Source: Phycisphaera sp. (lineage in GTDB: Bacteria; Planctomycetota; Phycisphaerae; Phycisphaerales; Zrk34). Taken from it: a stretch of 64,000 nt of DNA. The notes beneath the pieces are model-generated. The model saw nothing but the letters and a program-made list of their open reading frames with translations, was not told the DNA's origin and made no database searches. Both the position numbers and the translations under genes were made by a program. How positions within the stretch are numbered: the stretch's first letter is position 1; each line of letters opens with the position of its first letter. Of the stretch, positions 1 through 64,000 are shown in pieces. Location: the NCBI GenBank assembly GCA_016125285.1, contig WGMA01000039.1, positions 1-64,000 of the forward strand, read 5' to 3'.

Positions 1-260
1 TCGCCAGCTTCGGCGCGGGCCTGACTCACCTGCCACCGTGGGTCCGCGGATTGTGCCGCGTCAGACTGTTCGTCCACGCCAAACTCCTGATCAACGCCGC
101 CAGGATTCGGAGGCTACGTGCATAACCTCCTATAAATGGGCGAAACGACGCGCAGGTGCGCACGGGGGTGTCGCGACGGGTGAGGGGCGCCCGTATAAGC
201 CGCGCGGTGTGGGGTGGTTGACTTTTTTGTGACTAAATTGCGCTGAGGGTGTTTGGCGGG

Positions 261-1115
261 TCAGTCCGTGCGCGCAGATCGGTCGCGGAGATAGAGGGCG
301 ATACGCATGGCGAGCCCGGCGGCGAGCACGCACAGCACGACGATCAGCAGCGTGTGACTCGGCGCCTCGAGCGGCGCGCCGTCGCTGGGCATCACCGGGG
401 CCGAGCCCACGCCGAGGTAGCGATCGATCGCGTCGATGGCGGCCTGGTGCTTGTACCAGCCGAAGCGTGCGACGACGCGGTCGTCGGGGTCGAGCAGCAG
501 CGCGGTGTTCGGGCCTCGGCCGAGCTCGAACCACGCGTCGTTGGCCATCGTGTCGACGACGATGTCGGAGGTGATGGCGAGCTTGTCGCGGAACATCGTG
601 GCGAGGGCGAGGCGGTCGTCGAGCGATCTGGGCTGCGGGTAGAGCACGTTCTCGCGGACGTTGCGGGTGGTCACGTCCTCTTCGTGGGTCTTGCTGTACG
701 GCGACGGGTCGCCCTTGGGGTGGGCCTCGATGACGTAGACGAAGCGGACGTTGACGCGGTCGCCGAAGCGTTGGCGGAGTTCGTCGGCCTGCGGGCAGGT
801 GACGCGCGAGATGGGGCACGTGTACGAGCCGGACACCAGCAGCGTGGGCCGACCGTTGTGCGGCAGCAGCGTGTCGTCGCCGCCGGCGATCGTGCGCGTG
901 CCGAGGTCGCCGAGGACCTGGCCGGGCTGGACGCCGACGTCCTGAAAGGTCGGCTTGCCGGGCGGCGCGGCGTTCGGGCCGACCAGATCGGCGGGCAGCT
1001 TGCCGCTGTCGAGCTGGATGTCCTCGCCGGCGCTCGCTGTGCGCGGGCTGCCGACCAGCGCGCCGATGGACATCACGACGAGCAGCGGCACGAGTAGTCT
1101 CGGGTATCGATGCAT
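261..1115 (-). CDS. Deiodinase-like / redoxin membrane-anchored protein
   Basis: A 284-residue thioredoxin-fold protein resembling the iodothyronine-deiodinase-like redoxins. A signal peptide covers about residues 8-29 (ending in TASA). The redox domain lies at about 85-235, and one membrane helix near the C-terminus (about 255-277) suggests a periplasmic catalytic domain tied to the membrane. The active-site segment reads GSYTCPISRVTCP, with Cys where animal deiodinases have selenocysteine, and the second family signature is seen as VYVIEAHP. It starts 5 bases after the stop of the pseudopilin-like gene on the same strand, so the two are probably co-transcribed. The substrate cannot be told; a thiol-disulfide or peroxide role is as likely as any halogen chemistry. 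Confidence 0.7.
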   Translation of the reverse strand: MHRYPRLLVPLLVVMSIGALVGSPRTASAGEDIQLDSGKLPADLVGPNAAPPGKPTFQDVGVQPGQVLGDLGTRTIAGGDDTLLPHNGRPTLLVSGSYTCPISRVTCPQADELRQRFGDRVNVRFVYVIEAHPKGDPSPYSKTHEEDVTTRNVRENVLYPQPRSLDDRLALATMFRDKLAITSDIVVDTMANDAWFELGRGPNTALLLDPDDRVVARFGWYKHQAAIDAIDRYLGVGSAPVMPSDGAPLEAPSHTLLIVVLCVLAAGLAMRIALYLRDRSARTD

Positions 1116-1120
1116 CGCGC

Positions 1121-2035
1121 TTAGTCCTTCGGGTCGAGGCTGCCGGCTCCGCCGCCGTTGCCGGTGATAGGGAGCAGCGTGACGTCGGTTTTGACGTTGG
1201 CGAGATCGCCGTCGTCGTTGCGGAGCGACGGCGGAGCGTTGGCGCCGGCGCGCGTCACGGCGTAGACGTTGTCATCGCTCGGACCCTGAAACGGATCGTC
1301 CGTGAACGCGACGTGGCTGTCGCCGAACAGCAGGTTCTGTCCCTCGCCGCGGTGGTTCGAGCTGTTCTCCGACACCGCGAGGTCTTTCGGATCGTACGGC
1401 CGCTTCGGCTTGCCGGCGCGCGTGTGCGGCCCGGCGCGGTCGACGGGCCCGACATCTGATGCGTCGTTGTCGTCCGCCATGATCACCCACGCGGGACTCA
1501 CGTCGGCACTCCAATTGTCATGATTCATCGGGTTGTACAGGTTCAGCGGCGAATAGCTCAGCGCGTGGGCGTTGCCGAAGTCGTAGGTGTTTTCCAGCAC
1601 GGCGGGCGTCGAGGTGTATCCACCGGCCGCGTCGAGCGTGGTCAGCGGGTCGGCCAGCGCATCGGCGCGTGACGGGCAAACCCACGATCGCGGGCCGGTC
1701 GACCCGTCGCGCACGATAATCCACAGCGCCGCGGTGACGTTGTCGGTCCGTTCGTAAGCGGGCGGCAGCGTCGGCGTATCGCGCGCCGGGTTGTCATGGA
1801 AGCCGAATACCTCGGCGGTGGCGCCCTCGGAATAGAGATGTGGAAAGTAGTCCTTGCACGTTGTGGAGTAGGTGTACATCGCCTTGTAGATGCCGGCGAG
1901 GTTGATCGAGCAGATGGTGCGGTTGGCGCGTTCGCGTTGTGTAACCAGCACGACGACACCAATACACGACAGCACGACGAGCACGGCGGCGATGGCGCCG
2001 GCTTCGCGGATGGTGAATTTGCCGCCTTCGCTCAT
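1121..2035 (-). CDS. Pseudopilin-like protein with H-x9-GD signature
   Basis: A 304-residue protein with a single N-terminal hydrophobic helix (about residues 13-35) preceded by a short charged segment, as in type IV pilin-like proteins. The C-terminal part has NHRGEGQNLLFGDSHVAF, matching the H-x9-DG type signature of the large planctomycete DUF1559-like pseudopilin group, here in the variant order GD. I chose the ATG at 2035 because the helix then begins near the N-terminus; the frame stays open a further 14 codons upstream but with only a TTG start. These proteins are exported and probably assembled or anchored at the envelope; the precise role is unknown. The next gene downstream is the deiodinase-like redoxin. 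Confidence 0.7.
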   Translation of the reverse strand: MSEGGKFTIREAGAIAAVLVVLSCIGVVVLVTQRERANRTICSINLAGIYKAMYTYSTTCKDYFPHLYSEGATAEVFGFHDNPARDTPTLPPAYERTDNVTAALWIIVRDGSTGPRSWVCPSRADALADPLTTLDAAGGYTSTPAVLENTYDFGNAHALSYSPLNLYNPMNHDNWSADVSPAWVIMADDNDASDVGPVDRAGPHTRAGKPKRPYDPKDLAVSENSSNHRGEGQNLLFGDSHVAFTDDPFQGPSDDNVYAVTRAGANAPPSLRNDDGDLANVKTDVTLLPITGNGGGAGSLDPKD

Positions 2036-2149
2036 GGTCGGCCCCCGTTGGAATGGGCTATCCCATGATACGCGCAACGGGGTAGTGGCGTTGAATGCCG
2101 TGTCGGGCGGGGGTTATGCGCGGCCCCGTCGCGTCGGTCGTCGAAAGGC

Positions 2150-2155
2150 TACAAT
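2150..2155 (+). promoter_or_regulatory. -10-like box of a probably leaderless gene
   Basis: TACAAT ends 6 bases before the ATG at 2162, with no Shine-Dalgarno sequence between. No clear -35 is seen. This favours ATG 2162 over GTG 2159. Confidence 0.5.
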
Positions 2156-2161
2156 GACGTG

Positions 2162-3247
2162 ATGAGCGAGCGAGAGAGGATCATTCCGCGGAACCTGGTG
2201 GTGGTGTTGCCGACGTGGGTGGGCGACGTGGTGATGGCGACGCCGACGCTGCGGGTGTTGCGGGAGTCGTTTCGGGACGCGCACATCACGTGGGTGGTCA
2301 AGCCTTACGCGAAGCCGGTGGTGGACGCGGCGCCGTGGGCGGATTCGCTGCTGGAGCTGGGTTCGTCGCGGTCGATGATCGCGGTGGCGTCGCAGTTGTG
2401 GCGGGCGAAGTCGGACGTGGCGGTGCTGCTGCCGAACAGCTTCCGTGCGGCGTTGCTGGTGCGGATGGCGGGGATCGATCGGCGGATCGGTTACGACCGC
2501 GACGGGCGCGGGTTCATGCTGACGGACGCGATCGCGATGCGGCGTGAGGAGACGGGTCGGCCGGCGGTGGTGCCGGCGATCGATTACTACCTGCGGCTGG
2601 CGCGTTACATGGGGATCGAGGCGCTGGACCGTCGGATGGAGCTGTTCACGCGTGACTCGGACGACGCGGCGGTGGAGACGGTGCTGGGCGACGCGGGGCT
2701 GGACGTGGGCGCCGACACGCCGCTGGTGATGCTGAACCCCGGCGCGGCGAATCACGGCGATGCAAAGCTGTGGGCGGCGGATCGTTTCGGGGCGTTGGCG
2801 GATCGGCTGATCGAGTCGCGCGGGGCGCGGGTGCTGGTCAACGGCTCGCCGAAGGAGCGGCCGATCCTCGACCAGGTGCACGCGGCGTCGAAGCACGAGC
2901 TGATCGACCTGCCGAAGCTGGGCTCGACGCTGCAGCGATTGAAGAGCTTCGTGAAGCGGTGCGACCTGGTGGTGACGAACGACACGGGCCCGCGTCACAT
3001 CGCCGCGGCGCTGGGCACGCCGGTGGTGAGCCTGTTCGGGCCGACCGATCCGGAGTGGACGCGTCTGGGCGTGGGGCACGAGCGCATCATCCGCGACGGG
3101 TCGTGCACGATGGACGCGATCGACGTGGAGACGGTGACCGCGGCGTGCGAGAAGCTGATTGATAATCCGCCGATCCCGCCGCGCCCGGAGCCGAGACCGT
3201 CGATGGTGCGGACGCCGGTGGAGTCGGAGTCGTTCGAGGTCGATTGA
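2162..3247 (+). CDS. Glycosyltransferase family 9 (heptosyltransferase II-like)
   Basis: A 361-residue GT9 family enzyme that would add a heptose or related sugar to the lipopolysaccharide core on the cytoplasmic side of the inner membrane. The first Rossmann domain begins NLVVVLPTWVGDVVMATP, the typical start of the WaaF/WaaC family. The second domain carries the nucleotide-sugar signature VVTNDTGPRHIAAALGTPVV followed by SLFGPTDPEWT. Length fits the family. A glycosyltransferase family 4 gene follows on the same strand after a repeat. Which sugar and acceptor are used cannot be read from the sequence. Confidence 0.88.
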   Translation: MSERERIIPRNLVVVLPTWVGDVVMATPTLRVLRESFRDAHITWVVKPYAKPVVDAAPWADSLLELGSSRSMIAVASQLWRAKSDVAVLLPNSFRAALLVRMAGIDRRIGYDRDGRGFMLTDAIAMRREETGRPAVVPAIDYYLRLARYMGIEALDRRMELFTRDSDDAAVETVLGDAGLDVGADTPLVMLNPGAANHGDAKLWAADRFGALADRLIESRGARVLVNGSPKERPILDQVHAASKHELIDLPKLGSTLQRLKSFVKRCDLVVTNDTGPRHIAAALGTPVVSLFGPTDPEWTRLGVGHERIIRDGSCTMDAIDVETVTAACEKLIDNPPIPPRPEPRPSMVRTPVESESFEVD

Positions 3248-3250
3248 ATC

Positions 3251-3331
3251 TTGAACCACAGATCATCGCAGATGAACACGGATTGGATTCCTTGTTGAAA
3301 TCCTCTGTATCTCTGTGCCTCTGTGGTTCAA
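3251..3331. repeat. Palindromic intergenic repeat with TTGAACCACAG ends
   Basis: The gap between two glycosyltransferase genes holds an inverted repeat with 11-base arms, TTGAACCACAG at 3251 and its reverse complement ending at 3331. The inner part is rich in CTCTGTG units. It looks like a dispersed intergenic repeat and not a terminator, since no T-run follows. Confidence 0.6.
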
Positions 3332-3365
3332 GACGTCACTCATTCCCGCGCCGCTTGTTTTCATC

Positions 3366-3371
3366 TACATT
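3366..3371 (+). promoter_or_regulatory. -10-like box of a probably leaderless gene
   Basis: TACATT ends 6 bases before the ATG at 3378. No ribosome binding site is present, which fits a leaderless transcript. Confidence 0.45.
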
Positions 3372-3377
3372 GCCCGC

Positions 3378-4622
3378 ATGCGGATCGCGATCGTCATTGA
3401 GAAGTTTTACCCGACGGCGGGCGGCAACGAGCGTTCGACGCATCAGATCGCGTCGCGGCTGATCGCGCGCGGGCACGCGGTGACGGTGCTGACGAATCGC
3501 GGCGAGGCGCGGGGCGACGTGCTGCCGGGCGGGGCGGTGGTGCGGGCCGACGGGCTGGGCACGCAGACGGCGGTGGGGATCTGGTGGTTCCGCCGGTGGG
3601 CGCAGAAGGAGATCGACCGCGGGGGATTTGACGTGAGCCTGTCGGTGACGACGGCGGTGCCGGCGACGGTGGTTCAGCCGCGCGGGGGCACGGCGCTGGA
3701 GACGCAGCGTCGCAACGCGGCGATGCGGTCGACGCCGTTCAAGCGGTTCCTCAAGCGTGCGGAGCAGGCGATCACGTCGAAGCGGCTGGCGTTGCTGATG
3801 GCGGAGCGTGCGACGCTGAACAGCCCGCGTGTGAAGCGTTTCGCGGCGGTGAGCCGGTACGTGGCGGATCAGCTGGTGCACGACTACACGGTGCCGTTCC
3901 GCCGGATCGCGGTGATCCCCAACGCGGCGGAGGTGCACCGCTTTGACGGCGCCGAGCGCGCCGCGCGGCGGACGCACACGCGGCACACGCTGGGCCTGCA
4001 CGACGACGACGTGGTGTTCTTCTTCGCGGCGATGAACCCGGGGCTCAAGGGGCTGCCGTTTTTGTTGCGATCGCTGGCGGCGCTGCGGGAGCGGCGTGGC
4101 GATAAGGCGGGCGAGCCGGGCGCGAAGCTGATCGTGGCGGGGTCGCTGGACCTGGGCTCGCAGCGTGCGGCGAAGCGGCTGGGCGTGCGTGACGTGGTGA
4201 CGTTCACCGGGCCGACGAGCGAGATCGACACGCTGTACGCGGCGAGCGACGTGACGGTGCTGCCGACGTGGTACGACCCGTCGAGCAAGGTGGTGCTGGA
4301 ATCGCTGCTGCACGGCGTGCCGGCGATCAGCACGCTGTACAACGGCGCGTCGCAGTGGATCTTCAGCCCGACGGGCGAGGCGGACATCCCGTCGCCGTTC
4401 GGCTCGTCGAGCGCTGCGCAGCTGGTGGGCCCGGCGCAGATGGCGGGGCGCGTGATCGACTCACCGAGCAACGTCGAGGCGATGACCGAGGCGATGGCGC
4501 AGCTGTGTGACGCGGAGGAGCGTGCGGCGTGCGCCGAGGCGACGGCGGGGCTCGAGTCACGCATCAGCATGGACGCGCACGTCGACCAGCTCGAGGCGCT
4601 GTTGAAGGAAGTGGCGGGGTAG
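3378..4622 (+). CDS. Glycosyltransferase family 4 (WaaG-like)
   Basis: A 414-residue GT-B fold glycosyltransferase of the group 1 / family 4 type. The N-terminus reads MRIAIVIEKFYPTAGGNERS, the usual first strand and glycine turn. The C-terminal donor-binding domain has FFFAAMNPGLKGLPFLLRSL and later SDVTVLPTWYDPSSKVVLES, the EX7E-like nucleotide-sugar binding region. I chose ATG 3378 because homology begins there and a -10-like box lies just ahead; the open frame extends 21 codons further upstream through the repeat. Sitting beside a GT9 enzyme, it probably builds lipopolysaccharide core or another surface glycan. Donor and acceptor are unknown. Confidence 0.85.
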   Translation: MRIAIVIEKFYPTAGGNERSTHQIASRLIARGHAVTVLTNRGEARGDVLPGGAVVRADGLGTQTAVGIWWFRRWAQKEIDRGGFDVSLSVTTAVPATVVQPRGGTALETQRRNAAMRSTPFKRFLKRAEQAITSKRLALLMAERATLNSPRVKRFAAVSRYVADQLVHDYTVPFRRIAVIPNAAEVHRFDGAERAARRTHTRHTLGLHDDDVVFFFAAMNPGLKGLPFLLRSLAALRERRGDKAGEPGAKLIVAGSLDLGSQRAAKRLGVRDVVTFTGPTSEIDTLYAASDVTVLPTWYDPSSKVVLESLLHGVPAISTLYNGASQWIFSPTGEADIPSPFGSSSAAQLVGPAQMAGRVIDSPSNVEAMTEAMAQLCDAEERAACAEATAGLESRISMDAHVDQLEALLKEVAG

Positions 4623-4624
4623 GG

Positions 4625-5158
4625 CTACTCGCCGCCCTCGGGGTAGCGGAACGCGACGTCTTCGAATCGGTCCTTGCCGATCATCAACAGCTTGATCGTG
4701 CCGGTGAAGCGCGGCGTGTCGGTCAGCAGCTTCGCCTCGGCCTCGAACCGCGACGTGTCGCCCACGGTCTCGCCGGTCTGCGGATCGCCGACCGGCGGCA
4801 GCGACACGCTCAGCGAGCCGAGGCCGGGGTTGCCCTTGGCGTCGAGCGGGGTGATGGTCATGTCGACGGCGACCTGCGGCGAGCGGATCGGCTGCGCGGC
4901 GTTGTCGTTCAGCAGCCAGACGGTGAGCTTGCCGGTGGCGTCGTCGAGCTTGATCTCCGCGTAGGCCGCGCGGTCGCCGAGCGCGACGAGCGCGCCGCCG
5001 TGCGGGGCGGTGGGTCGGTGTGCGGCCTGCACGGTGGGTGTTTGCGCGCCTGGGCTGGACGCGCCGGTCGACGGGCGTTCGCGCCCGTCGTCGCCACAGC
5101 CGACCAGCGCCAGCGCGAGCGTGGTGATCAGGGTGATCGTCGGTCGTGTCGAGGCCAT
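4625..5158 (-). CDS. Predicted lipoprotein
   Basis: A 177-residue exported lipoprotein. A signal sequence with lipobox LVGC places the lipidated Cys at about residue 21. It is followed by a low-complexity linker and then a compact beta-rich domain from about residue 50 on (segments such as HGGALVALGDRAAYAEIKLDD and KLTVWLLNDNAAQPI). No known family is recognised. A GGAG motif sits 7 bases before the ATG at 5158, which supports this start. It begins 29 bases after the threonine dehydratase gene on the same strand and may be co-transcribed, although no functional link is obvious. Confidence 0.65.
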   Translation of the reverse strand: MASTRPTITLITTLALALVGCGDDGRERPSTGASSPGAQTPTVQAAHRPTAPHGGALVALGDRAAYAEIKLDDATGKLTVWLLNDNAAQPIRSPQVAVDMTITPLDAKGNPGLGSLSVSLPPVGDPQTGETVGDTSRFEAEAKLLTDTPRFTGTIKLLMIGKDRFEDVAFRYPEGGE

Positions 5159-5187
5159 GGCGTGCTCCGGTGCGGGGCCGGGCGTGG

Positions 5188-6438
5188 TCACGCGTCGCCC
5201 GCGGCGTGTTGGTGCAGGACGATGGGGATGCCGGCGTCGGCGAGGGCGGCGTGGACGGCGGCGGCGTGCTCGGCGTCGCGGGTCTCGATGACGCACAGCA
5301 CGTTGACCGCCGCGACGTCGGGCCCGCTGAACGCGCGGTCGTGGATGATCTCCTTGACGGAGGCGCCGGCGTCGGCGAGCACGGTGGCGAGCTTCGCCAG
5401 GCCGCCCGGCCGATCGCTGATCGTCGCGGTGAAGCGGCACATGCGTCCATCGGCGACGAGGCCCTTCTCGATGACGCGGCTGATGACGGAGGGATCGATG
5501 TTGCCGCCGCACAGCGTGATGGCGACGCGCTTGCCGGCGAGGTGCGGCACGTGTCCGCCGATCAGGGCGGCGAGCGTCGACGCGGCGGCGCCTTCAACGA
5601 CGCCCTTCTCCATCTCGATGAGGCGGAGGATCGCCAGCGCGATCTCGTCCTCGCCGACGAGCACGAGGCGGTCGACGCGGTCGCGCGCGACGGCGAACGC
5701 GAGATCGCCGACCTGATTGACGGCCAGGCCGTCGGCGAGCGTGGGCTGGTTGCGGTGCGGCACGGGGTGACCGGCGTCGAGCGACGCCTTGAAGCCCGCG
5801 GCGTACTCGGCCTCGACGCCGATGACCTCGACGTCGGGGTGGTTTTCCTTGATCGCCAGCGCGACGCCGGCGACGAGCCCGCCGCCGCCGATCGGCACGA
5901 TGACCGCGTCGAGGTTGGGCACCTGTTCGAGCAGCTCGAGTCCCATCGTGCCCTGGCCGGCGATGATGGCCGGGTCGTCGAAGCCGTGGATGTAGGTCAG
6001 CCCGTCGTCGGCCGCGCGTCGCCGCGCCTCGGCGACGGCGTCGCCGAAGCCCTCGCCGTGGAGCACGACGTTCGCGCCGTAGTGGCGACACGTCGAGACC
6101 TTCACGAGCGGCGCGAAACGGGGCATGACGACGGTGACGGGGATGCCGAGGTCCTTGCCGTGATAGGCGAGGGCGAGGGCGTGGTTGCCGGCGGACGCGG
6201 CGATGACGCCGGCGGCGCGCCGCGTGTCGTCCAGCTGCTTGAGCGCGTTGCGTGCGCCGCGTTCCTTGAACGAGCCGGTGCGCTGCAGGTAGTCGAGCTT
6301 GCAGAACAGCCGGCAGCCGGTCAGCTCGGACAGCGCGGCGGACTCGGGGCAGGGCGAGGCGTACACGCCGTCGGCGATGCGCTTGCGAGCGGCGACGACG
6401 TCGGCGTAGTCCACGGTGGTCTTCGGCGCGGTGCTCAT
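5188..6438 (-). CDS. ilvA: Threonine dehydratase with C-terminal ACT-like domain
   Basis: A 416-residue PLP-dependent fold-type II enzyme that deaminates threonine to 2-oxobutanoate, the first step toward isoleucine. The Schiff-base lysine is K58 in RTGSFKERGARNAL, and the phosphate-binding glycine loop is seen as PIGGGGLVAG. After about residue 330 a small ACT-like regulatory domain follows (CRFTATISDRPGGLAKLATV), as in the shorter TdcB-like/IlvA forms of many bacteria, not the two-domain regulated E. coli IlvA. Biosynthetic and catabolic roles cannot be separated from sequence alone; the ACT domain suggests amino-acid feedback control. Confidence 0.9.
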   Translation of the reverse strand: MSTAPKTTVDYADVVAARKRIADGVYASPCPESAALSELTGCRLFCKLDYLQRTGSFKERGARNALKQLDDTRRAAGVIAASAGNHALALAYHGKDLGIPVTVVMPRFAPLVKVSTCRHYGANVVLHGEGFGDAVAEARRRAADDGLTYIHGFDDPAIIAGQGTMGLELLEQVPNLDAVIVPIGGGGLVAGVALAIKENHPDVEVIGVEAEYAAGFKASLDAGHPVPHRNQPTLADGLAVNQVGDLAFAVARDRVDRLVLVGEDEIALAILRLIEMEKGVVEGAAASTLAALIGGHVPHLAGKRVAITLCGGNIDPSVISRVIEKGLVADGRMCRFTATISDRPGGLAKLATVLADAGASVKEIIHDRAFSGPDVAAVNVLCVIETRDAEHAAAVHAALADAGIPIVLHQHAAGDA

Positions 6439-6597
6439 GCGGTGGGTTCCGATGCGTCAGCGGGCGATCGGCCAGGCTCGATCGGGTTGTCGATCTGCGG
6501 GTCGGTCATGGGTGTTTCGCGGGCGTCGCCGGGTGGCGGGGCGTAGAGTGTAGCGCGCGGAGGATCGGCTGTCAGGCCCACGGGCGGTCTGAGCGTG

Positions 6598-6603
6598 TAT
6601 GAT
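6598..6603 (+). promoter_or_regulatory. -10-like box of a probably leaderless gene
   Basis: TATGAT ends 6 bases before the GTG at 6610. It decides the start of the downstream membrane protein, since an earlier in-frame GTG (6595) would overlap the box. Confidence 0.5.
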
Positions 6604-6609
6604 GCTGAT

Positions 6610-7269
6610 GTGAGCAACGACGCCGCGGACATGCCGACCGACGCCACGCCGCCGAGCGAGCCGCTGTCGCTCGGGGACGACAAGCCTCAGCGTTCGGACA
6701 CGGTGCCGCTGAGTCTGGCGCAGCAGCGTGAGATCCAGCTGGCGCGGCGCCGCGTCGAGAAGGTCGCCGGGGCGATGAAGATGGCGAACTTCAACGGCTA
6801 CGCGACGCTGTTTTTCGCGATCTGCTCGCTGCCGTTCGCGCTCAACGACGTGGCCGGCTTCCTGGTGGCCGTGGCGCTGTGGGGCGTGGCCCTCGTCGAG
6901 CTGGGCCATCGGCCGCACATCCAGCGCATGGACCCGGTCGGCCTCCGCCGCCTCGGCTGGAACCAGGTCACGTTCATGGCGCTGCTGGTGATCTATTCGG
7001 TGTTCAACATCATCCTCGTGGAGACCGGCAACAGCGGGATCGGTGACGAGCTCCAGAGCGAGCTCGGCGGGTACGACCTGAGCGGCGTCGATGTCGACGG
7101 CCTGGTCCGCGCGTCGACGCTGGCGATCTACGGCACGCTCATCATCGTGTCGGTCCTGTTCCAGGGCCTGTGGTTCGCCCGCTCGTACTTCAAGAACGCC
7201 CGCCTCGCGCAGGAATTCCACGACGAGACGCCCGAGTGGGTCGTCGACATCGTCACCCCTGAAAAGTAA
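6610..7269 (+). CDS. Uncharacterised four-helix membrane protein
   Basis: A 219-residue protein of unknown function. The first 45 residues are polar and likely cytoplasmic. They are followed by hydrophobic stretches at about 60-80, 83-98, 120-140 and 170-195, which suggest four membrane helices. The segment RRRVEKVAGAMKMANFNGY before the first helix looks amphipathic. No catalytic motif or family signature is recognised. The gene stands alone, convergent with the zinc transporter permease that ends 45 bases downstream on the other strand. Confidence 0.65.
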   Translation: MSNDAADMPTDATPPSEPLSLGDDKPQRSDTVPLSLAQQREIQLARRRVEKVAGAMKMANFNGYATLFFAICSLPFALNDVAGFLVAVALWGVALVELGHRPHIQRMDPVGLRRLGWNQVTFMALLVIYSVFNIILVETGNSGIGDELQSELGGYDLSGVDVDGLVRASTLAIYGTLIIVSVLFQGLWFARSYFKNARLAQEFHDETPEWVVDIVTPEK

Positions 7270-7314
7270 TTGTGCTTGCCGCGGAGCGTCGCGCGCGACC
7301 GATCGGCGTGTGGG

Positions 7315-8157
7315 TCATGCGCCGCGCCATCTTCGCCACGCCCACGCCGGGATCATCAGCAACGCCATGAGCGCCACCGCGGCCTGCGCGGGCGGCCAGT
7401 CGTAGTGGTTGGCCAGCACGAACGCGATGACCGCCGCGAGCAGCGCGACGACGGGCGCCACGAAGAACATCGCGCCGACGGTGCGGCAGGTGCTCTTGGC
7501 GACGAGGGCCGGCAGCACGAGACAGCCGAAGCTGTAGAGCATGCCGCTGGATCGCAGCGAAAGCCCGAGCGTCAGGCCGAGCCACACGGCGATCACGAGG
7601 CTCCACCATCCCACGCGGACGCCCATCGCGGCGGCGGTCTGCGTGTCCATCACGAGCAGGCGGAGCGTGCGGTGGGTCACGCCGACGCCCACGGTGGTGA
7701 GCACGCCGAGCGATGCGAACAGCCACACGTCGGAGCGCGTCGCGCCGATGATGCTCGACGCGAGCAGGTGCTGGACCTCGTCGAGGCCGTGCGGGCTGTG
7801 CGTCACGACGAGGATCGCCAGCGCCGACGCCGCGAGGAACACCCAGCCGGTCGTAGCCTCGTGGCTCTCCTTGGCGTTGTCGCGGTGGTAGGCCGTGACG
7901 ACCGCCGCGGCCACCGCGAACAGCACCGCCATGCCCCCGGCGAGCGTGTGCTCGTCGATCGACTCGCCGACCCACGCCCCGGCGATCATGGCGATCGCGA
8001 TGCCGAGCGTCGAGGCCTGCGCCACCGCCGCGCCCAGGAAGATCTGGTCCCGCGCCACCACGATCACCCCCACCAGCGCCAGCAACGCCGCGACCAACCA
8101 GCCGGCGAGGTAGCTGTCGGCGAACAACGACCACGAATCGAAGAACTCACTGATCAT
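7315..8157 (-). CDS. Metal (zinc/manganese-type) ABC transporter permease
   Basis: A 280-residue inner-membrane permease of the ZnuB/ABC-3 family with about eight or nine hydrophobic segments. The start MISEFFDSWSLFADSYLAG and internal stretches such as FLGAAVAQASTLGIAIAM and FGCLVLPALVAKSTC fit the family. Its ATG overlaps the stop of the ATPase gene as ATGA, indicating translational coupling. Together with the ATPase and the metal-binding protein it would form a complete high-affinity importer. Zinc is the best guess because of the His-rich binding protein; manganese cannot be excluded. Confidence 0.88.
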   Translation of the reverse strand: MISEFFDSWSLFADSYLAGWLVAALLALVGVIVVARDQIFLGAAVAQASTLGIAIAMIAGAWVGESIDEHTLAGGMAVLFAVAAAVVTAYHRDNAKESHEATTGWVFLAASALAILVVTHSPHGLDEVQHLLASSIIGATRSDVWLFASLGVLTTVGVGVTHRTLRLLVMDTQTAAAMGVRVGWWSLVIAVWLGLTLGLSLRSSGMLYSFGCLVLPALVAKSTCRTVGAMFFVAPVVALLAAVIAFVLANHYDWPPAQAAVALMALLMIPAWAWRRWRGA

Positions 8158-8942
8158 TGCGTCGCTCCTTCCCGCGGTCCGCTTCGACCGATGTGTACGT
8201 TCACCACGCCCTCGGACTCCTGCGCCACGGAGATCGGCACGCCGTACGCCGATTCGAGCAGGTCGCTCCGCAGCACGTCGCCGACCGGCCCGGCGTGCAC
8301 GGCGCCGTCGAACACCAGCGCCGCGTGCGTCGCGTACCGCGCCGCCAGCTCGACGTTGTGCGACACGAACAGCCACGTCAGGCCCGTCGTGTGGTTCAGG
8401 TCCAGCAGCGAACGCATCAGCGCGTCCTCGGCGGTGAGGTCCAGGCCGCTGGCCGGCTCGTCGAGCAGCAGCACCGCCGGCTCGCGCACCATCGCACGCG
8501 CCAGCAGCGCCCGCTGCCGCTGGCCGCCCGACAGCGACCAGTAATTCGCGTCGATGCGGTCGATCAGATCGACCTGTCGCAACGCCTCGGCGAAGCGCCG
8601 GTCGCGCGCGGCCCGGTCGGCGCGCCGGCCGACCAGCCCGAGCATCACGAACTCGCGCACGGTGGTGGGCAGCGTCGGGTTCAGGTCGCAGCGCTGCGGC
8701 ACGAAGCCGATGCGATCGGGCCGCATGAGCTGCGGGTGTCGCCACAGCTGCGCCGCGGGCGCGGGCAGGAGCCGCAGCACGCCGCGCAGCAGCGTGCTTT
8801 TGCCCTGGCCGTTGGGGCCGACGATGAACCACCGCTGCCCGCGGCGCACCTCCATGTTGACGTCGGCGATAATGGTCCGGCGGCCGTACCCCAGCGACAG
8901 CCCCGTTGCGCGGAGCATCACGTCGTCTTCGACCTCGCTCAT
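8154..8942 (-). CDS. Metal ABC transporter ATP-binding protein
   Basis: A 262-residue cytoplasmic ATPase of the ZnuC type that powers metal import. Walker A is GPNGQGKST, the ABC signature is LSGGQRQRALLARAM, Walker B is VLLLDEPASGLD, and the switch histidine lies in FVSHNVELA. The start at 8942 overlaps the stop of the substrate-binding protein gene in an ATGA arrangement. The frame is open further upstream, but that extension only mirrors the neighbouring gene. Cotranscription with permease and binding protein is almost certain. Confidence 0.92.
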   Translation of the reverse strand: MSEVEDDVMLRATGLSLGYGRRTIIADVNMEVRRGQRWFIVGPNGQGKSTLLRGVLRLLPAPAAQLWRHPQLMRPDRIGFVPQRCDLNPTLPTTVREFVMLGLVGRRADRAARDRRFAEALRQVDLIDRIDANYWSLSGGQRQRALLARAMVREPAVLLLDEPASGLDLTAEDALMRSLLDLNHTTGLTWLFVSHNVELAARYATHAALVFDGAVHAGPVGDVLRSDLLESAYGVPISVAQESEGVVNVHIGRSGPREGATQ

Positions 8943-9988
8943 CGCACGCCTCCCTTCGACAGCGCCGCGGTGATCGCGGTGATGTCGTGATCGAACATCG
9001 ACACGTAGTCGCCCGCCGCGTCGGTCGCGCCGACCTGGTGGGCGAGCGTCACGGCCTTCGCGTCGGTGTGCTCCGCGAGGAAGCGGGCGTGCCGCGTGTC
9101 GAAGTACGGGCTGGAGATGATCAGCTGAACGTGTTGTTGCTTCATCACGCCGACGAGCGCGGCGGTGTGGCTGGTCGTCGGGGCGAGGCCGGGCTTGGGT
9201 TCCATGTAGCCCACGAGGTCGACGCCGAACCGCAGCGCGAAGTAGCGCCACATGTTGTGGTCGCCCACGGCCTTGACGCCCCGGAGCTTCGCCATCGCGC
9301 CCATCCAGCCGCCGAGCAGGTCCGACTGGTTCTGCGACTGAAGGAACACGCCGAGCTTGTCGTGGTCCGCGAGGATCATCAGCTTCTCCACGTCGTACGC
9401 CTTGGCGAGCGGTTCGCCGACGAGCGCCGCGGCGACCTTGTCGTGGAACGCCTTGTAGTTGGCGTCGAAGGTCGCCTTCGCGGCGGGCCGCAGGCGCGTC
9501 AGCCGATCGCGGATGAGCCTGGCGACCTTGATGCCGTTGACCGGGTCGAGCAGGTAGTGCGGGTTACCCATCGGGTGCACGTCACCCTGCGAGCGGTCGA
9601 TCGGTGCGGTCGGCACGTCGATGGGCGTGATGGCGGTCGAGCAGTCGAGGTACCCCGGCCCACCGGTCAGCACCGCGCCGTTCCGGGCGTTCTTCTGCAG
9701 CACCGGCGCCCAGCCCATCTCCAGCTCCATGCCCATCTCCAGGAGCAGGTCGGCGTGGCTGAGCTCCTTGACGAAGCTCGGGCGCGCCTCGACGAAGTGT
9801 GGGTCTTCGGTGCCCTTGCCGAAGCTCGTGACGTCGACCTCGTCTCCGCCCACGGCTTTGACCAGCGAGCCCAGGTCGGGCACGGTGACGCAGACCTTCA
9901 TCGGATCGGCGGCGACACCGCGCGACGACACGGCGAGCAACGCAAGCAGGATCGTCGTTAGTATCGTGATCAGGTTGAATCTTTTCAT
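8939..9988 (-). CDS. Periplasmic zinc/manganese-binding protein (ZnuA-like)
   Basis: A 349-residue substrate-binding protein of cluster A-I. A signal peptide covers about residues 4-27. Likely metal ligands are H64 (EDPHFVEARPSF), H144 (GNPHYLLDP), a third His near 209 or 244, and an acidic residue near 327 (GDYVSMFDHD). It lacks the long His-rich loop of E. coli ZnuA. A strong ribosome binding site AAAGGAG lies 8 bases before the ATG. It heads the three-gene importer unit; the porin-like gene lies upstream on the same strand, separated by a palindromic repeat. Confidence 0.9.
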   Translation of the reverse strand: MKRFNLITILTTILLALLAVSSRGVAADPMKVCVTVPDLGSLVKAVGGDEVDVTSFGKGTEDPHFVEARPSFVKELSHADLLLEMGMELEMGWAPVLQKNARNGAVLTGGPGYLDCSTAITPIDVPTAPIDRSQGDVHPMGNPHYLLDPVNGIKVARLIRDRLTRLRPAAKATFDANYKAFHDKVAAALVGEPLAKAYDVEKLMILADHDKLGVFLQSQNQSDLLGGWMGAMAKLRGVKAVGDHNMWRYFALRFGVDLVGYMEPKPGLAPTTSHTAALVGVMKQQHVQLIISSPYFDTRHARFLAEHTDAKAVTLAHQVGATDAAGDYVSMFDHDITAITAALSKGGVR

Positions 9989-10039
9989 CGGATCAACTCC
10001 TTTCGTGTTTTGTGTTCGGGTGCGAGTGCGGCGGTCGCA

Positions 10040-10074
10040 CCCTCACCCCGGCCCTCTCCCTTGAAGGGAGAGGG
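10040..10074. repeat. CCCTCTCCC/GGGAGAGGG palindromic repeat
   Basis: Nine-base arms CCCTCTCCC (10052-10060) and GGGAGAGGG (10066-10074) around TTGAA, preceded by CCCTCACCCCGG. It is one of seven copies of this family in the window. The hairpin lies between the porin-like gene and znuA-like gene and could uncouple their expression. Confidence 0.8.
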
Positions 10075-10083
10075 AGTTGATGA

Positions 10084-11589
10084 TCAGTAGCTGTGTGCCG
10101 GGTGGGCGCCGAAGAGGAACTCGACGCCGAACCAGAACGAGTGGGCGTCGTGGTCGAGGTGCGCCGCGTGGTCGTAGTTGTACTGAACACGGAAACGTGA
10201 GAAGTGCGTCGGTTGCCAGATCAACAGCGGGCTGATGCGGTGGCGGTCGTCGCGGAACGGATCGTCGTTGTGGGAGACGAATGCGCCGTCGTCGTCGACG
10301 CTGTCGCCGGACCCGGTGACGTACTCGTAGCGCAGGCCGGCGACCCAGTCGCGGTGGAACCCGTAGATCAGCTGCGTGTACATGCCCCAGTCGCGCAGCG
10401 TGTCGGATCCGAGCGATACGTCGTCGCCGGTGCCGAACGCGCCGTCCGTGCCGGGGTGCACGCGTGCGTTGGCGTTGTAGCGCCTGCCGATGAACTCGGT
10501 CTGCCACGTGACGAACGGCCAGCCGTGATCGTTTCTGGTCGGCTTCCACTTCACCTGCGCGTCGGCGCCGTAGAGGATCGTGTCGCCGCCGGTGAGGTTG
10601 GACCCGAACGCCCCCGACCCACCGAGGCTCAGCGACAGCTCGTCGTTCAGCTCCCACATGTTCGCCCAGTGCAGTGTGTAGGTGAAGTCGCCGAGGTCGT
10701 GGACGTTTCGCTCGTCGTTGAACGGTCGCCCGCCGACGGCTTCGTCGACGGCGAGGAAGCTGGGCATCTGTTCGCCCGTCGCGTTCTGCACGCTGGCGAA
10801 CAGTTCGCTGTACCACGGCAGCGGCGTCAGCCAACTCGCCTGCACGCCCGCCTGGCGCATGCCGTCGCCGCCGAACACGCGGCTGTTGATGATCGGTTGA
10901 TCGATCCACGCCCACGCGTGCGGGTGCACCGGGTTGATCAGGCCGAACTTGCTGAGGAAGTGCCCGCCCTTGAGCTGCAGACCCCACGGCAGCGAGGTCG
11001 TCGTGGCGAACGCCTCCTCCAGTTCCGTCTCGGTCTCGCCGGTGTCGGGGTCGACGAGGAACACGATGTGCGCCTCGGCGTTGAGGTACGGGTCGACGGC
11101 GCCCGCGAGCGACAGCTCCGACTGGCTGAGCGTGAAGCCTCGGCCCCGCGGGTCGTGGCCGCCGGCCTGAAGGTCCGGGTCGTCCACGGTCGACCCCCCG
11201 GCGTTGAACAGCACGTCCAGCGAGATGTCGATGAGCTTCATCGACGCGCCGCCGCCCAGCGGGACGCTCGCGATCGCCTTGTCCGCCGGGGGCTGGTTCG
11301 CCTCGAGGTCGGCCAGCATCGCGTCGAGCGCGTCGGCGCTGCGCCTGACCTTGCCCTCGTCGGTCTGTGATCGCAGCCGCTGCACCTGGCTGGTCAGCGA
11401 CTCGATCTGCTGGTCCTTCTCTTTCATCTTCATGAGCAGCAGGTCGAGCTGCTGCTGCATCTGGTTCATCCGCTCGTCGTTGCTCTGCGCGCGAGCGGGC
11501 GCGCACGGGATCAGGGTGAGGGTGAGGATGGCGGTGACGGCCACGACGCGCCGCGCCGCGGCCCGGGGGGCTGCTTGTTCGGATGTCAT
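10084..11589 (-). CDS. Outer-membrane porin-like protein with coiled-coil N-terminus
   Basis: A 501-residue exported protein. A signal peptide (about residues 10-35) is followed by a heptad-type coiled coil at about 38-100 (MNQMQQQLDLLLMKMKEKDQ), then a long region of alternating short aromatic strands ending in HSFWFGVEFLFG, typical of an outer-membrane beta-barrel. The layout resembles planctomycete and proteobacterial porins whose N-terminal coil tethers the barrel to the cell wall. It lies upstream of the metal importer genes on the same strand, so a role in bringing zinc or another metal across the outer membrane is a reasonable inference, not proven by sequence. Confidence 0.75.
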   Translation of the reverse strand: MTSEQAAPRAAARRVVAVTAILTLTLIPCAPARAQSNDERMNQMQQQLDLLLMKMKEKDQQIESLTSQVQRLRSQTDEGKVRRSADALDAMLADLEANQPPADKAIASVPLGGGASMKLIDISLDVLFNAGGSTVDDPDLQAGGHDPRGRGFTLSQSELSLAGAVDPYLNAEAHIVFLVDPDTGETETELEEAFATTTSLPWGLQLKGGHFLSKFGLINPVHPHAWAWIDQPIINSRVFGGDGMRQAGVQASWLTPLPWYSELFASVQNATGEQMPSFLAVDEAVGGRPFNDERNVHDLGDFTYTLHWANMWELNDELSLSLGGSGAFGSNLTGGDTILYGADAQVKWKPTRNDHGWPFVTWQTEFIGRRYNANARVHPGTDGAFGTGDDVSLGSDTLRDWGMYTQLIYGFHRDWVAGLRYEYVTGSGDSVDDDGAFVSHNDDPFRDDRHRISPLLIWQPTHFSRFRVQYNYDHAAHLDHDAHSFWFGVEFLFGAHPAHSY

Positions 11590-11813
11590 ATCTGGGGTCC
11601 TGCTGATTCGGTGTGATGGGGGCGAGTCGGCGCGTCGGGCAGCGGTGATGCGGGATCACCACGGCGTCGACACGCACGCGACGGCTCACGGCGCGGCGAC
11701 GACCCTGCGGCGCGCGGCCGCGGAATCGGCTCCGGCGTGACGACTCGGCCACGACCGCCAATCACGCGCGCGACAACCGCGGCGCGCACGACGGGCGGGC
11801 TGAGTCGACCGGA

Positions 11814-12203
11814 TCAGATCAGGACGGGGGGCGCACGCGGCGCGGCCGACGTCAGCGACCGGTGGTGCGCGGTGAGCGAAAACTCAATCGGAACGACGCC
11901 GCACGCGGAGGGCGCGGCCGTGACGGCGGCGACGGTGACGCAGCTGTGCGTCTGCGCCTCGCGGCACATGTGACACAGCGTGCACTCGTGACGCTTGCCG
12001 CTGATTGGAGACTGGACAGACGCGCGGGCCGCGACATCAGTCGACCCGTGCGCCGTCGACACGGCGGCGATCGTCGCCTCGGCCGATCCGCCGCGCTCGT
12101 GCTCGTGCACCAGCGCGTGCACGCCCGGTAGCGCGATCTGCCACGCCACCGCCAGCAGGGCGAGCAGCGAGTGGAGCATCCGGGATGACGTGGGGCGTGC
12201 CAT
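11814..12203 (-). CDS. Small exported Cys/His-rich protein, DUF2946-like
   Basis: A 129-residue protein with an N-terminal membrane or signal segment (SLLALLAVAWQIALPG, about residues 14-30), then VHALVHEHERGG and a compact HECTLCHMC cluster near residue 70. The pattern recalls small metal-associated proteins of the DUF2946 type found beside heavy-metal transport genes. It lies 224 bases upstream of the porin-like gene on the same strand and so may belong to the metal uptake locus. I prefer the ATG at 12203, where the protein reads MARPTSSRMLH; a second start nine codons upstream is possible. Confidence 0.55.
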   Translation of the reverse strand: MARPTSSRMLHSLLALLAVAWQIALPGVHALVHEHERGGSAEATIAAVSTAHGSTDVAARASVQSPISGKRHECTLCHMCREAQTHSCVTVAAVTAAPSACGVVPIEFSLTAHHRSLTSAAPRAPPVLI

Positions 12204-12239
12204 GTGTTGCGACAATCTTATCCGCGCCAACCGGGCCGG

Positions 12240-13196
12240 TCACGCGGTTCTGTGTGCGTCGATCAGCTTCAGCTGCTGATACAGCATCGTGATGCGCGGC
12301 AGGGCGACGCCCGCGGACGCCGCGGCGCGGATCGGGTTGCCGTAGATCGCCTCGAGCTCCAGCGGTCGGCACGCCTCGTGGTCGAGCTTCATGCTCGGCT
12401 TGTACGCCACCATCCTGTCGGTGTTGGCCATCATCAGGTCGAGGAACGCGTCGTCGATCGCGTGCCCGCACGCCGCGGCGCCGGCCTGCACCTCGCGCAT
12501 CAGGTCCGCCGAGAGCCGACGCGTATCGGCGTGGCCGACGATCACGTCCGTCGTCGTGTTCAGCACGACGCTCAGCCCGTTGAACGGCACGTTCCACACG
12601 AGCTTTTTCCAGCGCGCGAGATCGAGGTTCGGCTCGAGCTCGACGGGCACGCCGGCCTTCGCGAAGTCGCCCGCGACGGCGCGGACGGTTTCGGTGACGC
12701 CGGCGTCGCGACCGTCGGGCGTGTACTGACCGAAGCGGACCTGGCCGTAGTCGAGGTGGTGGATGTGCCCCGGGCCGACCTTGTGCGAGCAGAGAAACGC
12801 CAGCCCGCCGAGGATCGTGCAGCGGCCGCCGACGCCGTCGATCTCCGCGACGCGTCGCTCTTCGCCGAGCCCGTTCTGCAGCATCACGACGATGCCGCCG
12901 TCGGCCACGACGTGCGGGAGGATGCCCGGCAGCAGGTGGTTGTGCGTGGTCTTGAGGCCGACGATCACGACGTCGCACCGCGGCATCGCGGCCGGGTCGT
13001 CGTAGGCGTGCGCGGCGTTGGCGGGGATGGACAGGTCGCCGTGGTGCTCGGAGATCACCTTCAGCCCGTGCGCGCGCACGTGGTCGGCGTCGCTGTGCAG
13101 CAGCAGGTGGACGGGGTGGCCGGCGTGATGGAGCCGCCCGGCGTAGAACCCGCCGAGCGCGCCGACTCCGACGATCGCGTACGTGCGTGGAGGCAT
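12240..13196 (-). CDS. panE: 2-dehydropantoate 2-reductase (ketopantoate reductase)
   Basis: A 318-residue NADPH-dependent reductase converting ketopantoate to pantoate for vitamin B5 and coenzyme A synthesis. The dinucleotide-binding turn is IVGVGALGGFYAG at the N-terminus. The conserved helix with the catalytic lysine is seen as LARWKKLVWNVPFNGLSVV. Length fits the ApbA/PanE family. A TAACCT box 7 bases before the ATG suggests a leaderless message. Family members with other 2-keto acid substrates exist, so the exact substrate is probable but not certain. Confidence 0.85.
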   Translation of the reverse strand: MPPRTYAIVGVGALGGFYAGRLHHAGHPVHLLLHSDADHVRAHGLKVISEHHGDLSIPANAAHAYDDPAAMPRCDVVIVGLKTTHNHLLPGILPHVVADGGIVVMLQNGLGEERRVAEIDGVGGRCTILGGLAFLCSHKVGPGHIHHLDYGQVRFGQYTPDGRDAGVTETVRAVAGDFAKAGVPVELEPNLDLARWKKLVWNVPFNGLSVVLNTTTDVIVGHADTRRLSADLMREVQAGAAACGHAIDDAFLDLMMANTDRMVAYKPSMKLDHEACRPLELEAIYGNPIRAAASAGVALPRITMLYQQLKLIDAHRTA

Positions 13197-13203
13197 CGGC
13201 TAC

Positions 13204-13209
13204 AGGTTA
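13204..13209 (-). promoter_or_regulatory. -10-like box before panE
   Basis: On the minus strand TAACCT ends 7 bases before the ATG at 13196. It is a weaker match than the other boxes listed here. Confidence 0.35.
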
Positions 13210-13222
13210 GCAGACGCGCCGC

Positions 13223-14341
13223 TCATTCCCAGTTGTACACGAGGTTCAGGAAGTACGTCGTGTCGAGGCTCTCGATGCCCGGCTTGGGGTCGGCGTTGTA
13301 ATCGTTCCGCATGCCGACGCGCAGCTTCCACGCCTCGGACTTGGCCAGCGGCACCTCGCCGGCGGTGTCGAACACGACGCGGAACGCCCCGAAATCTTCG
13401 AACGGCGTGTAGAACGTCATCGCGTGCGTAAACCGCAGCCAGTCCTGGACGTCGAGGCGGTAGTCGTAGCCGAGCTCGCCGATGAGGCTCGTCTCGTTGT
13501 CGCCGGTGTCGAACGACTCGTGCAGCACGCCCGCGCCGGCGCGGACCTTGAACTCCTGCTTCTCTTCCTTGAAGAAGAAGTAGCCCATGCCGCCGCTGGC
13601 CGTGGCGCGGAGCTTGAGGTCCTCGAACTCGTCGCGCTCCAACTCGGTGCGGGCGAACCAGAAGAACCGCGGCGACACGTCACGCTCGAGCTTGGCGCCG
13701 CCGAAGATCTCGTTCTCCGACTCGTTGCCGTTCTCCTGCGCGAACTTGCCCTGGAGGTACAGCAGCAGACGCTCGTTCTCCTCGGTGCGCTTGGCCTCGA
13801 TGCGGGCCCGCATCGCGACGCGCTCGGTGTTGCCGGTCGCGCCGGTGATGCCCAGCTCGACCTTGCCCGACCACTTGCCCTTGAGCTTCTCGTTGGCGGC
13901 CTTCAGCTCGGCGACCTCCGCGTTGTGCTTCTTCTGCAGCTCGGTGATCTGCGCCTGCGCCTCGGCGTTGGCCGCCGGGGCGTCGCCCGCCGCCCACGCG
14001 CCCGTCACGGCGTTGTTCTTAACCGTCACGTCGCCGAATTGCGTGCCCGTGACCTTCTGGCCCTCGGGCGTGTACACCGGCGTGCCCACCACGCGGTCGC
14101 CGGAGTCCAGCGTGACCACCAGCTTGCGGTCCGACGTGAAGCCCGCGACCTCCTCGGCCTTGATCGACAGATCGCCGGCGAACTTCGTGGTGATCGTCAG
14201 CATGCCGCCTGTCATCGACTTGATCGTGCCGACGATCTTCGAGCCGTCCTTCAGCTGCACCTCGTCGGCGCGGACGGATCCGGACAGCGTGCCGATCGCC
14301 AGTGCGGCGACGACGGTGATGAGCGAGCGCGTGAACTGCAT
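13223..14341 (-). CDS. DUF481 (YdiY-like) outer-membrane protein
   Basis: A 372-residue exported protein. The signal peptide ends near residue 25 (VRADEVQLKDG). Residues 26-110 hold two SH3-like repeats of the kind LKDGSKIVGTIKSMTGGMLT. A short coiled coil at about 128-155 and then a DUF481 beta-barrel from about 158 follow, beginning GKVELGITGATGNTER and ending in the aromatic LNLVYNWE typical of an outer-membrane C-terminus. Function of the family is unknown; some members respond to salt or acid. A GGAGAG motif precedes the ATG. Confidence 0.8.
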   Translation of the reverse strand: MQFTRSLITVVAALAIGTLSGSVRADEVQLKDGSKIVGTIKSMTGGMLTITTKFAGDLSIKAEEVAGFTSDRKLVVTLDSGDRVVGTPVYTPEGQKVTGTQFGDVTVKNNAVTGAWAAGDAPAANAEAQAQITELQKKHNAEVAELKAANEKLKGKWSGKVELGITGATGNTERVAMRARIEAKRTEENERLLLYLQGKFAQENGNESENEIFGGAKLERDVSPRFFWFARTELERDEFEDLKLRATASGGMGYFFFKEEKQEFKVRAGAGVLHESFDTGDNETSLIGELGYDYRLDVQDWLRFTHAMTFYTPFEDFGAFRVVFDTAGEVPLAKSEAWKLRVGMRNDYNADPKPGIESLDTTYFLNLVYNWE

Positions 14342-14632
14342 GAGACACTCTCCGTTACTTCAGGTCTGCCTAAGCCTGTACGATCCTCCCCCAACGAATC
14401 GGGTCGCGAATCATAGCTTAAACGTGTGAACGATCAAGCAAAAGTCCGGACGACCGGACGCCCGGCGGGGCGTCGCCGCGTGCGTTCTTCTGCGTGATTT
14501 TCTTGTAAATGCAGCACTCAGCACGCGCAAGACGATTCGCGGGCGTGCGTCGGTCGGGTTGACACCGCCACGGCCATGCGGTCTTCTATCCGGGCATCTT
14601 CACCGGTTCCAACTCGCACAGCAGGGGCCCAC

Positions 14633-14917
14633 ATGAACTCACCATCGCATCACCACGAAGACCATCCGCACGTGGTCAGCCGCAACGCGCGGTACGGCCT
14701 GATCCTCTTCGCCGTGTACGTCGTGCTCTACGGCGGCTTCATCTACCTCTCGGTGTTTCAGACCGAGACCCTCGGCAAGCCGATCGTCGCGGGCATGAAC
14801 CTCGCGGTGGTGTACGGGTTCGGCCTGATCGTCGCGGCGCTGGTGCTGTCGATGGTGTACTGGGTGTTGTGCAGCAAGCCGGTCCACAAGGACGCCGGCG
14901 AAGGGAGCGATAGCTGA
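14633..14917 (+). CDS. DUF485 membrane protein, partner of the acetate symporter
   Basis: A 94-residue protein with two membrane helices (about residues 23-44 and 58-82) of the DUF485/YjcH type. The N-terminus is His-rich (HHHEDHPHVV). In many bacteria a DUF485 gene directly precedes actP, as here: its TGA shares a base with the next ATG (TGATG at 14915-14919), so translation is coupled. It probably assists or regulates the symporter. The ATG at 14633 is preceded by AGGGG. Confidence 0.85.
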   Translation: MNSPSHHHEDHPHVVSRNARYGLILFAVYVVLYGGFIYLSVFQTETLGKPIVAGMNLAVVYGFGLIVAALVLSMVYWVLCSKPVHKDAGEGSDS

Positions 14918-16797
14918 TGTTGTACGAGACCTCTATCGCGGCGGTGGCGATCTTCGGCGCGTTTGTCGCGGCGGTGCTCGGGCTGTCGTTCTTCCTCGGC
15001 CGCAAGGGCCAGTCCGCCAAGGGCTACTACGCGGCGCACGGGCAGATCCACTGGGCGGTCAACGGCGTGGCGTTCGCGGGCGACTACCTCTCGGCGGCGT
15101 CGTTCCTCGGCATCTGCGGCATGATCGCCTTCTCGGGCTACGACGGGTTCCTCTACTCGATCGGCTACCTGGCGGGCTGGATCGTGGCGCTGTTCGTGAT
15201 CGCCGAGCCGATCAAACGCCTCGGCAAGTTCACCTTCGCCGACGCGCTGGACAGCCGGTTCAACTCCCGCGGCATCAAGCTCTCGGTCGCCATCTCGACG
15301 CTCGTGGTCAGCGTGTTCTACCTGATCCCGCAGATGGTCGGCGCGGGCGCGCTGGTCACGCCGCTGCTCGGCCTGCCGCACTACGTCGGCGTGATCATCG
15401 TCGGCGTCGTGGTGACGCTGATCGTCACGACCGCGGGCATGGTATCGACGACCTGGGTGCAGTTCATCAAGGGCTCGCTGCTGGTGTTCTTCTGCGCGAT
15501 CCTCACCGTGATGATCCTCATGCGCGGCTTCCACGCCACGCCGCTGGAGACGACCACCGCCGACGCGCTGCGCGCCGCCGGGTCGACCGTCGTCGACAAG
15601 CCGTTCGGCGATAAGCCCTACGTCAAGTCCGTCGACGCGCAGGGCGTGGAGTCGATCTGGCGCGTCACCGACGCCGGCCTCGTCGCCACGCAGACCGTCG
15701 CCACCGCCGCCGACGGCGCCAAGCTCGTCAACGGCAAGCCGCAGTCGAAGGAAAACGACCTCCGCCCCGTCGGCACGATCAGCGCCCTGCCCGGCGGTGT
15801 GAAAGAAACCGGCGCCGTCGGCCCGACGGGGTTCTTCTCCACGCTCAACGACTCGACCATCGTCACGTGGTCCAGCGACAAGGTCGCCGCCGCCGACGGC
15901 GCGGCCATCACCGTCTACTACCCCGTGCCGAAGCCCGGCAGCGAGCTGCTCACACCGGGCCAGAAGTTCAAGGGCCTCAAGAGCGAGAAGTTCACCGACA
16001 AGCTCGACTTCATCTCGCTGATGCTCGCGCTGTTCTGCGGCACCGCGTCGCTGCCCCACATCCTGATCCGCTACTACACGGTCAAGGATCAGGCGTCGGC
16101 GCGCAAGAGCACGATCGTCGGCATCGCCGCCATCGGATTCTTCTACGTGCTGACGCTGTACCTGGGCCTCGGCGCGATGACCAGCGGCGCGATGGACCCG
16201 ACCAGCTCCAACATGGCCGCGCCGCTGCTCGCCCACAGCTTCAACGACACGCTGTTCGCCATCATCTCCGCGATCGCGTTCACGACCGTGCTCGGCACCG
16301 TCAGCGGGCTGATCATGGCCGGGTCCGGCGCGGTCGCGCACGACCTGTGCGAGAACTTCCTGCGGATCCCGATGGACGATCACAAGAAGGTGCTCTACGG
16401 CAAGACCGTCGCGGTCTTCCTCGGCATCGGCGCGATGATCCTCGGCGTGCTGTTCAAGAAGTTCAACGTCAGCTTCCTCGTCGGCTGGGCGTTCAACATC
16501 GCCGCGTCCGCCAACCTGCCCGCGCTGGTCATGCTGCTGTTCTGGCGACGCACCACCAAGCAGGGCATCACCGCCGCGGTGTTCGTCGGCATGATCAGCT
16601 CGCTGGCGTGGATCCTGCTGTCGGGCGACACGTATGACAAGGTCTACGGCTGGGACAAGGCCGACTCGATCGTGCCGTTCAGCCAGCCCGGCCTCGTCAC
16701 GATCCCGCTCGGCTTCATCACGCTCATCGTCGTCTCCCTGCTGACGCCGAAGCCCGAGCATCCCGTCGCCGAGGAACTCGCCGAGAGCGCCGAGTAA
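14917..16797 (+). CDS. Sodium:solute symporter, ActP (acetate permease) type
   Basis: A 626-residue inner-membrane transporter of the solute:sodium symporter family. The segment YAAHGQIHWAVNGVAFAGDY and the run of hydrophobic helices match ActP, which takes up acetate or other short carboxylates. It is longer than usual: about 150 residues (roughly 205-355) rich in Thr, Val and Ala are inserted in an extracytoplasmic loop after the sixth or so helix, before CGTASLPHILIRYYTVKD. A clear intrinsic terminator follows the stop, so it ends a two-gene operon with the DUF485 gene. Confidence 0.85.
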   Translation: MLYETSIAAVAIFGAFVAAVLGLSFFLGRKGQSAKGYYAAHGQIHWAVNGVAFAGDYLSAASFLGICGMIAFSGYDGFLYSIGYLAGWIVALFVIAEPIKRLGKFTFADALDSRFNSRGIKLSVAISTLVVSVFYLIPQMVGAGALVTPLLGLPHYVGVIIVGVVVTLIVTTAGMVSTTWVQFIKGSLLVFFCAILTVMILMRGFHATPLETTTADALRAAGSTVVDKPFGDKPYVKSVDAQGVESIWRVTDAGLVATQTVATAADGAKLVNGKPQSKENDLRPVGTISALPGGVKETGAVGPTGFFSTLNDSTIVTWSSDKVAAADGAAITVYYPVPKPGSELLTPGQKFKGLKSEKFTDKLDFISLMLALFCGTASLPHILIRYYTVKDQASARKSTIVGIAAIGFFYVLTLYLGLGAMTSGAMDPTSSNMAAPLLAHSFNDTLFAIISAIAFTTVLGTVSGLIMAGSGAVAHDLCENFLRIPMDDHKKVLYGKTVAVFLGIGAMILGVLFKKFNVSFLVGWAFNIAASANLPALVMLLFWRRTTKQGITAAVFVGMISSLAWILLSGDTYDKVYGWDKADSIVPFSQPGLVTIPLGFITLIVVSLLTPKPEHPVAEELAESAE

Positions 16798-16829
16798 GTC
16801 GGCCACGCCATCTAACGTTCGCGCACGAC

Positions 16830-16862
16830 AACGCCGCCCGCTTTCACGGGCGGCGTTGTTCT
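16830..16862 (+). terminator. Intrinsic terminator after the ActP-like gene
   Basis: Perfect stem AACGCCGCCCG (16830-16840) with its complement at 16848-16858, loop CTTTCAC, then GTTCTTT. It lies 33 bases after the symporter stop codon. Confidence 0.8.
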
Positions 16863-16965
16863 TTGCCGGCTTTACTTCGTCAACGTCTCGCGCACCGCCT
16901 CCGCGTGCGCTTGTTGTCGTTTCCCTTCCGTCGTCGCTTCTCCGCCGCGTAGCGTTTGGGACCGA

Positions 16966-18006
16966 TCACACAGGCTTCGACGTGTCGATGCCCGCCCAGG
17001 TGTGGCTGCGGATCGCGGCGACGATCTGTTCGGCGGCGGCGACCGCGGCGAATCCCGCGTCGGCGTCCACGGCCGGCTTCGCCTTGCCGGTCACCGCGTC
17101 GAGGAAGTTCGTCAGCTCCGCCTTCAGCGGCTCCTCGTCGTTGATCGTGATCTCCTCGCGGTTGACCAGCTCGGTGTAGTCGAGGTCGGACAGATCGGCG
17201 CCGTCGGCGACCTGCTGGCGGACCTGCCGCAGCGTCTCGTCGTTGGCGGTGCGGGTGATGATGACGCCGGACTTCGCGGCGTAGTTCAGCGAGATGTACG
17301 ACGTCTCGCTGATGACGCGGAGCTTGCGCTCGGTCTTCATCGCGAGGCGGGAGGCGGTGAGGTTGGCGACGCAGCCGTCCTCGAACTCGATGCGTGCGTT
17401 GGCCACGTCCTCGTGCTCGGCGAGCACGGCGACGCCCGCGGCGCGGATGTCCTTGATCGGCGACTTGGCCATCATCAGCACGATGTCGATGTCGTGGATC
17501 ATGATGTCGAACACGACGCCGACGTCGATCGACCGGAACGTCATCGGGCTGACGCGGTCGACCTCGATGAAGCGCGGCGTGATGTGCAGGTCGCTGATGG
17601 CGCGGACGGCGGGGTTGAACCGCTCGGTGTGGCCGACCTGCACCAGCGCGTTGTTCGCCTTCGCGACGTCGACGATCCGCTGCGCGACCTCGACGGACGG
17701 CGCCAGCGGCTTCTCGATCAGGCACGCGATGCCGCGCTCGAGCAGCGGCGCCGCCACCGCCTCGTGGTACACCGTCGGCACCGCCACCGTCACCGCGCGC
17801 ACCTGCGGGTACTTCTCCAGCAGCTGCTCGACGGTCTCCAGATCGTCGCACCGGTACTGGTCGGCCAGCGCGCCGCGGCGGTCCTCGTCGAGGTCGACGA
17901 CGGCCAGCAGCTCGGCCTGGGGCAGCTCGTGATAGATCCGCGCGTGGTGCCGACCCATCCGGCCGACGCCCACCACGGCACAGGGAATGCGTTCTTGGTC
18001 AGTCAT
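16966..18006 (-). CDS. Gfo/Idh/MocA family oxidoreductase
   Basis: A 346-residue NAD(P)-dependent dehydrogenase. The N-terminal Rossmann fold starts CAVVGVGRMGRHHARIYHEL. The family cofactor/substrate lysine lies in LIEKPLA, and DVGVVFDIMIHDIDIVLMM holds the conserved His of the second domain. Enzymes of this family oxidise or reduce sugars or sugar nucleotides. The opposite-strand neighbours are the lptFG export genes, so a role in making a cell-surface sugar is possible but only inferred. The start at 18006 has TACGAT 6 bases ahead and no ribosome binding site. Confidence 0.82.
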   Translation of the reverse strand: MTDQERIPCAVVGVGRMGRHHARIYHELPQAELLAVVDLDEDRRGALADQYRCDDLETVEQLLEKYPQVRAVTVAVPTVYHEAVAAPLLERGIACLIEKPLAPSVEVAQRIVDVAKANNALVQVGHTERFNPAVRAISDLHITPRFIEVDRVSPMTFRSIDVGVVFDIMIHDIDIVLMMAKSPIKDIRAAGVAVLAEHEDVANARIEFEDGCVANLTASRLAMKTERKLRVISETSYISLNYAAKSGVIITRTANDETLRQVRQQVADGADLSDLDYTELVNREEITINDEEPLKAELTNFLDAVTGKAKPAVDADAGFAAVAAAEQIVAAIRSHTWAGIDTSKPV

Positions 18007-18012
18007 GGCCAC

Positions 18013-18018
18013 ATCGTA
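18013..18018 (-). promoter_or_regulatory. -10-like box before the Gfo/Idh/MocA gene
   Basis: On the minus strand TACGAT ends 6 bases before the ATG at 18006. The divergent lptF box lies 85 bases away, so the two genes share one intergenic control region. Confidence 0.5.
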
Positions 18019-18102
18019 CGGTCCCGGCACATCGCGGCAAATCTGCTGTTGGGGAATTGGACATGGGGCGTTCCACGGCTTTTGCCGCGTCATGGTCCGG
18101 CG

Positions 18103-18108
18103 TACGAT
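18103..18108 (+). promoter_or_regulatory. -10-like box before lptF
   Basis: TACGAT ends 8 bases before the ATG at 18117; a weak -35 candidate TTTGCC (18081-18086) lies at 16-base spacing. Confidence 0.5.
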
Positions 18109-18116
18109 AGCGGTCT

Positions 18117-19859
18117 ATGCCGCTGACGTTGTACTGGTACATCCTGCGTGACCTGTTGAAGCTGCTGGCGTTGAGCACGGCGGTGCTCGTGTTCGTGTTC
18201 AGCTTCGGGTTCGCGATCAAGCCGATCAGCGAGGGGCTGCTCAGCGCCGGGCAGGTGCTGCGCGTGATCGCCTACGCGGCGCCGGGCATGATGGTGTTCG
18301 TCCTGCCGTTCACCGCGGCGCTCAGCAGCACGCTGGTGTTCTTCCGGCTGGTTACGGACAGCGAGATCACCGCGTGCGCGGCGTCGGGGATCAGCTACCG
18401 GCAGCTGCTCACGCCGGTGTTCGCGCTGGGCCTGACGCTGTCGCTGACGATGTTCTACCTGAGCAACTGGGTGGTGCCGCGTGCGTGGCGCCTGGTCGAG
18501 CAGCAGATCGAGCAGGACGTGACGCAGCTGATCGTGCAGCAGATCCAGCGTGAGGGGCTGGCGGACCTGGGCAACGGCGTGATCCTCTACGCGGACCGCG
18601 CGCAGAGCAACGTGCCGGTGACCGAGGAGCGGCCGGCGGGCGTGCCGATGCCGGACAACCGGATGGTGTTTGACGGTGTGGCGGTGGGCAAGATGGACTT
18701 TGTGCCGGTGCTCGACGACGCGGGCAAGCCGATGCTCACCCCCAAGGGCAAGCCGATGTACATGACGCAGATCCAGTCGGACTACACGGCGGAGCGCGCG
18801 GTGGTCGACATCTATCGCGACGACGTCAACGGACGGACGTACGCGACGATGATGCTGCTGCGCGTCGCGGCCAACGACCCGCAGTCGGACCACCTGGTGT
18901 TCATCGAGCGTCAGCCGATCAAGGCGTTCGAGCTGCCATCGCTGTTCGAGCAGAAGGCGAAGTTCCTGTCGCTGCCCCGGCTGCGTGAGCTGGCGGCGCA
19001 CCCGGAAGAGAGCCGGCGTGTGCGCGACGCCAAGCGGCACCTCGTGGACGTGGTGGCGGCGCAGGACCTGATCCGGTCGGTGTTCGGCGCGATGAAGGGT
19101 CACGGCGAGCTGATGCTGACCACGCCGCAGGGCGAGCGGTACTACGTGACGGCGCCGGGGGTGAAGCTGGCGGGCGAGTCGATGGTGATCGGCACGCCGA
19201 CGCCGGCCGACGCGCCCGCGACCACGCCGGTGGAGCGCGACGTGCTGGTGCAGCTGAAGATCGGCGGGCTGGTCACGCGTGAGATGAAGGCGGACTGGGG
19301 CGAGCTGCGTGCGGTGCGCAACGATCTGGACGAAGAGCCGCGGATGAACCTGACGCTGAAGAACGTGGTGGTGACGGATCGCTCGTCGCCCACGGCCGGT
19401 GCGTTGAAGGAGGTCACGCTGCCGCTGCTTCAGTGGGGCGAGTCGCTGACGCGGCCGCTGCGGGAGATGTCGATCGACGCCCTCGGCGAGCACGCGGCGA
19501 TGTACCCGAAAGCCGACGAGATCAAGAAGCAACACCTGGACCTGGACAGCGCGGTCGACAAGCTGATGCGCGACATCACGAGCCTCGTGCACGAGCGTGC
19601 GGCGATGGCGACGCTGTGCCTGCTGGTGCTGCTGCTGGGCGCGTTGATGAGCATGCTGCTGCGCTACCAGCCGCCGCTGGCGATCTTCTTCTGGTGCTTC
19701 GTGCCGACGATCGCCACGTTCATGGCGATCTCGCGCGGGCAGAGCCTGATGACGTGGCGGAGCTACGACCCGATGATCGGCATGGTGACGATCTGGACCG
19801 GCGTGGCGGCGCTCGGCGTGGCGCTGCTGGTGATCTACGCGAGGCTGAGCCGCAACTGA
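18117..19859 (+). CDS. lptF: Lipopolysaccharide export permease LptF/LptG family (first copy)
   Basis: A 580-residue inner-membrane subunit of the Lpt ABC system that extracts lipopolysaccharide from the inner membrane. It begins with the family pattern YWYILRDLLKLLALSTAVLV, has membrane helices in the first about 130 residues, a large periplasmic beta-jellyroll-type domain in the middle, and helices again in the last about 90 residues. It is longer than E. coli LptF (366 residues) because of an enlarged periplasmic domain (about residues 130-480). A second family member follows after 9 bases, giving the heterodimer. Which of the two is F and which G is assigned from order only. Confidence 0.82.
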   Translation: MPLTLYWYILRDLLKLLALSTAVLVFVFSFGFAIKPISEGLLSAGQVLRVIAYAAPGMMVFVLPFTAALSSTLVFFRLVTDSEITACAASGISYRQLLTPVFALGLTLSLTMFYLSNWVVPRAWRLVEQQIEQDVTQLIVQQIQREGLADLGNGVILYADRAQSNVPVTEERPAGVPMPDNRMVFDGVAVGKMDFVPVLDDAGKPMLTPKGKPMYMTQIQSDYTAERAVVDIYRDDVNGRTYATMMLLRVAANDPQSDHLVFIERQPIKAFELPSLFEQKAKFLSLPRLRELAAHPEESRRVRDAKRHLVDVVAAQDLIRSVFGAMKGHGELMLTTPQGERYYVTAPGVKLAGESMVIGTPTPADAPATTPVERDVLVQLKIGGLVTREMKADWGELRAVRNDLDEEPRMNLTLKNVVVTDRSSPTAGALKEVTLPLLQWGESLTRPLREMSIDALGEHAAMYPKADEIKKQHLDLDSAVDKLMRDITSLVHERAAMATLCLLVLLLGALMSMLLRYQPPLAIFFWCFVPTIATFMAISRGQSLMTWRSYDPMIGMVTIWTGVAALGVALLVIYARLSRN

Positions 19860-19868
19860 CGAACGACG

Positions 19869-21008
19869 ATGAAAACGATCGACCGCTACATCATCCGGCT
19901 GTTCCTGCTGAACTTCGTCATCCTCTTCGTGGTGCTGGTGGCGCTGTTCGTGTTGCTGGACCTGATCAGCAACTTCGACGAGTTCGTCAACGAGGCGCAG
20001 AAGGTCGAGGGCGGCTGGATCGCGCAGACGTGGGAGACGATCCGGCTGTGCGGGGATTTCTACGGCCCGCTGACGCTGCTGCTCTACGTCTACATGGCCG
20101 GCCTGCTGCCGATCGGCGCCGCGGCGTTCACCTTCGCGACGCTCGTGCGCAACAACGAGCTGCTGGCGATGCTGTCCGGCGGCGTGTCGATGCACCGGAT
20201 CGCGATGCCGGTGATCGTGATGGGCATCGCGGCGAACGCGGCGCTGATGCTGGACCAGGAGGTGCTGCTGCCGCGGTACGCGCAGAAGGTCAGCCGGACG
20301 CAGGCGGACGTCGGCCGCGGCGACGCCGGACGCCTCCAGCTGCGGTTCATGCCGGACGGCCAGGGCGCGCTGTTCACCGCGGCGCGGTTCGACGTGGCAA
20401 GCAACACGATGTTTGAGGTCGTGATCCTCCGCCGCGAGCGCGTGGCGGACGGCCGTTTCGGCCGGGCGCTGGAGCGCGTGATCGCCAAGCGGGCGGTGTG
20501 GGACGCGGCGAAGAGCGGGTGGCGGCTGGACCAGGGCTTCCGCATCGCACACGACGTGCAGGTGGGCGGCTCCGGCTACGCCTCGCGACGCCGCGAGGAG
20601 ATCGACTTTCTCCCGTCCGACCTCGACCCCGTCACGATCCTCACACGTCAACGCTTCCTATATCGCCAGCTGCTGAGCCTCGGCCAGCTGTCGCAGCTGA
20701 TGGACAAGGACCAGGTGATGGACACCGCCGAGATCCAGCGGATCCGCCACAGCCGGTTCAGCATCGTCGTGGTGAACATGCTGATCCTCGTGATGGGCCT
20801 GCCGTTCTTCCTGATGCGTGTGCCGGGCATGCTGTTCAAACAGGCGATCCGGGCGTGCGCGTTGTGCGTCCCGGCGTGGGGCGGCGGATTCATCATGATG
20901 CAGATCGAGCCGGGCATGCTGAACCTGCCCCCGGCCGCGATCGCCTGGATGCCCGTGGCGATGTACCTGCCCGTGGCGTATTACCTGTTCGACTCGATGG
21001 ACACGTAG
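19869..21008 (+). CDS. lptG: Lipopolysaccharide export permease LptF/LptG family (second copy)
   Basis: A 379-residue permease of the YjgP/YjgQ family, of normal length for LptG. It begins MKTIDRYIIRLFLLNFVILF, has helices near residues 10-35, 60-85 and 100-125, a periplasmic domain, and three helices in the last 100 residues. It lies 9 bases after lptF and is surely co-transcribed. With LptF it forms the membrane core; the LptB ATPase is not in this window. Confidence 0.85.
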   Translation: MKTIDRYIIRLFLLNFVILFVVLVALFVLLDLISNFDEFVNEAQKVEGGWIAQTWETIRLCGDFYGPLTLLLYVYMAGLLPIGAAAFTFATLVRNNELLAMLSGGVSMHRIAMPVIVMGIAANAALMLDQEVLLPRYAQKVSRTQADVGRGDAGRLQLRFMPDGQGALFTAARFDVASNTMFEVVILRRERVADGRFGRALERVIAKRAVWDAAKSGWRLDQGFRIAHDVQVGGSGYASRRREEIDFLPSDLDPVTILTRQRFLYRQLLSLGQLSQLMDKDQVMDTAEIQRIRHSRFSIVVVNMLILVMGLPFFLMRVPGMLFKQAIRACALCVPAWGGGFIMMQIEPGMLNLPPAAIAWMPVAMYLPVAYYLFDSMDT

Positions 21009-21054
21009 CGCGCTCGGCGGCGTGTTACGCGACGCGGCGCGTCAGACGTGTTGT

Positions 21055-22281
21055 TCACGTGATCGCCGGCGGCCCGACGGGCGCCTCGACGCCGGACGCC
21101 TCGGCGAGCCGGCGCTTGAGGTACGGCATGCAGCTGAACCCGAGGATCGCCACGATGACCGTCAGCGCCAGCCGATCGATCAGCAGCACCGTCACGCCCT
21201 GGGCCCCCGTCATGCCCGTGCGCGACGACAGCCACCCGCCGATCGCCTCGCGGAAGCCGAGCGGCCCGACCATCTCCACGAAGTTGCTCGCCATCGCCAG
21301 CACCAACGCGTGCGCGAACGTCACCTCGGCGCCGAGCAGGTCCGCCGCGATGTAGAACCGGCCCGCGAAGCAGAACGAGTCGCCCAGCCGCGCCAGCGTC
21401 CAGATCGCCAGCCCGCCGGTCATGCCGCGTTTCATCTCGCCGACCTTGAACCACTTCAGCACCATCGCGATCACCGGCAGCGCCACCGCGATGCCGACCA
21501 GAAGCGTCCCGCCGACCACCGCCCACCACACGCCATCGACCGCGTCACGCCATAGCGACGCGGCGACCAGCACCGCGTAGACCGCCATCGTGCCGCCCGC
21601 GACCATCAGCATGCTCAGCAGGCTCCCGCGGTACGCGATGCCGTGACACTTCTTGAGGTACACCGCCCGGCCGATCAGCCCGACCTTCGGCAGGTAGTTC
21701 AGCAACGCCGACGCGCCCATGATCGCGATCCACTCGGCCATGCCGATCCGCTTCCGCTCGTCGTGCTCGAACGGGCGCGTCGCGATCATGAACATCACGG
21801 CGTTGAGGAAGATCGCGACGGCGGCGAGCCCGAGCAGCGACCAGATCTGCCACGCCTGCGCCGCGTGGATCTTGCTCCAGTCCAGCTTTCTGAACGCGTA
21901 AACGATGCACGCCAGCAGCAGCCCCAGGCCGACCGCGTACATGCCCCAGCGCACCCACGCGTTGCCCTTCTTCAGCTCGTCGTGCTCGGGGTGCAGCACC
22001 GCCTCGGTCACCGCGCCCAGCTCGTCGTGCGGCTCGTCGGACATGTCCGGCTCGCCGCGCTCGTCGAGGTGGATCGCACGCGGCGCGTCGTCGCGCACCA
22101 TCGCCTCGTCCGCGTCGAGGTCCGCGGCGGGCGCCGGGTCGTACGCGCCGTCCGCGTCGGGCGCGGCGGCGTCGCGCTCGTCGACATCGTCGACGTCGGG
22201 CTTGCGGTCGTGCTGCGGTTGGCCGTCCATCACGGAGTCGCTTTCACGGAGTTGGTCGTACGCGGGGCGCTGTGACGTCAC
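21055..22281 (-). CDS. Lysylphosphatidylglycerol-synthase-like (UPF0104) membrane protein
   Basis: A 408-residue membrane protein. The first about 105 residues are strongly acidic and low in complexity (many Asp, Ala, Glu), followed by about eight hydrophobic segments. The signature NYLPKVGLIGRAVYLKK resembles the lysylphosphatidylglycerol synthase transmembrane region, a flippase-like domain. No synthase domain is attached, so the cargo is unknown. Its GTG start at 22281 overlaps the TGA of pyrE (GTGA), which supports this start over the ATG 51 bases further in. It is the second gene of a pyrE operon. Confidence 0.7.
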   Translation of the reverse strand: MTSQRPAYDQLRESDSVMDGQPQHDRKPDVDDVDERDAAAPDADGAYDPAPAADLDADEAMVRDDAPRAIHLDERGEPDMSDEPHDELGAVTEAVLHPEHDELKKGNAWVRWGMYAVGLGLLLACIVYAFRKLDWSKIHAAQAWQIWSLLGLAAVAIFLNAVMFMIATRPFEHDERKRIGMAEWIAIMGASALLNYLPKVGLIGRAVYLKKCHGIAYRGSLLSMLMVAGGTMAVYAVLVAASLWRDAVDGVWWAVVGGTLLVGIAVALPVIAMVLKWFKVGEMKRGMTGGLAIWTLARLGDSFCFAGRFYIAADLLGAEVTFAHALVLAMASNFVEMVGPLGFREAIGGWLSSRTGMTGAQGVTVLLIDRLALTVIVAILGFSCMPYLKRRLAEASGVEAPVGPPAIT

Positions 22282-22808
22282 ACGCCCAGGTCAGACTTGG
22301 TGAACAACGCTTCGAAAGCGTAGCCCGCGGCCTCGATGTTGTCGCGGGCGCCCTCCTCGCGGTCGATCGTCCCGACGATCTTCACGATGCTCGCGCCCGT
22401 CGCCTCGATCACCTTCGCCGCCTCGAGGATCTGCCCGCCGGTCGTGCACACGTCCTCGACGAGCATCACGCGGTCGCCCTCGCCGAGCTTGCCCTCGAGT
22501 TGCTTGGCGGTGCCGTAGTCCTTCTTCTGGTTGCGGATGAACACGCAGGGCAGGCCGCTGGCCAGCGACGCGGCGGTCACGAGCGGGATCCCGCCGAGCT
22601 CCGCGCCCGCCAGCACCGTCACACCGTCCGCCGGGTCGATCCGTTCGGCGAACATCTTGCCGAGCTCGACGAGGATGTCCGGCTGCGTGCTGAACAGGTA
22701 CTTGTCGAGGTAGTAGTGGCTGGTCTTGCCGCTCCGCAGCGTGAACCGGCCGCGCAGCAACGCCACGTCCGCGATCCGCTCGGCGATCTGCTGTCGTGTC
22801 ATGCTCAT
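22278..22808 (-). CDS. pyrE: Orotate phosphoribosyltransferase
   Basis: A 176-residue enzyme that joins orotate and PRPP to form OMP in pyrimidine synthesis. The PRPP-binding motif is VMLVEDVCTTGGQILEA, and the N-terminal RFTLRSGKTSHYYLDKYL is the typical orotate-site region. Length fits the archaeal and Gram-positive type short form. Start ATG 22808 has TATGCT 7 bases ahead and no ribosome binding site. The following gene is a flippase-like membrane protein coupled by a 4-base overlap. Confidence 0.9.
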   Translation of the reverse strand: MSMTRQQIAERIADVALLRGRFTLRSGKTSHYYLDKYLFSTQPDILVELGKMFAERIDPADGVTVLAGAELGGIPLVTAASLASGLPCVFIRNQKKDYGTAKQLEGKLGEGDRVMLVEDVCTTGGQILEAAKVIEATGASIVKIVGTIDREEGARDNIEAAGYAFEALFTKSDLGV

Positions 22809-22815
22809 GGGCGAA

Positions 22816-22821
22816 AGCATA
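22816..22821 (-). promoter_or_regulatory. -10-like box before pyrE
   Basis: On the minus strand TATGCT ends 7 bases before the ATG at 22808, within the 40-base gap after the cyclophilin gene. Confidence 0.5.
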
Positions 22822-22848
22822 CCGGCGGGTACGGCACACATAAAGCCG

Positions 22849-23643
22849 TCACGCCTCGGTGGGCTTGTCCCCGGTCTCGCCCGTGTCGCTCGCCGCCGCG
22901 GACTCCTCCGGCGCGGGGTTGTCCATGCCGTGGTGGTAGTCGTGGTCGTAGGCGTGATGGTCGTCCCAGTCCTCGAAGCAGTGCATGATCTGCACCGGGT
23001 GCTCGGGCACGCCGAGCTCGGGGCTCGTCAGCGCGCTCTGGGCGATCTGCTCGACGGTGTCCATGCAGCGGTCGAGCACCTTGCCGAACACCGTGTACTG
23101 CCCGTCGAGGTGGGCGCAGTTCTCGCGGTTGAGGCTGATGAAGAACTGCGAGCTGGCGGAGTCCGCCTCGTTGGGCCGACGCGCCATCGACACCGTGCCG
23201 CGATCGTGCGGCGTGTCGTTGAACTCCGCGGCGACCGTGTACCCGCAGCCGCCGGTCCCGTCGCCCTTCGGGCAGCCCGCCTGAATCAGGAAGTTCGGCA
23301 CGACGCGGTGGAAGCTCAGGCCGTCGAAGAAACCGTTGTGCACCAGCTGCAGGAAGTGGTCCGCCGTGCGCGGCGCGACGTTGTGCCACAGCTCGATGAC
23401 GATGTCGCCGTACGTTGTGTCGAGGCGCACACGGTTGATGTGGTGATACGGGTCGTCGTGATGCGGATCGTCGTGGGGCACATCCTCCGTTGCGCCGGCG
23501 CCGGTCGCGTCGGTCGTGGCCGCGGCGTCCGCCACGCTCTCCGCCGTAGCTTCGGGCGCGGGCGTCGACTCCGTCGCGCTCGCGCCGTCGACCGTCTCGG
23601 TCGGCTCGGTCTCGTCCTGCGGTTTGTGTTCCTGATCGCTCAT
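22849..23643 (-). CDS. Cyclophilin-type peptidyl-prolyl isomerase with acidic N-terminus
   Basis: A 264-residue protein. Residues 1-75 are a disordered Thr/Ala/Glu/Asp-rich tail. From about residue 80 a cyclophilin domain follows with VRLDTTYGDIVIELW, LSFHRVVPNFLIQAGCPKG and SSQFFISLNRENCAHLDGQYTV-type segments that hold the active-site Arg, Phe and His region. It catalyses cis-trans isomerisation at proline. It lacks a signal peptide and is probably cytoplasmic. It starts at the stop of the preceding cyclophilin gene (GTGACCATG), so the two are an operon. The ATG at 23643 is preferred to GTG 23649. Confidence 0.85.
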   Translation of the reverse strand: MSDQEHKPQDETEPTETVDGASATESTPAPEATAESVADAAATTDATGAGATEDVPHDDPHHDDPYHHINRVRLDTTYGDIVIELWHNVAPRTADHFLQLVHNGFFDGLSFHRVVPNFLIQAGCPKGDGTGGCGYTVAAEFNDTPHDRGTVSMARRPNEADSASSQFFISLNRENCAHLDGQYTVFGKVLDRCMDTVEQIAQSALTSPELGVPEHPVQIMHCFEDWDDHHAYDHDYHHGMDNPAPEESAAASDTGETGDKPTEA

Positions 23644-23645
23644 GG

Positions 23646-24527
23646 TCACTTGCTCACCTTACGCGGCGGCGCGGGCGCCAGCTCCGCGGACTTGATCATA
23701 GGCGGGTCGACCGGTGTGCCCGCACGCGGGTCGGACAGCGGCGTCGCGGCGATCTTCTCGACCACCTCCTTGCCGCCCACCACGTCGCCGAACGCCGCGT
23801 AACCGGCGCTCTGCGCGTTGGGGTCGAGGTGCGGGATCTTGTCGAGGCAGATGAAGAACTGCGAGCCGGCCGAGTCCGGATCGCTCGACCGCGCCATCGA
23901 CAGCGTGCCCTTCTCGTGCTTCTTCGTGCCCGACGCCTCGAGGTCGATCCAGTAGCCCGGGCCGCCCATGCCGGTGCCCGTCGGGTCGCCGCCCTGGATG
24001 ACGAAGCCGGGGATGATGCGGTGCAGCTTGATGTTGGTGTACATGCCGCCGGCGACGAGTTCCATGAAGTTCCTGACGGTGTTCGGCGCGACGTCGGGCG
24101 TGAAGGTGATCGTGATGTCGCCCTCCGACGTGTGCATCACCGCGTTCTGCTCGGCGTAGATCCGCAGGCCGAACGGCTTGCCTTCGCGCTCGCGCTTGAT
24201 CATCGCCGCCTGCCGCGCGTCGGGCGGCCACAGCGGCACCACCACCAGCGCCGAGCCCACGCCCGTCGTCTTGTCCGCCTGCACCGGCTGCACGTAGTAC
24301 GTCGAGCCGTCCCAGATCTTCGGCAGCGCCTGGCCGAGGTCGAACGTCTTGTCGCCCGGGATCGCCGTCTCGCCGACCACCTTGCCCGACGGGTCGAGCA
24401 GCAGCAGGAACGCCGCCTTGTCGCCGCCCTTGAAGTCGGCGTTGATGTTGATCGGCACGGGGTGGTCGGGCTGGTAGTACAACCGGGCCGGGCTCAGCAA
24501 CGCGATGGCGATCGCGAGATGGATCAT
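23646..24527 (-). CDS. Exported cyclophilin-type peptidyl-prolyl isomerase
   Basis: A 293-residue protein starting MIHLAIAIALLSPARLYYQP, a short signal-like segment. Residues 20-125 form a beta-rich extra domain; the cyclophilin domain covers about 130-285 with IKLHRIIPGFVIQGGDPTG and GSQFFICLDKIPHLD, the usual active-site stretches. It would assist protein folding, probably in the periplasm. A GGAG motif lies 8 or 9 bases before the ATG at 24527; the longer open frame upstream has no support. It forms an operon with a second cyclophilin. Confidence 0.83.
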   Translation of the reverse strand: MIHLAIAIALLSPARLYYQPDHPVPININADFKGGDKAAFLLLLDPSGKVVGETAIPGDKTFDLGQALPKIWDGSTYYVQPVQADKTTGVGSALVVVPLWPPDARQAAMIKREREGKPFGLRIYAEQNAVMHTSEGDITITFTPDVAPNTVRNFMELVAGGMYTNIKLHRIIPGFVIQGGDPTGTGMGGPGYWIDLEASGTKKHEKGTLSMARSSDPDSAGSQFFICLDKIPHLDPNAQSAGYAAFGDVVGGKEVVEKIAATPLSDPRAGTPVDPPMIKSAELAPAPPRKVSK

Positions 24528-24647
24528 GGTCGGTTCTCCGTAGTGCGTTTCGCTCTCTCGTGGGGTGTGTCGACACACGCGTGAACGTCAGATGGTCGCC
24601 CACACGGGGTCGGTACGCAAGCGGGGCGGGGGGCGTTCGGTCGCAAT

Positions 24648-24667
24648 AACGCCGATCGGGCGGCGTT
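24648..24667 (-). terminator. Possible terminator after the GT9 gene
   Basis: Stem AACGCCG with its complement CGGCGTT, six-base loop, followed on the minus strand by ATTG. The T-run is poor, so this is tentative. Confidence 0.3.
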
Positions 24668-24762
24668 GTACCGTTGAGGAAGTGGTGGTTGGGGAGAAGC
24701 CGCCGGCATACATGACTGTCGACGGCATTTTTTTGCGCCGGCGCCGGCGTCGAGTGGTCTGT

Positions 24763-25659
24763 TCACCACCGCGCCACCGCGCCGGCCACACGCTCGACCT
24801 CCAGCCAGTCCATCGACGTGGGGCTGCCCGCCCAGATCACCGCCGCGGCCGGACCGACCGGCGCCCACACGCGCGGGTCCGTCGGGCCGAACAACGCCAC
24901 CGTCGCCACGCCCAGCTGCGCCGCCAGGTGCGCCGGGCCGCTGTCGTTGCCCACGAACACCGACGCCTGCGCGATGATCTCGCCCAGTTCCACCGCCGTC
25001 TCCGGCTCGCGCAGATCGTAGCGGTCGCGCCAACGCGCCAGCGTCCCGTCGTCGATCCGCTCCTGCTCGACCTCGCCGACCACCATCACCACCGGTCGGC
25101 CGATCGTCTCCATGCTGTCGACCAGCCGCTCGAACCGATCCGTCGGCCAGCACTTGTCCGCGCCGCCGCTGCCGGGGTGCACCACCACCGGCCCGTCGGG
25201 GTTGCGCCGCCGCTCGGGCATCATCGGCGTCACGCGGATGTCGTTCGCCGTCAGCTGGTGCTCGTAGAACACGCCGATCGGCAGCGAGAAGCCCTCCGGC
25301 GGGCGCGCCTGCACGAAGGCGACGTCGGCCTTCGGCGCGATCGTCCAGATGTTGTCCGCCCACGCGTCGCGCCCGCTGCTGATGAAGCTGACGATGCGCT
25401 TCGCCCCGGCGAGGATCGCGCGGTGGCGGTCGCTGATCTCGTGCCGCGCCTCGGGCGCGAACAGACGCGACCAGTCCGGCGCGTCGCCGTCCATGCCCGT
25501 CACGCCCGGCAGGTGCCGCTCGCTGAGCTTCGCCTTGCCCGACGGCGCGATCAGCGTCGCGCCGCCCGCCGCGCCCATACCGCGCAGCAGGGGCCACGTC
25601 AGCACGCAGTCGCCCAAAGCGCCGTGGTGAAACACCAGTGTTTCGCTCGCGTCGTTCAT
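24763..25659 (-). CDS. Glycosyltransferase family 9 protein
   Basis: A 298-residue GT9 family enzyme, shorter than the copy at 2162. It starts ETLVFHHGALGDCVLTWPLL, the family first strand, and its C-terminal domain carries VFVGNDSGPAHLAAQLGVA and ALFGPTDPRVW, the donor-binding signature. It probably transfers a heptose or similar sugar to lipopolysaccharide. It lies 37 bases after the aminotransferase class IV gene on the same strand. Being distant from the first copy, it may act on a different acceptor. Confidence 0.85.
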   Translation of the reverse strand: MNDASETLVFHHGALGDCVLTWPLLRGMGAAGGATLIAPSGKAKLSERHLPGVTGMDGDAPDWSRLFAPEARHEISDRHRAILAGAKRIVSFISSGRDAWADNIWTIAPKADVAFVQARPPEGFSLPIGVFYEHQLTANDIRVTPMMPERRRNPDGPVVVHPGSGGADKCWPTDRFERLVDSMETIGRPVVMVVGEVEQERIDDGTLARWRDRYDLREPETAVELGEIIAQASVFVGNDSGPAHLAAQLGVATVALFGPTDPRVWAPVGPAAAVIWAGSPTSMDWLEVERVAGAVARW

Positions 25660-25696
25660 GTCGACTCGCCCCTCGTGAAAGTGACTCCGACCGCGC

Positions 25697-26620
25697 TTAC
25701 GCGTCGGCCGCGTCCGACGATCCGCACTCGCGCCGGATCGCCTCGATCAACGCCGCGTGCAGCTGGCCCGTGATCGGGCCCGGCACGCCCTCGCCGATCA
25801 CGCTCTTCTCCACGTGCGCCACCGGCATCACCAGCCAGCTCGAGTTCGTCAGCATCAGCTCGTCGGCCTCGAGCAGATCGTTAATGGTCAGCATGCGCCG
25901 ATGCACCGGGATGTCAAGCGACTCGGCGATCTCGATGAGCGCCGCACGCGTCACGCCCGGCAGCACCGGCGACGGGATCGCGCCGTCCGGCTCCTCGCCG
26001 CGCGCGATCGGCGTGTGCAGCTGACCGTCCTTCACCACCAGCGCGTTCGACACCGAACCGCCGCACAGGTGGTTCGTCACCGTGAACCACAACGCCTCGC
26101 TCGCCTGCGCCGCCGCGGCCTGGCTCAGCGTCCGCAGACGCGACCAGTAGTTCAGCGTCTTGTGACCCGCCGTCGGATCGAACGGGTTCGCCTTGGGGTC
26201 CGCGATCACCACCGTCACGCCGTCGTTGAACAGCGACGCGGGGTACTGCGTGGGCGTCGTCGCCGCGATCAGCACGCTGAGGCTGTGTGCGCCCGACTTC
26301 GACTTCTTCGGCTTCGCGGCCGGCAGCAGCGACAGATCGCCACCGGTCACCGTCAACCGCACGCGCGCCGCGTCGAGGCCGTTCTTCTTCAGCGTCAGCC
26401 CCACCGCCTCGCACAGCGGCTCGGGCTTCAGCCTGTCGGTCAGACCGAGCTGCATCGCGCTGTGGATCAATCGATCGACGTGCGCGCGCAGCCGGAACAC
26501 GTTGCCGTCGTACGCCTGCATCGTTTCGAACAGGCCCACCCCGTGCTGCACCGCCGCGTCGAACACGCTCAACTTCGCCGCGTCCGCATCGACCATCTTG
26601 CCGTCGAGGTAGACCTTCAT
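25697..26620 (-). CDS. Aminotransferase class IV (aminodeoxychorismate lyase or branched-chain type)
   Basis: A 307-residue PLP enzyme of fold type IV. It begins MKVYLDGKMVDADAAKLSVF, has the family GVGLFETMQAYDGNVFRLRAH, and the PLP-binding lysine is K154 in AGHKTLNYWSRL. D-amino acid aminotransferase, IlvE and PabC share this fold and cannot be told apart safely here. The nearby pabB on the same strand (with phzF between) makes a PabC role in p-aminobenzoate synthesis attractive. The ATG at 26620 is chosen because conservation starts there. Confidence 0.8.
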   Translation of the reverse strand: MKVYLDGKMVDADAAKLSVFDAAVQHGVGLFETMQAYDGNVFRLRAHVDRLIHSAMQLGLTDRLKPEPLCEAVGLTLKKNGLDAARVRLTVTGGDLSLLPAAKPKKSKSGAHSLSVLIAATTPTQYPASLFNDGVTVVIADPKANPFDPTAGHKTLNYWSRLRTLSQAAAAQASEALWFTVTNHLCGGSVSNALVVKDGQLHTPIARGEEPDGAIPSPVLPGVTRAALIEIAESLDIPVHRRMLTINDLLEADELMLTNSSWLVMPVAHVEKSVIGEGVPGPITGQLHAALIEAIRRECGSSDAADA

Positions 26621-26710
26621 GCCGCCTATGGTCCGCTCACGCACGCATCGCGTCAATAGACGATCGCGCCGCTTGCGGCTTTGCAAGATCGGCGCAAGTC
26701 GTGCGCGCGG

Positions 26711-27522
26711 TCAGTCCATCAACTCACCGCGCACCACCGTCACCGCCTGCCCGCTCAACAGCGCGCGGTCGCGCGCCGCGTCGACGCGCACGCGCACCAC
26801 GCCGCCGCGCGCCGACGCCTGATACCCGACCAGCGCGTCGCGCCCGAGTCGTGCGCGCCAGTACGCGCCTAGCGTGCGGTGCGCCGAGCCGGTCACCGGG
26901 TCCTCGTCGATGCCGCACTGCGGCGCGAAGAAGCGCGACACGAAGTCGTGCGCTTTGTCGTCGCTGCGCGCCGTGACGATCACGCCGCGGCACTCGATGC
27001 GCGCCAGCAGCGCGAGGTTCGGCCGCAGCTTCCGCACGGCGCGCGCGTCCGGCAATTCGAACAGCACGTCCTCACGCCCGCGCGCCGACGCGGTCGGCCG
27101 CACGCCCAGCGCCGCTTCGATGCCGTCCGGCGCGCCGATCGCGTACGGCGTATCCAGCGGAAAATCCAGCGTGATCCAGCCGTCGTCGCCGCGCGTCGCA
27201 CTCAGCTCACCGCTGCGCGAGTTGAACACGATCGGCGTTGCCGCGCCGACGCGCCCGGTCTCCCACAGCACGTGCGCCGCGGCCAGCGTCGCGTGGCCGC
27301 ACAGATCGACCTCCGTCGTCGGCGTGAACCACGTGATGCCCCACCCGTCATCGCTGCGCCTCACGAACGCCGTCTCGGAAAGGTTCATCTCCGCGGCGAC
27401 ACGCTGAGACCAGCCGTCGCCAACGGCGAGCGTGTCCGACGGGGATTCGCACACGACCACCGCCGCGGGATTGCCACGAAACGGCGTGTCGGTGAACGCG
27501 TCGACCTGATACAGCGGGAGCA

Positions 27523-27523
<1 letters not shown>
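26711..27523 (-). CDS. PhzF-family isomerase/epimerase
   Basis: A 270-residue protein of the phenazine-biosynthesis-like, diaminopimelate-epimerase fold. The N-terminal signature VDAFTDTPFRGNPAAVV and the catalytic glutamate E50 in NLSETAFV are present, as is the C-terminal DPVTGSAHRTL. Most bacterial PhzF proteins outside phenazine clusters have unknown substrates; no other phenazine gene is seen. Its ATG overlaps the stop of pabB (TAATG), so translation is coupled to a chorismate-using enzyme, which may hint at a related aromatic substrate. Confidence 0.85.
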
Positions 27524-28986
<1,463 letters not shown>

Positions 28987-28992
28987 CGGACG

Positions 28993-29002
28993 ATACTATA
29001 CT
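28993..29002. promoter_or_regulatory. Overlapping divergent -10 boxes of pabB and ppdK
   Basis: On the minus strand TAGTAT (28993-28998) ends 6 bases before the pabB ATG. On the plus strand TATACT (28997-29002) could serve ppdK with a leader of about 125 bases. The boxes share two bases, so the two polymerases would compete. Confidence 0.45.
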
Positions 29003-29133
29003 CTGCGTTTCTCTTTGCCCGTGGGAGCGGGCGACGGGATACGTAACGTGGCACGACAGTCTGTCCACCGCCAGGCGAGACGAGCCAGTGGCGCCGGCGG
29101 CCAACCGATCACAAGCAAGAAGGTGTACGAACG

Positions 29134-31800
29134 ATGGCAAAGACCAAGCGTAGCAGCAGCAAGGCGACCAAGTCGGTTTACTACTTCGGCAAGACCAAGA
29201 CCGACGGCGAGAAGACGATGAAGGAACTGCTCGGCGGCAAGGGCGCGAACCTCGCCGAGATGACCAGCATCGGCCTGCCCGTGCCCGCCGGCTTCACGAT
29301 CACCACCGGCGTGTGCGACCAGTACTACAAGTCCGGCCGCAAGCTCCCCAAGGGCCTGATGGACGAGGTCCACAAGAACGTGGCCATCGTCGAGAAAGAG
29401 ACCGGCAAGAAGTTCGGCGACGACGCCAACCCGCTGCTGTTCTCGGTCCGCTCCGGCGCCGCGGTCTCCATGCCCGGCATGATGAACACGATCCTGAACC
29501 TCGGCCTGAACGACAAGTCGGTGCAGGGCGTGGTCAAGTCGACCGGCAACGAGCGTTTCGCGTGGGACTCCTACCGCCGCCTGATCAACATGTACGGCGA
29601 CGTGGTGATGGAGGTCGACCACCATAACTACGAGGCCGCGTTCGACAAGATCAAGAAGAAGTACAAGGCCGCGCTCGACACGGACGTGCCGACCGCGGGT
29701 CTCAAGGAGCTCGTCGACGCCTACAAGGACGTCTACAAGAAGCACACCGGCACGCCGTTCCCGCAGGACCCGTACAAGCAGCTCGAGCTGGCGATCGAGG
29801 CGGTGTTCAAGAGCTGGATGACGGACAAGGCCGTGTCGTACCGCCGCATCGAAGGCATCCGCGGCCTGCTGGGCACGGCGGTGAACGTGCAGTCGATGGT
29901 GTTCGGCAACATGGGCGACGACTCGGGCACGGGCGTGGCGTTCACACGCAACCCGTCGACCGGCGAGAACAAGTTCTACGGCGAGTTCCTGATCAACGCC
30001 CAGGGCGAGGACGTCGTCGCGGGCATCCGCACGCCGAAGCCCGTCGCCGAGATGGCCAAGTGGAACAACAAGGTTTACAAGCAGCTGCTCGACATCAAGA
30101 AGAAGCTCGAGAAGCACTACCGCGAGGTGCAGGACATCGAGTTCACCATCGAGCGGAACCACCTGTACATGCTGCAGACGCGTACCGGCAAGCGCACGGG
30201 CGCCGCGGCGGTGAAGATCGCCTGCGACATGGTGCGTGAGAAGCTGATCACCGAGAAGGAAGCGATCCTGCGTGTCCCGGCGAACGCGCTGACGCAGCTG
30301 CTGCTGCCGAGCTTCATCCCGGCGGCGAAGGCGAAGTCGACGGTGCTGGCGACGGGTCTGCCGGCGTCGCCCGGCGCGGCGATCGGCAAGCTGGCGTTCA
30401 CCGCCGACGAGGCCGTCGAGCGTGCCCAGGCCGGCGAGCAGGTCCTGCTCGTGCGTAAGGAGACGAGCCCTGAGGACGTCGACGGCATGCACCACGCCGC
30501 GGGCATCCTCACGTCGACCGGCGGCATGACCAGCCACGCGGCGGTCGTGGCCCGCGGGTGGGGCAAGTGCTGCGTGGCCGGCGCCGGCGCGATCAGCATC
30601 GACGAGAAGAAGCGCTGCATCACCGTCGGCGGCAAGAAGTTCACCCACAAGGACACGCTGTCGATCGACGGCACGTCCGGCGAGGTGATGGTCGGCGCGA
30701 TCGACCGTCAGGAGCCCTCGATGTCCGGCGCGTTCGCCCAGCTGATGAAGTGGGCCGACAAGTACCGCAAGCTCGCCGTCCGCACCAACGCCGACGCGCC
30801 GAAGGACGCCCAGCGCGCCCGCGACTTCGGCGCCCAGGGCATCGGCCTGTGCCGCACGGAGCACATGTTCTTCGAGGGCGACCGCATCACCGCGATGCGT
30901 GAGATGATCCTCGCCGACACGCTGCCCGCCCGCGAGAAGGCGCTCAAGAAGCTGCTGCCGTACCAGCGCAAGGATTTCGAAGGCATCTTCAAGGCGATGA
31001 AGGGCCTGCCGGTGACCATCCGCCTGCTGGACCCGCCGCTGCACGAGTTCGTGCCGCACGACGAGGCCGGCCAGAAGGAAGTCGCCAAGGTCATCGGCGT
31101 GCCGGTCGCCAAGGTCAAGCAGCGCGTCGGCCAGCTGCACGAGATGAACCCGATGCTCGGCCACCGCGGCTGCCGCCTGTCGATCACGTACCCCGAGATC
31201 CTCGTGATGCAGGTCACCGCGATCACCGAGGCGGCGATCAACTGCAAGAAGAAGCGCATCGACGCCAAGCCCGAGATCATGATCCCGCTCGTCGGCACGG
31301 CCAAGGAGCTGTCGGTCCTGCGTGACCTGACCGCCGAGACGATCAAGAACGTCAAGGCCGCGAAGAAGTTCAAGGCCAGCCTCGACATCTCGATCGGCAC
31401 GATGATCGAGATCCCGCGTGCCGCGCTGACCGCCGACGAGGTCGCCGAGCACGCCGACTTCTTCAGCTTCGGCACCAACGACCTGACGCAGATGACGTTC
31501 GGCTACAGCCGCGACGACGTCAACACGTTCCTGCCCGACTACCTCGCGCAGGACATCCTGCACGTCGACCCGTTCCAGTCGCTGGACCAGACGGGCGTCG
31601 GCCAGCTCGTGGACATGGGCGTCAGGAAGGGCCGCTCGAAGAAGTCGAAGCTGAAGGTCGGCATCTGCGGCGAGCACGGCGGCGACCCGTCGTCTATCGA
31701 CTTCTGCCACCGCGTCGGGCTGGACTACGTGTCCTGCTCGCCGTTCCGCGTGCCGATCGCACGCCTCGCCGCCGCTCAGGCCGCGCTGAAGAACGGCTGA
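29134..31800 (+). CDS. ppdK: Pyruvate, phosphate dikinase
   Basis: An 888-residue cytoplasmic enzyme interconverting pyruvate, ATP and Pi with PEP, AMP and PPi. The order is normal: the N-terminal ATP-grasp domain (LLGGKGANLAEMTSIGLPVP, then FSVRSGAAVSMPGMMNT), the central phosphohistidine domain with catalytic H468 in TGGMTSHAAVVARGWG, and the C-terminal PEP/pyruvate barrel ending with C845 in GICGEHGGD. A Lys/Ser-rich N-terminal tail of about 15 residues precedes the domain. A ribosome binding site AAGAAGG lies 10 bases before the ATG. Its terminator has been used as the integration site of the island that follows. Confidence 0.95.
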   Translation: MAKTKRSSSKATKSVYYFGKTKTDGEKTMKELLGGKGANLAEMTSIGLPVPAGFTITTGVCDQYYKSGRKLPKGLMDEVHKNVAIVEKETGKKFGDDANPLLFSVRSGAAVSMPGMMNTILNLGLNDKSVQGVVKSTGNERFAWDSYRRLINMYGDVVMEVDHHNYEAAFDKIKKKYKAALDTDVPTAGLKELVDAYKDVYKKHTGTPFPQDPYKQLELAIEAVFKSWMTDKAVSYRRIEGIRGLLGTAVNVQSMVFGNMGDDSGTGVAFTRNPSTGENKFYGEFLINAQGEDVVAGIRTPKPVAEMAKWNNKVYKQLLDIKKKLEKHYREVQDIEFTIERNHLYMLQTRTGKRTGAAAVKIACDMVREKLITEKEAILRVPANALTQLLLPSFIPAAKAKSTVLATGLPASPGAAIGKLAFTADEAVERAQAGEQVLLVRKETSPEDVDGMHHAAGILTSTGGMTSHAAVVARGWGKCCVAGAGAISIDEKKRCITVGGKKFTHKDTLSIDGTSGEVMVGAIDRQEPSMSGAFAQLMKWADKYRKLAVRTNADAPKDAQRARDFGAQGIGLCRTEHMFFEGDRITAMREMILADTLPAREKALKKLLPYQRKDFEGIFKAMKGLPVTIRLLDPPLHEFVPHDEAGQKEVAKVIGVPVAKVKQRVGQLHEMNPMLGHRGCRLSITYPEILVMQVTAITEAAINCKKKRIDAKPEIMIPLVGTAKELSVLRDLTAETIKNVKAAKKFKASLDISIGTMIEIPRAALTADEVAEHADFFSFGTNDLTQMTFGYSRDDVNTFLPDYLAQDILHVDPFQSLDQTGVGQLVDMGVRKGRSKKSKLKVGICGEHGGDPSSIDFCHRVGLDYVSCSPFRVPIARLAAAQAALKNG

Positions 31801-31831
31801 TCCGCCGCGACGATCACACGATCCCCACAAG

Positions 31832-31857
31832 CCCCGGTCGTAAGGCCGGGGTTTTTT
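31832..31857 (+). terminator. Intrinsic terminator of ppdK
   Basis: Stem CCCCGG (31832-31837) with CCGGGG (31846-31851) followed by six T. The 3' half of the hairpin and the T-run coincide with the island attachment core. Confidence 0.8.
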
Positions 31858-31861
31858 GTGC
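31845..31861. other. attL of the genomic island
   Basis: GCCGGGGTTTTTTGTGC here recurs as GCCGGGGCTTTTTTGTGC at 42435-42452, one base longer. The two copies bracket the integrase, regulators and low-GC cargo, so they are read as the left and right attachment sites. Confidence 0.65.
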
Positions 31862-32557
31862 CCACCTCAAGCAGATCCAGAAGCTGTTGGTCCCACTCAT
31901 CTTTCGATAGATTCTCGATTGTTGACTCGGCGTTTGCCCTCAAGTCGCCCTCATCGACCTCCGCGGGCGCCGTGTCCTCGTCCACGGGGAGCTTGGCGAA
32001 TTCTTCCGCATCGTCGTCCGATCCGGTGTCCTGAGCCAACGCCATCATCGCCGCCTGACTCTCGGCGTCGTGCAGGTGGTAGTAGATGTCGAGCATCTCC
32101 GACGAACTGTGCCCCAGCCAGGTCAGGGCCTTCTTGTAGGCGATGTTGTGATTGGCGCAGAGGCTGGCGAAGTGGTGGCGGAACGAGTGCAGCTTGAACC
32201 GGCGAGGCTTGGGGAACTTGAGTTCTACGCACAGGTCCTTGAGCTTGTTGAGCTGCTTGCGATTGACGCCGGGGAACACGAGTTCGTCCTTCTTCGGCAA
32301 CCCATCGAGCAGCTTGCGAACCTTGGGGTGGATCGGCACGAACCGCTCGCCCTTGAGCAGTTCGTTGTAGATCGTCACGGCCTTGCGGCGGGCTTCGAGG
32401 CGGCTGCGGGTCTTGAGGGACTCGCACTTCTGCTTGCCGTCGAGGTCGCGATACTCGGCCGAATACGAGCGACTGACGACCTGTTTACCGTCACGGTACT
32501 GCACACGGTGGCCGATGGTCACCGTGGAGCCATCGACACGTTCTCGATCGATGAGTT

Positions 32558-32773
32558 TCATCGCATGAACTCCTGAATTAGACGGTCGCGCCAGAACCGA
32601 AGCGGCTTGCCACGCTTCACCGATCCGCCGTAGCGTCCTTCGGATACGTGACGGTAGAGCGTCGAGACCTTTAGGCGGAGCAGATCGGCCGCTTCCTCGG
32701 GCGTGAGGATGGGCGGCAGATCGCACGACTGCATCGCGGCGCTGACCTCGGTGGTGGTGAGTTTTCGGTCCAT
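32558..32773 (-). CDS. Excisionase-like HTH protein (AlpA/MerR-type)
   Basis: A 71-residue protein with a single helix-turn-helix of the HTH_17 type: LTPEEAADLLRLKVSTLYRHVSEGRYGGSV is the visible DNA-binding unit, followed by a wing KRGKPLRFWRDRLIQEF. Such proteins act as excisionases or as activators of int in integrated elements. Its stop overlaps the integrase start by four bases (ATGA), as expected for a xis-int pair. It follows the zinc-ribbon gene on the same strand. Confidence 0.8.
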   Translation of the reverse strand: MDRKLTTTEVSAAMQSCDLPPILTPEEAADLLRLKVSTLYRHVSEGRYGGSVKRGKPLRFWRDRLIQEFMR

Positions 32774-32818
32774 GGATCATATCCGCCGGGTGAGGGGAGG
32801 GAAGGCGAGGGCAGAGAT

Positions 32819-33043
32819 TCAATCTCCACATGACAGACATCGTTTCGCGCCACAGCGTGGGCAGAACTCGTGCTCGGCCGTGGATGCCCCGCATCGAACG
32901 CAGAACAACAGCGACGTGCCGCCACGGAAGTCTGGGCCGACCTGCGGCGGTGGCGGAGCATCGGGGTCATCGGCCTGGTTGTACTGGTAGACGATTTCAG
33001 GCGGGCAGTCGCGGTCATGATCGTGGTAGTAGGGTTCGTTCAC
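32819..33043 (-). CDS. Small zinc-ribbon protein of the island
   Basis: A 74-residue protein. The first 45 residues are acidic and proline-rich; the C-terminus carries a two-knuckle ribbon FCVRCGAS...FCPRCGAKRCLSCGD with six cysteines. Function is unknown. The GTG start at 33043 is preceded 6 bases upstream by AAAGGAG, a far better site than the TTG six codons earlier. An XRE-type operator lies 31 bases upstream, so the operon with the xis-like and int genes is probably under the island repressor. Confidence 0.65.
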   Translation of the reverse strand: MNEPYYHDHDRDCPPEIVYQYNQADDPDAPPPPQVGPDFRGGTSLLFCVRCGASTAEHEFCPRCGAKRCLSCGD

Positions 33044-33073
33044 GGGGGTCTCCTTTCTCAAAGCTGTTCGGTT

Positions 33074-33091
33074 GTTCGCTATCTTGCTAAC
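33074..33091. promoter_or_regulatory. Operator copy upstream of the zinc-ribbon/xis/int operon
   Basis: On the minus strand GTTAGCAAGATAGCGAAC, a GTTAGC-N6-GCNAAC palindrome with one mismatch. It matches the operator in front of the XRE gene at 34258. Confidence 0.55.
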
Positions 33092-33114
33092 AGTGATCCC
33101 AAATAAAAAGCCGC

Positions 33115-33867
33115 TCAGCGGATAGGCCGACCCCGGATCAGGCGCGGCACACCCTGTTCGACACGCACATCGTTGATCAGGCTCTTGTCACCGGCGGGAC
33201 GTAGCAACTGATCGTGCAACGAGGCGTTGAGGATCGGCTTGCCGTCGATGCTCAGTTCCAGGAACCGGAACAGGGCCGTGGAGAGCGATACCCCAAATCG
33301 GTAGGTCATCGCGGGAAGGAACCGCTTCTTCCACAACCACACCGACTCGGCCTTGCTGAGCAGCAGTTGTGTGAAGGTCTCCTGACGGTCGAGCTTGTAG
33401 TGATCGCACACGGCAAGCATCTCGCGGACCACCAGCGGCAACGGCATCAGGAACGCTGCGGCGAATCGGTTGGCCTGCCGCTCGTATCGATCGTGGCTGG
33501 CCAGCCCCGTCGCGTCGGTCTCGGTAAACTTTTCGGCAACGTCGGCATGAAGGATCATGTGACCCAGTTCGTGGGCACAGGTGAAGCGGAAGCGTCCCTC
33601 GTGAGCCAGCGTCTTGTCGCTGACAACGATTTCTTCTTCACGAACAAAGGCCGCGCCGAGCACGCCTTCACCAAGTGGGGACAGATCCTCGATGGCGAAG
33701 CCATAGCCCAGCGGGTGCTCGATCCATTGATCGACCGGGATGGGCAGCGGGTAATCTTCGAGGCCGAGTTGTGTGCGGCACTGGTACAGGCACTGCACCG
33801 CGGCCCGCTCCACTGTGCGGACCTCTTCGTTGGGCTCCAGCAATGTCTGCTCGAAGCGTGCGTACAC
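33115..33867 (-). CDS. ImmA/IrrE-family metallopeptidase
   Basis: A 250-residue zinc peptidase of the DUF955 group. The catalytic motif is CAHELGHMILH (HELGH), followed by the conserved RQANRFAAAFLMPLPLV stretch. Such proteins cleave the partner XRE repressor when the element is induced, as ImmA does to ImmR. It is coupled to the XRE gene just upstream (TTGA overlap, then GTG at 33867 with AGAAAGG 6 bases ahead). The C-terminal 80 residues are specific to this protein and may sense the inducing signal. Confidence 0.85.
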   Translation of the reverse strand: MYARFEQTLLEPNEEVRTVERAAVQCLYQCRTQLGLEDYPLPIPVDQWIEHPLGYGFAIEDLSPLGEGVLGAAFVREEEIVVSDKTLAHEGRFRFTCAHELGHMILHADVAEKFTETDATGLASHDRYERQANRFAAAFLMPLPLVVREMLAVCDHYKLDRQETFTQLLLSKAESVWLWKKRFLPAMTYRFGVSLSTALFRFLELSIDGKPILNASLHDQLLRPAGDKSLINDVRVEQGVPRLIRGRPIR

Positions 33868-33869
33868 GA

Positions 33870-34253
33870 TCAACCTTTCTTCTTGCCGCCCATACGGCCA
33901 GCTTCCTTGATGAGTTTATCCCACTGTTCCGGGGTCAGGTCACGGGCGGTTCGCAGGAACTGAGGCACCTTGCGGGCGGTGGTGGCGTCCTGACTGGCCA
34001 CTTCGTCGACGATCGCCTCGGGGCGCTTCCACCCGGCGCGTAATTCGGCCTCGTCCATCTTGTAGTGCTGAACGATCCGCAGCAACAGTTCCTCGGAGGG
34101 CGTGCGGCGGTCTTTTTCGATATCGGTCAGGTGTGGCGCGGCGATACCAAGGATCTGAGCCATCTGGCGCAGGCCCTTGTTCAGCACCTCGACCCGCTGC
34201 TTGCGGAGCAGTTCACCGGCGGTCGAATTGGAGTTGCTGCGCGTCATGGGCAT
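33870..34253 (-). CDS. XRE-family regulator, partner of the ImmA-like peptidase
   Basis: A 127-residue repressor-type protein. The helix-turn-helix lies at about 25-58 (GLRQMAQILGIAAPHLTDIE, then KDRRTPSEELLLRI). The C-terminal half is polar and ends in a basic tail GGKKKG. It sits with an ImmA-type peptidase in one operon; a perfect GTTAGC-N6-GCTAAC palindrome lies 4 bases before the start codon, which suggests self-repression, and a second copy controls the integrase operon. The second ATG (34247) is an alternative start. Confidence 0.85.
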   Translation of the reverse strand: MPMTRSNSNSTAGELLRKQRVEVLNKGLRQMAQILGIAAPHLTDIEKDRRTPSEELLLRIVQHYKMDEAELRAGWKRPEAIVDEVASQDATTARKVPQFLRTARDLTPEQWDKLIKEAGRMGGKKKG

Positions 34254-34257
34254 GGCC

Positions 34258-34275
34258 GTTAGCTATTATGCTAAC
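34258..34275. promoter_or_regulatory. Operator and promoter of the XRE/ImmA operon
   Basis: Perfect palindrome GTTAGCTATTATGCTAAC. On the minus strand its centre contains CATAAT, a -10-like box, so binding of the XRE protein would cover the promoter. Confidence 0.65.
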
Positions 34276-34784
34276 ATCCGCCTCCGCCGAGTCAAGAATC
34301 GGGAGAAAAAATCCCTAAATCGAGAGGCGTATAATGGAACCGAACCGGCCAACCTGTGGTTGGCTACCACGAGCATCAACCGAAGTTGCTGCATCATATT
34401 GATGGCGATACGGAGAACGCAGAATCCCTGGCCGACAGTCTTGTCCGGGCAGCCGACTGATGGCCTGTCAATGAAACCGGCCTTTCACGTGGGGCATTGG
34501 CGCTAACCGACAGATTTCGGCTCGTTCGATTCGTAATAGCTTGGGCGACCTTGGTCAAGATCGTACAATCATTAGCAGATGTCCGGGGACTTAGCCGAGT
34601 GACGGTCATGTGGAAAACGACAACCTAAAGTACGACTTCCCACGTATCTATTGGCAGCACAGCGAATCCCGAATACTCGGCATCGATAAACGGGCGACTA
34701 TCATGGAACGAAAGTCGACATCCCGGCACTTATTGGACAGATGGAAACGGTACCGGTTCAAGTCCTCAACGGAGACAAGGCAGC
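34276..34784. other. Gap between the XRE gene and hamA
   Basis: Base composition here is lower in GC than the chromosome. A TATAAT is seen at 34330-34335 and a possible 60-codon frame runs 34610-34792 into hamA, with no recognisable product. No other gene can be supported. Confidence 0.4.
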
Positions 34785-35768
34785 ATGAGTGATGGGAAGG
34801 GAACGGCACCGACTAAGACACCGCCACCCGGCCTGTCCTTCGACGCGTTTGCGCGCCTCCTTCGCGCACAACCTGACTCTCTCGATGCATTCTTTGGAGA
34901 GATCGGGGCACGCTCCACCTTGCCCTCTACCCAGGCAACAGTCCATTGCCACTACCTGAAGATTGATGGGAATAGGGCTCCACGCGTCGGCGCACTTGCT
35001 GAGCGACTAGCTCGCGAATTGGTGAATTATTCGATCCCGCGATCCGACATTGAGGCGGCAAAAGCCGCTGACGCCGGACAGGACACGAAGCACGCCGTTG
35101 CCCTATACCGGAAGGCCAACCGGCTATTTACGGACTTGGGCAAGACCGGCGAAGGCGGAGAACTCCTTCTCTACCTAATGGCAGAAACATACCTGCAACT
35201 TCCCCAATTGTTCTGCAAAATGCCGCTCAAGACCAGCTCCCAGATGCATGTTCACGGCGCGGACGGCATACATGGCACCTACGATCCCGGGACCGACACT
35301 TTAGCGGTCTATTGGGGGGAGTCTAAGCTCTACGCGACCGCGTCGTCCGCGATCGATGCGTGCTTCGAGAGTTTGGCCCCTTTTGTACTTCCCGATGGAA
35401 GTTCGACGGCGCCACAGTCGCGTGATCTTCAACTACTTTCAGACAATCTTGATTTGGCAAGTCCAGACCTGGAAGCCGCCATTCTTCGGTATCTCGATCC
35501 GGATGACCCCAAATTCAACCAATTGAATTACCGCGGGGTAGCTCTCGTCGGATTCGACGCCGCGTCGTATTCCCCAGGTTCATCGCCATTGACAGAGGCC
35601 GACATTACTGCCGCGCTCGAAAAGTCTGTGAAATCATGGCACGGCTCTGCTTCGCACTATATCAAGAAGAATCAGCTCACTGAAATCACGATAGAGCTGT
35701 TTTGTGTCCCCTTTCCATCGGTTGATGCTTTTCGCGAAGCTTTCCTAGCAGAACTGGGGATTAAATGA
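34785..35768 (+). CDS. hamA: Hachiman-like HamA nuclease (DUF1837)
   Basis: A 327-residue protein of the DUF1837 type, the effector of Hachiman anti-phage systems. The conserved centre reads TGEGGELLLYLMAETYLQLP (about 121-140), then MPLKTSSQMHVHGADGIHG and YWGESKLYATAS. D160, E179 and K181 give the D...E-x-K pattern of a PD-(D/E)XK nuclease. In known systems HamA is held silent by the HamB helicase and degrades DNA once phage DNA is sensed. Its TGA overlaps the hamB ATG. GC content is clearly lower than that of the chromosome, in keeping with recent transfer. The frame looks complete. Confidence 0.8.
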   Translation: MSDGKGTAPTKTPPPGLSFDAFARLLRAQPDSLDAFFGEIGARSTLPSTQATVHCHYLKIDGNRAPRVGALAERLARELVNYSIPRSDIEAAKAADAGQDTKHAVALYRKANRLFTDLGKTGEGGELLLYLMAETYLQLPQLFCKMPLKTSSQMHVHGADGIHGTYDPGTDTLAVYWGESKLYATASSAIDACFESLAPFVLPDGSSTAPQSRDLQLLSDNLDLASPDLEAAILRYLDPDDPKFNQLNYRGVALVGFDAASYSPGSSPLTEADITAALEKSVKSWHGSASHYIKKNQLTEITIELFCVPFPSVDAFREAFLAELGIK

Positions 35769-36713
35769 GCATCGATACTTTGGCGCAGAATCTGCTGGAG
35801 TGCTCTGGATTTCGTTCGAGGCTGAATGACGTTGTAGCTGATTCCGTCGCGTCGCAGTTTGCGGCACTCAAACGGGCGGAGGGTCTGCACGATCTCTCAC
35901 ATGATTGGAACTATCTACTTCAATGTGCCAGTTTGCTGGCGCAGGCGAGAACGGCTAGTTGCGAAGATGCCGCCTTGCGCATCGCTCAACATTGCCTGGT
36001 TCAATCCACACACGGTAGTCTCGCCGATGCGGCGTGCGTCATTTTTGATACGCTCACGAACAAGCCTTCGATTCGTCTGGCAGAGAATCGGAAGCTCGTT
36101 GAGCCAGACCCTTCATCACGCCTGCCATTGCCGTTGCGTGCAGCATGGCTGCGCCGTGAAATGTCCCACCTTGTCGTGGTTGGTGATGGGCACGAACTGT
36201 CCTTGAATCGATTTCAGCGGGACGTCTGGCACGCGACGAACACAACGCAGGTGCTGAGCATAACTGCTCCAACATCTACCGGTAAGTCATTTTTGCTATG
36301 CCAGTGGCTCGCAGAGTATTTTCGCGATAACCCAATGGCTTTCGTCGTATACGTAGTGCCAACTCGTGCCCTGATTCAGCAAGTTGAAAGCGACTTGCGG
36401 AAGGAGTTCGCAGATAGCCAAAGTGTTCTTCCGGTTATCAATGTCTCAAGCCTTCCAATGTCTTCGTCAGTCAAGGCTGACACCTCCAATGTAATGGTGC
36501 TAACCCAAGAGAGACTCCACATACTGTTGCTTGCATTGCCGCCAGATCGTCGTCCTGCCCTGATGATCGTTGATGAGGCCCATAAGTTTGGCGATGGCGC
36601 ACGAGGCATTTTGCTCAATGGAGTTATTGACGCCCTTTCTGCTGAGTCCAAGGAACTGAAGATTCTTTTCGCCAGCCCCTTAGTTTCTAACCCAGAGGTG
36701 CTGCTGAGAGGGC
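35765..36713 (+). pseudogene. hamB: Hachiman-like HamB helicase, truncated after the first RecA domain
   Basis: About 316 residues of a superfamily 2 helicase remain. Walker A is APTSTGKS (168-175), motif Ia VPTRALIQQVE, Walker B IVDEAHKFGDGARG with DEAH at 270-273, and motif III region FASPLVSNPEVLL (about 302-314). Beyond that point the frame stays open to 37357, but the added 215 residues are antisense to a tyrosine recombinase and are not helicase. Full-length HamB would carry the second RecA domain and a C-terminal region, here absent, so the ATPase cannot be active. The ATG overlaps the hamA stop (ATGA), as in a two-gene defence operon. Confidence 0.75.
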
Positions 36714-36732
36714 GACACGCATCCGGTGGCGT

Positions 36733-37342
36733 TCTCCCGCGACTTGCCGCCCTTGTCGTCGAAATGCAGGCACCATTGTTCGCCGATGTCGTACAGGTCT
36801 TTGCGGCGCAGCTTCGCCACGGCGCCGATGCGTGCGGCGGTGTAGATCAGCGTGGCGATGATCGCTCGGTCGCGCCGTCCCGTGACGGTCGAGATGTCGA
36901 TCGAATCAATCAGCAATCGTGCTTGTGGCACGGCGATCTCGGGTGTTTTTCCTTCGACGACGCTCAGACGCTCGCCACGTACGGACAGCGCCGGATTCAG
37001 CACCACAACGTGCCGTGTGACCGCCACGTCGAAGAACAGCCGTATCGCGGCAAGATGCTGCTTGCGGGTCGCGATGCAGCCGGAGTGCTGATCGAGGTAT
37101 TCGCGGATGTGACGCGGCGAGATGCGCCGAAGATCGAGGCCGAGTTTATGACACCAGCGAAGCAATCTGCCAACGGCGTGAAGATAAGCCCGCCGTGTGT
37201 GTTCGTTGGAAACCGTCCCGTAGATGAATTCTTCCCACGCAAACCTCGCGTGGTCGCCACCGGCTTCGATCATCGCCGGAATCTTGTCGTTGTTCTCAAT
37301 TACGTGATGCTGCTTGGCAGCAATGATGTCCCGGTCGCCCAT
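36733..37342 (-). pseudogene. Tyrosine recombinase, C-terminally truncated
   Basis: The first about 203 residues of an XerC/D-like recombinase. The N-terminal SAM-like domain spans about 28-115 (SNEHTRRAYLHAVGRLLRWC). The catalytic domain starts with Arg I at R171 (IYTAARIGAVAKLRRKD) and reaches the lysine region DDKGGKSRE (about 195-203). Then homology stops at the junction with hamB, so the H-x-x-R, His and Tyr parts are lost. The start ATG 37342 is 39 bases from a dif-shaped palindrome that may be its own target site. It probably came with the event that cut hamB. Confidence 0.75.
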
Positions 37343-37381
37343 ATCTCCCCGTGGTAATTCCCGACCCCATGGGTCGGTTAC

Positions 37382-37415
37382 TTAGTGCATGATAAAGGAC
37401 GTTATCATGCACTAA
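37382..37415. repeat. dif-shaped palindrome upstream of the truncated recombinase
   Basis: Perfect 14-base inverted arms TTAGTGCATGATAA (37382-37395) and TTATCATGCACTAA (37402-37415) around a 6-base spacer AGGACG. The inner ends ATAA and TTAT and the 6-base centre match the shape of XerCD dif sites. It may be the crossover site of the adjacent recombinase, or an operator. Confidence 0.6.
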
Positions 37416-37919
37416 TGACGAAGGGCAAGAGTATTTGATTCATGATAGGAATCTCAGATTGCTCCCCCCATTCCTGACTCTGGCAATCGGTCAGGCGTAG
37501 GCGGGTGGTCGTGGTCATGTTGTGATGGCTTGGATTTGTCTGATTATCGCCCGGTTGACCGACGTGGGCGCGGGGAATGCATTTACGCCTCGCTTGGCAG
37601 TGGCGTCAGCGGCATCCGAGCAGACTCAGACTCCTCTTGATGTTGTAGGACGCGGGGTTGACGGCGAAGCCGATCGCTTGTTCCAGCCTCCTGAAGATTC
37701 CATCAGTAGGATGCGCGCCATCGTGCTGCCAAATCATCCGAAAAATGTGGCAAATTTCGCGTTAGCGACCAACCCAGAATCCGCAAACAGTTCCATATGC
37801 GCCACTTACGATAAACAGCGTTCACTTGTTGACTACAATTGCCTAATTTCCTCATTCCCGGTACATTACGTATTCGTTTTGTAGGGGGAATTGAAACGGG
37901 GACTGGGGGATTTGCCGGG
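37416..37919. other. Gap without a supportable gene
   Basis: About 500 bases of mixed composition between the palindrome and the secreted protein gene. A 120-codon open frame (37522-37884) exists but shows no family features. The region is probably a scar of earlier recombination. Confidence 0.4.
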
Positions 37920-40121
37920 ATGTCAGCGTCAAGTTTTTCCAAATTCAGCCGCCTCTATGCCGTGGTCGCCATGTGCATCCTTATATATGCGCAGCCCGCC
38001 AGCGCCGCCGGTCAGGCCGATGAACTGTTCAACTCCCTCTACGGCGACTCCTACAAATCCGCCGCAGCCTCATCTTCCCCAAATGACGATGTAACGCTCG
38101 CCGCCCAACTGCTCGAAGCCGCTACAACCTCGGCTTCCGAACACCCCGACCTGCTCAAACTGCTCTGCGAGAAGGCGGTTGAGCTCGGCAAGAAAGACCC
38201 CAGCGGCTACGCCAGCGCGATCAGCGCTTTGAATCTGCTCATCGAGAAGTTCCCCAACGACTCATTCAAGTACAAGCCGCAGGTTGTTGAGTTATACCAG
38301 GCGTGGTTCATCCGATCGCGCGGCGATGAGAAGAAGCTGGTTGGGCAAGCCCTGCTGCAACAACTCATCACGCAGGCCAACAACGAGCGCGAGAAGAAGC
38401 TGTTCGATGAAGCGGATAAAACCTACCGCCGCAGTCTGGCGGTCGCCAGCGCCGTAGACAACGATGCCCGCAAGTCCGTCATGGATGCGCTCCAATCTCT
38501 GCGCGAAGAAAGAGACATCTACGACAGCATCGACAAGGCGAAGGCGGTTCTGCAACTCAATCCCGATGACGCCGCCTCGAAGAAGGCGCTCCTTCAGGCA
38601 TATCTTGTGGATCTGGACGACCCGACAGAAGCGGCGAAGTACGCCGACGCCGACCCCAAAGCCAAAGCCATGTTGCCGCTGATGACCGGCGACGTTGAAG
38701 TGCTGTCTCCGCTGGCGTGGTTGGACCTGGCGGACTGGCAATCGGAACTTGCGGGTACAACGAAGAGCGACATTTCCAAGGCAAAATTGCTTAGTCACTC
38801 CCTGAGCAACTATCAGAAGTTCCTTGCCGAACATCAGGACAAAGACCTGTCGAGGACCAAGGCGGAACTGGCCAGCCAGAAGATTGAAGGCTCGCTGAAA
38901 GCGATGGGCTATCCATCGACCGGTGTGACGTTGACTTCATCGAGTTCAGCAGCAAGCAGCCCGCTGACGAATTCGTTTACGACGACAACCCCGCCCGACG
39001 CTACGGCTCATCTACTGAAGCCGACCGGTGCATCCGGCGCAATCGATTTGCTGTCCATGTTGGATCCCGATGCTCACGCCAAAAGCGGCAAGTGGTGGCG
39101 CGACGGCGGCGGTATCAGCGGTCGCGGCAAGGACAACCGAAGCAGCAACATCCATTCTCAGATTGAAGTTCCAGTCGCCATGACGGGGGACTATGCCATC
39201 GACCTGACCTTTGCACGGAAGGATGGCGAGCAAGGCATGGGCATCCAACTGCCGGTTGGCGACACTGCCGTCTGGCTCATCGTCGGGGGTAACAGAGGGA
39301 GCGGCAGCGCCCTGACCCAAATCGACGGATTAAACAGTGGGGCATCCGGCAACCCCACCCGCAAGGATATCGCCCCCCTCCATGACGGGCAGGAACGTAA
39401 GGTTCACGCTGCGGTGAAGGTTCGCGGCGCAAACGCGGAAATCGTCGCGACGCTTGATAGTCAGACAATCGTGGAATGGCGAGGTCGCATATCTTCCCTG
39501 ACGGTGGATGGCTCAACGATTCGAAACGGGGCGCTCGGACTACTTTCGCTTGACAACACCACGATTGCGTTCAGCAACCTGACCGTCACGGCGCTGTCCG
39601 GCAGCGTGAAATCGCTGAACGGGTCCGGCGCTGCCAACGCGGTTGCGACCAACACACCAAAGGATATTCGGACGATTCCATCGTCGCGCCCACTAACGGT
39701 TCCACCCGCGATTGCATCCGGAAAATCCATCGACCTGTTGAAAGCGGTGGATTTATCCAACGCGGTAGGCGGCAAGTGGGTCATGCAGGGCAATACGCTC
39801 GCGAGCATGGACGATAAGCAGTTCTCACGTTTTTCGTTCCCTGTCCACCCAGAGGGCGACTACGAGTTGAACATCGAGATGGAACGAGCCGAGGGCAACG
39901 ACGCGGCGACAATCATGCTTCCGGTCGCAGACAAGCAACTTGCCATCAGCCTTGGATGGAAGAAGGGCGGCAGAAACAGCCTTGAGTATGTCGGTGGTCC
40001 AAGGAGGACCTTGTTCTCTCAGCAGCAGAACGTAATTCAAACCGGTAAACGACACGCTGTGGTTATACGAGTCATCGAGCGCAACGGTCACTCACTCCGC
40101 GATCACGCGCCGATATGGTAA
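37920..40121 (+). CDS. Exported protein with two LamG-like repeats, second one truncated
   Basis: A 733-residue secreted protein of a type common in Planctomycetota. A signal peptide spans about residues 12-35 (LYAVVAMCILIYAQPASA). Residues 40-340 are helical, with tetratricopeptide-like spacing (NLLIEKFPNDSFKYKPQVVE, AVLQLNPDDAASKKALLQAY). Two beta-sandwich repeats follow: about 385-560 (IHSQIEVPVAMTGDYAIDLTF, GIQLPVGDTAVWLIVGG) and about 620-733 (FPVHPEGDYELNIEMERAEG). The second repeat ends early in IERNGHSLRDHAPIW, which does not match the first, so its 3' end was probably replaced. Possible role: binding of polysaccharide or surface scaffolding. Confidence 0.6.
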   Translation: MSASSFSKFSRLYAVVAMCILIYAQPASAAGQADELFNSLYGDSYKSAAASSSPNDDVTLAAQLLEAATTSASEHPDLLKLLCEKAVELGKKDPSGYASAISALNLLIEKFPNDSFKYKPQVVELYQAWFIRSRGDEKKLVGQALLQQLITQANNEREKKLFDEADKTYRRSLAVASAVDNDARKSVMDALQSLREERDIYDSIDKAKAVLQLNPDDAASKKALLQAYLVDLDDPTEAAKYADADPKAKAMLPLMTGDVEVLSPLAWLDLADWQSELAGTTKSDISKAKLLSHSLSNYQKFLAEHQDKDLSRTKAELASQKIEGSLKAMGYPSTGVTLTSSSSAASSPLTNSFTTTTPPDATAHLLKPTGASGAIDLLSMLDPDAHAKSGKWWRDGGGISGRGKDNRSSNIHSQIEVPVAMTGDYAIDLTFARKDGEQGMGIQLPVGDTAVWLIVGGNRGSGSALTQIDGLNSGASGNPTRKDIAPLHDGQERKVHAAVKVRGANAEIVATLDSQTIVEWRGRISSLTVDGSTIRNGALGLLSLDNTTIAFSNLTVTALSGSVKSLNGSGAANAVATNTPKDIRTIPSSRPLTVPPAIASGKSIDLLKAVDLSNAVGGKWVMQGNTLASMDDKQFSRFSFPVHPEGDYELNIEMERAEGNDAATIMLPVADKQLAISLGWKKGGRNSLEYVGGPRRTLFSQQQNVIQTGKRHAVVIRVIERNGHSLRDHAPIW

Positions 40122-40210
40122 TCCATGCCAGTCTTTGGCATCATATTCGCGCATAGCTTGGTGCGTGGATGCAATACAGGATGCAAGTTCAAGACAAAGG
40201 TGCAATCCTT

Positions 40211-41230
40211 ATGACTAGAATCAACAACTTCAGCACTCGTGTAGCGGTCTGCCTCTCTTTTCTGTTTGCAAGCTGTGTTTGCGCCGCCGATATACCGCCG
40301 TATTTCGGACAGGCACAGGAGCTGTTGCAGATTCCAAACAAAGAGTCCAATGAATTCCTAGATGTATTGAAGAAAACGTTGAGTCATTTTAACCCAGACG
40401 CAACGGAGCAGACTAAGGATTTTGAAGCGAGTGCTAACAGGCTGGTTGACCTGATCGTTGCCGGTGTGCCTCGGCATGCTATGATCAATGTAATTCTACC
40501 TCGTGTGCATATAAACGGGTCGGGTGCTTTTCCGGATATCACTCTTGAAACGGACGAATGGAAATACCCATTAAGGTCGATCGTGCATTTGGGCCGTGAG
40601 TTGTACGTGCGGGGTTCACAGATGCGGAAGACGAATCCTCGCCGCGGTGCTCAGTTTGCACGAGCCGGGATGTTTATCCAGCTACAGGACGGGTTTATGG
40701 GCTGGTTTCGTCCGGCGTTGGTTTCAAAGCATTCCCCTATTGAGTATCGGCGAGAAGTCTTTGTCGATTCACTTGAGCTGGCGGATGATGCCTCAACCAA
40801 GTTACAGGCGTTGCTGACTGAATATCACAACGGATATCTCAAGTATCGGCACTCTGAGGACTATGAGGCAATGCTTAGAGCCATGCAGCGCATGATTGAT
40901 GCTATGACCGCTGATGATCAACTTGCAGCGGGCAAAGTAATGATTGCTCGGTCGAAAAGTTTGTGGAATACTATTCCAAGTGATCAGCTATACGCGAAGT
41001 GGGCACATCTAAACTACATGTGGCAGGCCCTTAATCTTGCTCGTCTTGAGAAGAATGATGATGTCAGGAAGCTCATTGAACTGGAATTGCAAGGGTGGAG
41101 GCAGGTATCGAAAAGTGAGGTTGTTCAGCGGTGGATATCGGAATCTCTTGATCGTGAGGGTCATGCTCCGTCGCGAGTTTGGTCTGAACCGGACTCGCCA
41201 CCCCTTAAAGATACGAAGATCAAGGAATGA
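40211..41230 (+). CDS. Uncharacterised exported protein
   Basis: A 339-residue protein with a signal peptide (RVAVCLSFLFASCVCAADIP, about residues 10-30) and a mostly helical remainder; no family is recognised. GC content is markedly low against the chromosome. Its TGA overlaps the start of the MauE-like gene (ATGA) with AAGGA just ahead, so the two form a unit. The ATG at 40211 is chosen for the signal peptide; in-frame ATGs at 40169 and 40181 are alternatives. Partial processing of a secreted partner by a redox membrane protein is a guess only. Confidence 0.55.
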   Translation: MTRINNFSTRVAVCLSFLFASCVCAADIPPYFGQAQELLQIPNKESNEFLDVLKKTLSHFNPDATEQTKDFEASANRLVDLIVAGVPRHAMINVILPRVHINGSGAFPDITLETDEWKYPLRSIVHLGRELYVRGSQMRKTNPRRGAQFARAGMFIQLQDGFMGWFRPALVSKHSPIEYRREVFVDSLELADDASTKLQALLTEYHNGYLKYRHSEDYEAMLRAMQRMIDAMTADDQLAAGKVMIARSKSLWNTIPSDQLYAKWAHLNYMWQALNLARLEKNDDVRKLIELELQGWRQVSKSEVVQRWISESLDREGHAPSRVWSEPDSPPLKDTKIKE

Positions 41231-41661
41231 TTGCCTCGCGTCTCTCAGTGATATTGCGATTGTCTATAGCGGCGGTCTTTCTGCTGGCTGGCGCTAGTAA
41301 ACTTGTTGGCCATGAGGGACCCACGACGCTCTATGATGAAGTGACCCTGCATAGTACTATTCTTCACCTGAGCGTAATAGCGATGGAAATAGGTTTGGCT
41401 TTTTGGCTAGCGTCCGGCTGGAAGCGACATATATCAGTTTCACTTGCAGGAGCATTGTTAGCCTGTATGTCAGCAGTTGTTGCGGCAAGCCTGTTGAAGG
41501 AGCATCCCGCCGCGTGCGGCTGTTTTGGCGCGGCAACGTCGACCGATCCGTTTGCGAGCAATCTTGGTGCTTTAGCCCGTAACTTCTTGTTGATATCCAT
41601 CTGTGGTTATTTATTCATCACCGATCCTGTTGAAACAGTAGTTAAGGCTGGTAGCATGTGA
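41227..41661 (+). CDS. MauE/DoxX-like four-helix membrane protein
   Basis: A 144-residue inner-membrane protein with four hydrophobic helices (about 8-26, 45-65, 73-92, 110-130). The start RLSIAAVFLLAGASKLVGH and the pair of cysteines in HPAACGCFGA are typical of the MauE group, which is thought to support disulfide formation or electron transfer for exported proteins. Coupled by a four-base overlap to the exported protein upstream. Low GC indicates import with the island. Confidence 0.7.
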   Translation: MIASRLSVILRLSIAAVFLLAGASKLVGHEGPTTLYDEVTLHSTILHLSVIAMEIGLAFWLASGWKRHISVSLAGALLACMSAVVAASLLKEHPAACGCFGAATSTDPFASNLGALARNFLLISICGYLFITDPVETVVKAGSM

Positions 41662-41713
41662 GATTCAACAGCACACTGATCGCGATACTGGCTGTCCAAG
41701 ATTTGGGGACCAC

Positions 41714-41900
41714 CTCTCTCACGCCGCCTGCCAAACACCTCTGGCAACGACTCGATCAGCGGCTTCTTCCACTGGCTGATCTGGTTCGGATGCACCTCGT
41801 GCTCACCGGCCAGCTCCGCCACCGTCTTGTGACCCTTGATCGCTTCCAACGCGACCTTCGCCTTGAATTCCGCCGAAAATCTACGTCGCTTCCTCGACAT
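41714..41900 (-). pseudogene. IS3-family transposase OrfA fragment
   Basis: The first 62 residues of an IS3-type OrfA with the HTH: RRRFSAEFKAKVALEAIKGH, then TVAELAGEHEVHPNQISQWK. Homology stops at about 41714, and OrfB is absent. A ribosome binding site AAGGAG precedes the ATG at 41900. The sequence TGTGTAATACTCCCC (minus strand, about 41953-41967) may be the element's outer end. The fragment is inactive. Confidence 0.75.
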
Positions 41901-42026
41901 CGGACTCGTCTCCTTCCTTGGACGAATCCACCTTAATCACGCGCACAGGTTTTGGGGAGTATTACACATTGTGAACGATCACCTACCTTGCTTGTTGCGC
42001 CTATCCCAGCAGATCGACGAGCATTT

Positions 42027-42254
42027 TCATGGCGTCGATTGGATCAACGTCACAGGCGGTGGCCCGGCGTGATGTACAGCGTCTTGACGCCCAACCTCGT
42101 TGGCGCGGCGGCGTACGGCTTCGCTGGCAGGACGGTTGCCATTCTCCAGATCGGCAAGGGATCGTTCGGATACGGCCAGAATGCGTGAGAAGGTTTTCCG
42201 CGGTACACCAAGTCGCTTACGCACTTCGCCTACGGATAACGCACGGTCAGTCAA
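42027..42254 (-). CDS. Small HTH protein, possibly an antitoxin remnant
   Basis: A 75-residue frame whose first 52 residues look like an XRE-type helix-turn-helix (VRKRLGVPRKTFSRILAVSE, then RSLADLENGNRPASEAVRRR). The rest shows no family features and another frame just downstream resembles a protein C-terminus (DPIDAMKMLVDLLG), so the gene may be frameshifted. Regulators of this type often act as antitoxins; no toxin is seen beside it. Confidence 0.4.
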   Translation of the reverse strand: MTDRALSVGEVRKRLGVPRKTFSRILAVSERSLADLENGNRPASEAVRRRANEVGRQDAVHHAGPPPVTLIQSTP

Positions 42255-42434
42255 TTTTGATCCACAGCTGTCCGGATCAGTGTGCCCTCAAACTTGCCCT
42301 TACTCACCATCGCGAGACAGTAAAAAACCGTGCAGGGACAGGACATCAACGAGACGCGCTAATTCACGCTCGTTGCTGCCCTTGGTATGCAAATACAGGT
42401 CGTGTAGCACCTTGGCTGTTTGGCCCGTAGAAAA

Positions 42435-42452
42435 GCCGGGGCTTTTTTGTGC
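42435..42452. other. attR of the genomic island
   Basis: GCCGGGGCTTTTTTGTGC, near-identical to attL at 31845. Joined to the left half of the ppdK hairpin it would restore a perfect seven-base stem GCCCCGG/CCGGGGC, which suggests this copy keeps the original chromosomal side. Confidence 0.65.
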
Positions 42453-42491
42453 GCGTGCGTGTGAGCGGCTGGACGGTGGTCGACCGCGGGC

Positions 42492-43199
42492 TCAACCGTC
42501 GGTCAGCATCAGGTCGTGACCGCTGACGATCTGGACCCACCAGAGCCCCACGTGGTCGGCGATGTCGAACAGGCCGAAGCTCGTGTAGCTGAACACCGCG
42601 ATGATCGCGATGAGGGCGAACATGAAGATCTGCGGGTCGTGGACGGCCCGGATCTTGTGCGCGTAGGCGGGGCTGAAGTTCGCCAGGATGCGCGAGCCGT
42701 CCAGCGGCGGGATCGGCAGCAGGTTCAGGACGACCAGCACGCAGTTGAGGCGCCCGAGGTGCCACAGCAGCAGCTGTGAGTTGGCGGCGAGGGGCGTCAT
42801 CAGCTCGGTGTCGGGCAGCCCCGCGAAGCGCACCCACAGGCCGTACCCCGTCAGCGCGACCAGCGCGATAAGGAACGTCATCGCCGGCCCGGCCGCGGCG
42901 ACCAGCGCGTCGCCGTACTTGCTGCGGAACCGCGTGGGATCGACGGGCATCGCGCCCCACGCGATGCCGCACGTCAGCAGCAGGATGATCGACACCGGCC
43001 CCATGTGCACGATCGGGTTGGCGGTCATGTGCCCGGTGAGGATCGGCGTGCGGTCGCCCTGCCAGATCGCCGCCCACCCGTGCGCCAGCTCGTGCAGCAC
43101 GATGCTGAACGTCACGCCGACCACCACGCCCAGCCAGATGCCCGGCTTGTCGTTGAGCAGCTCGAGGAACGCTGCGAGTTGAAGCGGCGCGGTAAGCAT
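42492..43199 (-). CDS. Site-2 protease family (M50) membrane peptidase
   Basis: A 235-residue intramembrane metalloprotease. The zinc motif is VLHELAHGWAA (H36, E37, H40) in the first helix, and the third ligand lies in NLLPIPPLDGSRI near residue 155. Five or six membrane helices are visible. Short members without PDZ or CBS domains have unknown substrates; regulated cleavage of membrane anti-sigma factors is the family theme. I chose ATG 43199 as TACAAT lies 9 bases ahead and conservation starts there. It is the first chromosomal gene to the right of the island. Confidence 0.82.
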   Translation of the reverse strand: MLTAPLQLAAFLELLNDKPGIWLGVVVGVTFSIVLHELAHGWAAIWQGDRTPILTGHMTANPIVHMGPVSIILLLTCGIAWGAMPVDPTRFRSKYGDALVAAAGPAMTFLIALVALTGYGLWVRFAGLPDTELMTPLAANSQLLLWHLGRLNCVLVVLNLLPIPPLDGSRILANFSPAYAHKIRAVHDPQIFMFALIAIIAVFSYTSFGLFDIADHVGLWWVQIVSGHDLMLTDG

Positions 43200-43208
43200 C
43201 ACCCCGGC

Positions 43209-43214
43209 ATTGTA
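43209..43214 (-). promoter_or_regulatory. -10-like box before the M50 protease gene
   Basis: On the minus strand TACAAT ends 9 bases before the ATG at 43199. No ribosome binding site is seen in between. Confidence 0.45.
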
Positions 43215-43307
43215 ACGAAGCGGCGTCGGCGGGTCGGCGTGAATCGTTGAGGAAGACTGCGCCCGCCGGGTCGCGACAACCCGTGGACCTTGCGGCGGGC
43301 GATCGGT

Positions 43308-43352
43308 TATGCTGTCGTCGGACAGGGTGGCCTTGTCCAACGATCAAGGAGG
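43308..43352 (+). promoter_or_regulatory. Promoter box and strong ribosome binding site of the PIN-PhoH gene
   Basis: TATGCT at 43308-43313 and AAGGAGG at 43346-43352, 8 bases before a TTG codon at 43361. The strong ribosome binding site identifies TTG as the start although an earlier frame is open. Confidence 0.6.
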
Positions 43353-43360
43353 ATCCGAGT

Positions 43361-44764
43361 TTGACCACCCATAGCGCTGACCAGACGTCCCCAGCCGCGC
43401 CCGCTAACAAGCACTTCGTTCTTGATACCAACGTCCTGCTGCACAACCCCGAGTGCCTCTTCCTGTTCGGCGACAACCGCGTCGTCATCCCGTTCACCGT
43501 CATCGAGGAACTCGACAAGTTCAAGAAGAACAACGACGACACCGGCCGAAACGCCCGGCAGGTCATCCGCCACCTCGACGCCCTGCGACGCCGCGGGCGG
43601 CTCGCCGACGGCGTGCCCTTCAACGGCAACGGCGGCGCCGTGCAGATCGCCCTCGACATCCCCGACCTGCCGCCCGGCCTCAACTCCGACAACCCCGACA
43701 ACCGCATCATCGCCGTCGCCTTCGAGTCGATGAAGAACGGCAACCGCACCGTCTTCATCTCCAAGGACATCAACGCACGCATCAAGTCCGACGCGCTGGG
43801 CATCCCCACCGAGGACTTCGAGGCGCAGAAGGTCGACGCCGACCGACTCTACCGCGGCTACCACGAGTGGCAGGTCGACACCGCCATCATCGATCAGCTC
43901 TACGAAGACAAGCAGCTGCCGCTGTCGGCCATCGCCGAGCACCTCGCCGGCGACGAACGCTCCGGCCCCGTCACGCTGCACGCCAACCAGTACGTCCTGC
44001 TGCACGACGCCCTCGACGATTCGCACACCGGCCTCGCCCGACGCCTCGGCGACACCGAGCACCTCATCCCCGTCACCGGCCCGCGCAAGCCCGTCTTCGG
44101 CATCCTCCCGCGCAACGTCCAGCAGACCATGGCCCTCGACCTGCTGCTCGACGACGACGTCAAGCTCATCACGCTGCTCGGCACCGCCGGCACCGGCAAG
44201 ACGCTGCTCGCACTCGCCGCCGGCATGACCAAGACACTCAACGAAGAACGCTACGACCGCCTGCTCGTCGCGCGACCCATCATGCCGCTCGGCCGCGACA
44301 TCGGCTTCCTGCCCGGCGACATCTCCGAAAAGCTCGCCGCGTGGATGCAGCCGATCTTCGACAACCTCACCTACCTGCTGTCGACGCGCGGCTCCGCGTT
44401 CATGCACGCCGAGTCCAAGTCGCCCGAGCAACGCATCAAGTCCCTGCTCGCCAGCGGACAGGTCGTGCTCGAACCGCTCACCTACATCCGCGGCCGGTCC
44501 ATCCCGAACCAGTTCATGATCGTCGACGAGGCGCAGAACCTCTCGCCGCACGAGGTGAAAACCATCGCCACGCGCGTCGGCGAAGGCACGAAGCTCATCC
44601 TCACCGGCGACGTCGCCCAGATCGACAATCCCTACCTCGACTCGTCGTCCAACGGACTCAGCTACGTCGTCGAGTCGCTCAAGGGCAACGGCATCGTCGG
44701 CCACATCACGCTCGCCAAGTCCGAACGCTCCGACCTCGCGAGCCTCGTCGCGCTCAAGCTCTAG
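43361..44764 (+). CDS. PIN domain-PhoH ATPase fusion
   Basis: A 467-residue protein. The N-terminal PIN nuclease domain (about 15-165) has HFVLDTNVLLHNP with the first acidic residue and NRTVFISKDINARIK with the last. The C-terminal PhoH-type ATPase has Walker A LLGTAGTGKTLLA and Walker B FMIVDEAQNLSPHE. PIN-PhoH (PhoH2-like) proteins act as RNA helicase-nucleases linked to stress or toxin-like RNA decay. Translation starts at TTG 43361 with a perfect AAGGAGG 8 bases upstream. It is divergent from the M50 protease gene. Confidence 0.88.
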   Translation: MTTHSADQTSPAAPANKHFVLDTNVLLHNPECLFLFGDNRVVIPFTVIEELDKFKKNNDDTGRNARQVIRHLDALRRRGRLADGVPFNGNGGAVQIALDIPDLPPGLNSDNPDNRIIAVAFESMKNGNRTVFISKDINARIKSDALGIPTEDFEAQKVDADRLYRGYHEWQVDTAIIDQLYEDKQLPLSAIAEHLAGDERSGPVTLHANQYVLLHDALDDSHTGLARRLGDTEHLIPVTGPRKPVFGILPRNVQQTMALDLLLDDDVKLITLLGTAGTGKTLLALAAGMTKTLNEERYDRLLVARPIMPLGRDIGFLPGDISEKLAAWMQPIFDNLTYLLSTRGSAFMHAESKSPEQRIKSLLASGQVVLEPLTYIRGRSIPNQFMIVDEAQNLSPHEVKTIATRVGEGTKLILTGDVAQIDNPYLDSSSNGLSYVVESLKGNGIVGHITLAKSERSDLASLVALKL

Positions 44765-44820
44765 CCGCTCCGGTGCATACCGCTTCAGCGGCATGCGTTC
44801 CCGCGCGTCACGCTCTCGCG

Positions 44821-44826
44821 TAAACT
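44821..44826 (+). promoter_or_regulatory. -10-like box before the kinase gene
   Basis: TAAACT ends 7 bases before the GTG at 44834; no ribosome binding site is seen. Confidence 0.4.
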
Positions 44827-44833
44827 GTCGCGC

Positions 44834-45490
44834 GTGTCCGACACACTCGCACAACTCGCCGCCCACCTGCTCGACCGCACGCGCGACGCCGACCGGCGTT
44901 ACGTCATCGGCGTCGTCGGCACGCCGGGCTCCGGCAAATCCACCTTCGCCAACGCCCTCCGCGAAGCGGTCAACGTCGCGTCGCAGGGTGACGCGGCGTT
45001 CAACGCGCCGCCCGCCGTGGTGCTGCCGATGGACGGCTTTCATCTGCCCAACGCGCGGCTCGACGCCGAAGGTTTGCGTGCTCGCAAGGGCGCGCCGATC
45101 ACGTTCGACGGCGAGGCGTTCGTCGATCTGATCGAGCGGCTGCATCACGAGTTCACGCTGTTCGCCCCGGAGTACAGCCGCAAACTGCACGAGCCGGTCG
45201 CCAATGCGATCACGATCGACGAGGACCACCGCCTCGTGATCGTCGAGGGCAACTACCTGCTGCTCGACGCCGCGCCGTGGTGCAACGCCGCGGCCGTGCT
45301 CGACGAGACGTGGTACCTTGACCTGCCCGTCGACGTGTGCATGCAACGCGTGCGCGCCCGCCACATCGCCGGCGGCTGCGACGAGCAGACCGCCGACCGC
45401 AAGCTCGCGACCAACGACCGCCTCAACGCCTGGCTCGTCGAACAGTCGAAAGCGCGCGCCACCCGCATCATCACCCCGCCCACGCTCTGA
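44834..45490 (+). CDS. Nucleoside/sugar kinase of the uridine kinase-like family
   Basis: A 218-residue P-loop kinase similar to the phosphoribulokinase/uridine kinase group (often annotated as fructose or pantothenate-like kinase). Walker A is GVVGTPGSGKSTF; substrate-side motifs are VVLPMDGFHLPN and PEYSRKLHEP, and the second nucleotide-binding strand is RLVIVEGNYLLLD. The substrate cannot be determined. It starts at GTG with TAAACT just upstream and is followed by a NIF3 gene 51 bases on, each with its own box. Confidence 0.8.
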   Translation: MSDTLAQLAAHLLDRTRDADRRYVIGVVGTPGSGKSTFANALREAVNVASQGDAAFNAPPAVVLPMDGFHLPNARLDAEGLRARKGAPITFDGEAFVDLIERLHHEFTLFAPEYSRKLHEPVANAITIDEDHRLVIVEGNYLLLDAAPWCNAAAVLDETWYLDLPVDVCMQRVRARHIAGGCDEQTADRKLATNDRLNAWLVEQSKARATRIITPPTL

Positions 45491-45528
45491 CGCCGCTCGC
45501 GGCTTAGCAACCTCACACGGCACCGTGT

Positions 45529-45534
45529 TACAAT
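45529..45534 (+). promoter_or_regulatory. -10-like box before the NIF3 gene
   Basis: TACAAT ends 7 bases before the ATG at 45542 with only CCCCCG-type sequence between. Confidence 0.5.
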
Positions 45535-45541
45535 CCCCCGC

Positions 45542-46654
45542 ATGGGTTGCAACATCGACTCCATCTGCCAATCGCTCCGCGGGATCGCGCCGCTGCACCT
45601 CGCCGAAGACTGGGACAACGTCGGCCTGCTCGTGCGGCCGGACGACGCCGGCCCGATCGAACGCGTCATGCTCACCATCGACCTGACGCACGAGGTGCTC
45701 GACGAGGCCCTTCGCAAGCATGCCGGCTTCGTTGTCGCGTATCACCCGCCGATCTTCGCGCCGCTCAAGTCGCTCACCAGCCGGAGCGTCGCCGTGTGCG
45801 CGCTGCAGGAAGGCGTCGCGGTCTACTCGCCGCACACCGCGCTCGACGCCGTGCCGGGCGGCGTCAACGACTGGCTCGCCGATGGCGTCGGCGACGGCAC
45901 GCGCAGCCCGATTCAGGCCCGCGATGAACGCATGAACTGGACGCACAAGATCGTCGTGTTCGTGCCGGCCGAAAGCGTTGATCGCGTGCGGCTCGCCCTG
46001 GCCGACGAAGCGAACGCCGGCGAGATCGGCCTGTACCAGCTGTGCTCGTTCAACGCCGAGGGGTTCGGCACGTTCCACGGTCTCGACGGCGCCAACCCCG
46101 CCGTCGGCCAGCGCGGCCGGATGGAAACCGTGCGCGAGGTACGCCTCGAGATGGTCTGCCACGAGAATAGCCTCGCGCTCGCCGTCGCGGCCGTCCGGCG
46201 TCATCACCCGTACGAGGAGCCGGCGTTCGACATCTACAAGCTCACGCCGCCGCCGTCGACCAACTGCGGGCAGGGTCGCCTCGTCGAACTCAACCGCACC
46301 GTGTCGCTGAGCACGATCGTCTCGCGTGTGAAGACGCACCTGAAGCTGAAGCACGTGCGCGTCGCGCCGGCGAACGGGATGTCGCAGAAGGTCGCCAGCG
46401 TCGCGATGTGCGCGGGCGCCGGCGGCTCGGTGTTGTCCGGCGTCACCGCGGGCGTGTACCTCACCGGCGAGATGCGACACCACGACGTGCTCGCGGCCAA
46501 CGCACGCGGCACGTCCGTCATCCTCACGGATCACACCAACACCGAGCGCGGCTACCTGCCGACGCTCAAGAACAACCTCGCCCAGTCGCTGCGCGGGTGG
46601 GGCGTCAGGATTGACATCTCGAAGAAGGACGCCGACCCGCTGCGCATCGTGTGA
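45542..46654 (+). CDS. NIF3/DUF34 dinuclear metal protein
   Basis: A 370-residue member of the NIF3 (YbgI, GTP cyclohydrolase I type 2-like) family. Conserved metal sites are visible: AEDWDNVGLLV near residue 21, VVAYHPPIFAPLKSL near 62, YSPHTALDAVPGG near 97, and the C-terminal LTDHTNTERGYLPTLKN with His and Glu ligands. An inserted domain in the middle (about 120-255) is the PII-like domain of long bacterial members. The biochemical role is unsettled; some act on damaged cofactors. A TACAAT box lies 7 bases upstream of the ATG. Confidence 0.88.
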   Translation: MGCNIDSICQSLRGIAPLHLAEDWDNVGLLVRPDDAGPIERVMLTIDLTHEVLDEALRKHAGFVVAYHPPIFAPLKSLTSRSVAVCALQEGVAVYSPHTALDAVPGGVNDWLADGVGDGTRSPIQARDERMNWTHKIVVFVPAESVDRVRLALADEANAGEIGLYQLCSFNAEGFGTFHGLDGANPAVGQRGRMETVREVRLEMVCHENSLALAVAAVRRHHPYEEPAFDIYKLTPPPSTNCGQGRLVELNRTVSLSTIVSRVKTHLKLKHVRVAPANGMSQKVASVAMCAGAGGSVLSGVTAGVYLTGEMRHHDVLAANARGTSVILTDHTNTERGYLPTLKNNLAQSLRGWGVRIDISKKDADPLRIV

Positions 46655-46683
46655 CGCGCGGGCCGGTGTGTCCGTGACGACGC

Positions 46684-47058
46684 TTACGCGGTCGAGCCCA
46701 TGTAGCTCGCCTCGCAGCCCGCGGCCTCGGTGACGGTCACACGTGTGAGGCGCACCTGCGTCGGCAGCTTCGCGGCGATCGCGCGGTAGATGTGCTCGGC
46801 GACGCGCTCGGCCGAGGGGTTCACGTCGGCGAACGCGTCGAGCTTGTTGAGCGTCTTGTCGTGCAGCGGCGCGAGCACGTCGTCGACGATCTTCTCCAGC
46901 GCGTGGAAGTCCATCACGACCTCGATCTCGTCGAGCTTGTCCGCCGCGACGTGCACGAACGTGTGCCAGTCGTGCGCGTGCAGTTCCTCCATCTCGCCGT
47001 CGTAAAGACGCAGGGCGTGCTCGGCGTGGAAGACGCGTTCGATCTGCAGTTCGTACAC
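46684..47058 (-). CDS. 6-pyruvoyl-tetrahydropterin synthase family protein with ExxHAH motif
   Basis: A 124-residue member of the PTPS/QueD fold. Zinc ligands appear as H11-H14 region FHAEHALRLYDG and HAHDWHTF. The cysteine that serves as proton carrier in QueD is missing; instead the sequence reads GEMEELHAHDW, where Glu lies three residues before the first His (ExxH). This is the layout of the PTPS-III type, linked in some organisms to folate side-chain shortening, with Gly changed to Ala in the HGH part. The GTG start at 47058 has GGAG seven bases ahead. It is divergent from the hexomutase gene. Confidence 0.75.
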   Translation of the reverse strand: MYELQIERVFHAEHALRLYDGEMEELHAHDWHTFVHVAADKLDEIEVVMDFHALEKIVDDVLAPLHDKTLNKLDAFADVNPSAERVAEHIYRAIAAKLPTQVRLTRVTVTEAAGCEASYMGSTA

Positions 47059-47140
47059 AACAGGGCTCCGGTTGCTGGTTCGCGGGGCACCGAGTATACC
47101 AGCCGAACGGATCGGTTGAACACGAAGGAGCGCCGCACGC

Positions 47141-48514
47141 ATGAGCACGGACACGCCGAACCTGATGCTGTCGATCAGCGGCCTGCGCGGCCTGATCGGC
47201 GATTCGCTGACGCCCGACGTCGCCGCGCGATACGCCGGGGCGTTCGGGTCCTGGCTGAAGGAGACGACGCGCGACCCGCACCCGCGCGTCGTCGTCGGCC
47301 GTGACAGCCGGCCGAGCGGCGAGATGATCGAGCGTGCGGCGGTCGCGGGGCTCATCGGCGTGGGCTGCCGCGTGGTGACGCTCGGCATCGTCACGACGCC
47401 CGGCGTGGCGATCATGGCCGAGCACCGCGACGCGCACGGCGGCATGGTGCTCACCGCGTCGCACAACCCGATCATCTGGAACGGCATCAAGCTGCTGCGA
47501 CACGACGGCGTCGCGCCGCCACCCGACCAGGCCGAGCAGATCATCGAACGCTTCCGCCTCGACCGCATCGATCACGTCGAGGTCGGCGACCTGCAGCCGG
47601 TCACGCACGACGACTCGTCGCACGACGTGCACCTCGGGCGGATCCTGCCGCACATCGACGTCGAGGCGATCCGCGCGGCCAAGCCGCGCGTCGTGCTCGA
47701 CAGCGTGCACGGCGCGGGTGGACCGGCGACGGCGCGGCTGATGCGACAGCTCGGCGTCGACCTCGTACACCTCTACGGCGAGCCGACCGGCCAGTTCCCG
47801 CACACGCCCGAACCGACGGCGGAGAACCTCACCGGCCTGTGCGACGCCGTACGCGAACACGGCGCGGCGGTCGGCATGGCGCAGGACCCCGACGCCGACC
47901 GGCTCGCGCTTGTCGACGAGCACGGCCGCTACATCGGCGAGGAATACACGCTGGCGTTGTGCACGATGCACGTGCTGAGCAGGACGCCCGGCCCGGTCGT
48001 CGCGAACCTGTCGACGTCGCGGATGGTCGACGACATCGCCGCGCGGTTCGGCGTCGCGGTGCACCGCACGGCCGTCGGCGAGGCGAACGTCGCGTCGAAG
48101 ATGCGCGACATCAGTGCGGCCGTCGGCGGCGAGGGCAACGGCGGCATCATCTGGCCGAAGGTCATCCATGTGCGTGACAGCCTCGCGGGCGCGGCGCTCG
48201 TGCTGGAGATGCTCGCGACGACGGGCAGGTCGCTCAGCGAACTGGTCGCGGAGATCCCGGCGTACGTGATCCGCAAGGAGAAGCTGCCGATCCGCGCCGG
48301 CATGGCCGACGCCGCGGCGGCAAAAGTGCGCGAGGCGTTTGTCGGCGAGCGGATCGACACGCAGGACGGCACGCGTGTCGACCTGACCGACGCGTGGGTC
48401 CACGTGCGGCCGTCGAACACCGAGCCGATCCTGCGCATCATCGCCGAGGCGCCGTCGGGCGACGTGGCGGACGCGCTGATCGAGCGTGTGCGGGGGATTG
48501 TCGAGTCGGCGTGA
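47141..48514 (+). CDS. Phosphoglucosamine mutase / phosphomannomutase family
   Basis: A 457-residue alpha-D-phosphohexomutase. Active-site serine is S107 in TASHNP, the Mg loop DPDADR lies at 249-254, the sugar loop GEGNGG at 330-335 and the phosphate loop RPSNTEP at 423-429. The EGNGG form is closer to the archaeal-type GlmM and to phosphomannomutases than to E. coli GlmM, which has EQSGH. It supplies sugar-1-phosphates for cell-wall or surface glycan precursors. AAGGAG precedes the ATG by about 10 bases. Gene symbol is left open because the substrate cannot be read. Confidence 0.85.
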   Translation: MSTDTPNLMLSISGLRGLIGDSLTPDVAARYAGAFGSWLKETTRDPHPRVVVGRDSRPSGEMIERAAVAGLIGVGCRVVTLGIVTTPGVAIMAEHRDAHGGMVLTASHNPIIWNGIKLLRHDGVAPPPDQAEQIIERFRLDRIDHVEVGDLQPVTHDDSSHDVHLGRILPHIDVEAIRAAKPRVVLDSVHGAGGPATARLMRQLGVDLVHLYGEPTGQFPHTPEPTAENLTGLCDAVREHGAAVGMAQDPDADRLALVDEHGRYIGEEYTLALCTMHVLSRTPGPVVANLSTSRMVDDIAARFGVAVHRTAVGEANVASKMRDISAAVGGEGNGGIIWPKVIHVRDSLAGAALVLEMLATTGRSLSELVAEIPAYVIRKEKLPIRAGMADAAAAKVREAFVGERIDTQDGTRVDLTDAWVHVRPSNTEPILRIIAEAPSGDVADALIERVRGIVESA

Positions 48515-48519
48515 CGCGG

Positions 48520-49092
48520 CTAGTTCGACTCGCTGCTCGAACGTGAGATCGGCGTCGGCGCTTCGGCCCGCAGCCGGTTGCCGTCGGCGTCGTTGAACTG
48601 CACCGTGAGCTTGTACTTCTTGTCGCCCATGGGCGGGTGCGTCACGTGGAGGCGGAAGCTGTACGTGCGGGTGATCGCGTCCCAGTGCATGCGGTTCTGC
48701 TCGAGGGTCGACATCGGCGCCTCCCACACCTGCAGCTGCGTCTCCTGGCCGACGCGCGACGCGGTCATCTCCGACTGGTACAGCTCGAAGCGGAAGTCGC
48801 CCACGCCCTTGGCCACGTCGCCCAGCTGATCGAGCAGTTCGATGCGGACTTCGAGCACGGCCTGGCCGGTTGTCTCGTCGATTGTCAGCGACGTGAACGG
48901 GTGCACGCGCATCGCGATCGGCCGGAAGGGCCACTCGCCGGGCTTGGGCGCCTCGCCGGTCGGGCGTGACTGCGACCCCTTGAACTTGAAGACGTCGGAG
49001 ATGGATTTGTTCTCGCCGCAGCCGGTCATCACGACCGTGCACGCCAGCGCGGCGAGAACGAACGTCGATAGCTTCATGGTCGAACCCCGCAT
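48520..49092 (-). CDS. Predicted lipoprotein
   Basis: A 190-residue exported lipoprotein: signal sequence MRGSTMKLSTFVLAALACTV and lipobox VMTGC with Cys near residue 25. The mature part is beta-rich with LTIDETTGQAVLEVRIELLD and RTYSFRLHVTHPPMGDKKY; no family is recognised. The ATG at 49092 has TATCTT 6 bases upstream, so it is preferred to the ATG five codons later. It ends 5 bases from the hexomutase gene, tail to tail. It is the last chromosomal gene before the prophage. Confidence 0.65.
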   Translation of the reverse strand: MRGSTMKLSTFVLAALACTVVMTGCGENKSISDVFKFKGSQSRPTGEAPKPGEWPFRPIAMRVHPFTSLTIDETTGQAVLEVRIELLDQLGDVAKGVGDFRFELYQSEMTASRVGQETQLQVWEAPMSTLEQNRMHWDAITRTYSFRLHVTHPPMGDKKYKLTVQFNDADGNRLRAEAPTPISRSSSESN

Positions 49093-49098
49093 GTGTGA

Positions 49099-49104
49099 AA
49101 AGAT
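49099..49104 (-). promoter_or_regulatory. -10-like box before the lipoprotein gene
   Basis: On the minus strand TATCTT ends 6 bases before the ATG at 49092. Confidence 0.45.
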
Positions 49105-49124
49105 ACGACCGACCGTCACGCGCA

Positions 49125-49343
49125 TCAACCCCGGTCGTCCGGCGAGGCGCGGTTGGCGCGGTCGATCGACGACTCGGCCGCGGCGTAACCCGTGGCCGTC
49201 AGCGCCAGCACCGCCAGCGCCGCGATCGTTTCCGCCGCCTGCGCGATCGCCTCTCGGTGCCCCGGCCAGATCAGCACCGCGACGGCCGCGATCTGCGCCG
49301 CCAGCGTCGTAAGGAACTTTCTGCTCGTCCAACGTCGGTTCAT
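49125..49343 (-). CDS. Small phage membrane protein, holin-like
   Basis: A 72-residue protein with two hydrophobic segments, FLTTLAAQIAAVAVLIW (about 9-25) and ETIAALAVLALTATGYA (about 36-53), flanked by charged ends. Size, topology and place at the end of the leftward phage gene run fit a holin or another lysis protein, but no holin family is certain. GGGAG lies upstream of the ATG, next to a run of A. It is the last phage gene in the transcriptional direction and ends 33 bases from the host lipoprotein start. Confidence 0.5.
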   Translation of the reverse strand: MNRRWTSRKFLTTLAAQIAAVAVLIWPGHREAIAQAAETIAALAVLALTATGYAAAESSIDRANRASPDDRG

Positions 49344-49390
49344 TTTTTTTCTCCCTCGAGCGCGGTCGATGATTTGGTGTGCCGTTCGGA

Positions 49391-49427
49391 CCCCTCTCCC
49401 CAACCGGGGAGAGGTTGGGAGAGGGGC
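49391..49427. repeat. CCCTCTCCC/GGGAGAGGG palindromic repeat
   Basis: CCCCTCTCCCC faces GGGGAGAGG and a second GGGAGAGGGG, in the junction upstream of the holin-like gene. Confidence 0.8.
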
Positions 49428-49464
49428 CCGTGGTCTATCGTTGCATCGCTGATCTCGCATGAGA

Positions 49465-49498
49465 CCCTCCCCCAGCTCCTCCCCGGCAGGGAGGGGAG
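49465..49498. repeat. Variant of the CCCTCTCCC palindromic repeat
   Basis: CCCTCCCCCAGCTCCTCCCC followed by GGCAGGGAGGGG; a diverged copy of the same family, with arms CTCCTCCCC and GGGAGGGGAG. Confidence 0.6.
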
Positions 49499-49505
49499 TT
49501 GTGCG

Positions 49506-49778
49506 TCAAAGCCGCAACAGACGATCGATGAGTCGATCGACGATCGCGCCGAGCTGGCCGCCGAGGTGCAGGACGACGCGGTCGCGCGCCGCGGCCTCGA
49601 GCGCGGCCTGATAGTCCGGGTCGTCGATCAGCAGCGACACCGTCGAGTCGACCAGTTGCACGCGCTGGATCGCCGCCGCGAGGTTCGGGTGCTCGGCCGC
49701 GAACGCCTCCCATCGCTGGTCCAGCCGGCGCGACACCAGGTCGCGCAGCTCCGTGATCGTGGGTTCCTGATACGTCAT
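49506..49778 (-). CDS. Small phage protein of unknown function
   Basis: A 90-residue soluble, helical protein (TELRDLVSRRLDQRWEAFAA at the N-terminus, LGGQLGAIVDRLIDRLLRL at the C-terminus). No family is recognised. Its start overlaps the stop of the lipoprotein-like gene upstream (ATGA), so it belongs to the phage operon. Confidence 0.5.
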   Translation of the reverse strand: MTYQEPTITELRDLVSRRLDQRWEAFAAEHPNLAAAIQRVQLVDSTVSLLIDDPDYQAALEAAARDRVVLHLGGQLGAIVDRLIDRLLRL

Positions 49779-50335
49779 CGTGTTTCTCCCGTGTTAGTGG
49801 TGTTGCTGGTGGCCGTGCCCGTCACCGCCGGCGCGAGGAACGCCGACGCCGCGGCCTGCTCGGTGAGCCACCGCCGCACGTCCGGCACGCGCTCGAACAG
49901 CTGATCCTGCTGCTGCATCAGCGCGACCGCCTGCTGCACCGCCATGTCGGCCAGCTGCAGGTTGCGGCGGCGCACGTCGTTCTGCCGCTGCAGCTCGAGC
50001 TCGTGTCGCAGCATCGCCTCGCGCGCCGCGACGTACACCGCCGTGCCGTCGCGCACCCACGCGCGATCCAGCTCCGTCGCGGGTCGCGCCGCCAGGTCCG
50101 CCGCGTACGCCGCCTCGAGCGTCGCCCGCTGCTGGTCGAACCATTGGCCATGCCGCACCCGGTCGTCATCGAGCAGCCGCTGCTCATCCCGCATCGCGTT
50201 CTCCGCCGATCGCAGCAGCGGCTCGATCGACGGCGGCGACGCGCACGCGCCGAGCCCCGCCGCGATCACCGTCGCGAGCAGCGCTGCCCGCACCGGCGTC
50301 GCGATCCTTGCCATCCCTCTCACGCTTCGTCTCAT
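49775..50335 (-). CDS. Phage lipoprotein-like protein
   Basis: A 186-residue protein with a signal sequence and lipobox LGAC (RAALLATVIAAGLGACASPP, Cys near residue 31). The mature part is a long helix with many Gln, Arg and Glu (HELELQRQNDVRRRNLQLAD), probably coiled coil. An outer-membrane spanin-like (Rz1) or cell-envelope role is possible because of its place among small lysis-region genes, but the protein is much longer than Rz1. The second Met (50314) is an alternative start. Confidence 0.5.
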   Translation of the reverse strand: MRRSVRGMARIATPVRAALLATVIAAGLGACASPPSIEPLLRSAENAMRDEQRLLDDDRVRHGQWFDQQRATLEAAYAADLAARPATELDRAWVRDGTAVYVAAREAMLRHELELQRQNDVRRRNLQLADMAVQQAVALMQQQDQLFERVPDVRRWLTEQAAASAFLAPAVTGTATSNTTNTGETR

Positions 50336-50357
50336 CGTCTGCTTCTCCCTTCGCCGC

Positions 50358-50621
50358 TCACGCGGCTCGCTTGTTGTGAAACTCCTCGTTCATCCGCTCC
50401 AGCAGCTCGCACATGCGCTCGTGCACACGCTCAAACCCGACCATCGCACGCGTGTTCTGCCGCACGAGACGCACCATCACCTCCAGCTCGCGGTCGCGCT
50501 CCATCAGCGCGCGATGCGACTCGCTGAGCTGCCGCTCACGCTTGCGCGAGTACGTGCGTTCCCACACCCACAACGCGCCCATCAACCCCGCGACCCCGAA
50601 CTGCACCAGCGTCTCGATCAT
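50358..50621 (-). CDS. Small phage membrane protein with coiled coil
   Basis: An 87-residue protein with one N-terminal hydrophobic helix (LVQFGVAGLMGALWVW, about 5-20) and a charged coiled coil for the rest (RQLSESHRALMERDRELEVM). This layout resembles the inner-membrane spanin (Rz) class or a tail-associated protein. It precedes the lipoprotein-like gene, as expected for a two-component spanin, but this is inference from order. Confidence 0.5.
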   Translation of the reverse strand: MIETLVQFGVAGLMGALWVWERTYSRKRERQLSESHRALMERDRELEVMVRLVRQNTRAMVGFERVHERMCELLERMNEEFHNKRAA

Positions 50622-50625
50622 GGTG

Positions 50626-52290
50626 TTACTCCATCACGTGGCATTCGATCTCGGTGACGTTGACGTCGAAGCGCCGACGCAGCGCCGCGACGGTGATCAG
50701 CGGCGTGTGCGTCGCCGGGTCCGCCCACGCCGGTGTGATGCGACGACCGGCGATGCGGTCGAGCCGATCGCCCACGCGCACCCCGAGCGCCGCGCCGGTG
50801 ACGCTGAGCCGCGCCACGCCCGGCTTGCCGTCGGGCATCGGCGGCTCGGCGGCGAGCCACGCGGCCATCGCGGCGCGGTCGTCGGCCTCGGCCGCGTGTC
50901 GCTGACCGCGGCGCACCGCCGCGTGATACTTGCTGGTCTCGGCGACGCGGTGGTGACGAAACGCGTCGCCCGCGCGCACCAGCCGCTGCGCGTACACAGC
51001 GGCGAACGGGTTGCCGTGCCACCGCACGCACTCCAGCGGCAGCGGACTCCGCAGCGTCGCGGTCACGCGGACCCGCGCGTCGCCCGCGCGCGCCGCGTCG
51101 AGATACGACGTGTCCAGCGCGTCGTCGTCGAGGTACACCGCCGCGTGATCCGTCGGCGTGGCGATCGGCCCGGCGTAGCGCGTCCACGTCGCGCCGGCAT
51201 CCGTGCTCAGCTCGACGTGCGCCATCACGCATCGACCCGCCTCGTCCATCGTCAGCGTCGGCCCGAACGCCAGCGCTTGGGCCGCCATCGCGCGCCCGTC
51301 GCCGAACAGCGACGTCAGGTCGAACGCCGCGCCGCGGTTGAACGGCTCGACGCTGTACGCCCCGTCCTCGTTCAGCGCCCACAGTCGGAACACGTTGGCG
51401 ACCGCGTCGAAGTCGTCGCTCGTCGACTTGCCGTACGCCCCGTCCGTCAGCGACTCGGCCGCGGGATCCCACGCGGGCACGAGGTCGAACGTCGACTCGA
51501 CGACCGCTCCGTCGGCGTGCCCGACGAGCCGGGTCGCGGTCGGCGCGTTGAGCGCGCCGCGCAGCTGCTCGACGGCCCCGGCGCCGCCCGCGATGGCGTC
51601 GAGCCGCAGGCGGATCGGCCGACCACAATGCCCGGCGATCACGCGCCGCCGCTCACGCAGCGTATGGCCAACCCAGCGCGACGACGTATCGATCAGCAGG
51701 TGATGCACGCGGCAGACGTGACCGAGCACGTCCGCGAACGTGTCGCCTCGTAGTTCGGCTGGTGACAGGTTCGCGCCCGCGACGTCTTGCGGGAGGGCGG
51801 TCAGGTCGAGCGCGAGTCCGCCGAGATCGATCAGCCGCTGCAGCAGCATCGTGACGGTCCAGGGCGCGCGTTTCTCGCGATCGATGGCGCCGGACTCGAT
51901 CATGCGCGCCAGCCGCGACGACCACGCGCAGGTCGCGTGCAACGACACGCCATCGTCCTCCGCGTCGAGCCGCTGGTCCGTGCGATCGATGCGTCCGTCG
52001 AACATTGGCACGAGGCGATGCTCGCCGCCCCCGACTGCGATCGGCTGCAAGACGCGGAGCGACGCGCCGCGCAGCCGAGAGATGCGACATCGCTCGGACG
52101 CTCGCCAGGTTGCGTCTTCGCGTCGCACGCTCAGTACGGCCGCACGAAGGCCGAGAGGGCCGGTGTGGTCGATCGAGACAACGGCGACGTCGGGCCGCGC
52201 GTACCCGTCGATGATGACGAGTGGTGCGACGACGGCTTCGGGGCTTGCGGCGTTGCTGGACAGGGTGTTGATCGTCGCGGCGGCGGGCAT
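50626..52290 (-). CDS. Phage structural protein, probably tail-related
   Basis: A 554-residue protein of mostly beta structure. The N-terminal part (DGYARPDVAVVSIDHTGPLG, FDGRIDRTDQRLDAEDDGVS, HATCAWSSRLARMIESGAID) resembles the layout of tail hub or baseplate proteins with an initial domain that defines an offset and a 'cut-off' region; the C-terminal part is distinct. No certain family. It lies 33 bases after the LamG-like gene in the same run and belongs to the tail module by position. Confidence 0.5.
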   Translation of the reverse strand: MPAAATINTLSSNAASPEAVVAPLVIIDGYARPDVAVVSIDHTGPLGLRAAVLSVRREDATWRASERCRISRLRGASLRVLQPIAVGGGEHRLVPMFDGRIDRTDQRLDAEDDGVSLHATCAWSSRLARMIESGAIDREKRAPWTVTMLLQRLIDLGGLALDLTALPQDVAGANLSPAELRGDTFADVLGHVCRVHHLLIDTSSRWVGHTLRERRRVIAGHCGRPIRLRLDAIAGGAGAVEQLRGALNAPTATRLVGHADGAVVESTFDLVPAWDPAAESLTDGAYGKSTSDDFDAVANVFRLWALNEDGAYSVEPFNRGAAFDLTSLFGDGRAMAAQALAFGPTLTMDEAGRCVMAHVELSTDAGATWTRYAGPIATPTDHAAVYLDDDALDTSYLDAARAGDARVRVTATLRSPLPLECVRWHGNPFAAVYAQRLVRAGDAFRHHRVAETSKYHAAVRRGQRHAAEADDRAAMAAWLAAEPPMPDGKPGVARLSVTGAALGVRVGDRLDRIAGRRITPAWADPATHTPLITVAALRRRFDVNVTEIECHVME

Positions 52291-52322
52291 GATGCGATGC
52301 TCCGTGCTGGTGGTGATCGTGG

Positions 52323-53609
52323 TCAGAGGGCTGCGACGGTGGCGTCACCGTCGGCTTCGATTGTCAGCCAGCGTGACCACGGTCCGTCGATCGCGCCGTC
52401 GTCGCCGGTGAGGGAACGGACGCGGTAGCGCGCGGGCTGGCCGGGGGGTGTGCGTGTCCACGTGAGCGCCGTGTCACGCGTCGGCGCGGCGCTGCTCGCG
52501 ATGACCTGCGGGACGTCACCTTCGATCTGCTCGACCAGCTGCACGGTCCGGACGTCGAGGCGAGCGAGGCGTGCGCCCCACACCGCGGTGATCGACCAGG
52601 ATCCGCTCTCACGCCGCGGGCTCCAGCCGGGCGCGGCGGGCCAGGCGGCCGCGAACGGCACGCGCCGCTGCATGTCGTCGTCGTTCTGCACGCTGACGTG
52701 GGTGACGCCGCGTTCGGTGCGCCCCGCGTGGTCCGCGTGTCGGACGAGGTAGGTGGCGCGCTGGCCGGCGGTCGGTCGCAGTGACGTGTCGAGCGAGACA
52801 GACGTGGCGGATTCGTCGCACGTGGCGATGGGCATATCCAGGTCGATGTCACGCAGTGCCCCGACGCCGCCGTAGACACGCCAGCCGGCGGCCGGGCCGC
52901 GGAGGTGTCGCCACACCGGTGCAACGCAACGGAACAGCACAAAGGGATCCGCGGCGAACGCGGCGACCTCGGACGCGGTGAGCGCCCGATCGTTCCAGAT
53001 CGCCACCATCGCAAGCGTGGCGTCCGCGTGTTCGAGCGATCCGTTGTTGTTTCGTCCGCCGATCAGCAGGCCGTGGGACATGGACATGGTGTTGGTCACA
53101 CCCGTCCCGGTCTTCTCGGAGTTGAGCAGCCCGTCTCGATACGCCGCGAACGTGTCACTGCTGCGCGTGTAGACGATCAGCGCGGGCGTGTCGCCCTGAA
53201 TGCCGCCGCCGCCCGCGGAAACGTAGTCGAAGCTGGAGCCATCGCTGATGAGAATGTTCTCGCCGCCGTTCCGCACGGTGACCTCACCGCCCGCCGCGCC
53301 CGCCGTTCTAACGCCGAGGATCTTGCCCGCGCCGCCAGCCTGGGCGCTGTGCCCGAGGAACGCGATCGTAAAGCGTTCGCCGAAGCTGATGACGCCGAGA
53401 TCGATCGCGTCGTTGTTCGCCGCCGCGAACGCGCGTTCCGAACCGTACCGACCACTCACGGGTTCGCCGGACGGCTCGTACAGCGTGTCGCGGACGACCT
53501 CGTGAACGCTCTGAGCGCGGTCGAACAGCACCGCACGTGTCAGCCCGACCGACAGCGGCGTTGCGCGGTTGAGGCGTGGCGTTGACGTTGGAAAGCGATG
53601 CGTGCTCAT
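52323..53609 (-). CDS. Phage LamG/concanavalin-like adhesion protein
   Basis: A 428-residue protein. Residues about 20-225 form a concanavalin-like sandwich typical of phage tail or capsid decorations (SFDYVSAGGGGIQGDTPALI, SSDTFAAYRDGLLNSEKTG, ATLAMVAIWNDRALTASEVA), ending with the common phrase AAFAADPFVLFR. The C-terminal part (about 240-428) contains two fibronectin-like segments. It could bind host surface sugars. It is 4 bases from the next gene upstream. Confidence 0.6.
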   Translation of the reverse strand: MSTHRFPTSTPRLNRATPLSVGLTRAVLFDRAQSVHEVVRDTLYEPSGEPVSGRYGSERAFAAANNDAIDLGVISFGERFTIAFLGHSAQAGGAGKILGVRTAGAAGGEVTVRNGGENILISDGSSFDYVSAGGGGIQGDTPALIVYTRSSDTFAAYRDGLLNSEKTGTGVTNTMSMSHGLLIGGRNNNGSLEHADATLAMVAIWNDRALTASEVAAFAADPFVLFRCVAPVWRHLRGPAAGWRVYGGVGALRDIDLDMPIATCDESATSVSLDTSLRPTAGQRATYLVRHADHAGRTERGVTHVSVQNDDDMQRRVPFAAAWPAAPGWSPRRESGSWSITAVWGARLARLDVRTVQLVEQIEGDVPQVIASSAAPTRDTALTWTRTPPGQPARYRVRSLTGDDGAIDGPWSRWLTIEADGDATVAAL

Positions 53610-53612
53610 GTG

Positions 53613-53978
53613 TCACCCGATGCTTGTCAGTTCGTGTCCGAACGCTTCGACCGTCACGCCCTGACCGGTGTTGCCGGTGAACCGCGAGCGGAGGTACATG
53701 ACGGGCGCGGGCACGTCGACGACGAACTCGTAGACGCCGTCGTTGTCGGTGCCGGCCACCTGCTCGCTGAAGGTCTTCCAGTCGGTGCTGTCGTGGCTGA
53801 GCTCGACGACGAAGCGGCAGCCGGTGATCGGCCCTGTCGGTCCGTTGGTGACCTTCGCGGTGACCGTCAGGCCGAGGGCGGTGGTCAGGTCGATCGTCGA
53901 GCCGGTCGTCGTCGCGTCGGCGGCGTTGGTTGCGCTCGCCTGCAACGAGCGGGCGGTCTTGGTTGCGGTATTGGGCAT
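53613..53978 (-). CDS. Phage structural protein of unknown function
   Basis: A 121-residue beta-rich protein (LGLTVTAKVTNGPTGPITGC, RFVVELSHDSTDWKTFSEQV, YEFVVDVPAPVMYLRSRFTG). The pattern resembles phage proteins that describe a measured quantity against an expected beta-sandwich, such as head decoration or tail accessory proteins. Not identified further. Confidence 0.5.
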   Translation of the reverse strand: MPNTATKTARSLQASATNAADATTTGSTIDLTTALGLTVTAKVTNGPTGPITGCRFVVELSHDSTDWKTFSEQVAGTDNDGVYEFVVDVPAPVMYLRSRFTGNTGQGVTVEAFGHELTSIG

Positions 53979-54026
53979 CTCGTGTCTCCGATTGTGCGTT
54001 TGGGTGTGTTGTCGGTGTCGCGTCGA

Positions 54027-54278
54027 TTAGCCGGCGTTCAGGCGATCGACGATCGCCGCGAATCGACCGGCCTGCTCGTCGTCCGCCTTACGCTGCTCGG
54101 CGTGTCGCACGCGAGTGAGCGTTTGCCGAGCGGCGCGGATGAACGCGTCCGGCAAGCCCGTTGGACCCACCTGGCCCGTGTGCTCGGCGATCGGCTCGCC
54201 GCCGTCGCGATACTCGACCGTGACGGTGTAGTTGTCGTTGTGACGATTCGGTTGCACGTCTCTGAGTTGCCAGGGCAT
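54027..54278 (-). CDS. Small phage protein
   Basis: An 83-residue protein with an N-terminal beta part (DNYTVTVEYRDGGEPIAEHT) and a helical C-terminal half. Position in the structural operon suggests a tail or connector accessory. No family is recognised. Confidence 0.5.
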   Translation of the reverse strand: MPWQLRDVQPNRHNDNYTVTVEYRDGGEPIAEHTGQVGPTGLPDAFIRAARQTLTRVRHAEQRKADDEQAGRFAAIVDRLNAG

Positions 54279-54298
54279 GATGATCTCCGTGGTGAGGG

Positions 54299-55138
54299 TT
54301 ACGCGGGTTCGATGACAATCGTGACCACGACGTCGGACGCTTCGTTCGCGACGGCGCCTACGACACTTCGGCTCACGTCCACCGTTAGCACGTCGCCGCG
54401 GGTGACCTGCTCCGAGCCGTCGGACTTCACGACCGCGGCCGCGCCGTCGCCCTGCGCCGTGCAGCGGAAGCCGGCCCCGTCGCCGTCGGTCAGCTGCGGA
54501 TCGGTCGACGTGAGCGTCGTGCCGTTCGCCTTCGCGGTCGCGCTGACGCCGTCACTTGTCGTGTCCGTGTCAAGGTTGGTCCCGGCGGAGAGGATCACGT
54601 CGGTGACCACGCCGTCGATGGGCGACACGCCGACGAGCTTGCCGGTCAGCGACGCGGTGAGATCGCCTTCGTGCGTCATCTGCACGGCGACCGCCCCGAC
54701 GGGCGGCACGCACAGCAACGCCTCGCCGCGCAGGTCGGTGATCGACGTGATCGCGCCGCTCGCCGCGACGACCTGCGCCAGCGGCACGAACGTCGCGCGA
54801 TCCGTCGGCAGGCCCGACTCGCCGCTCTGCAGCGCGCCGCTCGCGTCGAGCCAGACGTGCGTCGTCGCGTCGTCGGTGATCGACACGCCGGTCGCGCCCG
54901 CGTAGCTGATTGGTGTCGACGCGATCGCGCATCGTCCGGCGCGCACGCCGATCGTCAGGTCGCCGTCCTGGTAGACACGCAGGTCGTTCGCCCGCCGCGT
55001 CGCGTCGAGCAGCCGGCTCACGAGCTTGCGGAACTCGAGGTAGTACGGGCTCAGTCCCGTGGGGATGTACTCGACGCCCGTCTCGGCGTCCTCCGTCAGC
55101 GCCAGCAGCGCCGCGTCATCGGGGTAATACTCGCTCAT
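54299..55138 (-). CDS. Phage structural protein, beta-rich
   Basis: A 279-residue protein. Residues 1-55 are helical (SPYYLEFRKLVSRLLDATRR); the rest is a series of short beta strands with many Thr, Asp and Gly (GQVYQDG-like repeats such as ASGALQSGESGLPTDRATFV), as in phage tail fibres or receptor-binding proteins. No catalytic motif. Cotranscribed with the flanking phage genes. Confidence 0.5.
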   Translation of the reverse strand: MSEYYPDDAALLALTEDAETGVEYIPTGLSPYYLEFRKLVSRLLDATRRANDLRVYQDGDLTIGVRAGRCAIASTPISYAGATGVSITDDATTHVWLDASGALQSGESGLPTDRATFVPLAQVVAASGAITSITDLRGEALLCVPPVGAVAVQMTHEGDLTASLTGKLVGVSPIDGVVTDVILSAGTNLDTDTTSDGVSATAKANGTTLTSTDPQLTDGDGAGFRCTAQGDGAAAVVKSDGSEQVTRGDVLTVDVSRSVVGAVANEASDVVVTIVIEPA

Positions 55139-55180
55139 CGTCTTTCTCCGTGTATGTCGTTGTGCATCGTTTGCGTGGCG

Positions 55181-55894
55181 TCACTGCCAGCTCAGCGTGT
55201 AGTCCTCATCAAGCGTCAGGTCGGTCGGCGGGGCGGGCAGCGCGTCGATCGTGATCGTCTGCGCCGCGTCCAGTGCGCCGATCACGCGGCCGGTGTCGTC
55301 CTCGAGCCGCAGGTCGATCGTGTGCTCACCGGACGGCAGGTCGTCGCGTGTCCACACCCACGGCTCGCCGTCCGCGCCGAACAGCCCGTGCCCGAACGCG
55401 CCGACGCCGTGGCCGAGGCCGGTCGCCATGTCCCACCCGAACCCGCCGTCGCCGAACAGCCCGCCGAACCCGACACGCGCGTCGCCCGCGCCCCAAAGCG
55501 GATGTCTCGCGTCGTCCTCGCCGTCGACGCTGACGATGACACGCGTGTCGATCGGCAGCGTCTCGTCCCGCGCGATCCGCAGCGTCGCCTCGGTGACGAA
55601 CGCCGGTGACCACGTCGCCAGGTCCGCCGCGCGGTCACGCCACGCCTCGCTCGCGTCTACCGCCAGCAGCTCCACACGCGTGTCGCGCTCGCGGTCGAGG
55701 TGCAGCCAGGTCTCACGCTGTGTCGCGTCAGTGACCGCGTCGTAGAGGTGTCCGTCGACGTAGATCTGCACGACGCGCCCGGCGAGCGATTTGGCTGTCG
55801 CTGCCCACGCCAGATGGCACAGCCCCGCGCCGTCCGGCACGGTCGGTCGCAGCAGCACGCGCGTGAAGATGTCCTGTGTGGGTTCCAGATTCAT
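55181..55894 (-). CDS. Phage structural protein of unknown function
   Basis: A 237-residue protein with beta strands (GRVVQIYVDGHLYDAVTDAT, LHLDRERDTRVELLAVDASE) and a central Gly-rich segment GLFGDGGFGWDMATGLGHGV. It ends in LTLDEDYTLSWQ. Role unknown; it lies between the connector-type genes and the tail genes. The purine-rich arm of a palindromic repeat just upstream of its ATG provides a ribosome binding site-like sequence. Confidence 0.5.
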   Translation of the reverse strand: MNLEPTQDIFTRVLLRPTVPDGAGLCHLAWAATAKSLAGRVVQIYVDGHLYDAVTDATQRETWLHLDRERDTRVELLAVDASEAWRDRAADLATWSPAFVTEATLRIARDETLPIDTRVIVSVDGEDDARHPLWGAGDARVGFGGLFGDGGFGWDMATGLGHGVGAFGHGLFGADGEPWVWTRDDLPSGEHTIDLRLEDDTGRVIGALDAAQTITIDALPAPPTDLTLDEDYTLSWQ

Positions 55895-55897
55895 CGG

Positions 55898-55930
55898 CCC
55901 TCTCCCAACCTCTCCCCAGTGGGGAGAGGG
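55898..55930. repeat. CCCTCTCCC palindromic repeat filling a phage gene junction
   Basis: CCCTCTCCCAACCTCTCCCC, AGT, GGGGAGAGGG. It occupies the whole gap between the stop of one phage gene (55932) and the start of the next (55894). Confidence 0.8.
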
Positions 55931-55931
55931 G

Positions 55932-56300
55932 TTAGCTGCTCACCTGCACGTAGTGGATCACGTAGTCCGCGGCGAGCCGGACGCCCACGCGGCGGATCGC
56001 CTTCGGGTGGAACTCGAGCATCACGATGTTCGACCACACACGGGCTAAGTCGTCGACCAGCTCCGCGGGCTCGCCGTCGATCGCCGCCTCGATCGCGTCG
56101 AGCCGCTGCTGCATCGTCGCCACGTCGTCGGCGGTCAGCGTGCCGTACTGATCGACGCGCCGGGCTGTGTGACCCATCGCGGTGAGACGCACGCCATCGG
56201 TGCCCGGCGACTCGTGCGTCGCGTGCCGCATCGACACGCCGTGCACGACAAAGCGGTGCGGCCCGCTGCCGAACAGGTCTTGTCCGTTGAATGAACTCAT
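55932..56300 (-). CDS. Small phage protein, possible head-tail connector
   Basis: A 122-residue protein, mixed fold (FGSGPHRFVVHGVSMRHATH at the start, ADDVATMQQRLDAIEAAIDG in the middle, AIRRVGVRLAADYVIHYVQV at the end). By position after a connector-like gene it could be a tail terminator or neck protein. The ATG at 56300 has GGAGGGAGAGGGGGA from a palindromic repeat ahead of it; the open frame further upstream is this repeat. Confidence 0.45.
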   Translation of the reverse strand: MSSFNGQDLFGSGPHRFVVHGVSMRHATHESPGTDGVRLTAMGHTARRVDQYGTLTADDVATMQQRLDAIEAAIDGEPAELVDDLARVWSNIVMLEFHPKAIRRVGVRLAADYVIHYVQVSS

Positions 56301-56307
56301 CGAATCC

Positions 56308-56340
56308 CCCTCTCCCTCCGGGAGAGGGCCGGGGTGAGGG
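56308..56340. repeat. CCCTCTCCC palindromic repeat
   Basis: CCCTCTCCC, TCC, GGGAGAGGG, then CCGGGGTGAGGG. It supplies the purine-rich leader of the phage gene that starts at 56300. Confidence 0.8.
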
Positions 56341-56375
56341 CTCACGTTGGAGCACCCACAGCCAGCCCTCGTTTG

Positions 56376-56990
56376 TCACACACGCGTCAGTCGTACCACG
56401 CCCGGCGTCCGCCACACGTCCGCCCGGCCGTCGCCATCCGTATCCACCAGCACCTGCGCGCCGCTCAGCGCCATCGCGAACCGCTGCCGGTACGCCGCGG
56501 CCTTCGCGTTGATCGCTTCGTTGTCGCCCACCAGCGCCACCGCCGCGGCGTACGCGCGGCTCAGCGCGCCCAGCGCCTCGAGCCGACGCATCACGCCCAC
56601 CGACACGATCGACGACTCGTCGAGCGTCTCGTCCGGATCGTCGGCGTCGATCCCCACCGCGCGCATCAGCTCGCCGTGCACGAGCGTCGCCTGGGCGGCG
56701 AGCGTCCGTGCCGTCAGCGTCAGCCCCGTCGTCGCGCTCAGCGCGACGGGCGCCGCCGTCAGCTCCAGCGTGTTGTCGTCCGTGATCGACGCGACCGCGT
56801 GCGCCACGTCCGCGACGATCGCCACGTCGCCTGCGCTCAGCGCGTCGAAGCCACCCGTTGCGCTCGTGACGGTCGTGCCGCTCACCGCCGCGTCGGTCAC
56901 CTGCAGCGTGCGCTGCGACGCGAACGGCAGGTCGTTGAACACGTTGGGCTCGTAGGCGAGCAGGTCGGCATCGGTGATGAAGTTCGGCAT
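56376..56990 (-). CDS. Phage head-tail adaptor-like protein
   Basis: A 204-residue protein. The N-terminal MPNFITDADLLAYEPNVFND and helical segments at both ends, with a beta-rich insertion (TDAAVSGTTVTSATGGFDAL), resemble phage gp6/gp15-type head completion proteins that directly follow the capsid gene. It is 143 bases from the capsid body gene, with a palindromic repeat between. Start ATG 56990 is chosen because the earlier frame passes through that repeat. Confidence 0.55.
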   Translation of the reverse strand: MPNFITDADLLAYEPNVFNDLPFASQRTLQVTDAAVSGTTVTSATGGFDALSAGDVAIVADVAHAVASITDDNTLELTAAPVALSATTGLTLTARTLAAQATLVHGELMRAVGIDADDPDETLDESSIVSVGVMRRLEALGALSRAYAAAVALVGDNEAINAKAAAYRQRFAMALSGAQVLVDTDGDGRADVWRTPGVVRLTRV

Positions 56991-57006
56991 GACGATTCTC
57001 CGTGTG

Positions 57007-57076
57007 TGCCACTGGCGGCTTGTCCGCCAGTGTGTCTCCGTTCGTGCATGCACTGGCGGGCGAGCCGCCAGTGGCA
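57007..57076. repeat. Double palindrome with GCCACTGGCGG units
   Basis: Outer arms TGCCACTGGCGGCT (57007-57020) and AGCCGCCAGTGGCA (57063-57076), each with an inner CCGCCAGTG or CACTGGCGG partner. It can fold as one long or two short hairpins between the capsid and adaptor genes. Confidence 0.75.
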
Positions 57077-57133
57077 ACCTTCAAAGGGCGCGACGCGCGC
57101 TAACGCGCCGCGCCCGGGTTCCGCTCAGTTCGT

Positions 57134-58069
57134 TCAGCTCGTCGCCAGCCCGCGGATCAGGCCGTGCGCGTTCTCGTTGCGCATCTCCAGCGTGTACTCG
57201 CCGATCACCTGGCCGACTTCCTTGTCGCCGTCGCTGGCGAGGCGCTTGAAGTGGAAGCTGCGACCGGCCAGCGGCAGCACGTCCACGCGCGAGCTGTCCA
57301 GCAGCAGCACCGTGTCCGCCGGGACCCATCGGCTCAGCACGACGCGACACACGCCGAAGTCGCTCTCGTACACGCCGACCATCTCGCTGAACCGCGAGTC
57401 GCCCGCCGCGTACTGCCGACCGCTCGTGATGAACGCGTTGATCTTGCGCTTCTGGAACCCGTTGACCACGATCGTGTCGACGTGGCCCGCGGACTGATCC
57501 CAGATGTTGCGCAGCGCCGTGTTGATCTGCTCCTCGGTCAGCTCGTCGCTGCCGCCGCCACCGCCCGACGGGAACCCGTTCGCGCCGTTGGCGAACGCGT
57601 TGGTGCTGATCAGCGGCACGATGCCGTTCATCGTCCGCCGCACGCTGCCCGAGCCCTGCTGCGTGGCCGCGGGCGACACGCCGTTGATCACGCAGTTCTC
57701 CAGGTCGCGGATCAGCTCACGCAACCGCTCCTGCTTCTGGTAGTCCAGCTCGTCGTCCACGCCGATCTGCGCCACCGCCAGCTCGGTCCCGCTGACCTCG
57801 ACCGACGACGTGAAGATCTGCGTCCAGTTGCTCTGCCGCACGCGATTCGTGAACCGCGTCGCCGGGCGGTCGCCCTTCAGTTGATGGATGTTCAGCCACA
57901 ACGATTGGGTGAACGTGCGCCCATCCCTGGCGATGGACTTCGTGAACTCGAACATCGTCGCGTCGGGCTGCTTCGGAAACTCGTGCTTGTGAACGACCAG
58001 CTTTGCGTCCGCCCATTCCCTGTTCGACGGTTCGCCTTCAGCGGATTTGACCATGACGCGCCCTTTCAC
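57134..58069 (-). pseudogene. Major capsid protein body fused to an unrelated N-terminus
   Basis: From GDRPATRFTNRVRQSNWTQI (about residue 67) to the end, this 311-residue frame matches the SU10/DUF5309 type of major capsid protein (SVEVSGTELAV, VDDELDYQKQERLRELIRDL, DTIVVNGFQKRKINAFITSG). The first 66 residues (MVKSAEGEPSNREWADAKLV and following) are unlike capsid proteins. The true capsid N-terminus lies at 59446 on the other strand. About 70-80 residues between the two parts seem lost. The chimera has its own TAGAAT box, so it may be expressed, but a working shell protein is unlikely. Confidence 0.7.
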
Positions 58070-58078
58070 ATGTGGGGC

Positions 58079-58084
58079 ATTCTA
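58079..58084 (-). promoter_or_regulatory. -10-like box before the capsid chimera
   Basis: On the minus strand TAGAAT ends 9 bases before the GTG at 58069 and 24 bases before the ATG at 58054. Confidence 0.4.
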
Positions 58085-58103
58085 CCCGTCGCACCGGCGC
58101 GAC

Positions 58104-58174
58104 GTGACCAAGTGAAAACGCCGACCCGCGTGGGCCGGCGTCGTGAGGCGATCGTGGCGATGCGATCAGGCGGC
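58104..58174. repeat. Left 71-base inverted repeat of the 4 kb phage block
   Basis: Reverse-complementary to 62121-62191 with about six mismatches. Two inner stretches of 27 and 25 bases are identical. It contains a hairpin of the type AACGCCGGCCCACGC, terminator-like on the minus strand. Portal homology begins right after its right end. Confidence 0.85.
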
Positions 58175-58652
58175 CGTGATCGGGCCGGGGCAGATGTGGA
58201 TGACGGACAACGCGGAGGCGACGATCGAGCAGTTCGGCGGCGACGGGCCGAATCCCTCGGAGGACGCGCACATCAACGAGGTGCGCGAGGCGATGGACAA
58301 GACGAGCGCGGTGACGGCGGTCGCGGCGGGGTTGCTGCGGAGCAAGGTCGGCAACCTGACGAGCGAGAACGCGCTGCGCATCACGATGATGGGTTTGCTG
58401 GCGAAGACGGAGAAGAAGCGCATCACGTACGGCAAGGGGATCGAGCGTGTGGTGGAGCTGGTGCTGCACGCGCTGCACGTGGCTGGGGTGCTGGAGACGA
58501 GCGAGGACGAGCGGCGCGTGCGGCTGCACTGGCCGAGCCCGCTGCCGGAGGACGAGTCGCAGCGGTTGCGCGACGCGGAGGTGAAGCTGCGGCTCGGCGT
58601 GCCGAAGCAGCGTGTGCTGGCGGAGCTGGGGTATGGGGAGAGTGACGACTAA
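58175..58652 (+). pseudogene. Phage portal protein, C-terminal part
   Basis: About 158 residues that match the C-terminal clip and stem of an SPP1 gp6-like portal: INEVREAMDKTSAVTAVAAG, RSKVGNLTSENALRITMMGL and VRLHWPSPLPEDESQRLRDA, ending in LAELGYGESDD. The N-terminal two thirds are missing; homology starts exactly at the end of the left inverted repeat. The orientation is opposite to the capsid body, connector and tail genes. It is followed by the scaffold gene in the usual head-gene order. Confidence 0.7.
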
Positions 58653-58653
58653 A

Positions 58654-58692
58654 CCCCTCTCCCGCAAGTGGGGGAGAGGTTGGGTGAGGGGG
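58654..58692. repeat. CCCTCTCCC palindromic repeat after the portal fragment
   Basis: CCCCTCTCCCGCAAG, then TGGGGGAGAGG and TTGGGTGAGGGG. It starts a few bases after the portal stop codon. Confidence 0.8.
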
Positions 58693-58750
58693 ATGGATCT
58701 GTGACGCGGCGCATGTTGCGCGTAGCGCAGCGACGTGTTCGATGGATTGA

Positions 58751-58786
58751 CCCTCACCCCAGCCCTCTCCCTGACAGGGAGAGGGA
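58751..58786. repeat. CCCTCTCCC palindromic repeat before the scaffold gene
   Basis: CCCTCACCCCAG, then CCCTCTCCC, TGACA, GGGAGAGGG. It is 22 bases ahead of the scaffold ATG and in the opposite order to the copy at 58654. Confidence 0.8.
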
Positions 58787-58807
58787 GAAGATCAAAGGAG
58801 ACACGCG

Positions 58808-59371
58808 ATGAGTGAGCAGACGACGGTTGAGCACGATCAGGATCACGCGCCGGCGGAGGCGGAGGTGATCGATGACGCGACGGAGATCGCGACGGACGGG
58901 GCGGAGGCCGGGGTGGAAGGAAGCGAGCGGCTGGTGCCGGTGAGTGAGTCGATCCGGTACCGACGACGCGCCCAGGCGGCGGAGCAGCGGCTGCGTGCGT
59001 TGCAGTCGGCGCTGGACGAGGCGCGGGCGTCGCTGGACGAGACGCGTGAGCAGCTCGACGCGGCGGAGAGGCGGCGGCGGATCGACGCGATGCTGATCGA
59101 GTCGGAGGCGATCGACCTCGAGGCGGCGCGGCTGCTGACGGAGGCGGCGGTGGCGGAGATGGACGAGGCGGACGTCGCGGAGGCGGTGACGGAGTTGAAG
59201 CGGCGGAGGCCGTACCTGTTCCGTCGCGGCGCGCGGGCGGGTGGCGGCACGATGTCGCCGAGGCCGCGGCGCGGCGGCGCCGACGTGGCGGATGCCGCGG
59301 AGGCGGCGGCGACGACGGGCGACCGGCGTGAACTGCTGCGGTACCTGCGTCTGCGGCGCGGGGGGAAGTGA
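58808..59371 (+). CDS. Phage capsid scaffolding protein
   Basis: A 187-residue acidic, helical protein: a disordered acidic N-terminus (DHAPAEAEVIDDATEIATDG), a long coiled coil at about 50-95 (RRRAQAAEQRLRALQSALDE), and a basic C-terminus with RRRPYLFRRGARAGGG. This is the usual make-up of a scaffold that guides capsid assembly and is then expelled or cleaved. It lies between portal and capsid genes in normal order. AAAGGAG precedes the ATG. Confidence 0.75.
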   Translation: MSEQTTVEHDQDHAPAEAEVIDDATEIATDGAEAGVEGSERLVPVSESIRYRRRAQAAEQRLRALQSALDEARASLDETREQLDAAERRRRIDAMLIESEAIDLEAARLLTEAAVAEMDEADVAEAVTELKRRRPYLFRRGARAGGGTMSPRPRRGGADVADAAEAAATTGDRRELLRYLRLRRGGK

Positions 59372-59445
59372 CGCGGGAGAGGCACGCCCCTGCGGGGCGT
59401 CGCTAAACGGGATCAACAACACAACACACGAAGGGAGAAACACAC

Positions 59446-59619
59446 ATGGCATTCACCGGTAAGGCAACCTACGCCGGCGGCTCGACGCTGCCGGAGATCG
59501 TCGAGGACGTGAGCGACATCATCGGGATCGTCAGCCCGTTCGAGACGCCGCTGCTCGATCACCTGGGCGACGCGAGTCGCGTGGCGACGTCGACGCGGCA
59601 CGAGTGGCTGGAGGACGAA
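59446..59619 (+). pseudogene. Major capsid protein, N-terminal fragment
   Basis: The first 58 residues of a DUF5309-type capsid protein: MAFTGKATYAGGSTLPEIVE, then SPFETPLLDHLGDASRVATS and HEWLEDEL, where homology stops at about 59619. The frame runs on for 20 foreign codons. The missing body is the minus-strand gene at 57134. AAGGGAG precedes the start. The cut point is the end of the serine recombinase element. Confidence 0.8.
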
Positions 59620-61364
59620 CTTGTTACTCGACTGACGTGCCCTCGCGTAAGCGAATCCGCGAGGCTACACGGAAGGTGAATCGTGCCGATCTGTTTGTAT
59701 GGTGCGATCTCGATCCGGTCAACGTAGGCCTGAACCATGTTGCGTAGTTCATGTGCCGGCAACTTGCCGGCCAAACCTCTCTGCAGTTGATCCAGTCGTT
59801 CGTGTGCCCATTCCCGCAGGTCCGTCACGCTGGTATGTGCGGCCGGTGCTTCGATCGCTGCCGCGCCGCGAGATACCAGTTCCTGCCTCTGGTTTTTCAG
59901 CTGCACCAGCCGCTCTTTCAACTCCGGTAGATCGGAGAGATCGCCGTCCGTCAGAAGCGTGACCGTTGCCTGTATGCGCTGCTCAACAGCAGCAATTTCC
60001 TTCGATGTGTCTCGCGGCCTTGATCGCGGTGACCTACCGGCCTCGACCACGGATTCGATGAACCGCTCCACGGCGTCATTCCAGCCGTCGCCCTCCGCCA
60101 GCATCAGAGCGCGAAGTTGGGCGAGCACCCATTCGTCGAGCGCCTCCGTTGAGATGCTCGTGGACCGGCACACCTTGATGCCCTGAGCGCGATAGCCGGC
60201 ATCGACGTAGTAGCGGTGATCGCCTTTGGCGTTCTTGACCACGCAGCCCCAAAAGTTGAAGCCGCAATGGCTGCACCGAATCAACCCCGACAGCAGGTAT
60301 CGGTTTGTCGGCCGCGCCAAACCGCCTTTGCCGCGGCGCTCTTCCATCGCGGCCTGTGCCTTCTCGAAAAGCTGTTTGGAAATGATCGGTTCGTGGACGT
60401 TCTCGATGACGATCCATTTTGAGCGCGCGTTCCTCGTGCTTTCGACGACGGTTTTGCGTCGCGGCGTTCCGTCGGCTTCGACGCCGTGCAGTTTGCCGAA
60501 GGTGCGACGGTTCCATACGAGCGAGCCGTAGTAGCAGGGGTTCTGCAGGATCGTTTTGACGGCCTGGCGGTTCCATCGGGTACGGCGTGGTCCAGACACG
60601 CCACGTGTATTCAGATCGATGACGATGTTTCTGAAGCCATACCCGTCGGCACACATCTCGAAGATGCGGCGCACGGCTTCGACCTGACCCGGTTCACCCG
60701 GCACGAGCCGAACGATGTCCGATTTCATCTTGCGGCCGATGTGCTCGCACTTGTCGATGATCCGTATCCGCCTCCCGTCGGCCCCAAACTCTTCGCGCCG
60801 ACCATCGGGTAACGTGCGAATCGTGCGGAGCACCGACCCGGCAGGTGTGATGTACTGGCGGTCGTAGCCGTATGGGGCCGGACCGCCCATCGCGCTCTTT
60901 CGAACCGTTACGGTGGAGTGTTGCCCGCGAATGCTATCCCGCGACAGTTTCACGCTGTACTGGCGGGCCTGCCACGATTTCACGCCTTGGAGCAGTTCGC
61001 CTTCGTCGCCTTCGGGGATGCCCTCGGCCGGGAAGATGGCGTTGACGCCAACGAGGCCGAGCCGGTGCAGGTAGTAGCCCGTCTCGTTGGTGCCGCCGCG
61101 CGAGAAGCGCGAGATGTCGTAGCAGAGCACGGCCTCGAAGTCGCACCGGCCCTTCGACTCGGCGTCGGCGATCATGCGCTCGAACTGGTCGCGACCCTTC
61201 GTGCTGGTGCCGCTGATCGCGTCATCAACGTACCACCGCACGATGCGGTAGCCGTTGGCCGTGGCCCACTTCTCGACGTAGGCCTTCTGGTCGGGCACCG
61301 ACCGCTCCTGGAGGTCGCTGCTGCGGCGGGCGTAGCCCGCTGCCGCGATGGCCTTCTTCGCCAT
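59559..61364 (-). CDS. Large serine recombinase inserted in the capsid gene
   Basis: A 601-residue serine recombinase. The N-terminal resolvase domain has AAGYARRSSDLQERSVPDQ with the likely nucleophile S15, then DDAISGTSTKGRDQ and LCYDISRFSRGGTNETGYYL. A recombinase DNA-binding domain follows (NIVIDLNTRGVSGPRRTRWN), then a zinc ribbon (LIRCSHCGFNFWGC) and a coiled coil at about 440-500. Enzymes of this type integrate and excise phages and other elements. AAAGGAG lies 6 bases before the ATG 61364. The last about 20 codons are antisense to the capsid fragment, so the attachment junction is at about 59619. Confidence 0.88.
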   Translation of the reverse strand: MAKKAIAAAGYARRSSDLQERSVPDQKAYVEKWATANGYRIVRWYVDDAISGTSTKGRDQFERMIADAESKGRCDFEAVLCYDISRFSRGGTNETGYYLHRLGLVGVNAIFPAEGIPEGDEGELLQGVKSWQARQYSVKLSRDSIRGQHSTVTVRKSAMGGPAPYGYDRQYITPAGSVLRTIRTLPDGRREEFGADGRRIRIIDKCEHIGRKMKSDIVRLVPGEPGQVEAVRRIFEMCADGYGFRNIVIDLNTRGVSGPRRTRWNRQAVKTILQNPCYYGSLVWNRRTFGKLHGVEADGTPRRKTVVESTRNARSKWIVIENVHEPIISKQLFEKAQAAMEERRGKGGLARPTNRYLLSGLIRCSHCGFNFWGCVVKNAKGDHRYYVDAGYRAQGIKVCRSTSISTEALDEWVLAQLRALMLAEGDGWNDAVERFIESVVEAGRSPRSRPRDTSKEIAAVEQRIQATVTLLTDGDLSDLPELKERLVQLKNQRQELVSRGAAAIEAPAAHTSVTDLREWAHERLDQLQRGLAGKLPAHELRNMVQAYVDRIEIAPYKQIGTIHLPCSLADSLTRGHVSRVTSSSSSHSCRVDVATRLASPR

Positions 61365-61535
61365 GTCTGGCTCCTTTCTGGCGGCATCCGCCGCCGTCGC
61401 CATGAGGGCCGAACCGGCCGCCGCTGTCAAGCTACTAACCCATTTACCCACAGGTAATTACGCCTTGACTTCATCGCGCATGGTTGCCCTCATGGCTGGC
61501 GCTGGCATGGGCCAACCGAACCACGGAGAGCAGCT

Positions 61536-61778
61536 ATGCACATCCACGAAAAGATCGAGGTCCGAAACCTGACCGAGGCCCGGCGGCGGCTGACGGCCAT
61601 CAGCACGCTGCGGCCCGAACTGCCCATCGAAGAACGCGCCCGGCGGGTGGCCGAGTACGCCCGCCAGGTGGCCATCTACGGCGAGATCGTCGCCTACCTG
61701 CCGCCGGTCGAGCCGCGAACGCCCCGACACCGCAGCCGGTTCGCCATGCATGGCGACGCGCTGCGGCCGCGATGCTGA
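61536..61778 (+). CDS. Small protein of unknown function in the inserted element
   Basis: An 80-residue protein with a basic helical body (MHIHEKIEVRNLTEARRRLT, PIEERARRVAEYARQVAIYG). GGAG lies 7 or 8 bases before the ATG. No family is known to me. It is divergent from the recombinase gene and precedes the HARE-HTH gene in the same direction. Confidence 0.5.
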   Translation: MHIHEKIEVRNLTEARRRLTAISTLRPELPIEERARRVAEYARQVAIYGEIVAYLPPVEPRTPRHRSRFAMHGDALRPRC

Positions 61779-61826
61779 AACCAACCCGCGCGGCTCGTTG
61801 CCGCGCTCAACCACAAGGAGTCCGTC

Positions 61827-62129
61827 ATGCAGAAGAAGACCACGAAGAAGGCCCGCACCACCAAGGCGACGAAACAGCCCAAAGCCAAGGCAGCGAAGCC
61901 GACCAAGCCCATGAGCGGCCTCGATGCCGCCGCGAAGGTGCTCGGCGAGGCGAAGGAGCCGATGAGCGCCAAGCAGATCGTCGAAACGGCGCTGGCCAAG
62001 GGGCTGTGGAAGACCAGCGGCGCGACGCCGTGGGCCACGATCTACTCGGCGATGATCAGAGAGATCGCGGTCAAGGGCAAAGAGGCCCGGTTCAAGAAGG
62101 TGGCGCGAGGTCGGTTCACCGCCGCCTGA
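61827..62129 (+). CDS. HARE-HTH domain protein with lysine-rich tail
   Basis: A 100-residue protein. The first 30 residues are Lys/Ala/Thr-rich and histone H1-like ([20 protein letters not shown]). The rest is a winged-helix HARE-HTH domain ([20 protein letters not shown], then [20 protein letters not shown] and a final [12 protein letters not shown]). Such domains occur in planctomycete genomes and in proteins acting on modified DNA or chromatin. AAGGAG precedes the ATG. The stop codon lies in the right inverted repeat, whose hairpin is its terminator. Confidence 0.8.
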
Positions 62130-62191
62130 TCGCATCGCCACGATCACCTTACAACGCCGGCCCACGCGGGTCGGCGTTTTCTCTCGGTCAC
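62121..62191. repeat. Right 71-base inverted repeat of the 4 kb phage block
   Basis: Matches the left copy at 58104-58174 in reverse. It begins within the stop region of the HARE-HTH gene and contains the hairpin below. Confidence 0.85.
62153..62180 (+). terminator. Terminator of the HARE-HTH gene
   Basis: Stem AACGCCGGCCCACGC facing GGGTCGGCGTT, followed by TTTTCTC. A strong hairpin 24 bases after the stop codon. Confidence 0.75.
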
Positions 62192-62385
62192 ATCGCATGG
62201 CGCTCCCTCCGTCGTCGCCGATATGCCCGCTGGCGACACGCCGGGCGGCAGTACCGCGCTTCGGGCCGGCTGGTGTAGAATGGTGCGCTGCACATCGCAC
62301 ACGCGCGCCGGTAGCAGCCACGATGGTCGCCACGCCGCCGCCAGGTCGCCATCAACAGCATCTCGCGGGTCAACATGGCGTCCAT
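62188..62385 (-). CDS. Small zinc-finger-like basic protein
   Basis: A 65-residue protein. CAMCSAPF, then RYCRPACRQRAYRRRRRE gives a four-cysteine ribbon followed by a basic tail. It resembles short actinobacterial and planctomycete proteins with an FxxxRYCSxxCRxRA motif, of unknown function, often in phages. The start is uncertain (ATG at 62385 or 62376). Confidence 0.5.
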   Translation of the reverse strand: MDAMLTREMLLMATWRRRGDHRGCYRRACAMCSAPFYTSRPEARYCRPACRQRAYRRRRRERHAM

Positions 62386-62499
62386 GCCCTCTGTGGCGCG
62401 TTACGGCAGAAGTTACGCGCTCTGAAAGAAACTCTGTGCTGGTCCGCGACTGTTCCCGCCGCCATCATTTGGAAGCGGTCGTGGCGGAGTACCTATTCG

Positions 62500-62706
62500 G
62501 CGGCGTCGATTCCAATCTCGGATTCCAATGTTCCAATCTGGCTCGTCTCTTGCTGTCCGCAATCGCTTGTAACGCGCTCGAACAACGTGACTTGCGGTGA
62601 TTCCAATTTCCAATTCCAACTTCCACTTTCCATTTTCAGGCCCTCATTCCAATTTCCATTCCAATTCCAATGTCCTTAAGGACATTGGAATTGGAATCGG
62701 AATTGG
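62500..62706. repeat. Degenerate TTCCAATT repeats ending in a long palindrome
   Basis: The 330-base gap 62386-62719 holds no gene. It has many TTCCAAT-type units from about 62510 on, and ends in a perfect 34-base palindrome at 62661-62694 centred on TTAA, extended to 62649-62706 with few mismatches. This resembles the repeats inside pabB in style, not in sequence. Confidence 0.7.
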
Positions 62707-62719
62707 TAGGGCGAGGTGC

Positions 62720-64000
62720 TCACGTTGGAATAAACGCGTCGCCATCGACGACGAGCGCGCCGTGCTCGTGCAGCTTGGCCAGCACGTCGTACCGCGTCGA
62801 TTGCCGCATGCCGGCGGCCTCGCATTGGTGGTGCCAGTCCTTGACGCTGACCCGCTCGTCGTCGCTGGTGGCGATCAGCCGCTTGGCGACCTCCAAGCCC
62901 ACCCGCTGCCACTTGCCGCGCTTGCCGGACATCGCTGCCCTCGCCTTTGAGACGATCGCGCCGGTGTCGGCGTCGATGACCTCGATGGCTGCCGACGTGA
63001 CCGGGTTGCCGTAGTCATCCACCAGGTCCGGCAGGTCCACCGTGACCAGTTCCAGCGCCAGCGGCGGCGGCGTCTCGGCGTCCTTCATCTTGGTCGCGGT
63101 CAGCAGCAGCCCGGCGTCGTTGGCCAATCGGTACTCGGCGTCGAGCGCCGCCTTGAGTGCGATCGCGCCACGCGCCCGGCTCTTGTCGGCGTGGCCGGTG
63201 TGATGCACGACGAGGATCGTGCAGCCGTAGCGCCGGCGGATCGCGTCACACGCCGAGACGAACCGACTCATGTCCTGCGTGCTGTTCTCATCGCCGCCGC
63301 CGAAAGTGCGGGCGAGCGTGTCGAGTACGATCAGCGCCGGAGGCGCGAGCGCCTCGTCGATGGCCACCGCCAGTTCGCCCAGTTGCGGCGGGTCGGGGAT
63401 CGCCACCGCCGGCGCGACGAACAGCGGCGCTCCATCGAGGCTCACGCCTTGATGCTCGCTCCACGCACGGATACGCCTGCCGAACCCCTGTTGGCCCTCT
63501 CCCGCGACATAGACCACCGGCCCGCCCGTGACGCCATGCCCGCGCCAGGGCGTACCCGTGGCCACCCTGCACGCCCAGTCGATCGCCAGAAACGACTTGC
63601 CGCTGCCAGGATCGCCGAAGATCAGGGCGAAAGTGTCGCGTTCGAGCATGCCGCGCAGCAACCAGTCGGGCGGGCGCATCTCGATCTGGTCGGCGCGGGT
63701 GAGCTTGAGCCGGCGAGATGGCGGTGGCGGCGTTTCAATGGGCATGGTTTCAGTCGGGGCGCTGGTCTCCATCGGTTCGACGACCTCCAAAGGCCTCGGC
63801 GGTGGCGTGATCACATTCGATCGGATCGGCGCGCCGGCCCACCGCTCGACCGCCCGCAGCCACGGGCACAGCAGGCGTGGATCGAAGATGTTGAGGTCAG
63901 AGGTTTCGAGGCGCTCCCACAACTCGGTCACGAATGCCATCGCATGATGGCGTCCACGCAGACGTGCGGCGGGCACGGCGTGACCGGGGCGATAGCCCAG
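62720..64000 (-). CDS. AAA-type replication ATPase (RepA/DnaB-like), partial at the 5' end
   Basis: At least 418 residues; the frame stays open to the right edge of the window, so the start lies outside or at ATG 63940. Walker A is LIFGDPGSGKSFLAIDW, Walker B region ALIVLDTLARTFGGGDENST, and TILVVHHTGHADKSRARGAI holds the sensor region, the pattern of AAA_25/RepA helicases. The C-terminal part ends with a winged-helix-like segment (WHHQCEAAGMRQSTRYDVLA). Such ATPases help plasmids and phages replicate and may be joined to a primase domain upstream. Confidence 0.8.
   Translation of the reverse strand: MGYRPGHAVPAARLRGRHHAMAFVTELWERLETSDLNIFDPRLLCPWLRAVERWAGAPIRSNVITPPPRPLEVVEPMETSAPTETMPIETPPPPSRRLKLTRADQIEMRPPDWLLRGMLERDTFALIFGDPGSGKSFLAIDWACRVATGTPWRGHGVTGGPVVYVAGEGQQGFGRRIRAWSEHQGVSLDGAPLFVAPAVAIPDPPQLGELAVAIDEALAPPALIVLDTLARTFGGGDENSTQDMSRFVSACDAIRRRYGCTILVVHHTGHADKSRARGAIALKAALDAEYRLANDAGLLLTATKMKDAETPPPLALELVTVDLPDLVDDYGNPVTSAAIEVIDADTGAIVSKARAAMSGKRGKWQRVGLEVAKRLIATSDDERVSVKDWHHQCEAAGMRQSTRYDVLAKLHEHGALVVDGDAFIPT

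Follow-up and report, generated by a model that had tools for sequence, protein, structure and literature searches.

Sequence comparisons strongly support a single XRE repressor with two matching operators in the 64,000-nucleotide stretch of DNA analysed here (hereafter, the window), one operator (O1) lying at the repressor's own promoter and the other (O2) before the xis and int genes. In related loci, a T-tract commonly ends at a fixed short distance before O2. From this arrangement, we lean towards a reading in which XRE bound at O2 would stop RNA polymerase on the T-tract, so that one promoter, at O1, would read through into the excision or lytic genes after removal of XRE.

Along the minus strand, the module runs from the promoter and O1 through XRE, ImmA, the T-tract and O2 to the genes for a zinc-ribbon protein (ZnR), an Xis-like protein and an integrase (Table 1). 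The XRE protein exceeds the Pfam cut-offs for both HTH_31 and HTH_3, and its sequence profile matches the structures of DdrO and ImmR; a structure model of the protein itself is of low confidence (mean pLDDT 64.6, pTM 0.47). The gene beside it encodes a HExxH metallopeptidase. By sequence, O1 lies over the TTGACT-16-TAGCAT promoter, and this layout is kept in relatives.

Table 1. Features of the XRE–ImmA module in the window, in their order along the minus strand
Feature	Coordinates	Strand	Evidence and remarks
sigma-70-type promoter TTGACT-16-TAGCAT	34268..34295	minus	9/12; TG before -10; -10 inside O1 left arm
O1 operator TGTTAGCATAATAGCTAACG	34257..34276	minus	overlaps -10 of XRE-ImmA promoter; core 18-mer 34258-34275
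XRE repressor, 127 aa	33870..34253	minus	Pfam HTH_31 5e-8; profile of 18 relatives matches DdrO structures, 6rnz 2.7e-9
ImmA-type metallopeptidase, HELGH, 252 aa	33115..33873	minus	Pfam Peptidase_M78 1.5e-14; PADLOC capP 2.7e-21; PDB CapP 7t5t 1.1e-9
T-tract TTTTTATTT	33101..33109	minus	last T 8 nt before O2; end of immA; preceded by short stem 33111-33121
O2 operator TGTTAGCAAGATAGCGAACA	33073..33092	minus	core 18-mer 33074-33091
third half-site CCGAACA	33065..33071	minus	one base past O2 right arm; direct repeat, 8 bp step
zinc-ribbon protein (ZnR)	32819..33043	minus	likely GTG start; mechanical ORF from 33061; Pfam Zn_ribbon_3 7.8e-4, below cut-off
Xis-like HTH_17 protein	32558..32773	minus	Pfam HTH_17 3.5e-7
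tyrosine integrase, 261 residues, probably internally deleted	31776..32561	minus	Pfam Phage_integrase 4.7e-8; comparison with relatives

Scanning the window for the pattern GTTAGC-N6-GCTAAC recovers the O1 core, GTTAGCTATTATGCTAAC, with no mismatch and the O2 core, GTTCGCTATCTTGCTAAC, with one. Both operators lie just upstream of genes and within 1.2 kb: 4 bp separate O1 from the XRE ATG, and O2 is placed between the ImmA stop codon and the zinc-ribbon gene, 29 nt from the likely GTG start of the latter. The two sites present in the 64 kb at up to two mismatches are an unremarkable count (shuffled sequences gave a mean of 0.97, and 27 in 100 of them reached two or more), which is the one point in favour of the two palindromes being alike by chance. 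Against it, O1 and O2 are the sole sites at up to one mismatch in the whole genome (6,085,941 bases), where the reversed pattern, taken as a control, occurs 13 times per strand. A sequence-only reading of this DNA had marked the XRE/ImmA promoter as carrying a palindrome that recurs, with one mismatch, ahead of the zinc-ribbon, xis and int genes; both sites are where it put them, and nothing else in the 6.09 Mb comes within one mismatch. It had also seen no copy before hamA, and our window scan agrees, with no operator site at up to two mismatches in the hamA upstream region; hamA was rejected as an XRE target on this ground. The single mismatch separating O2 from O1, which the same reading had noted, stands as an observation and not as a sign of decay. 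The arm scored as mismatched belongs to GTTCGC/GCGAAC, the usual right arm in relatives, so by this comparison O2 is no decayed copy of O1. A third half-site, repeated directly at an 8 bp step after the right arm of O1 or O2, was noted by eye at the window O2 and in L009, L010, L012, L031, L032, L044 and L051, and suggests that more than one XRE dimer may be able to bind.

XRE relatives occur in 18 of 400 genomes sampled from the window's order, the window's own included, and 18 loci of that order, the window's own excluded, were examined for operators. Most of these loci repeat the succession of XRE and ImmA, then a ZnR, Xis-like or second recombinase gene, and then an integrase (ZnR-like genes are present in L033, L039 and L043). 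Both operators reach at least 12/14 in 13 of the 18; at that cut L029 and L042 have a single site, and L030, L041 and L043 have no pair. At a laxer cut of 11/14, 49–72 matches arose by chance when the full 294,864 bases scanned were shuffled. The usual arms in the window's order are TGTTAGC/GCGAACA for O1 and TGTTCGC with GCGAACA or a variant for O2. Gene order is altered in L035–L038, yet O2 still stands before the integrase genes; in L035–L037, ImmA precedes XRE and O2 comes directly after XRE. Beside the L033 module, and in the opposite direction, is a gene for a DUF6036/AbiEii-like nucleotidyltransferase (8124-9179), a possible cargo.

More distant relatives were found in viral contigs, Bacillota genomes, gut phages and, under the name of a phage, a Corynebacterium plasmid record; further scans of viral contigs gave few or no additional loci, and the contexts of five distant relatives (L090–L094) are outside all counts. 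Downstream of O2 in one gut phage, the annotation lists an exonuclease, a single-strand annealing protein and a DNA polymerase. A sigma-factor-like protein follows O2 in the phages of L044 (6742-7242; PHROGs 5.7e-4) and L088 (4944-5723; PHROGs 4.1e-7). Operator sequences vary among elements and include TGTTAGC, TGTAAGC, TGTTCGC, TGTACGC, TGTCAAC, TGTTCAG and others. A search blind to motif compared the 250 bases upstream of XRE with the 160 bases around the end of ImmA (or the end of XRE, if ImmA lies elsewhere) and took the best inverted repeat common to both. In 19 of 30 loci the best common pair exceeded every one of 60 shuffles, with the near-copies L035/L037 and L049/L050 among the 19.

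Across 27 loci outside the window's order, O1 and O2 covary: the mean score is 18.39 within a locus versus 15.43 between loci, a difference reached in 0 of 20,000 permutations that leave the kinship of the loci uncorrected. A locus's own downstream region is the best or tied-best partner in 15 of these 27. Within the window's order alone the covariation is not significant (1,644 of 20,000 permutations, 12 loci), because those loci share one motif. Moreover, two phage genomes recorded as complete have exactly two sites each at up to one mismatch, namely O1 and O2. The proposal that one XRE has two matching operators is thereby borne out at the level of sequence, with a pair that is conserved, covaries within elements and is the sole pair in two phage genomes. 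Chance likeness of the palindromes, to which we assign next to no probability, is rejected by the whole-genome rarity, the dyad search and the covariation, together with the two sites per phage genome; the in-window count alone would be insufficient.

The second feature of the module is the T-tract, defined here as a stretch in which five or more of six bases are T and counted only at loci with a recognisable O2; these loci are akin, and P values are uncorrected for kinship. In the first set, a T-tract ends 6–10 nt before O2 in 18 of 28 loci, and exactly 8 nt before it in 15, versus 1 of 28 before O1 and 1.15% of random positions. An independent set of 24 loci (L087–L089 and L095–L115) was drawn from 394 genomes of a Bacillota genome's order, one further locus and two plasmid-collection records. 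Fifteen of these have a recognisable ImmA (there is no recognisable ImmA ORF in L087, L095, L097–L099, L104, L111, L113 and L114), and 11 of the 15 have a significant pair, the threshold being at most 1 of 60 shuffles (L112, L115, L088 and L110 have none). Among the 11, the T-tract ends 7–8 nt before O2 in nine, the corresponding rates being 1.0% for random positions and 2.0% for slid operators; over all 15 ImmA-bearing loci, it stands at 7–8 nt in 11. By eye, L088 does have a pair, with TGTTAGCTTAGTTGCTAACA upstream of XRE and, 8 nt past a T-tract, TGTAAGCAACTTAGCTAACT downstream of ImmA; the automatic search missed this pair, which lies outside the nine of 11. With near-copies removed from both sets, a T-tract ends 6–10 nt before O2 in 25 of 35 loci, mostly at exactly 8 nt. 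The remaining ten, without a T-tract at that distance, include L035 and L038, where O2 directly follows XRE. Outside the T-tract counts are L011, L048, L053, L057, L058 and L060–L063 (no ImmA found, no pair, or near copies), and L086 was left out as a second copy of the L012 locus.

The intervening bases and the operators differ among loci that share the T-tract spacing. Outside the window's order the eight bases from T-tract to O2 often resemble, by eye, rCCCATAG. The constant spacing bears on the possibility that XRE joins O1 and O2 in a DNA loop that reinforces repression at O1, the proximity of the T-tract being incidental. Two strong sites in one module at a distance of about 0.5–1.7 kb across loci would suit such a loop, and the extra half-sites could support higher-order binding; a loop predicts neither a T-tract 7–8 nt before O2 nor the persistence of O2 before the integrase genes when gene order changes (L035–L038), and we consider it improbable. 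A role for O2 as RNA, in which its inverted repeat would form a hairpin after the T-tract and affect termination or translation of the next gene, seems more improbable still. Any read-through transcript would include O2, which in most loci listed is found a short way ahead of the next start codon, but the same sequence lies over the promoter at O1, and covariation across elements fits a common DNA-binding protein.

Compared with shuffles, the fold before the T-tract has a mean z of -2.55 outside the window's order (n = 22), as in an intrinsic terminator, versus -0.36 within that order (n = 13) and +0.32 in the window, whose stem at 33111-33121 is no stronger than shuffled sequence. As the fold signal appears only outside the window's order, the common element is, judged by sequence, the T-tract plus the operator, with a full terminator in part of the loci only; in the window's order, a pause on the T-tract together with a roadblock would take the place of a classic terminator. 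The ImmA stop codon TGA lies near the loop of the 33111-33121 stem, and translation to the stop could open it.

The main competitor to a stop site at O2 is a separate promoter for ZnR, xis and int that O2 would overlap and that XRE would repress by ordinary occlusion. This fits the position of O2, which in 26 of the 31 loci listed (34 given) is followed after 4–30 nt by a mechanical start codon, as an operator-promoter site might be, and it has a precedent in ICEBs1, where ImmR is reported to repress a separate promoter, Pxis (PMC11658703). The promoter scores point the other way. In the interval from -50 to +16, the best sigma-70 score in the first set is 9.89 at O1 (n = 27) and 6.83 at O2 (n = 28), against 6.49 for random windows; in the independent set (n = 11) the values are 9.36, 7.47 and, for background, 6.98. 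This interval is blind to promoters with a -35 inside O2, and a wider scan from -50 to +60, with a bonus for an extended -10 (TG), gave 10.25 at O1, 7.59 at O2 and 7.06 for background in the first set, where O2 rises slightly over background; in the independent set it does not (9.60, 7.71 and 7.62, in the same order). At the window O2, neither scan finds an overlapping or adjoining promoter (best score 7/12). Individual loci depart from this: L051 and L052 (two of 28) have a 10/12 promoter match with the -35 in O2, and in L102 of the independent set O2 outscores O1.

The O2 sequence itself also argues against a separate promoter. In the window's order its left arm is mostly TGTTCGC, which loses the -10 A kept in TGTTAGCAT of O1, and the T-tract fills the space that a -35 would need for a -10 in that arm. 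The window copy may nonetheless have a weak promoter at O2, because the sequence of O2 there, TGTTAGCAA, resembles an extended -10, though a poor one. In seven of 14 loci scanned outside the window's order (L049/L050 among them being near-copies), no strong promoter match other than that at O1 lies between 600 bases upstream of XRE and the end of the stretch. L009 has one additional strong match, inside ImmA; in four others (L051, L052, L059 and L046) strong matches also occur beyond the O2 start, L056 has strong matches at -352 and +1212, and L047 has no strong match at all by that criterion. Unlike O1, the O2 regions thus appear mostly to be without an ordinary promoter, L051 and L052 being exceptions, and the role of O2 is probably other than that of an operator at a separate promoter, a reading we hold to be rather unlikely. 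Apart from the same two exceptions, O2 is by sequence a repressor site away from promoters and in the path of transcription. The circuit first proposed for this DNA, with XRE at its own promoter and at a second operator before xis and int, is therefore kept in its layout; its treatment of O2 as the operator of a separate excision promoter fares poorly, with promoter scores there near background.

The reading we favour, the repressor-gated stop, would work as follows. XRE would act as the immunity repressor in a small integrated element, binding both operators. At O1 it would close its own promoter, which would also drive immA. At O2, 8 bp past the T-tract, it would halt those polymerases that had escaped O1 while their active site was on the T-tract, where the weak RNA–DNA hybrid would lead polymerase to stop or fall off, and the leak of repressor transcription would be kept from the ZnR, xis and int genes. 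Removal of XRE by ImmA would open the promoter and lift the block at the T-tract together, and the O1 promoter would then read through into the excision genes or, in the phage relatives, the early lytic genes. We infer that XRE binds, that polymerase is roadblocked or terminated, that transcription reads through and that ImmA cleaves XRE. Cleavage is proposed by analogy with ImmA, IrrE and CapP, each reported to cleave its repressor (PMC11658703, PMC10233336).

More tentatively, at close to even chances in our estimate, the module represents a widespread one-promoter lysogeny switch, in which a protease-removable repressor would at once shut the sole promoter and clamp a stop site on a T-tract, a fixed 8 bp upstream of O2, the same promoter serving the repressor when quiet and the excision or lytic genes after induction. 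Such a switch would be common to the integrated elements of the window's order, to gut (Bacillota) phages and to a Corynebacterium phage. If true, this would explain how lytic or excision genes are silenced without a second promoter where all module genes run one way, and it would provide a simple bacterial case of a repressor that governs termination and not initiation, at a stop site switchable by proteolysis. The O1/O2 pair and the T-tract rule would also give a sequence handle for the operators of unstudied XRE–ImmA phages. In an open-access literature search covering titles and the openings of abstracts, we found no paper describing the twin-operator and T-tract arrangement.

Several known systems share parts of this arrangement. 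ImmR–ImmA of ICEBs1, DdrO–IrrE and CapH–CapP likewise combine an XRE repressor, an M78 metallopeptidase, a site at the repressor's own promoter and mobile-element genes, and the window proteins match the DdrO, ImmR and CapP structures by sequence. ICEBs1 differs in the separate xis promoter that ImmR is described as repressing (PMC11658703), whereas in the modules described here the genes for repressor, protease and excision or lytic functions all point the same way, with O2 after a T-tract and, in most loci, no detectable promoter there. The repressor of the cluster A mycobacteriophage L5 has been proposed to halt elongation at stoperators, described as asymmetric, orientation-dependent 13-mers numbering more than twenty per genome (PMC9283540). 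As in that proposal, a repressor would sit both at promoter sites and in the path of elongating polymerase, and in its sequence setting O2 is stoperator-like. By the same account L5 differs from the sites described here, which are palindromic, number exactly two per element at up to one mismatch in the three genomes counted (the window genome and two phages) and include one tied to a T-tract.

Termination by RNA polymerase I is reported to combine an RNA hairpin with a roadblock protein that lies 15 bp past a T-rich stretch (PMC12366685). The likeness to this Reb1/Nsi1 arrangement lies in a DNA-bound protein shortly past a T-rich stretch, here predicted from the 6–10 nt spacing in 25 of 35 loci and 8 nt in the window, and, in many versions outside the window's order, in a predicted hairpin. 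The window module differs in being bacterial, in having a protease-removable repressor that would make the stop switchable, and in that a hairpin is not evident in the window's order. In bacteria, bound PurR, GalR, CcpA, CodY and other proteins are reported to block elongating RNA polymerase (PMC10310618); the part of that source dealing with these roadblocks describes no conserved T-tract spacing and no twin-operator immunity module.

The catalytic part of the window integrase starts at about residue 70, versus 255–293 in five of six relatives and 78 in the sixth, so compared with those five the protein seems to be without some 185–220 residues before the catalytic part and is probably internally deleted. 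The element carried in the window is probably immobile, and because of the missing integrase residues, 'excision' is doubtful as an output for this copy. We found nothing convincing as a direct repeat marking the element's ends in 31,500-42,500, nor did the window yield a tRNA or tmRNA. Beside the module, hamA spans the whole of its profile, and the match of hamB (35765-37357) to its profile covers only the first ~315 of ~865 positions; within the hamB stretch, on the other strand, is an N-terminal integrase fragment (36680-37342). Because of the partial hamB and this fragment, the neighbouring Hachiman system looks broken. Given the loss in the integrase and the truncated hamB match, the regulatory part of the module may outlast the element's mobility. 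An inverted match of 20 nt, at 90%, joins the integrase coding region (31913-31932) and the -35 region of the XRE promoter (34285-34304).
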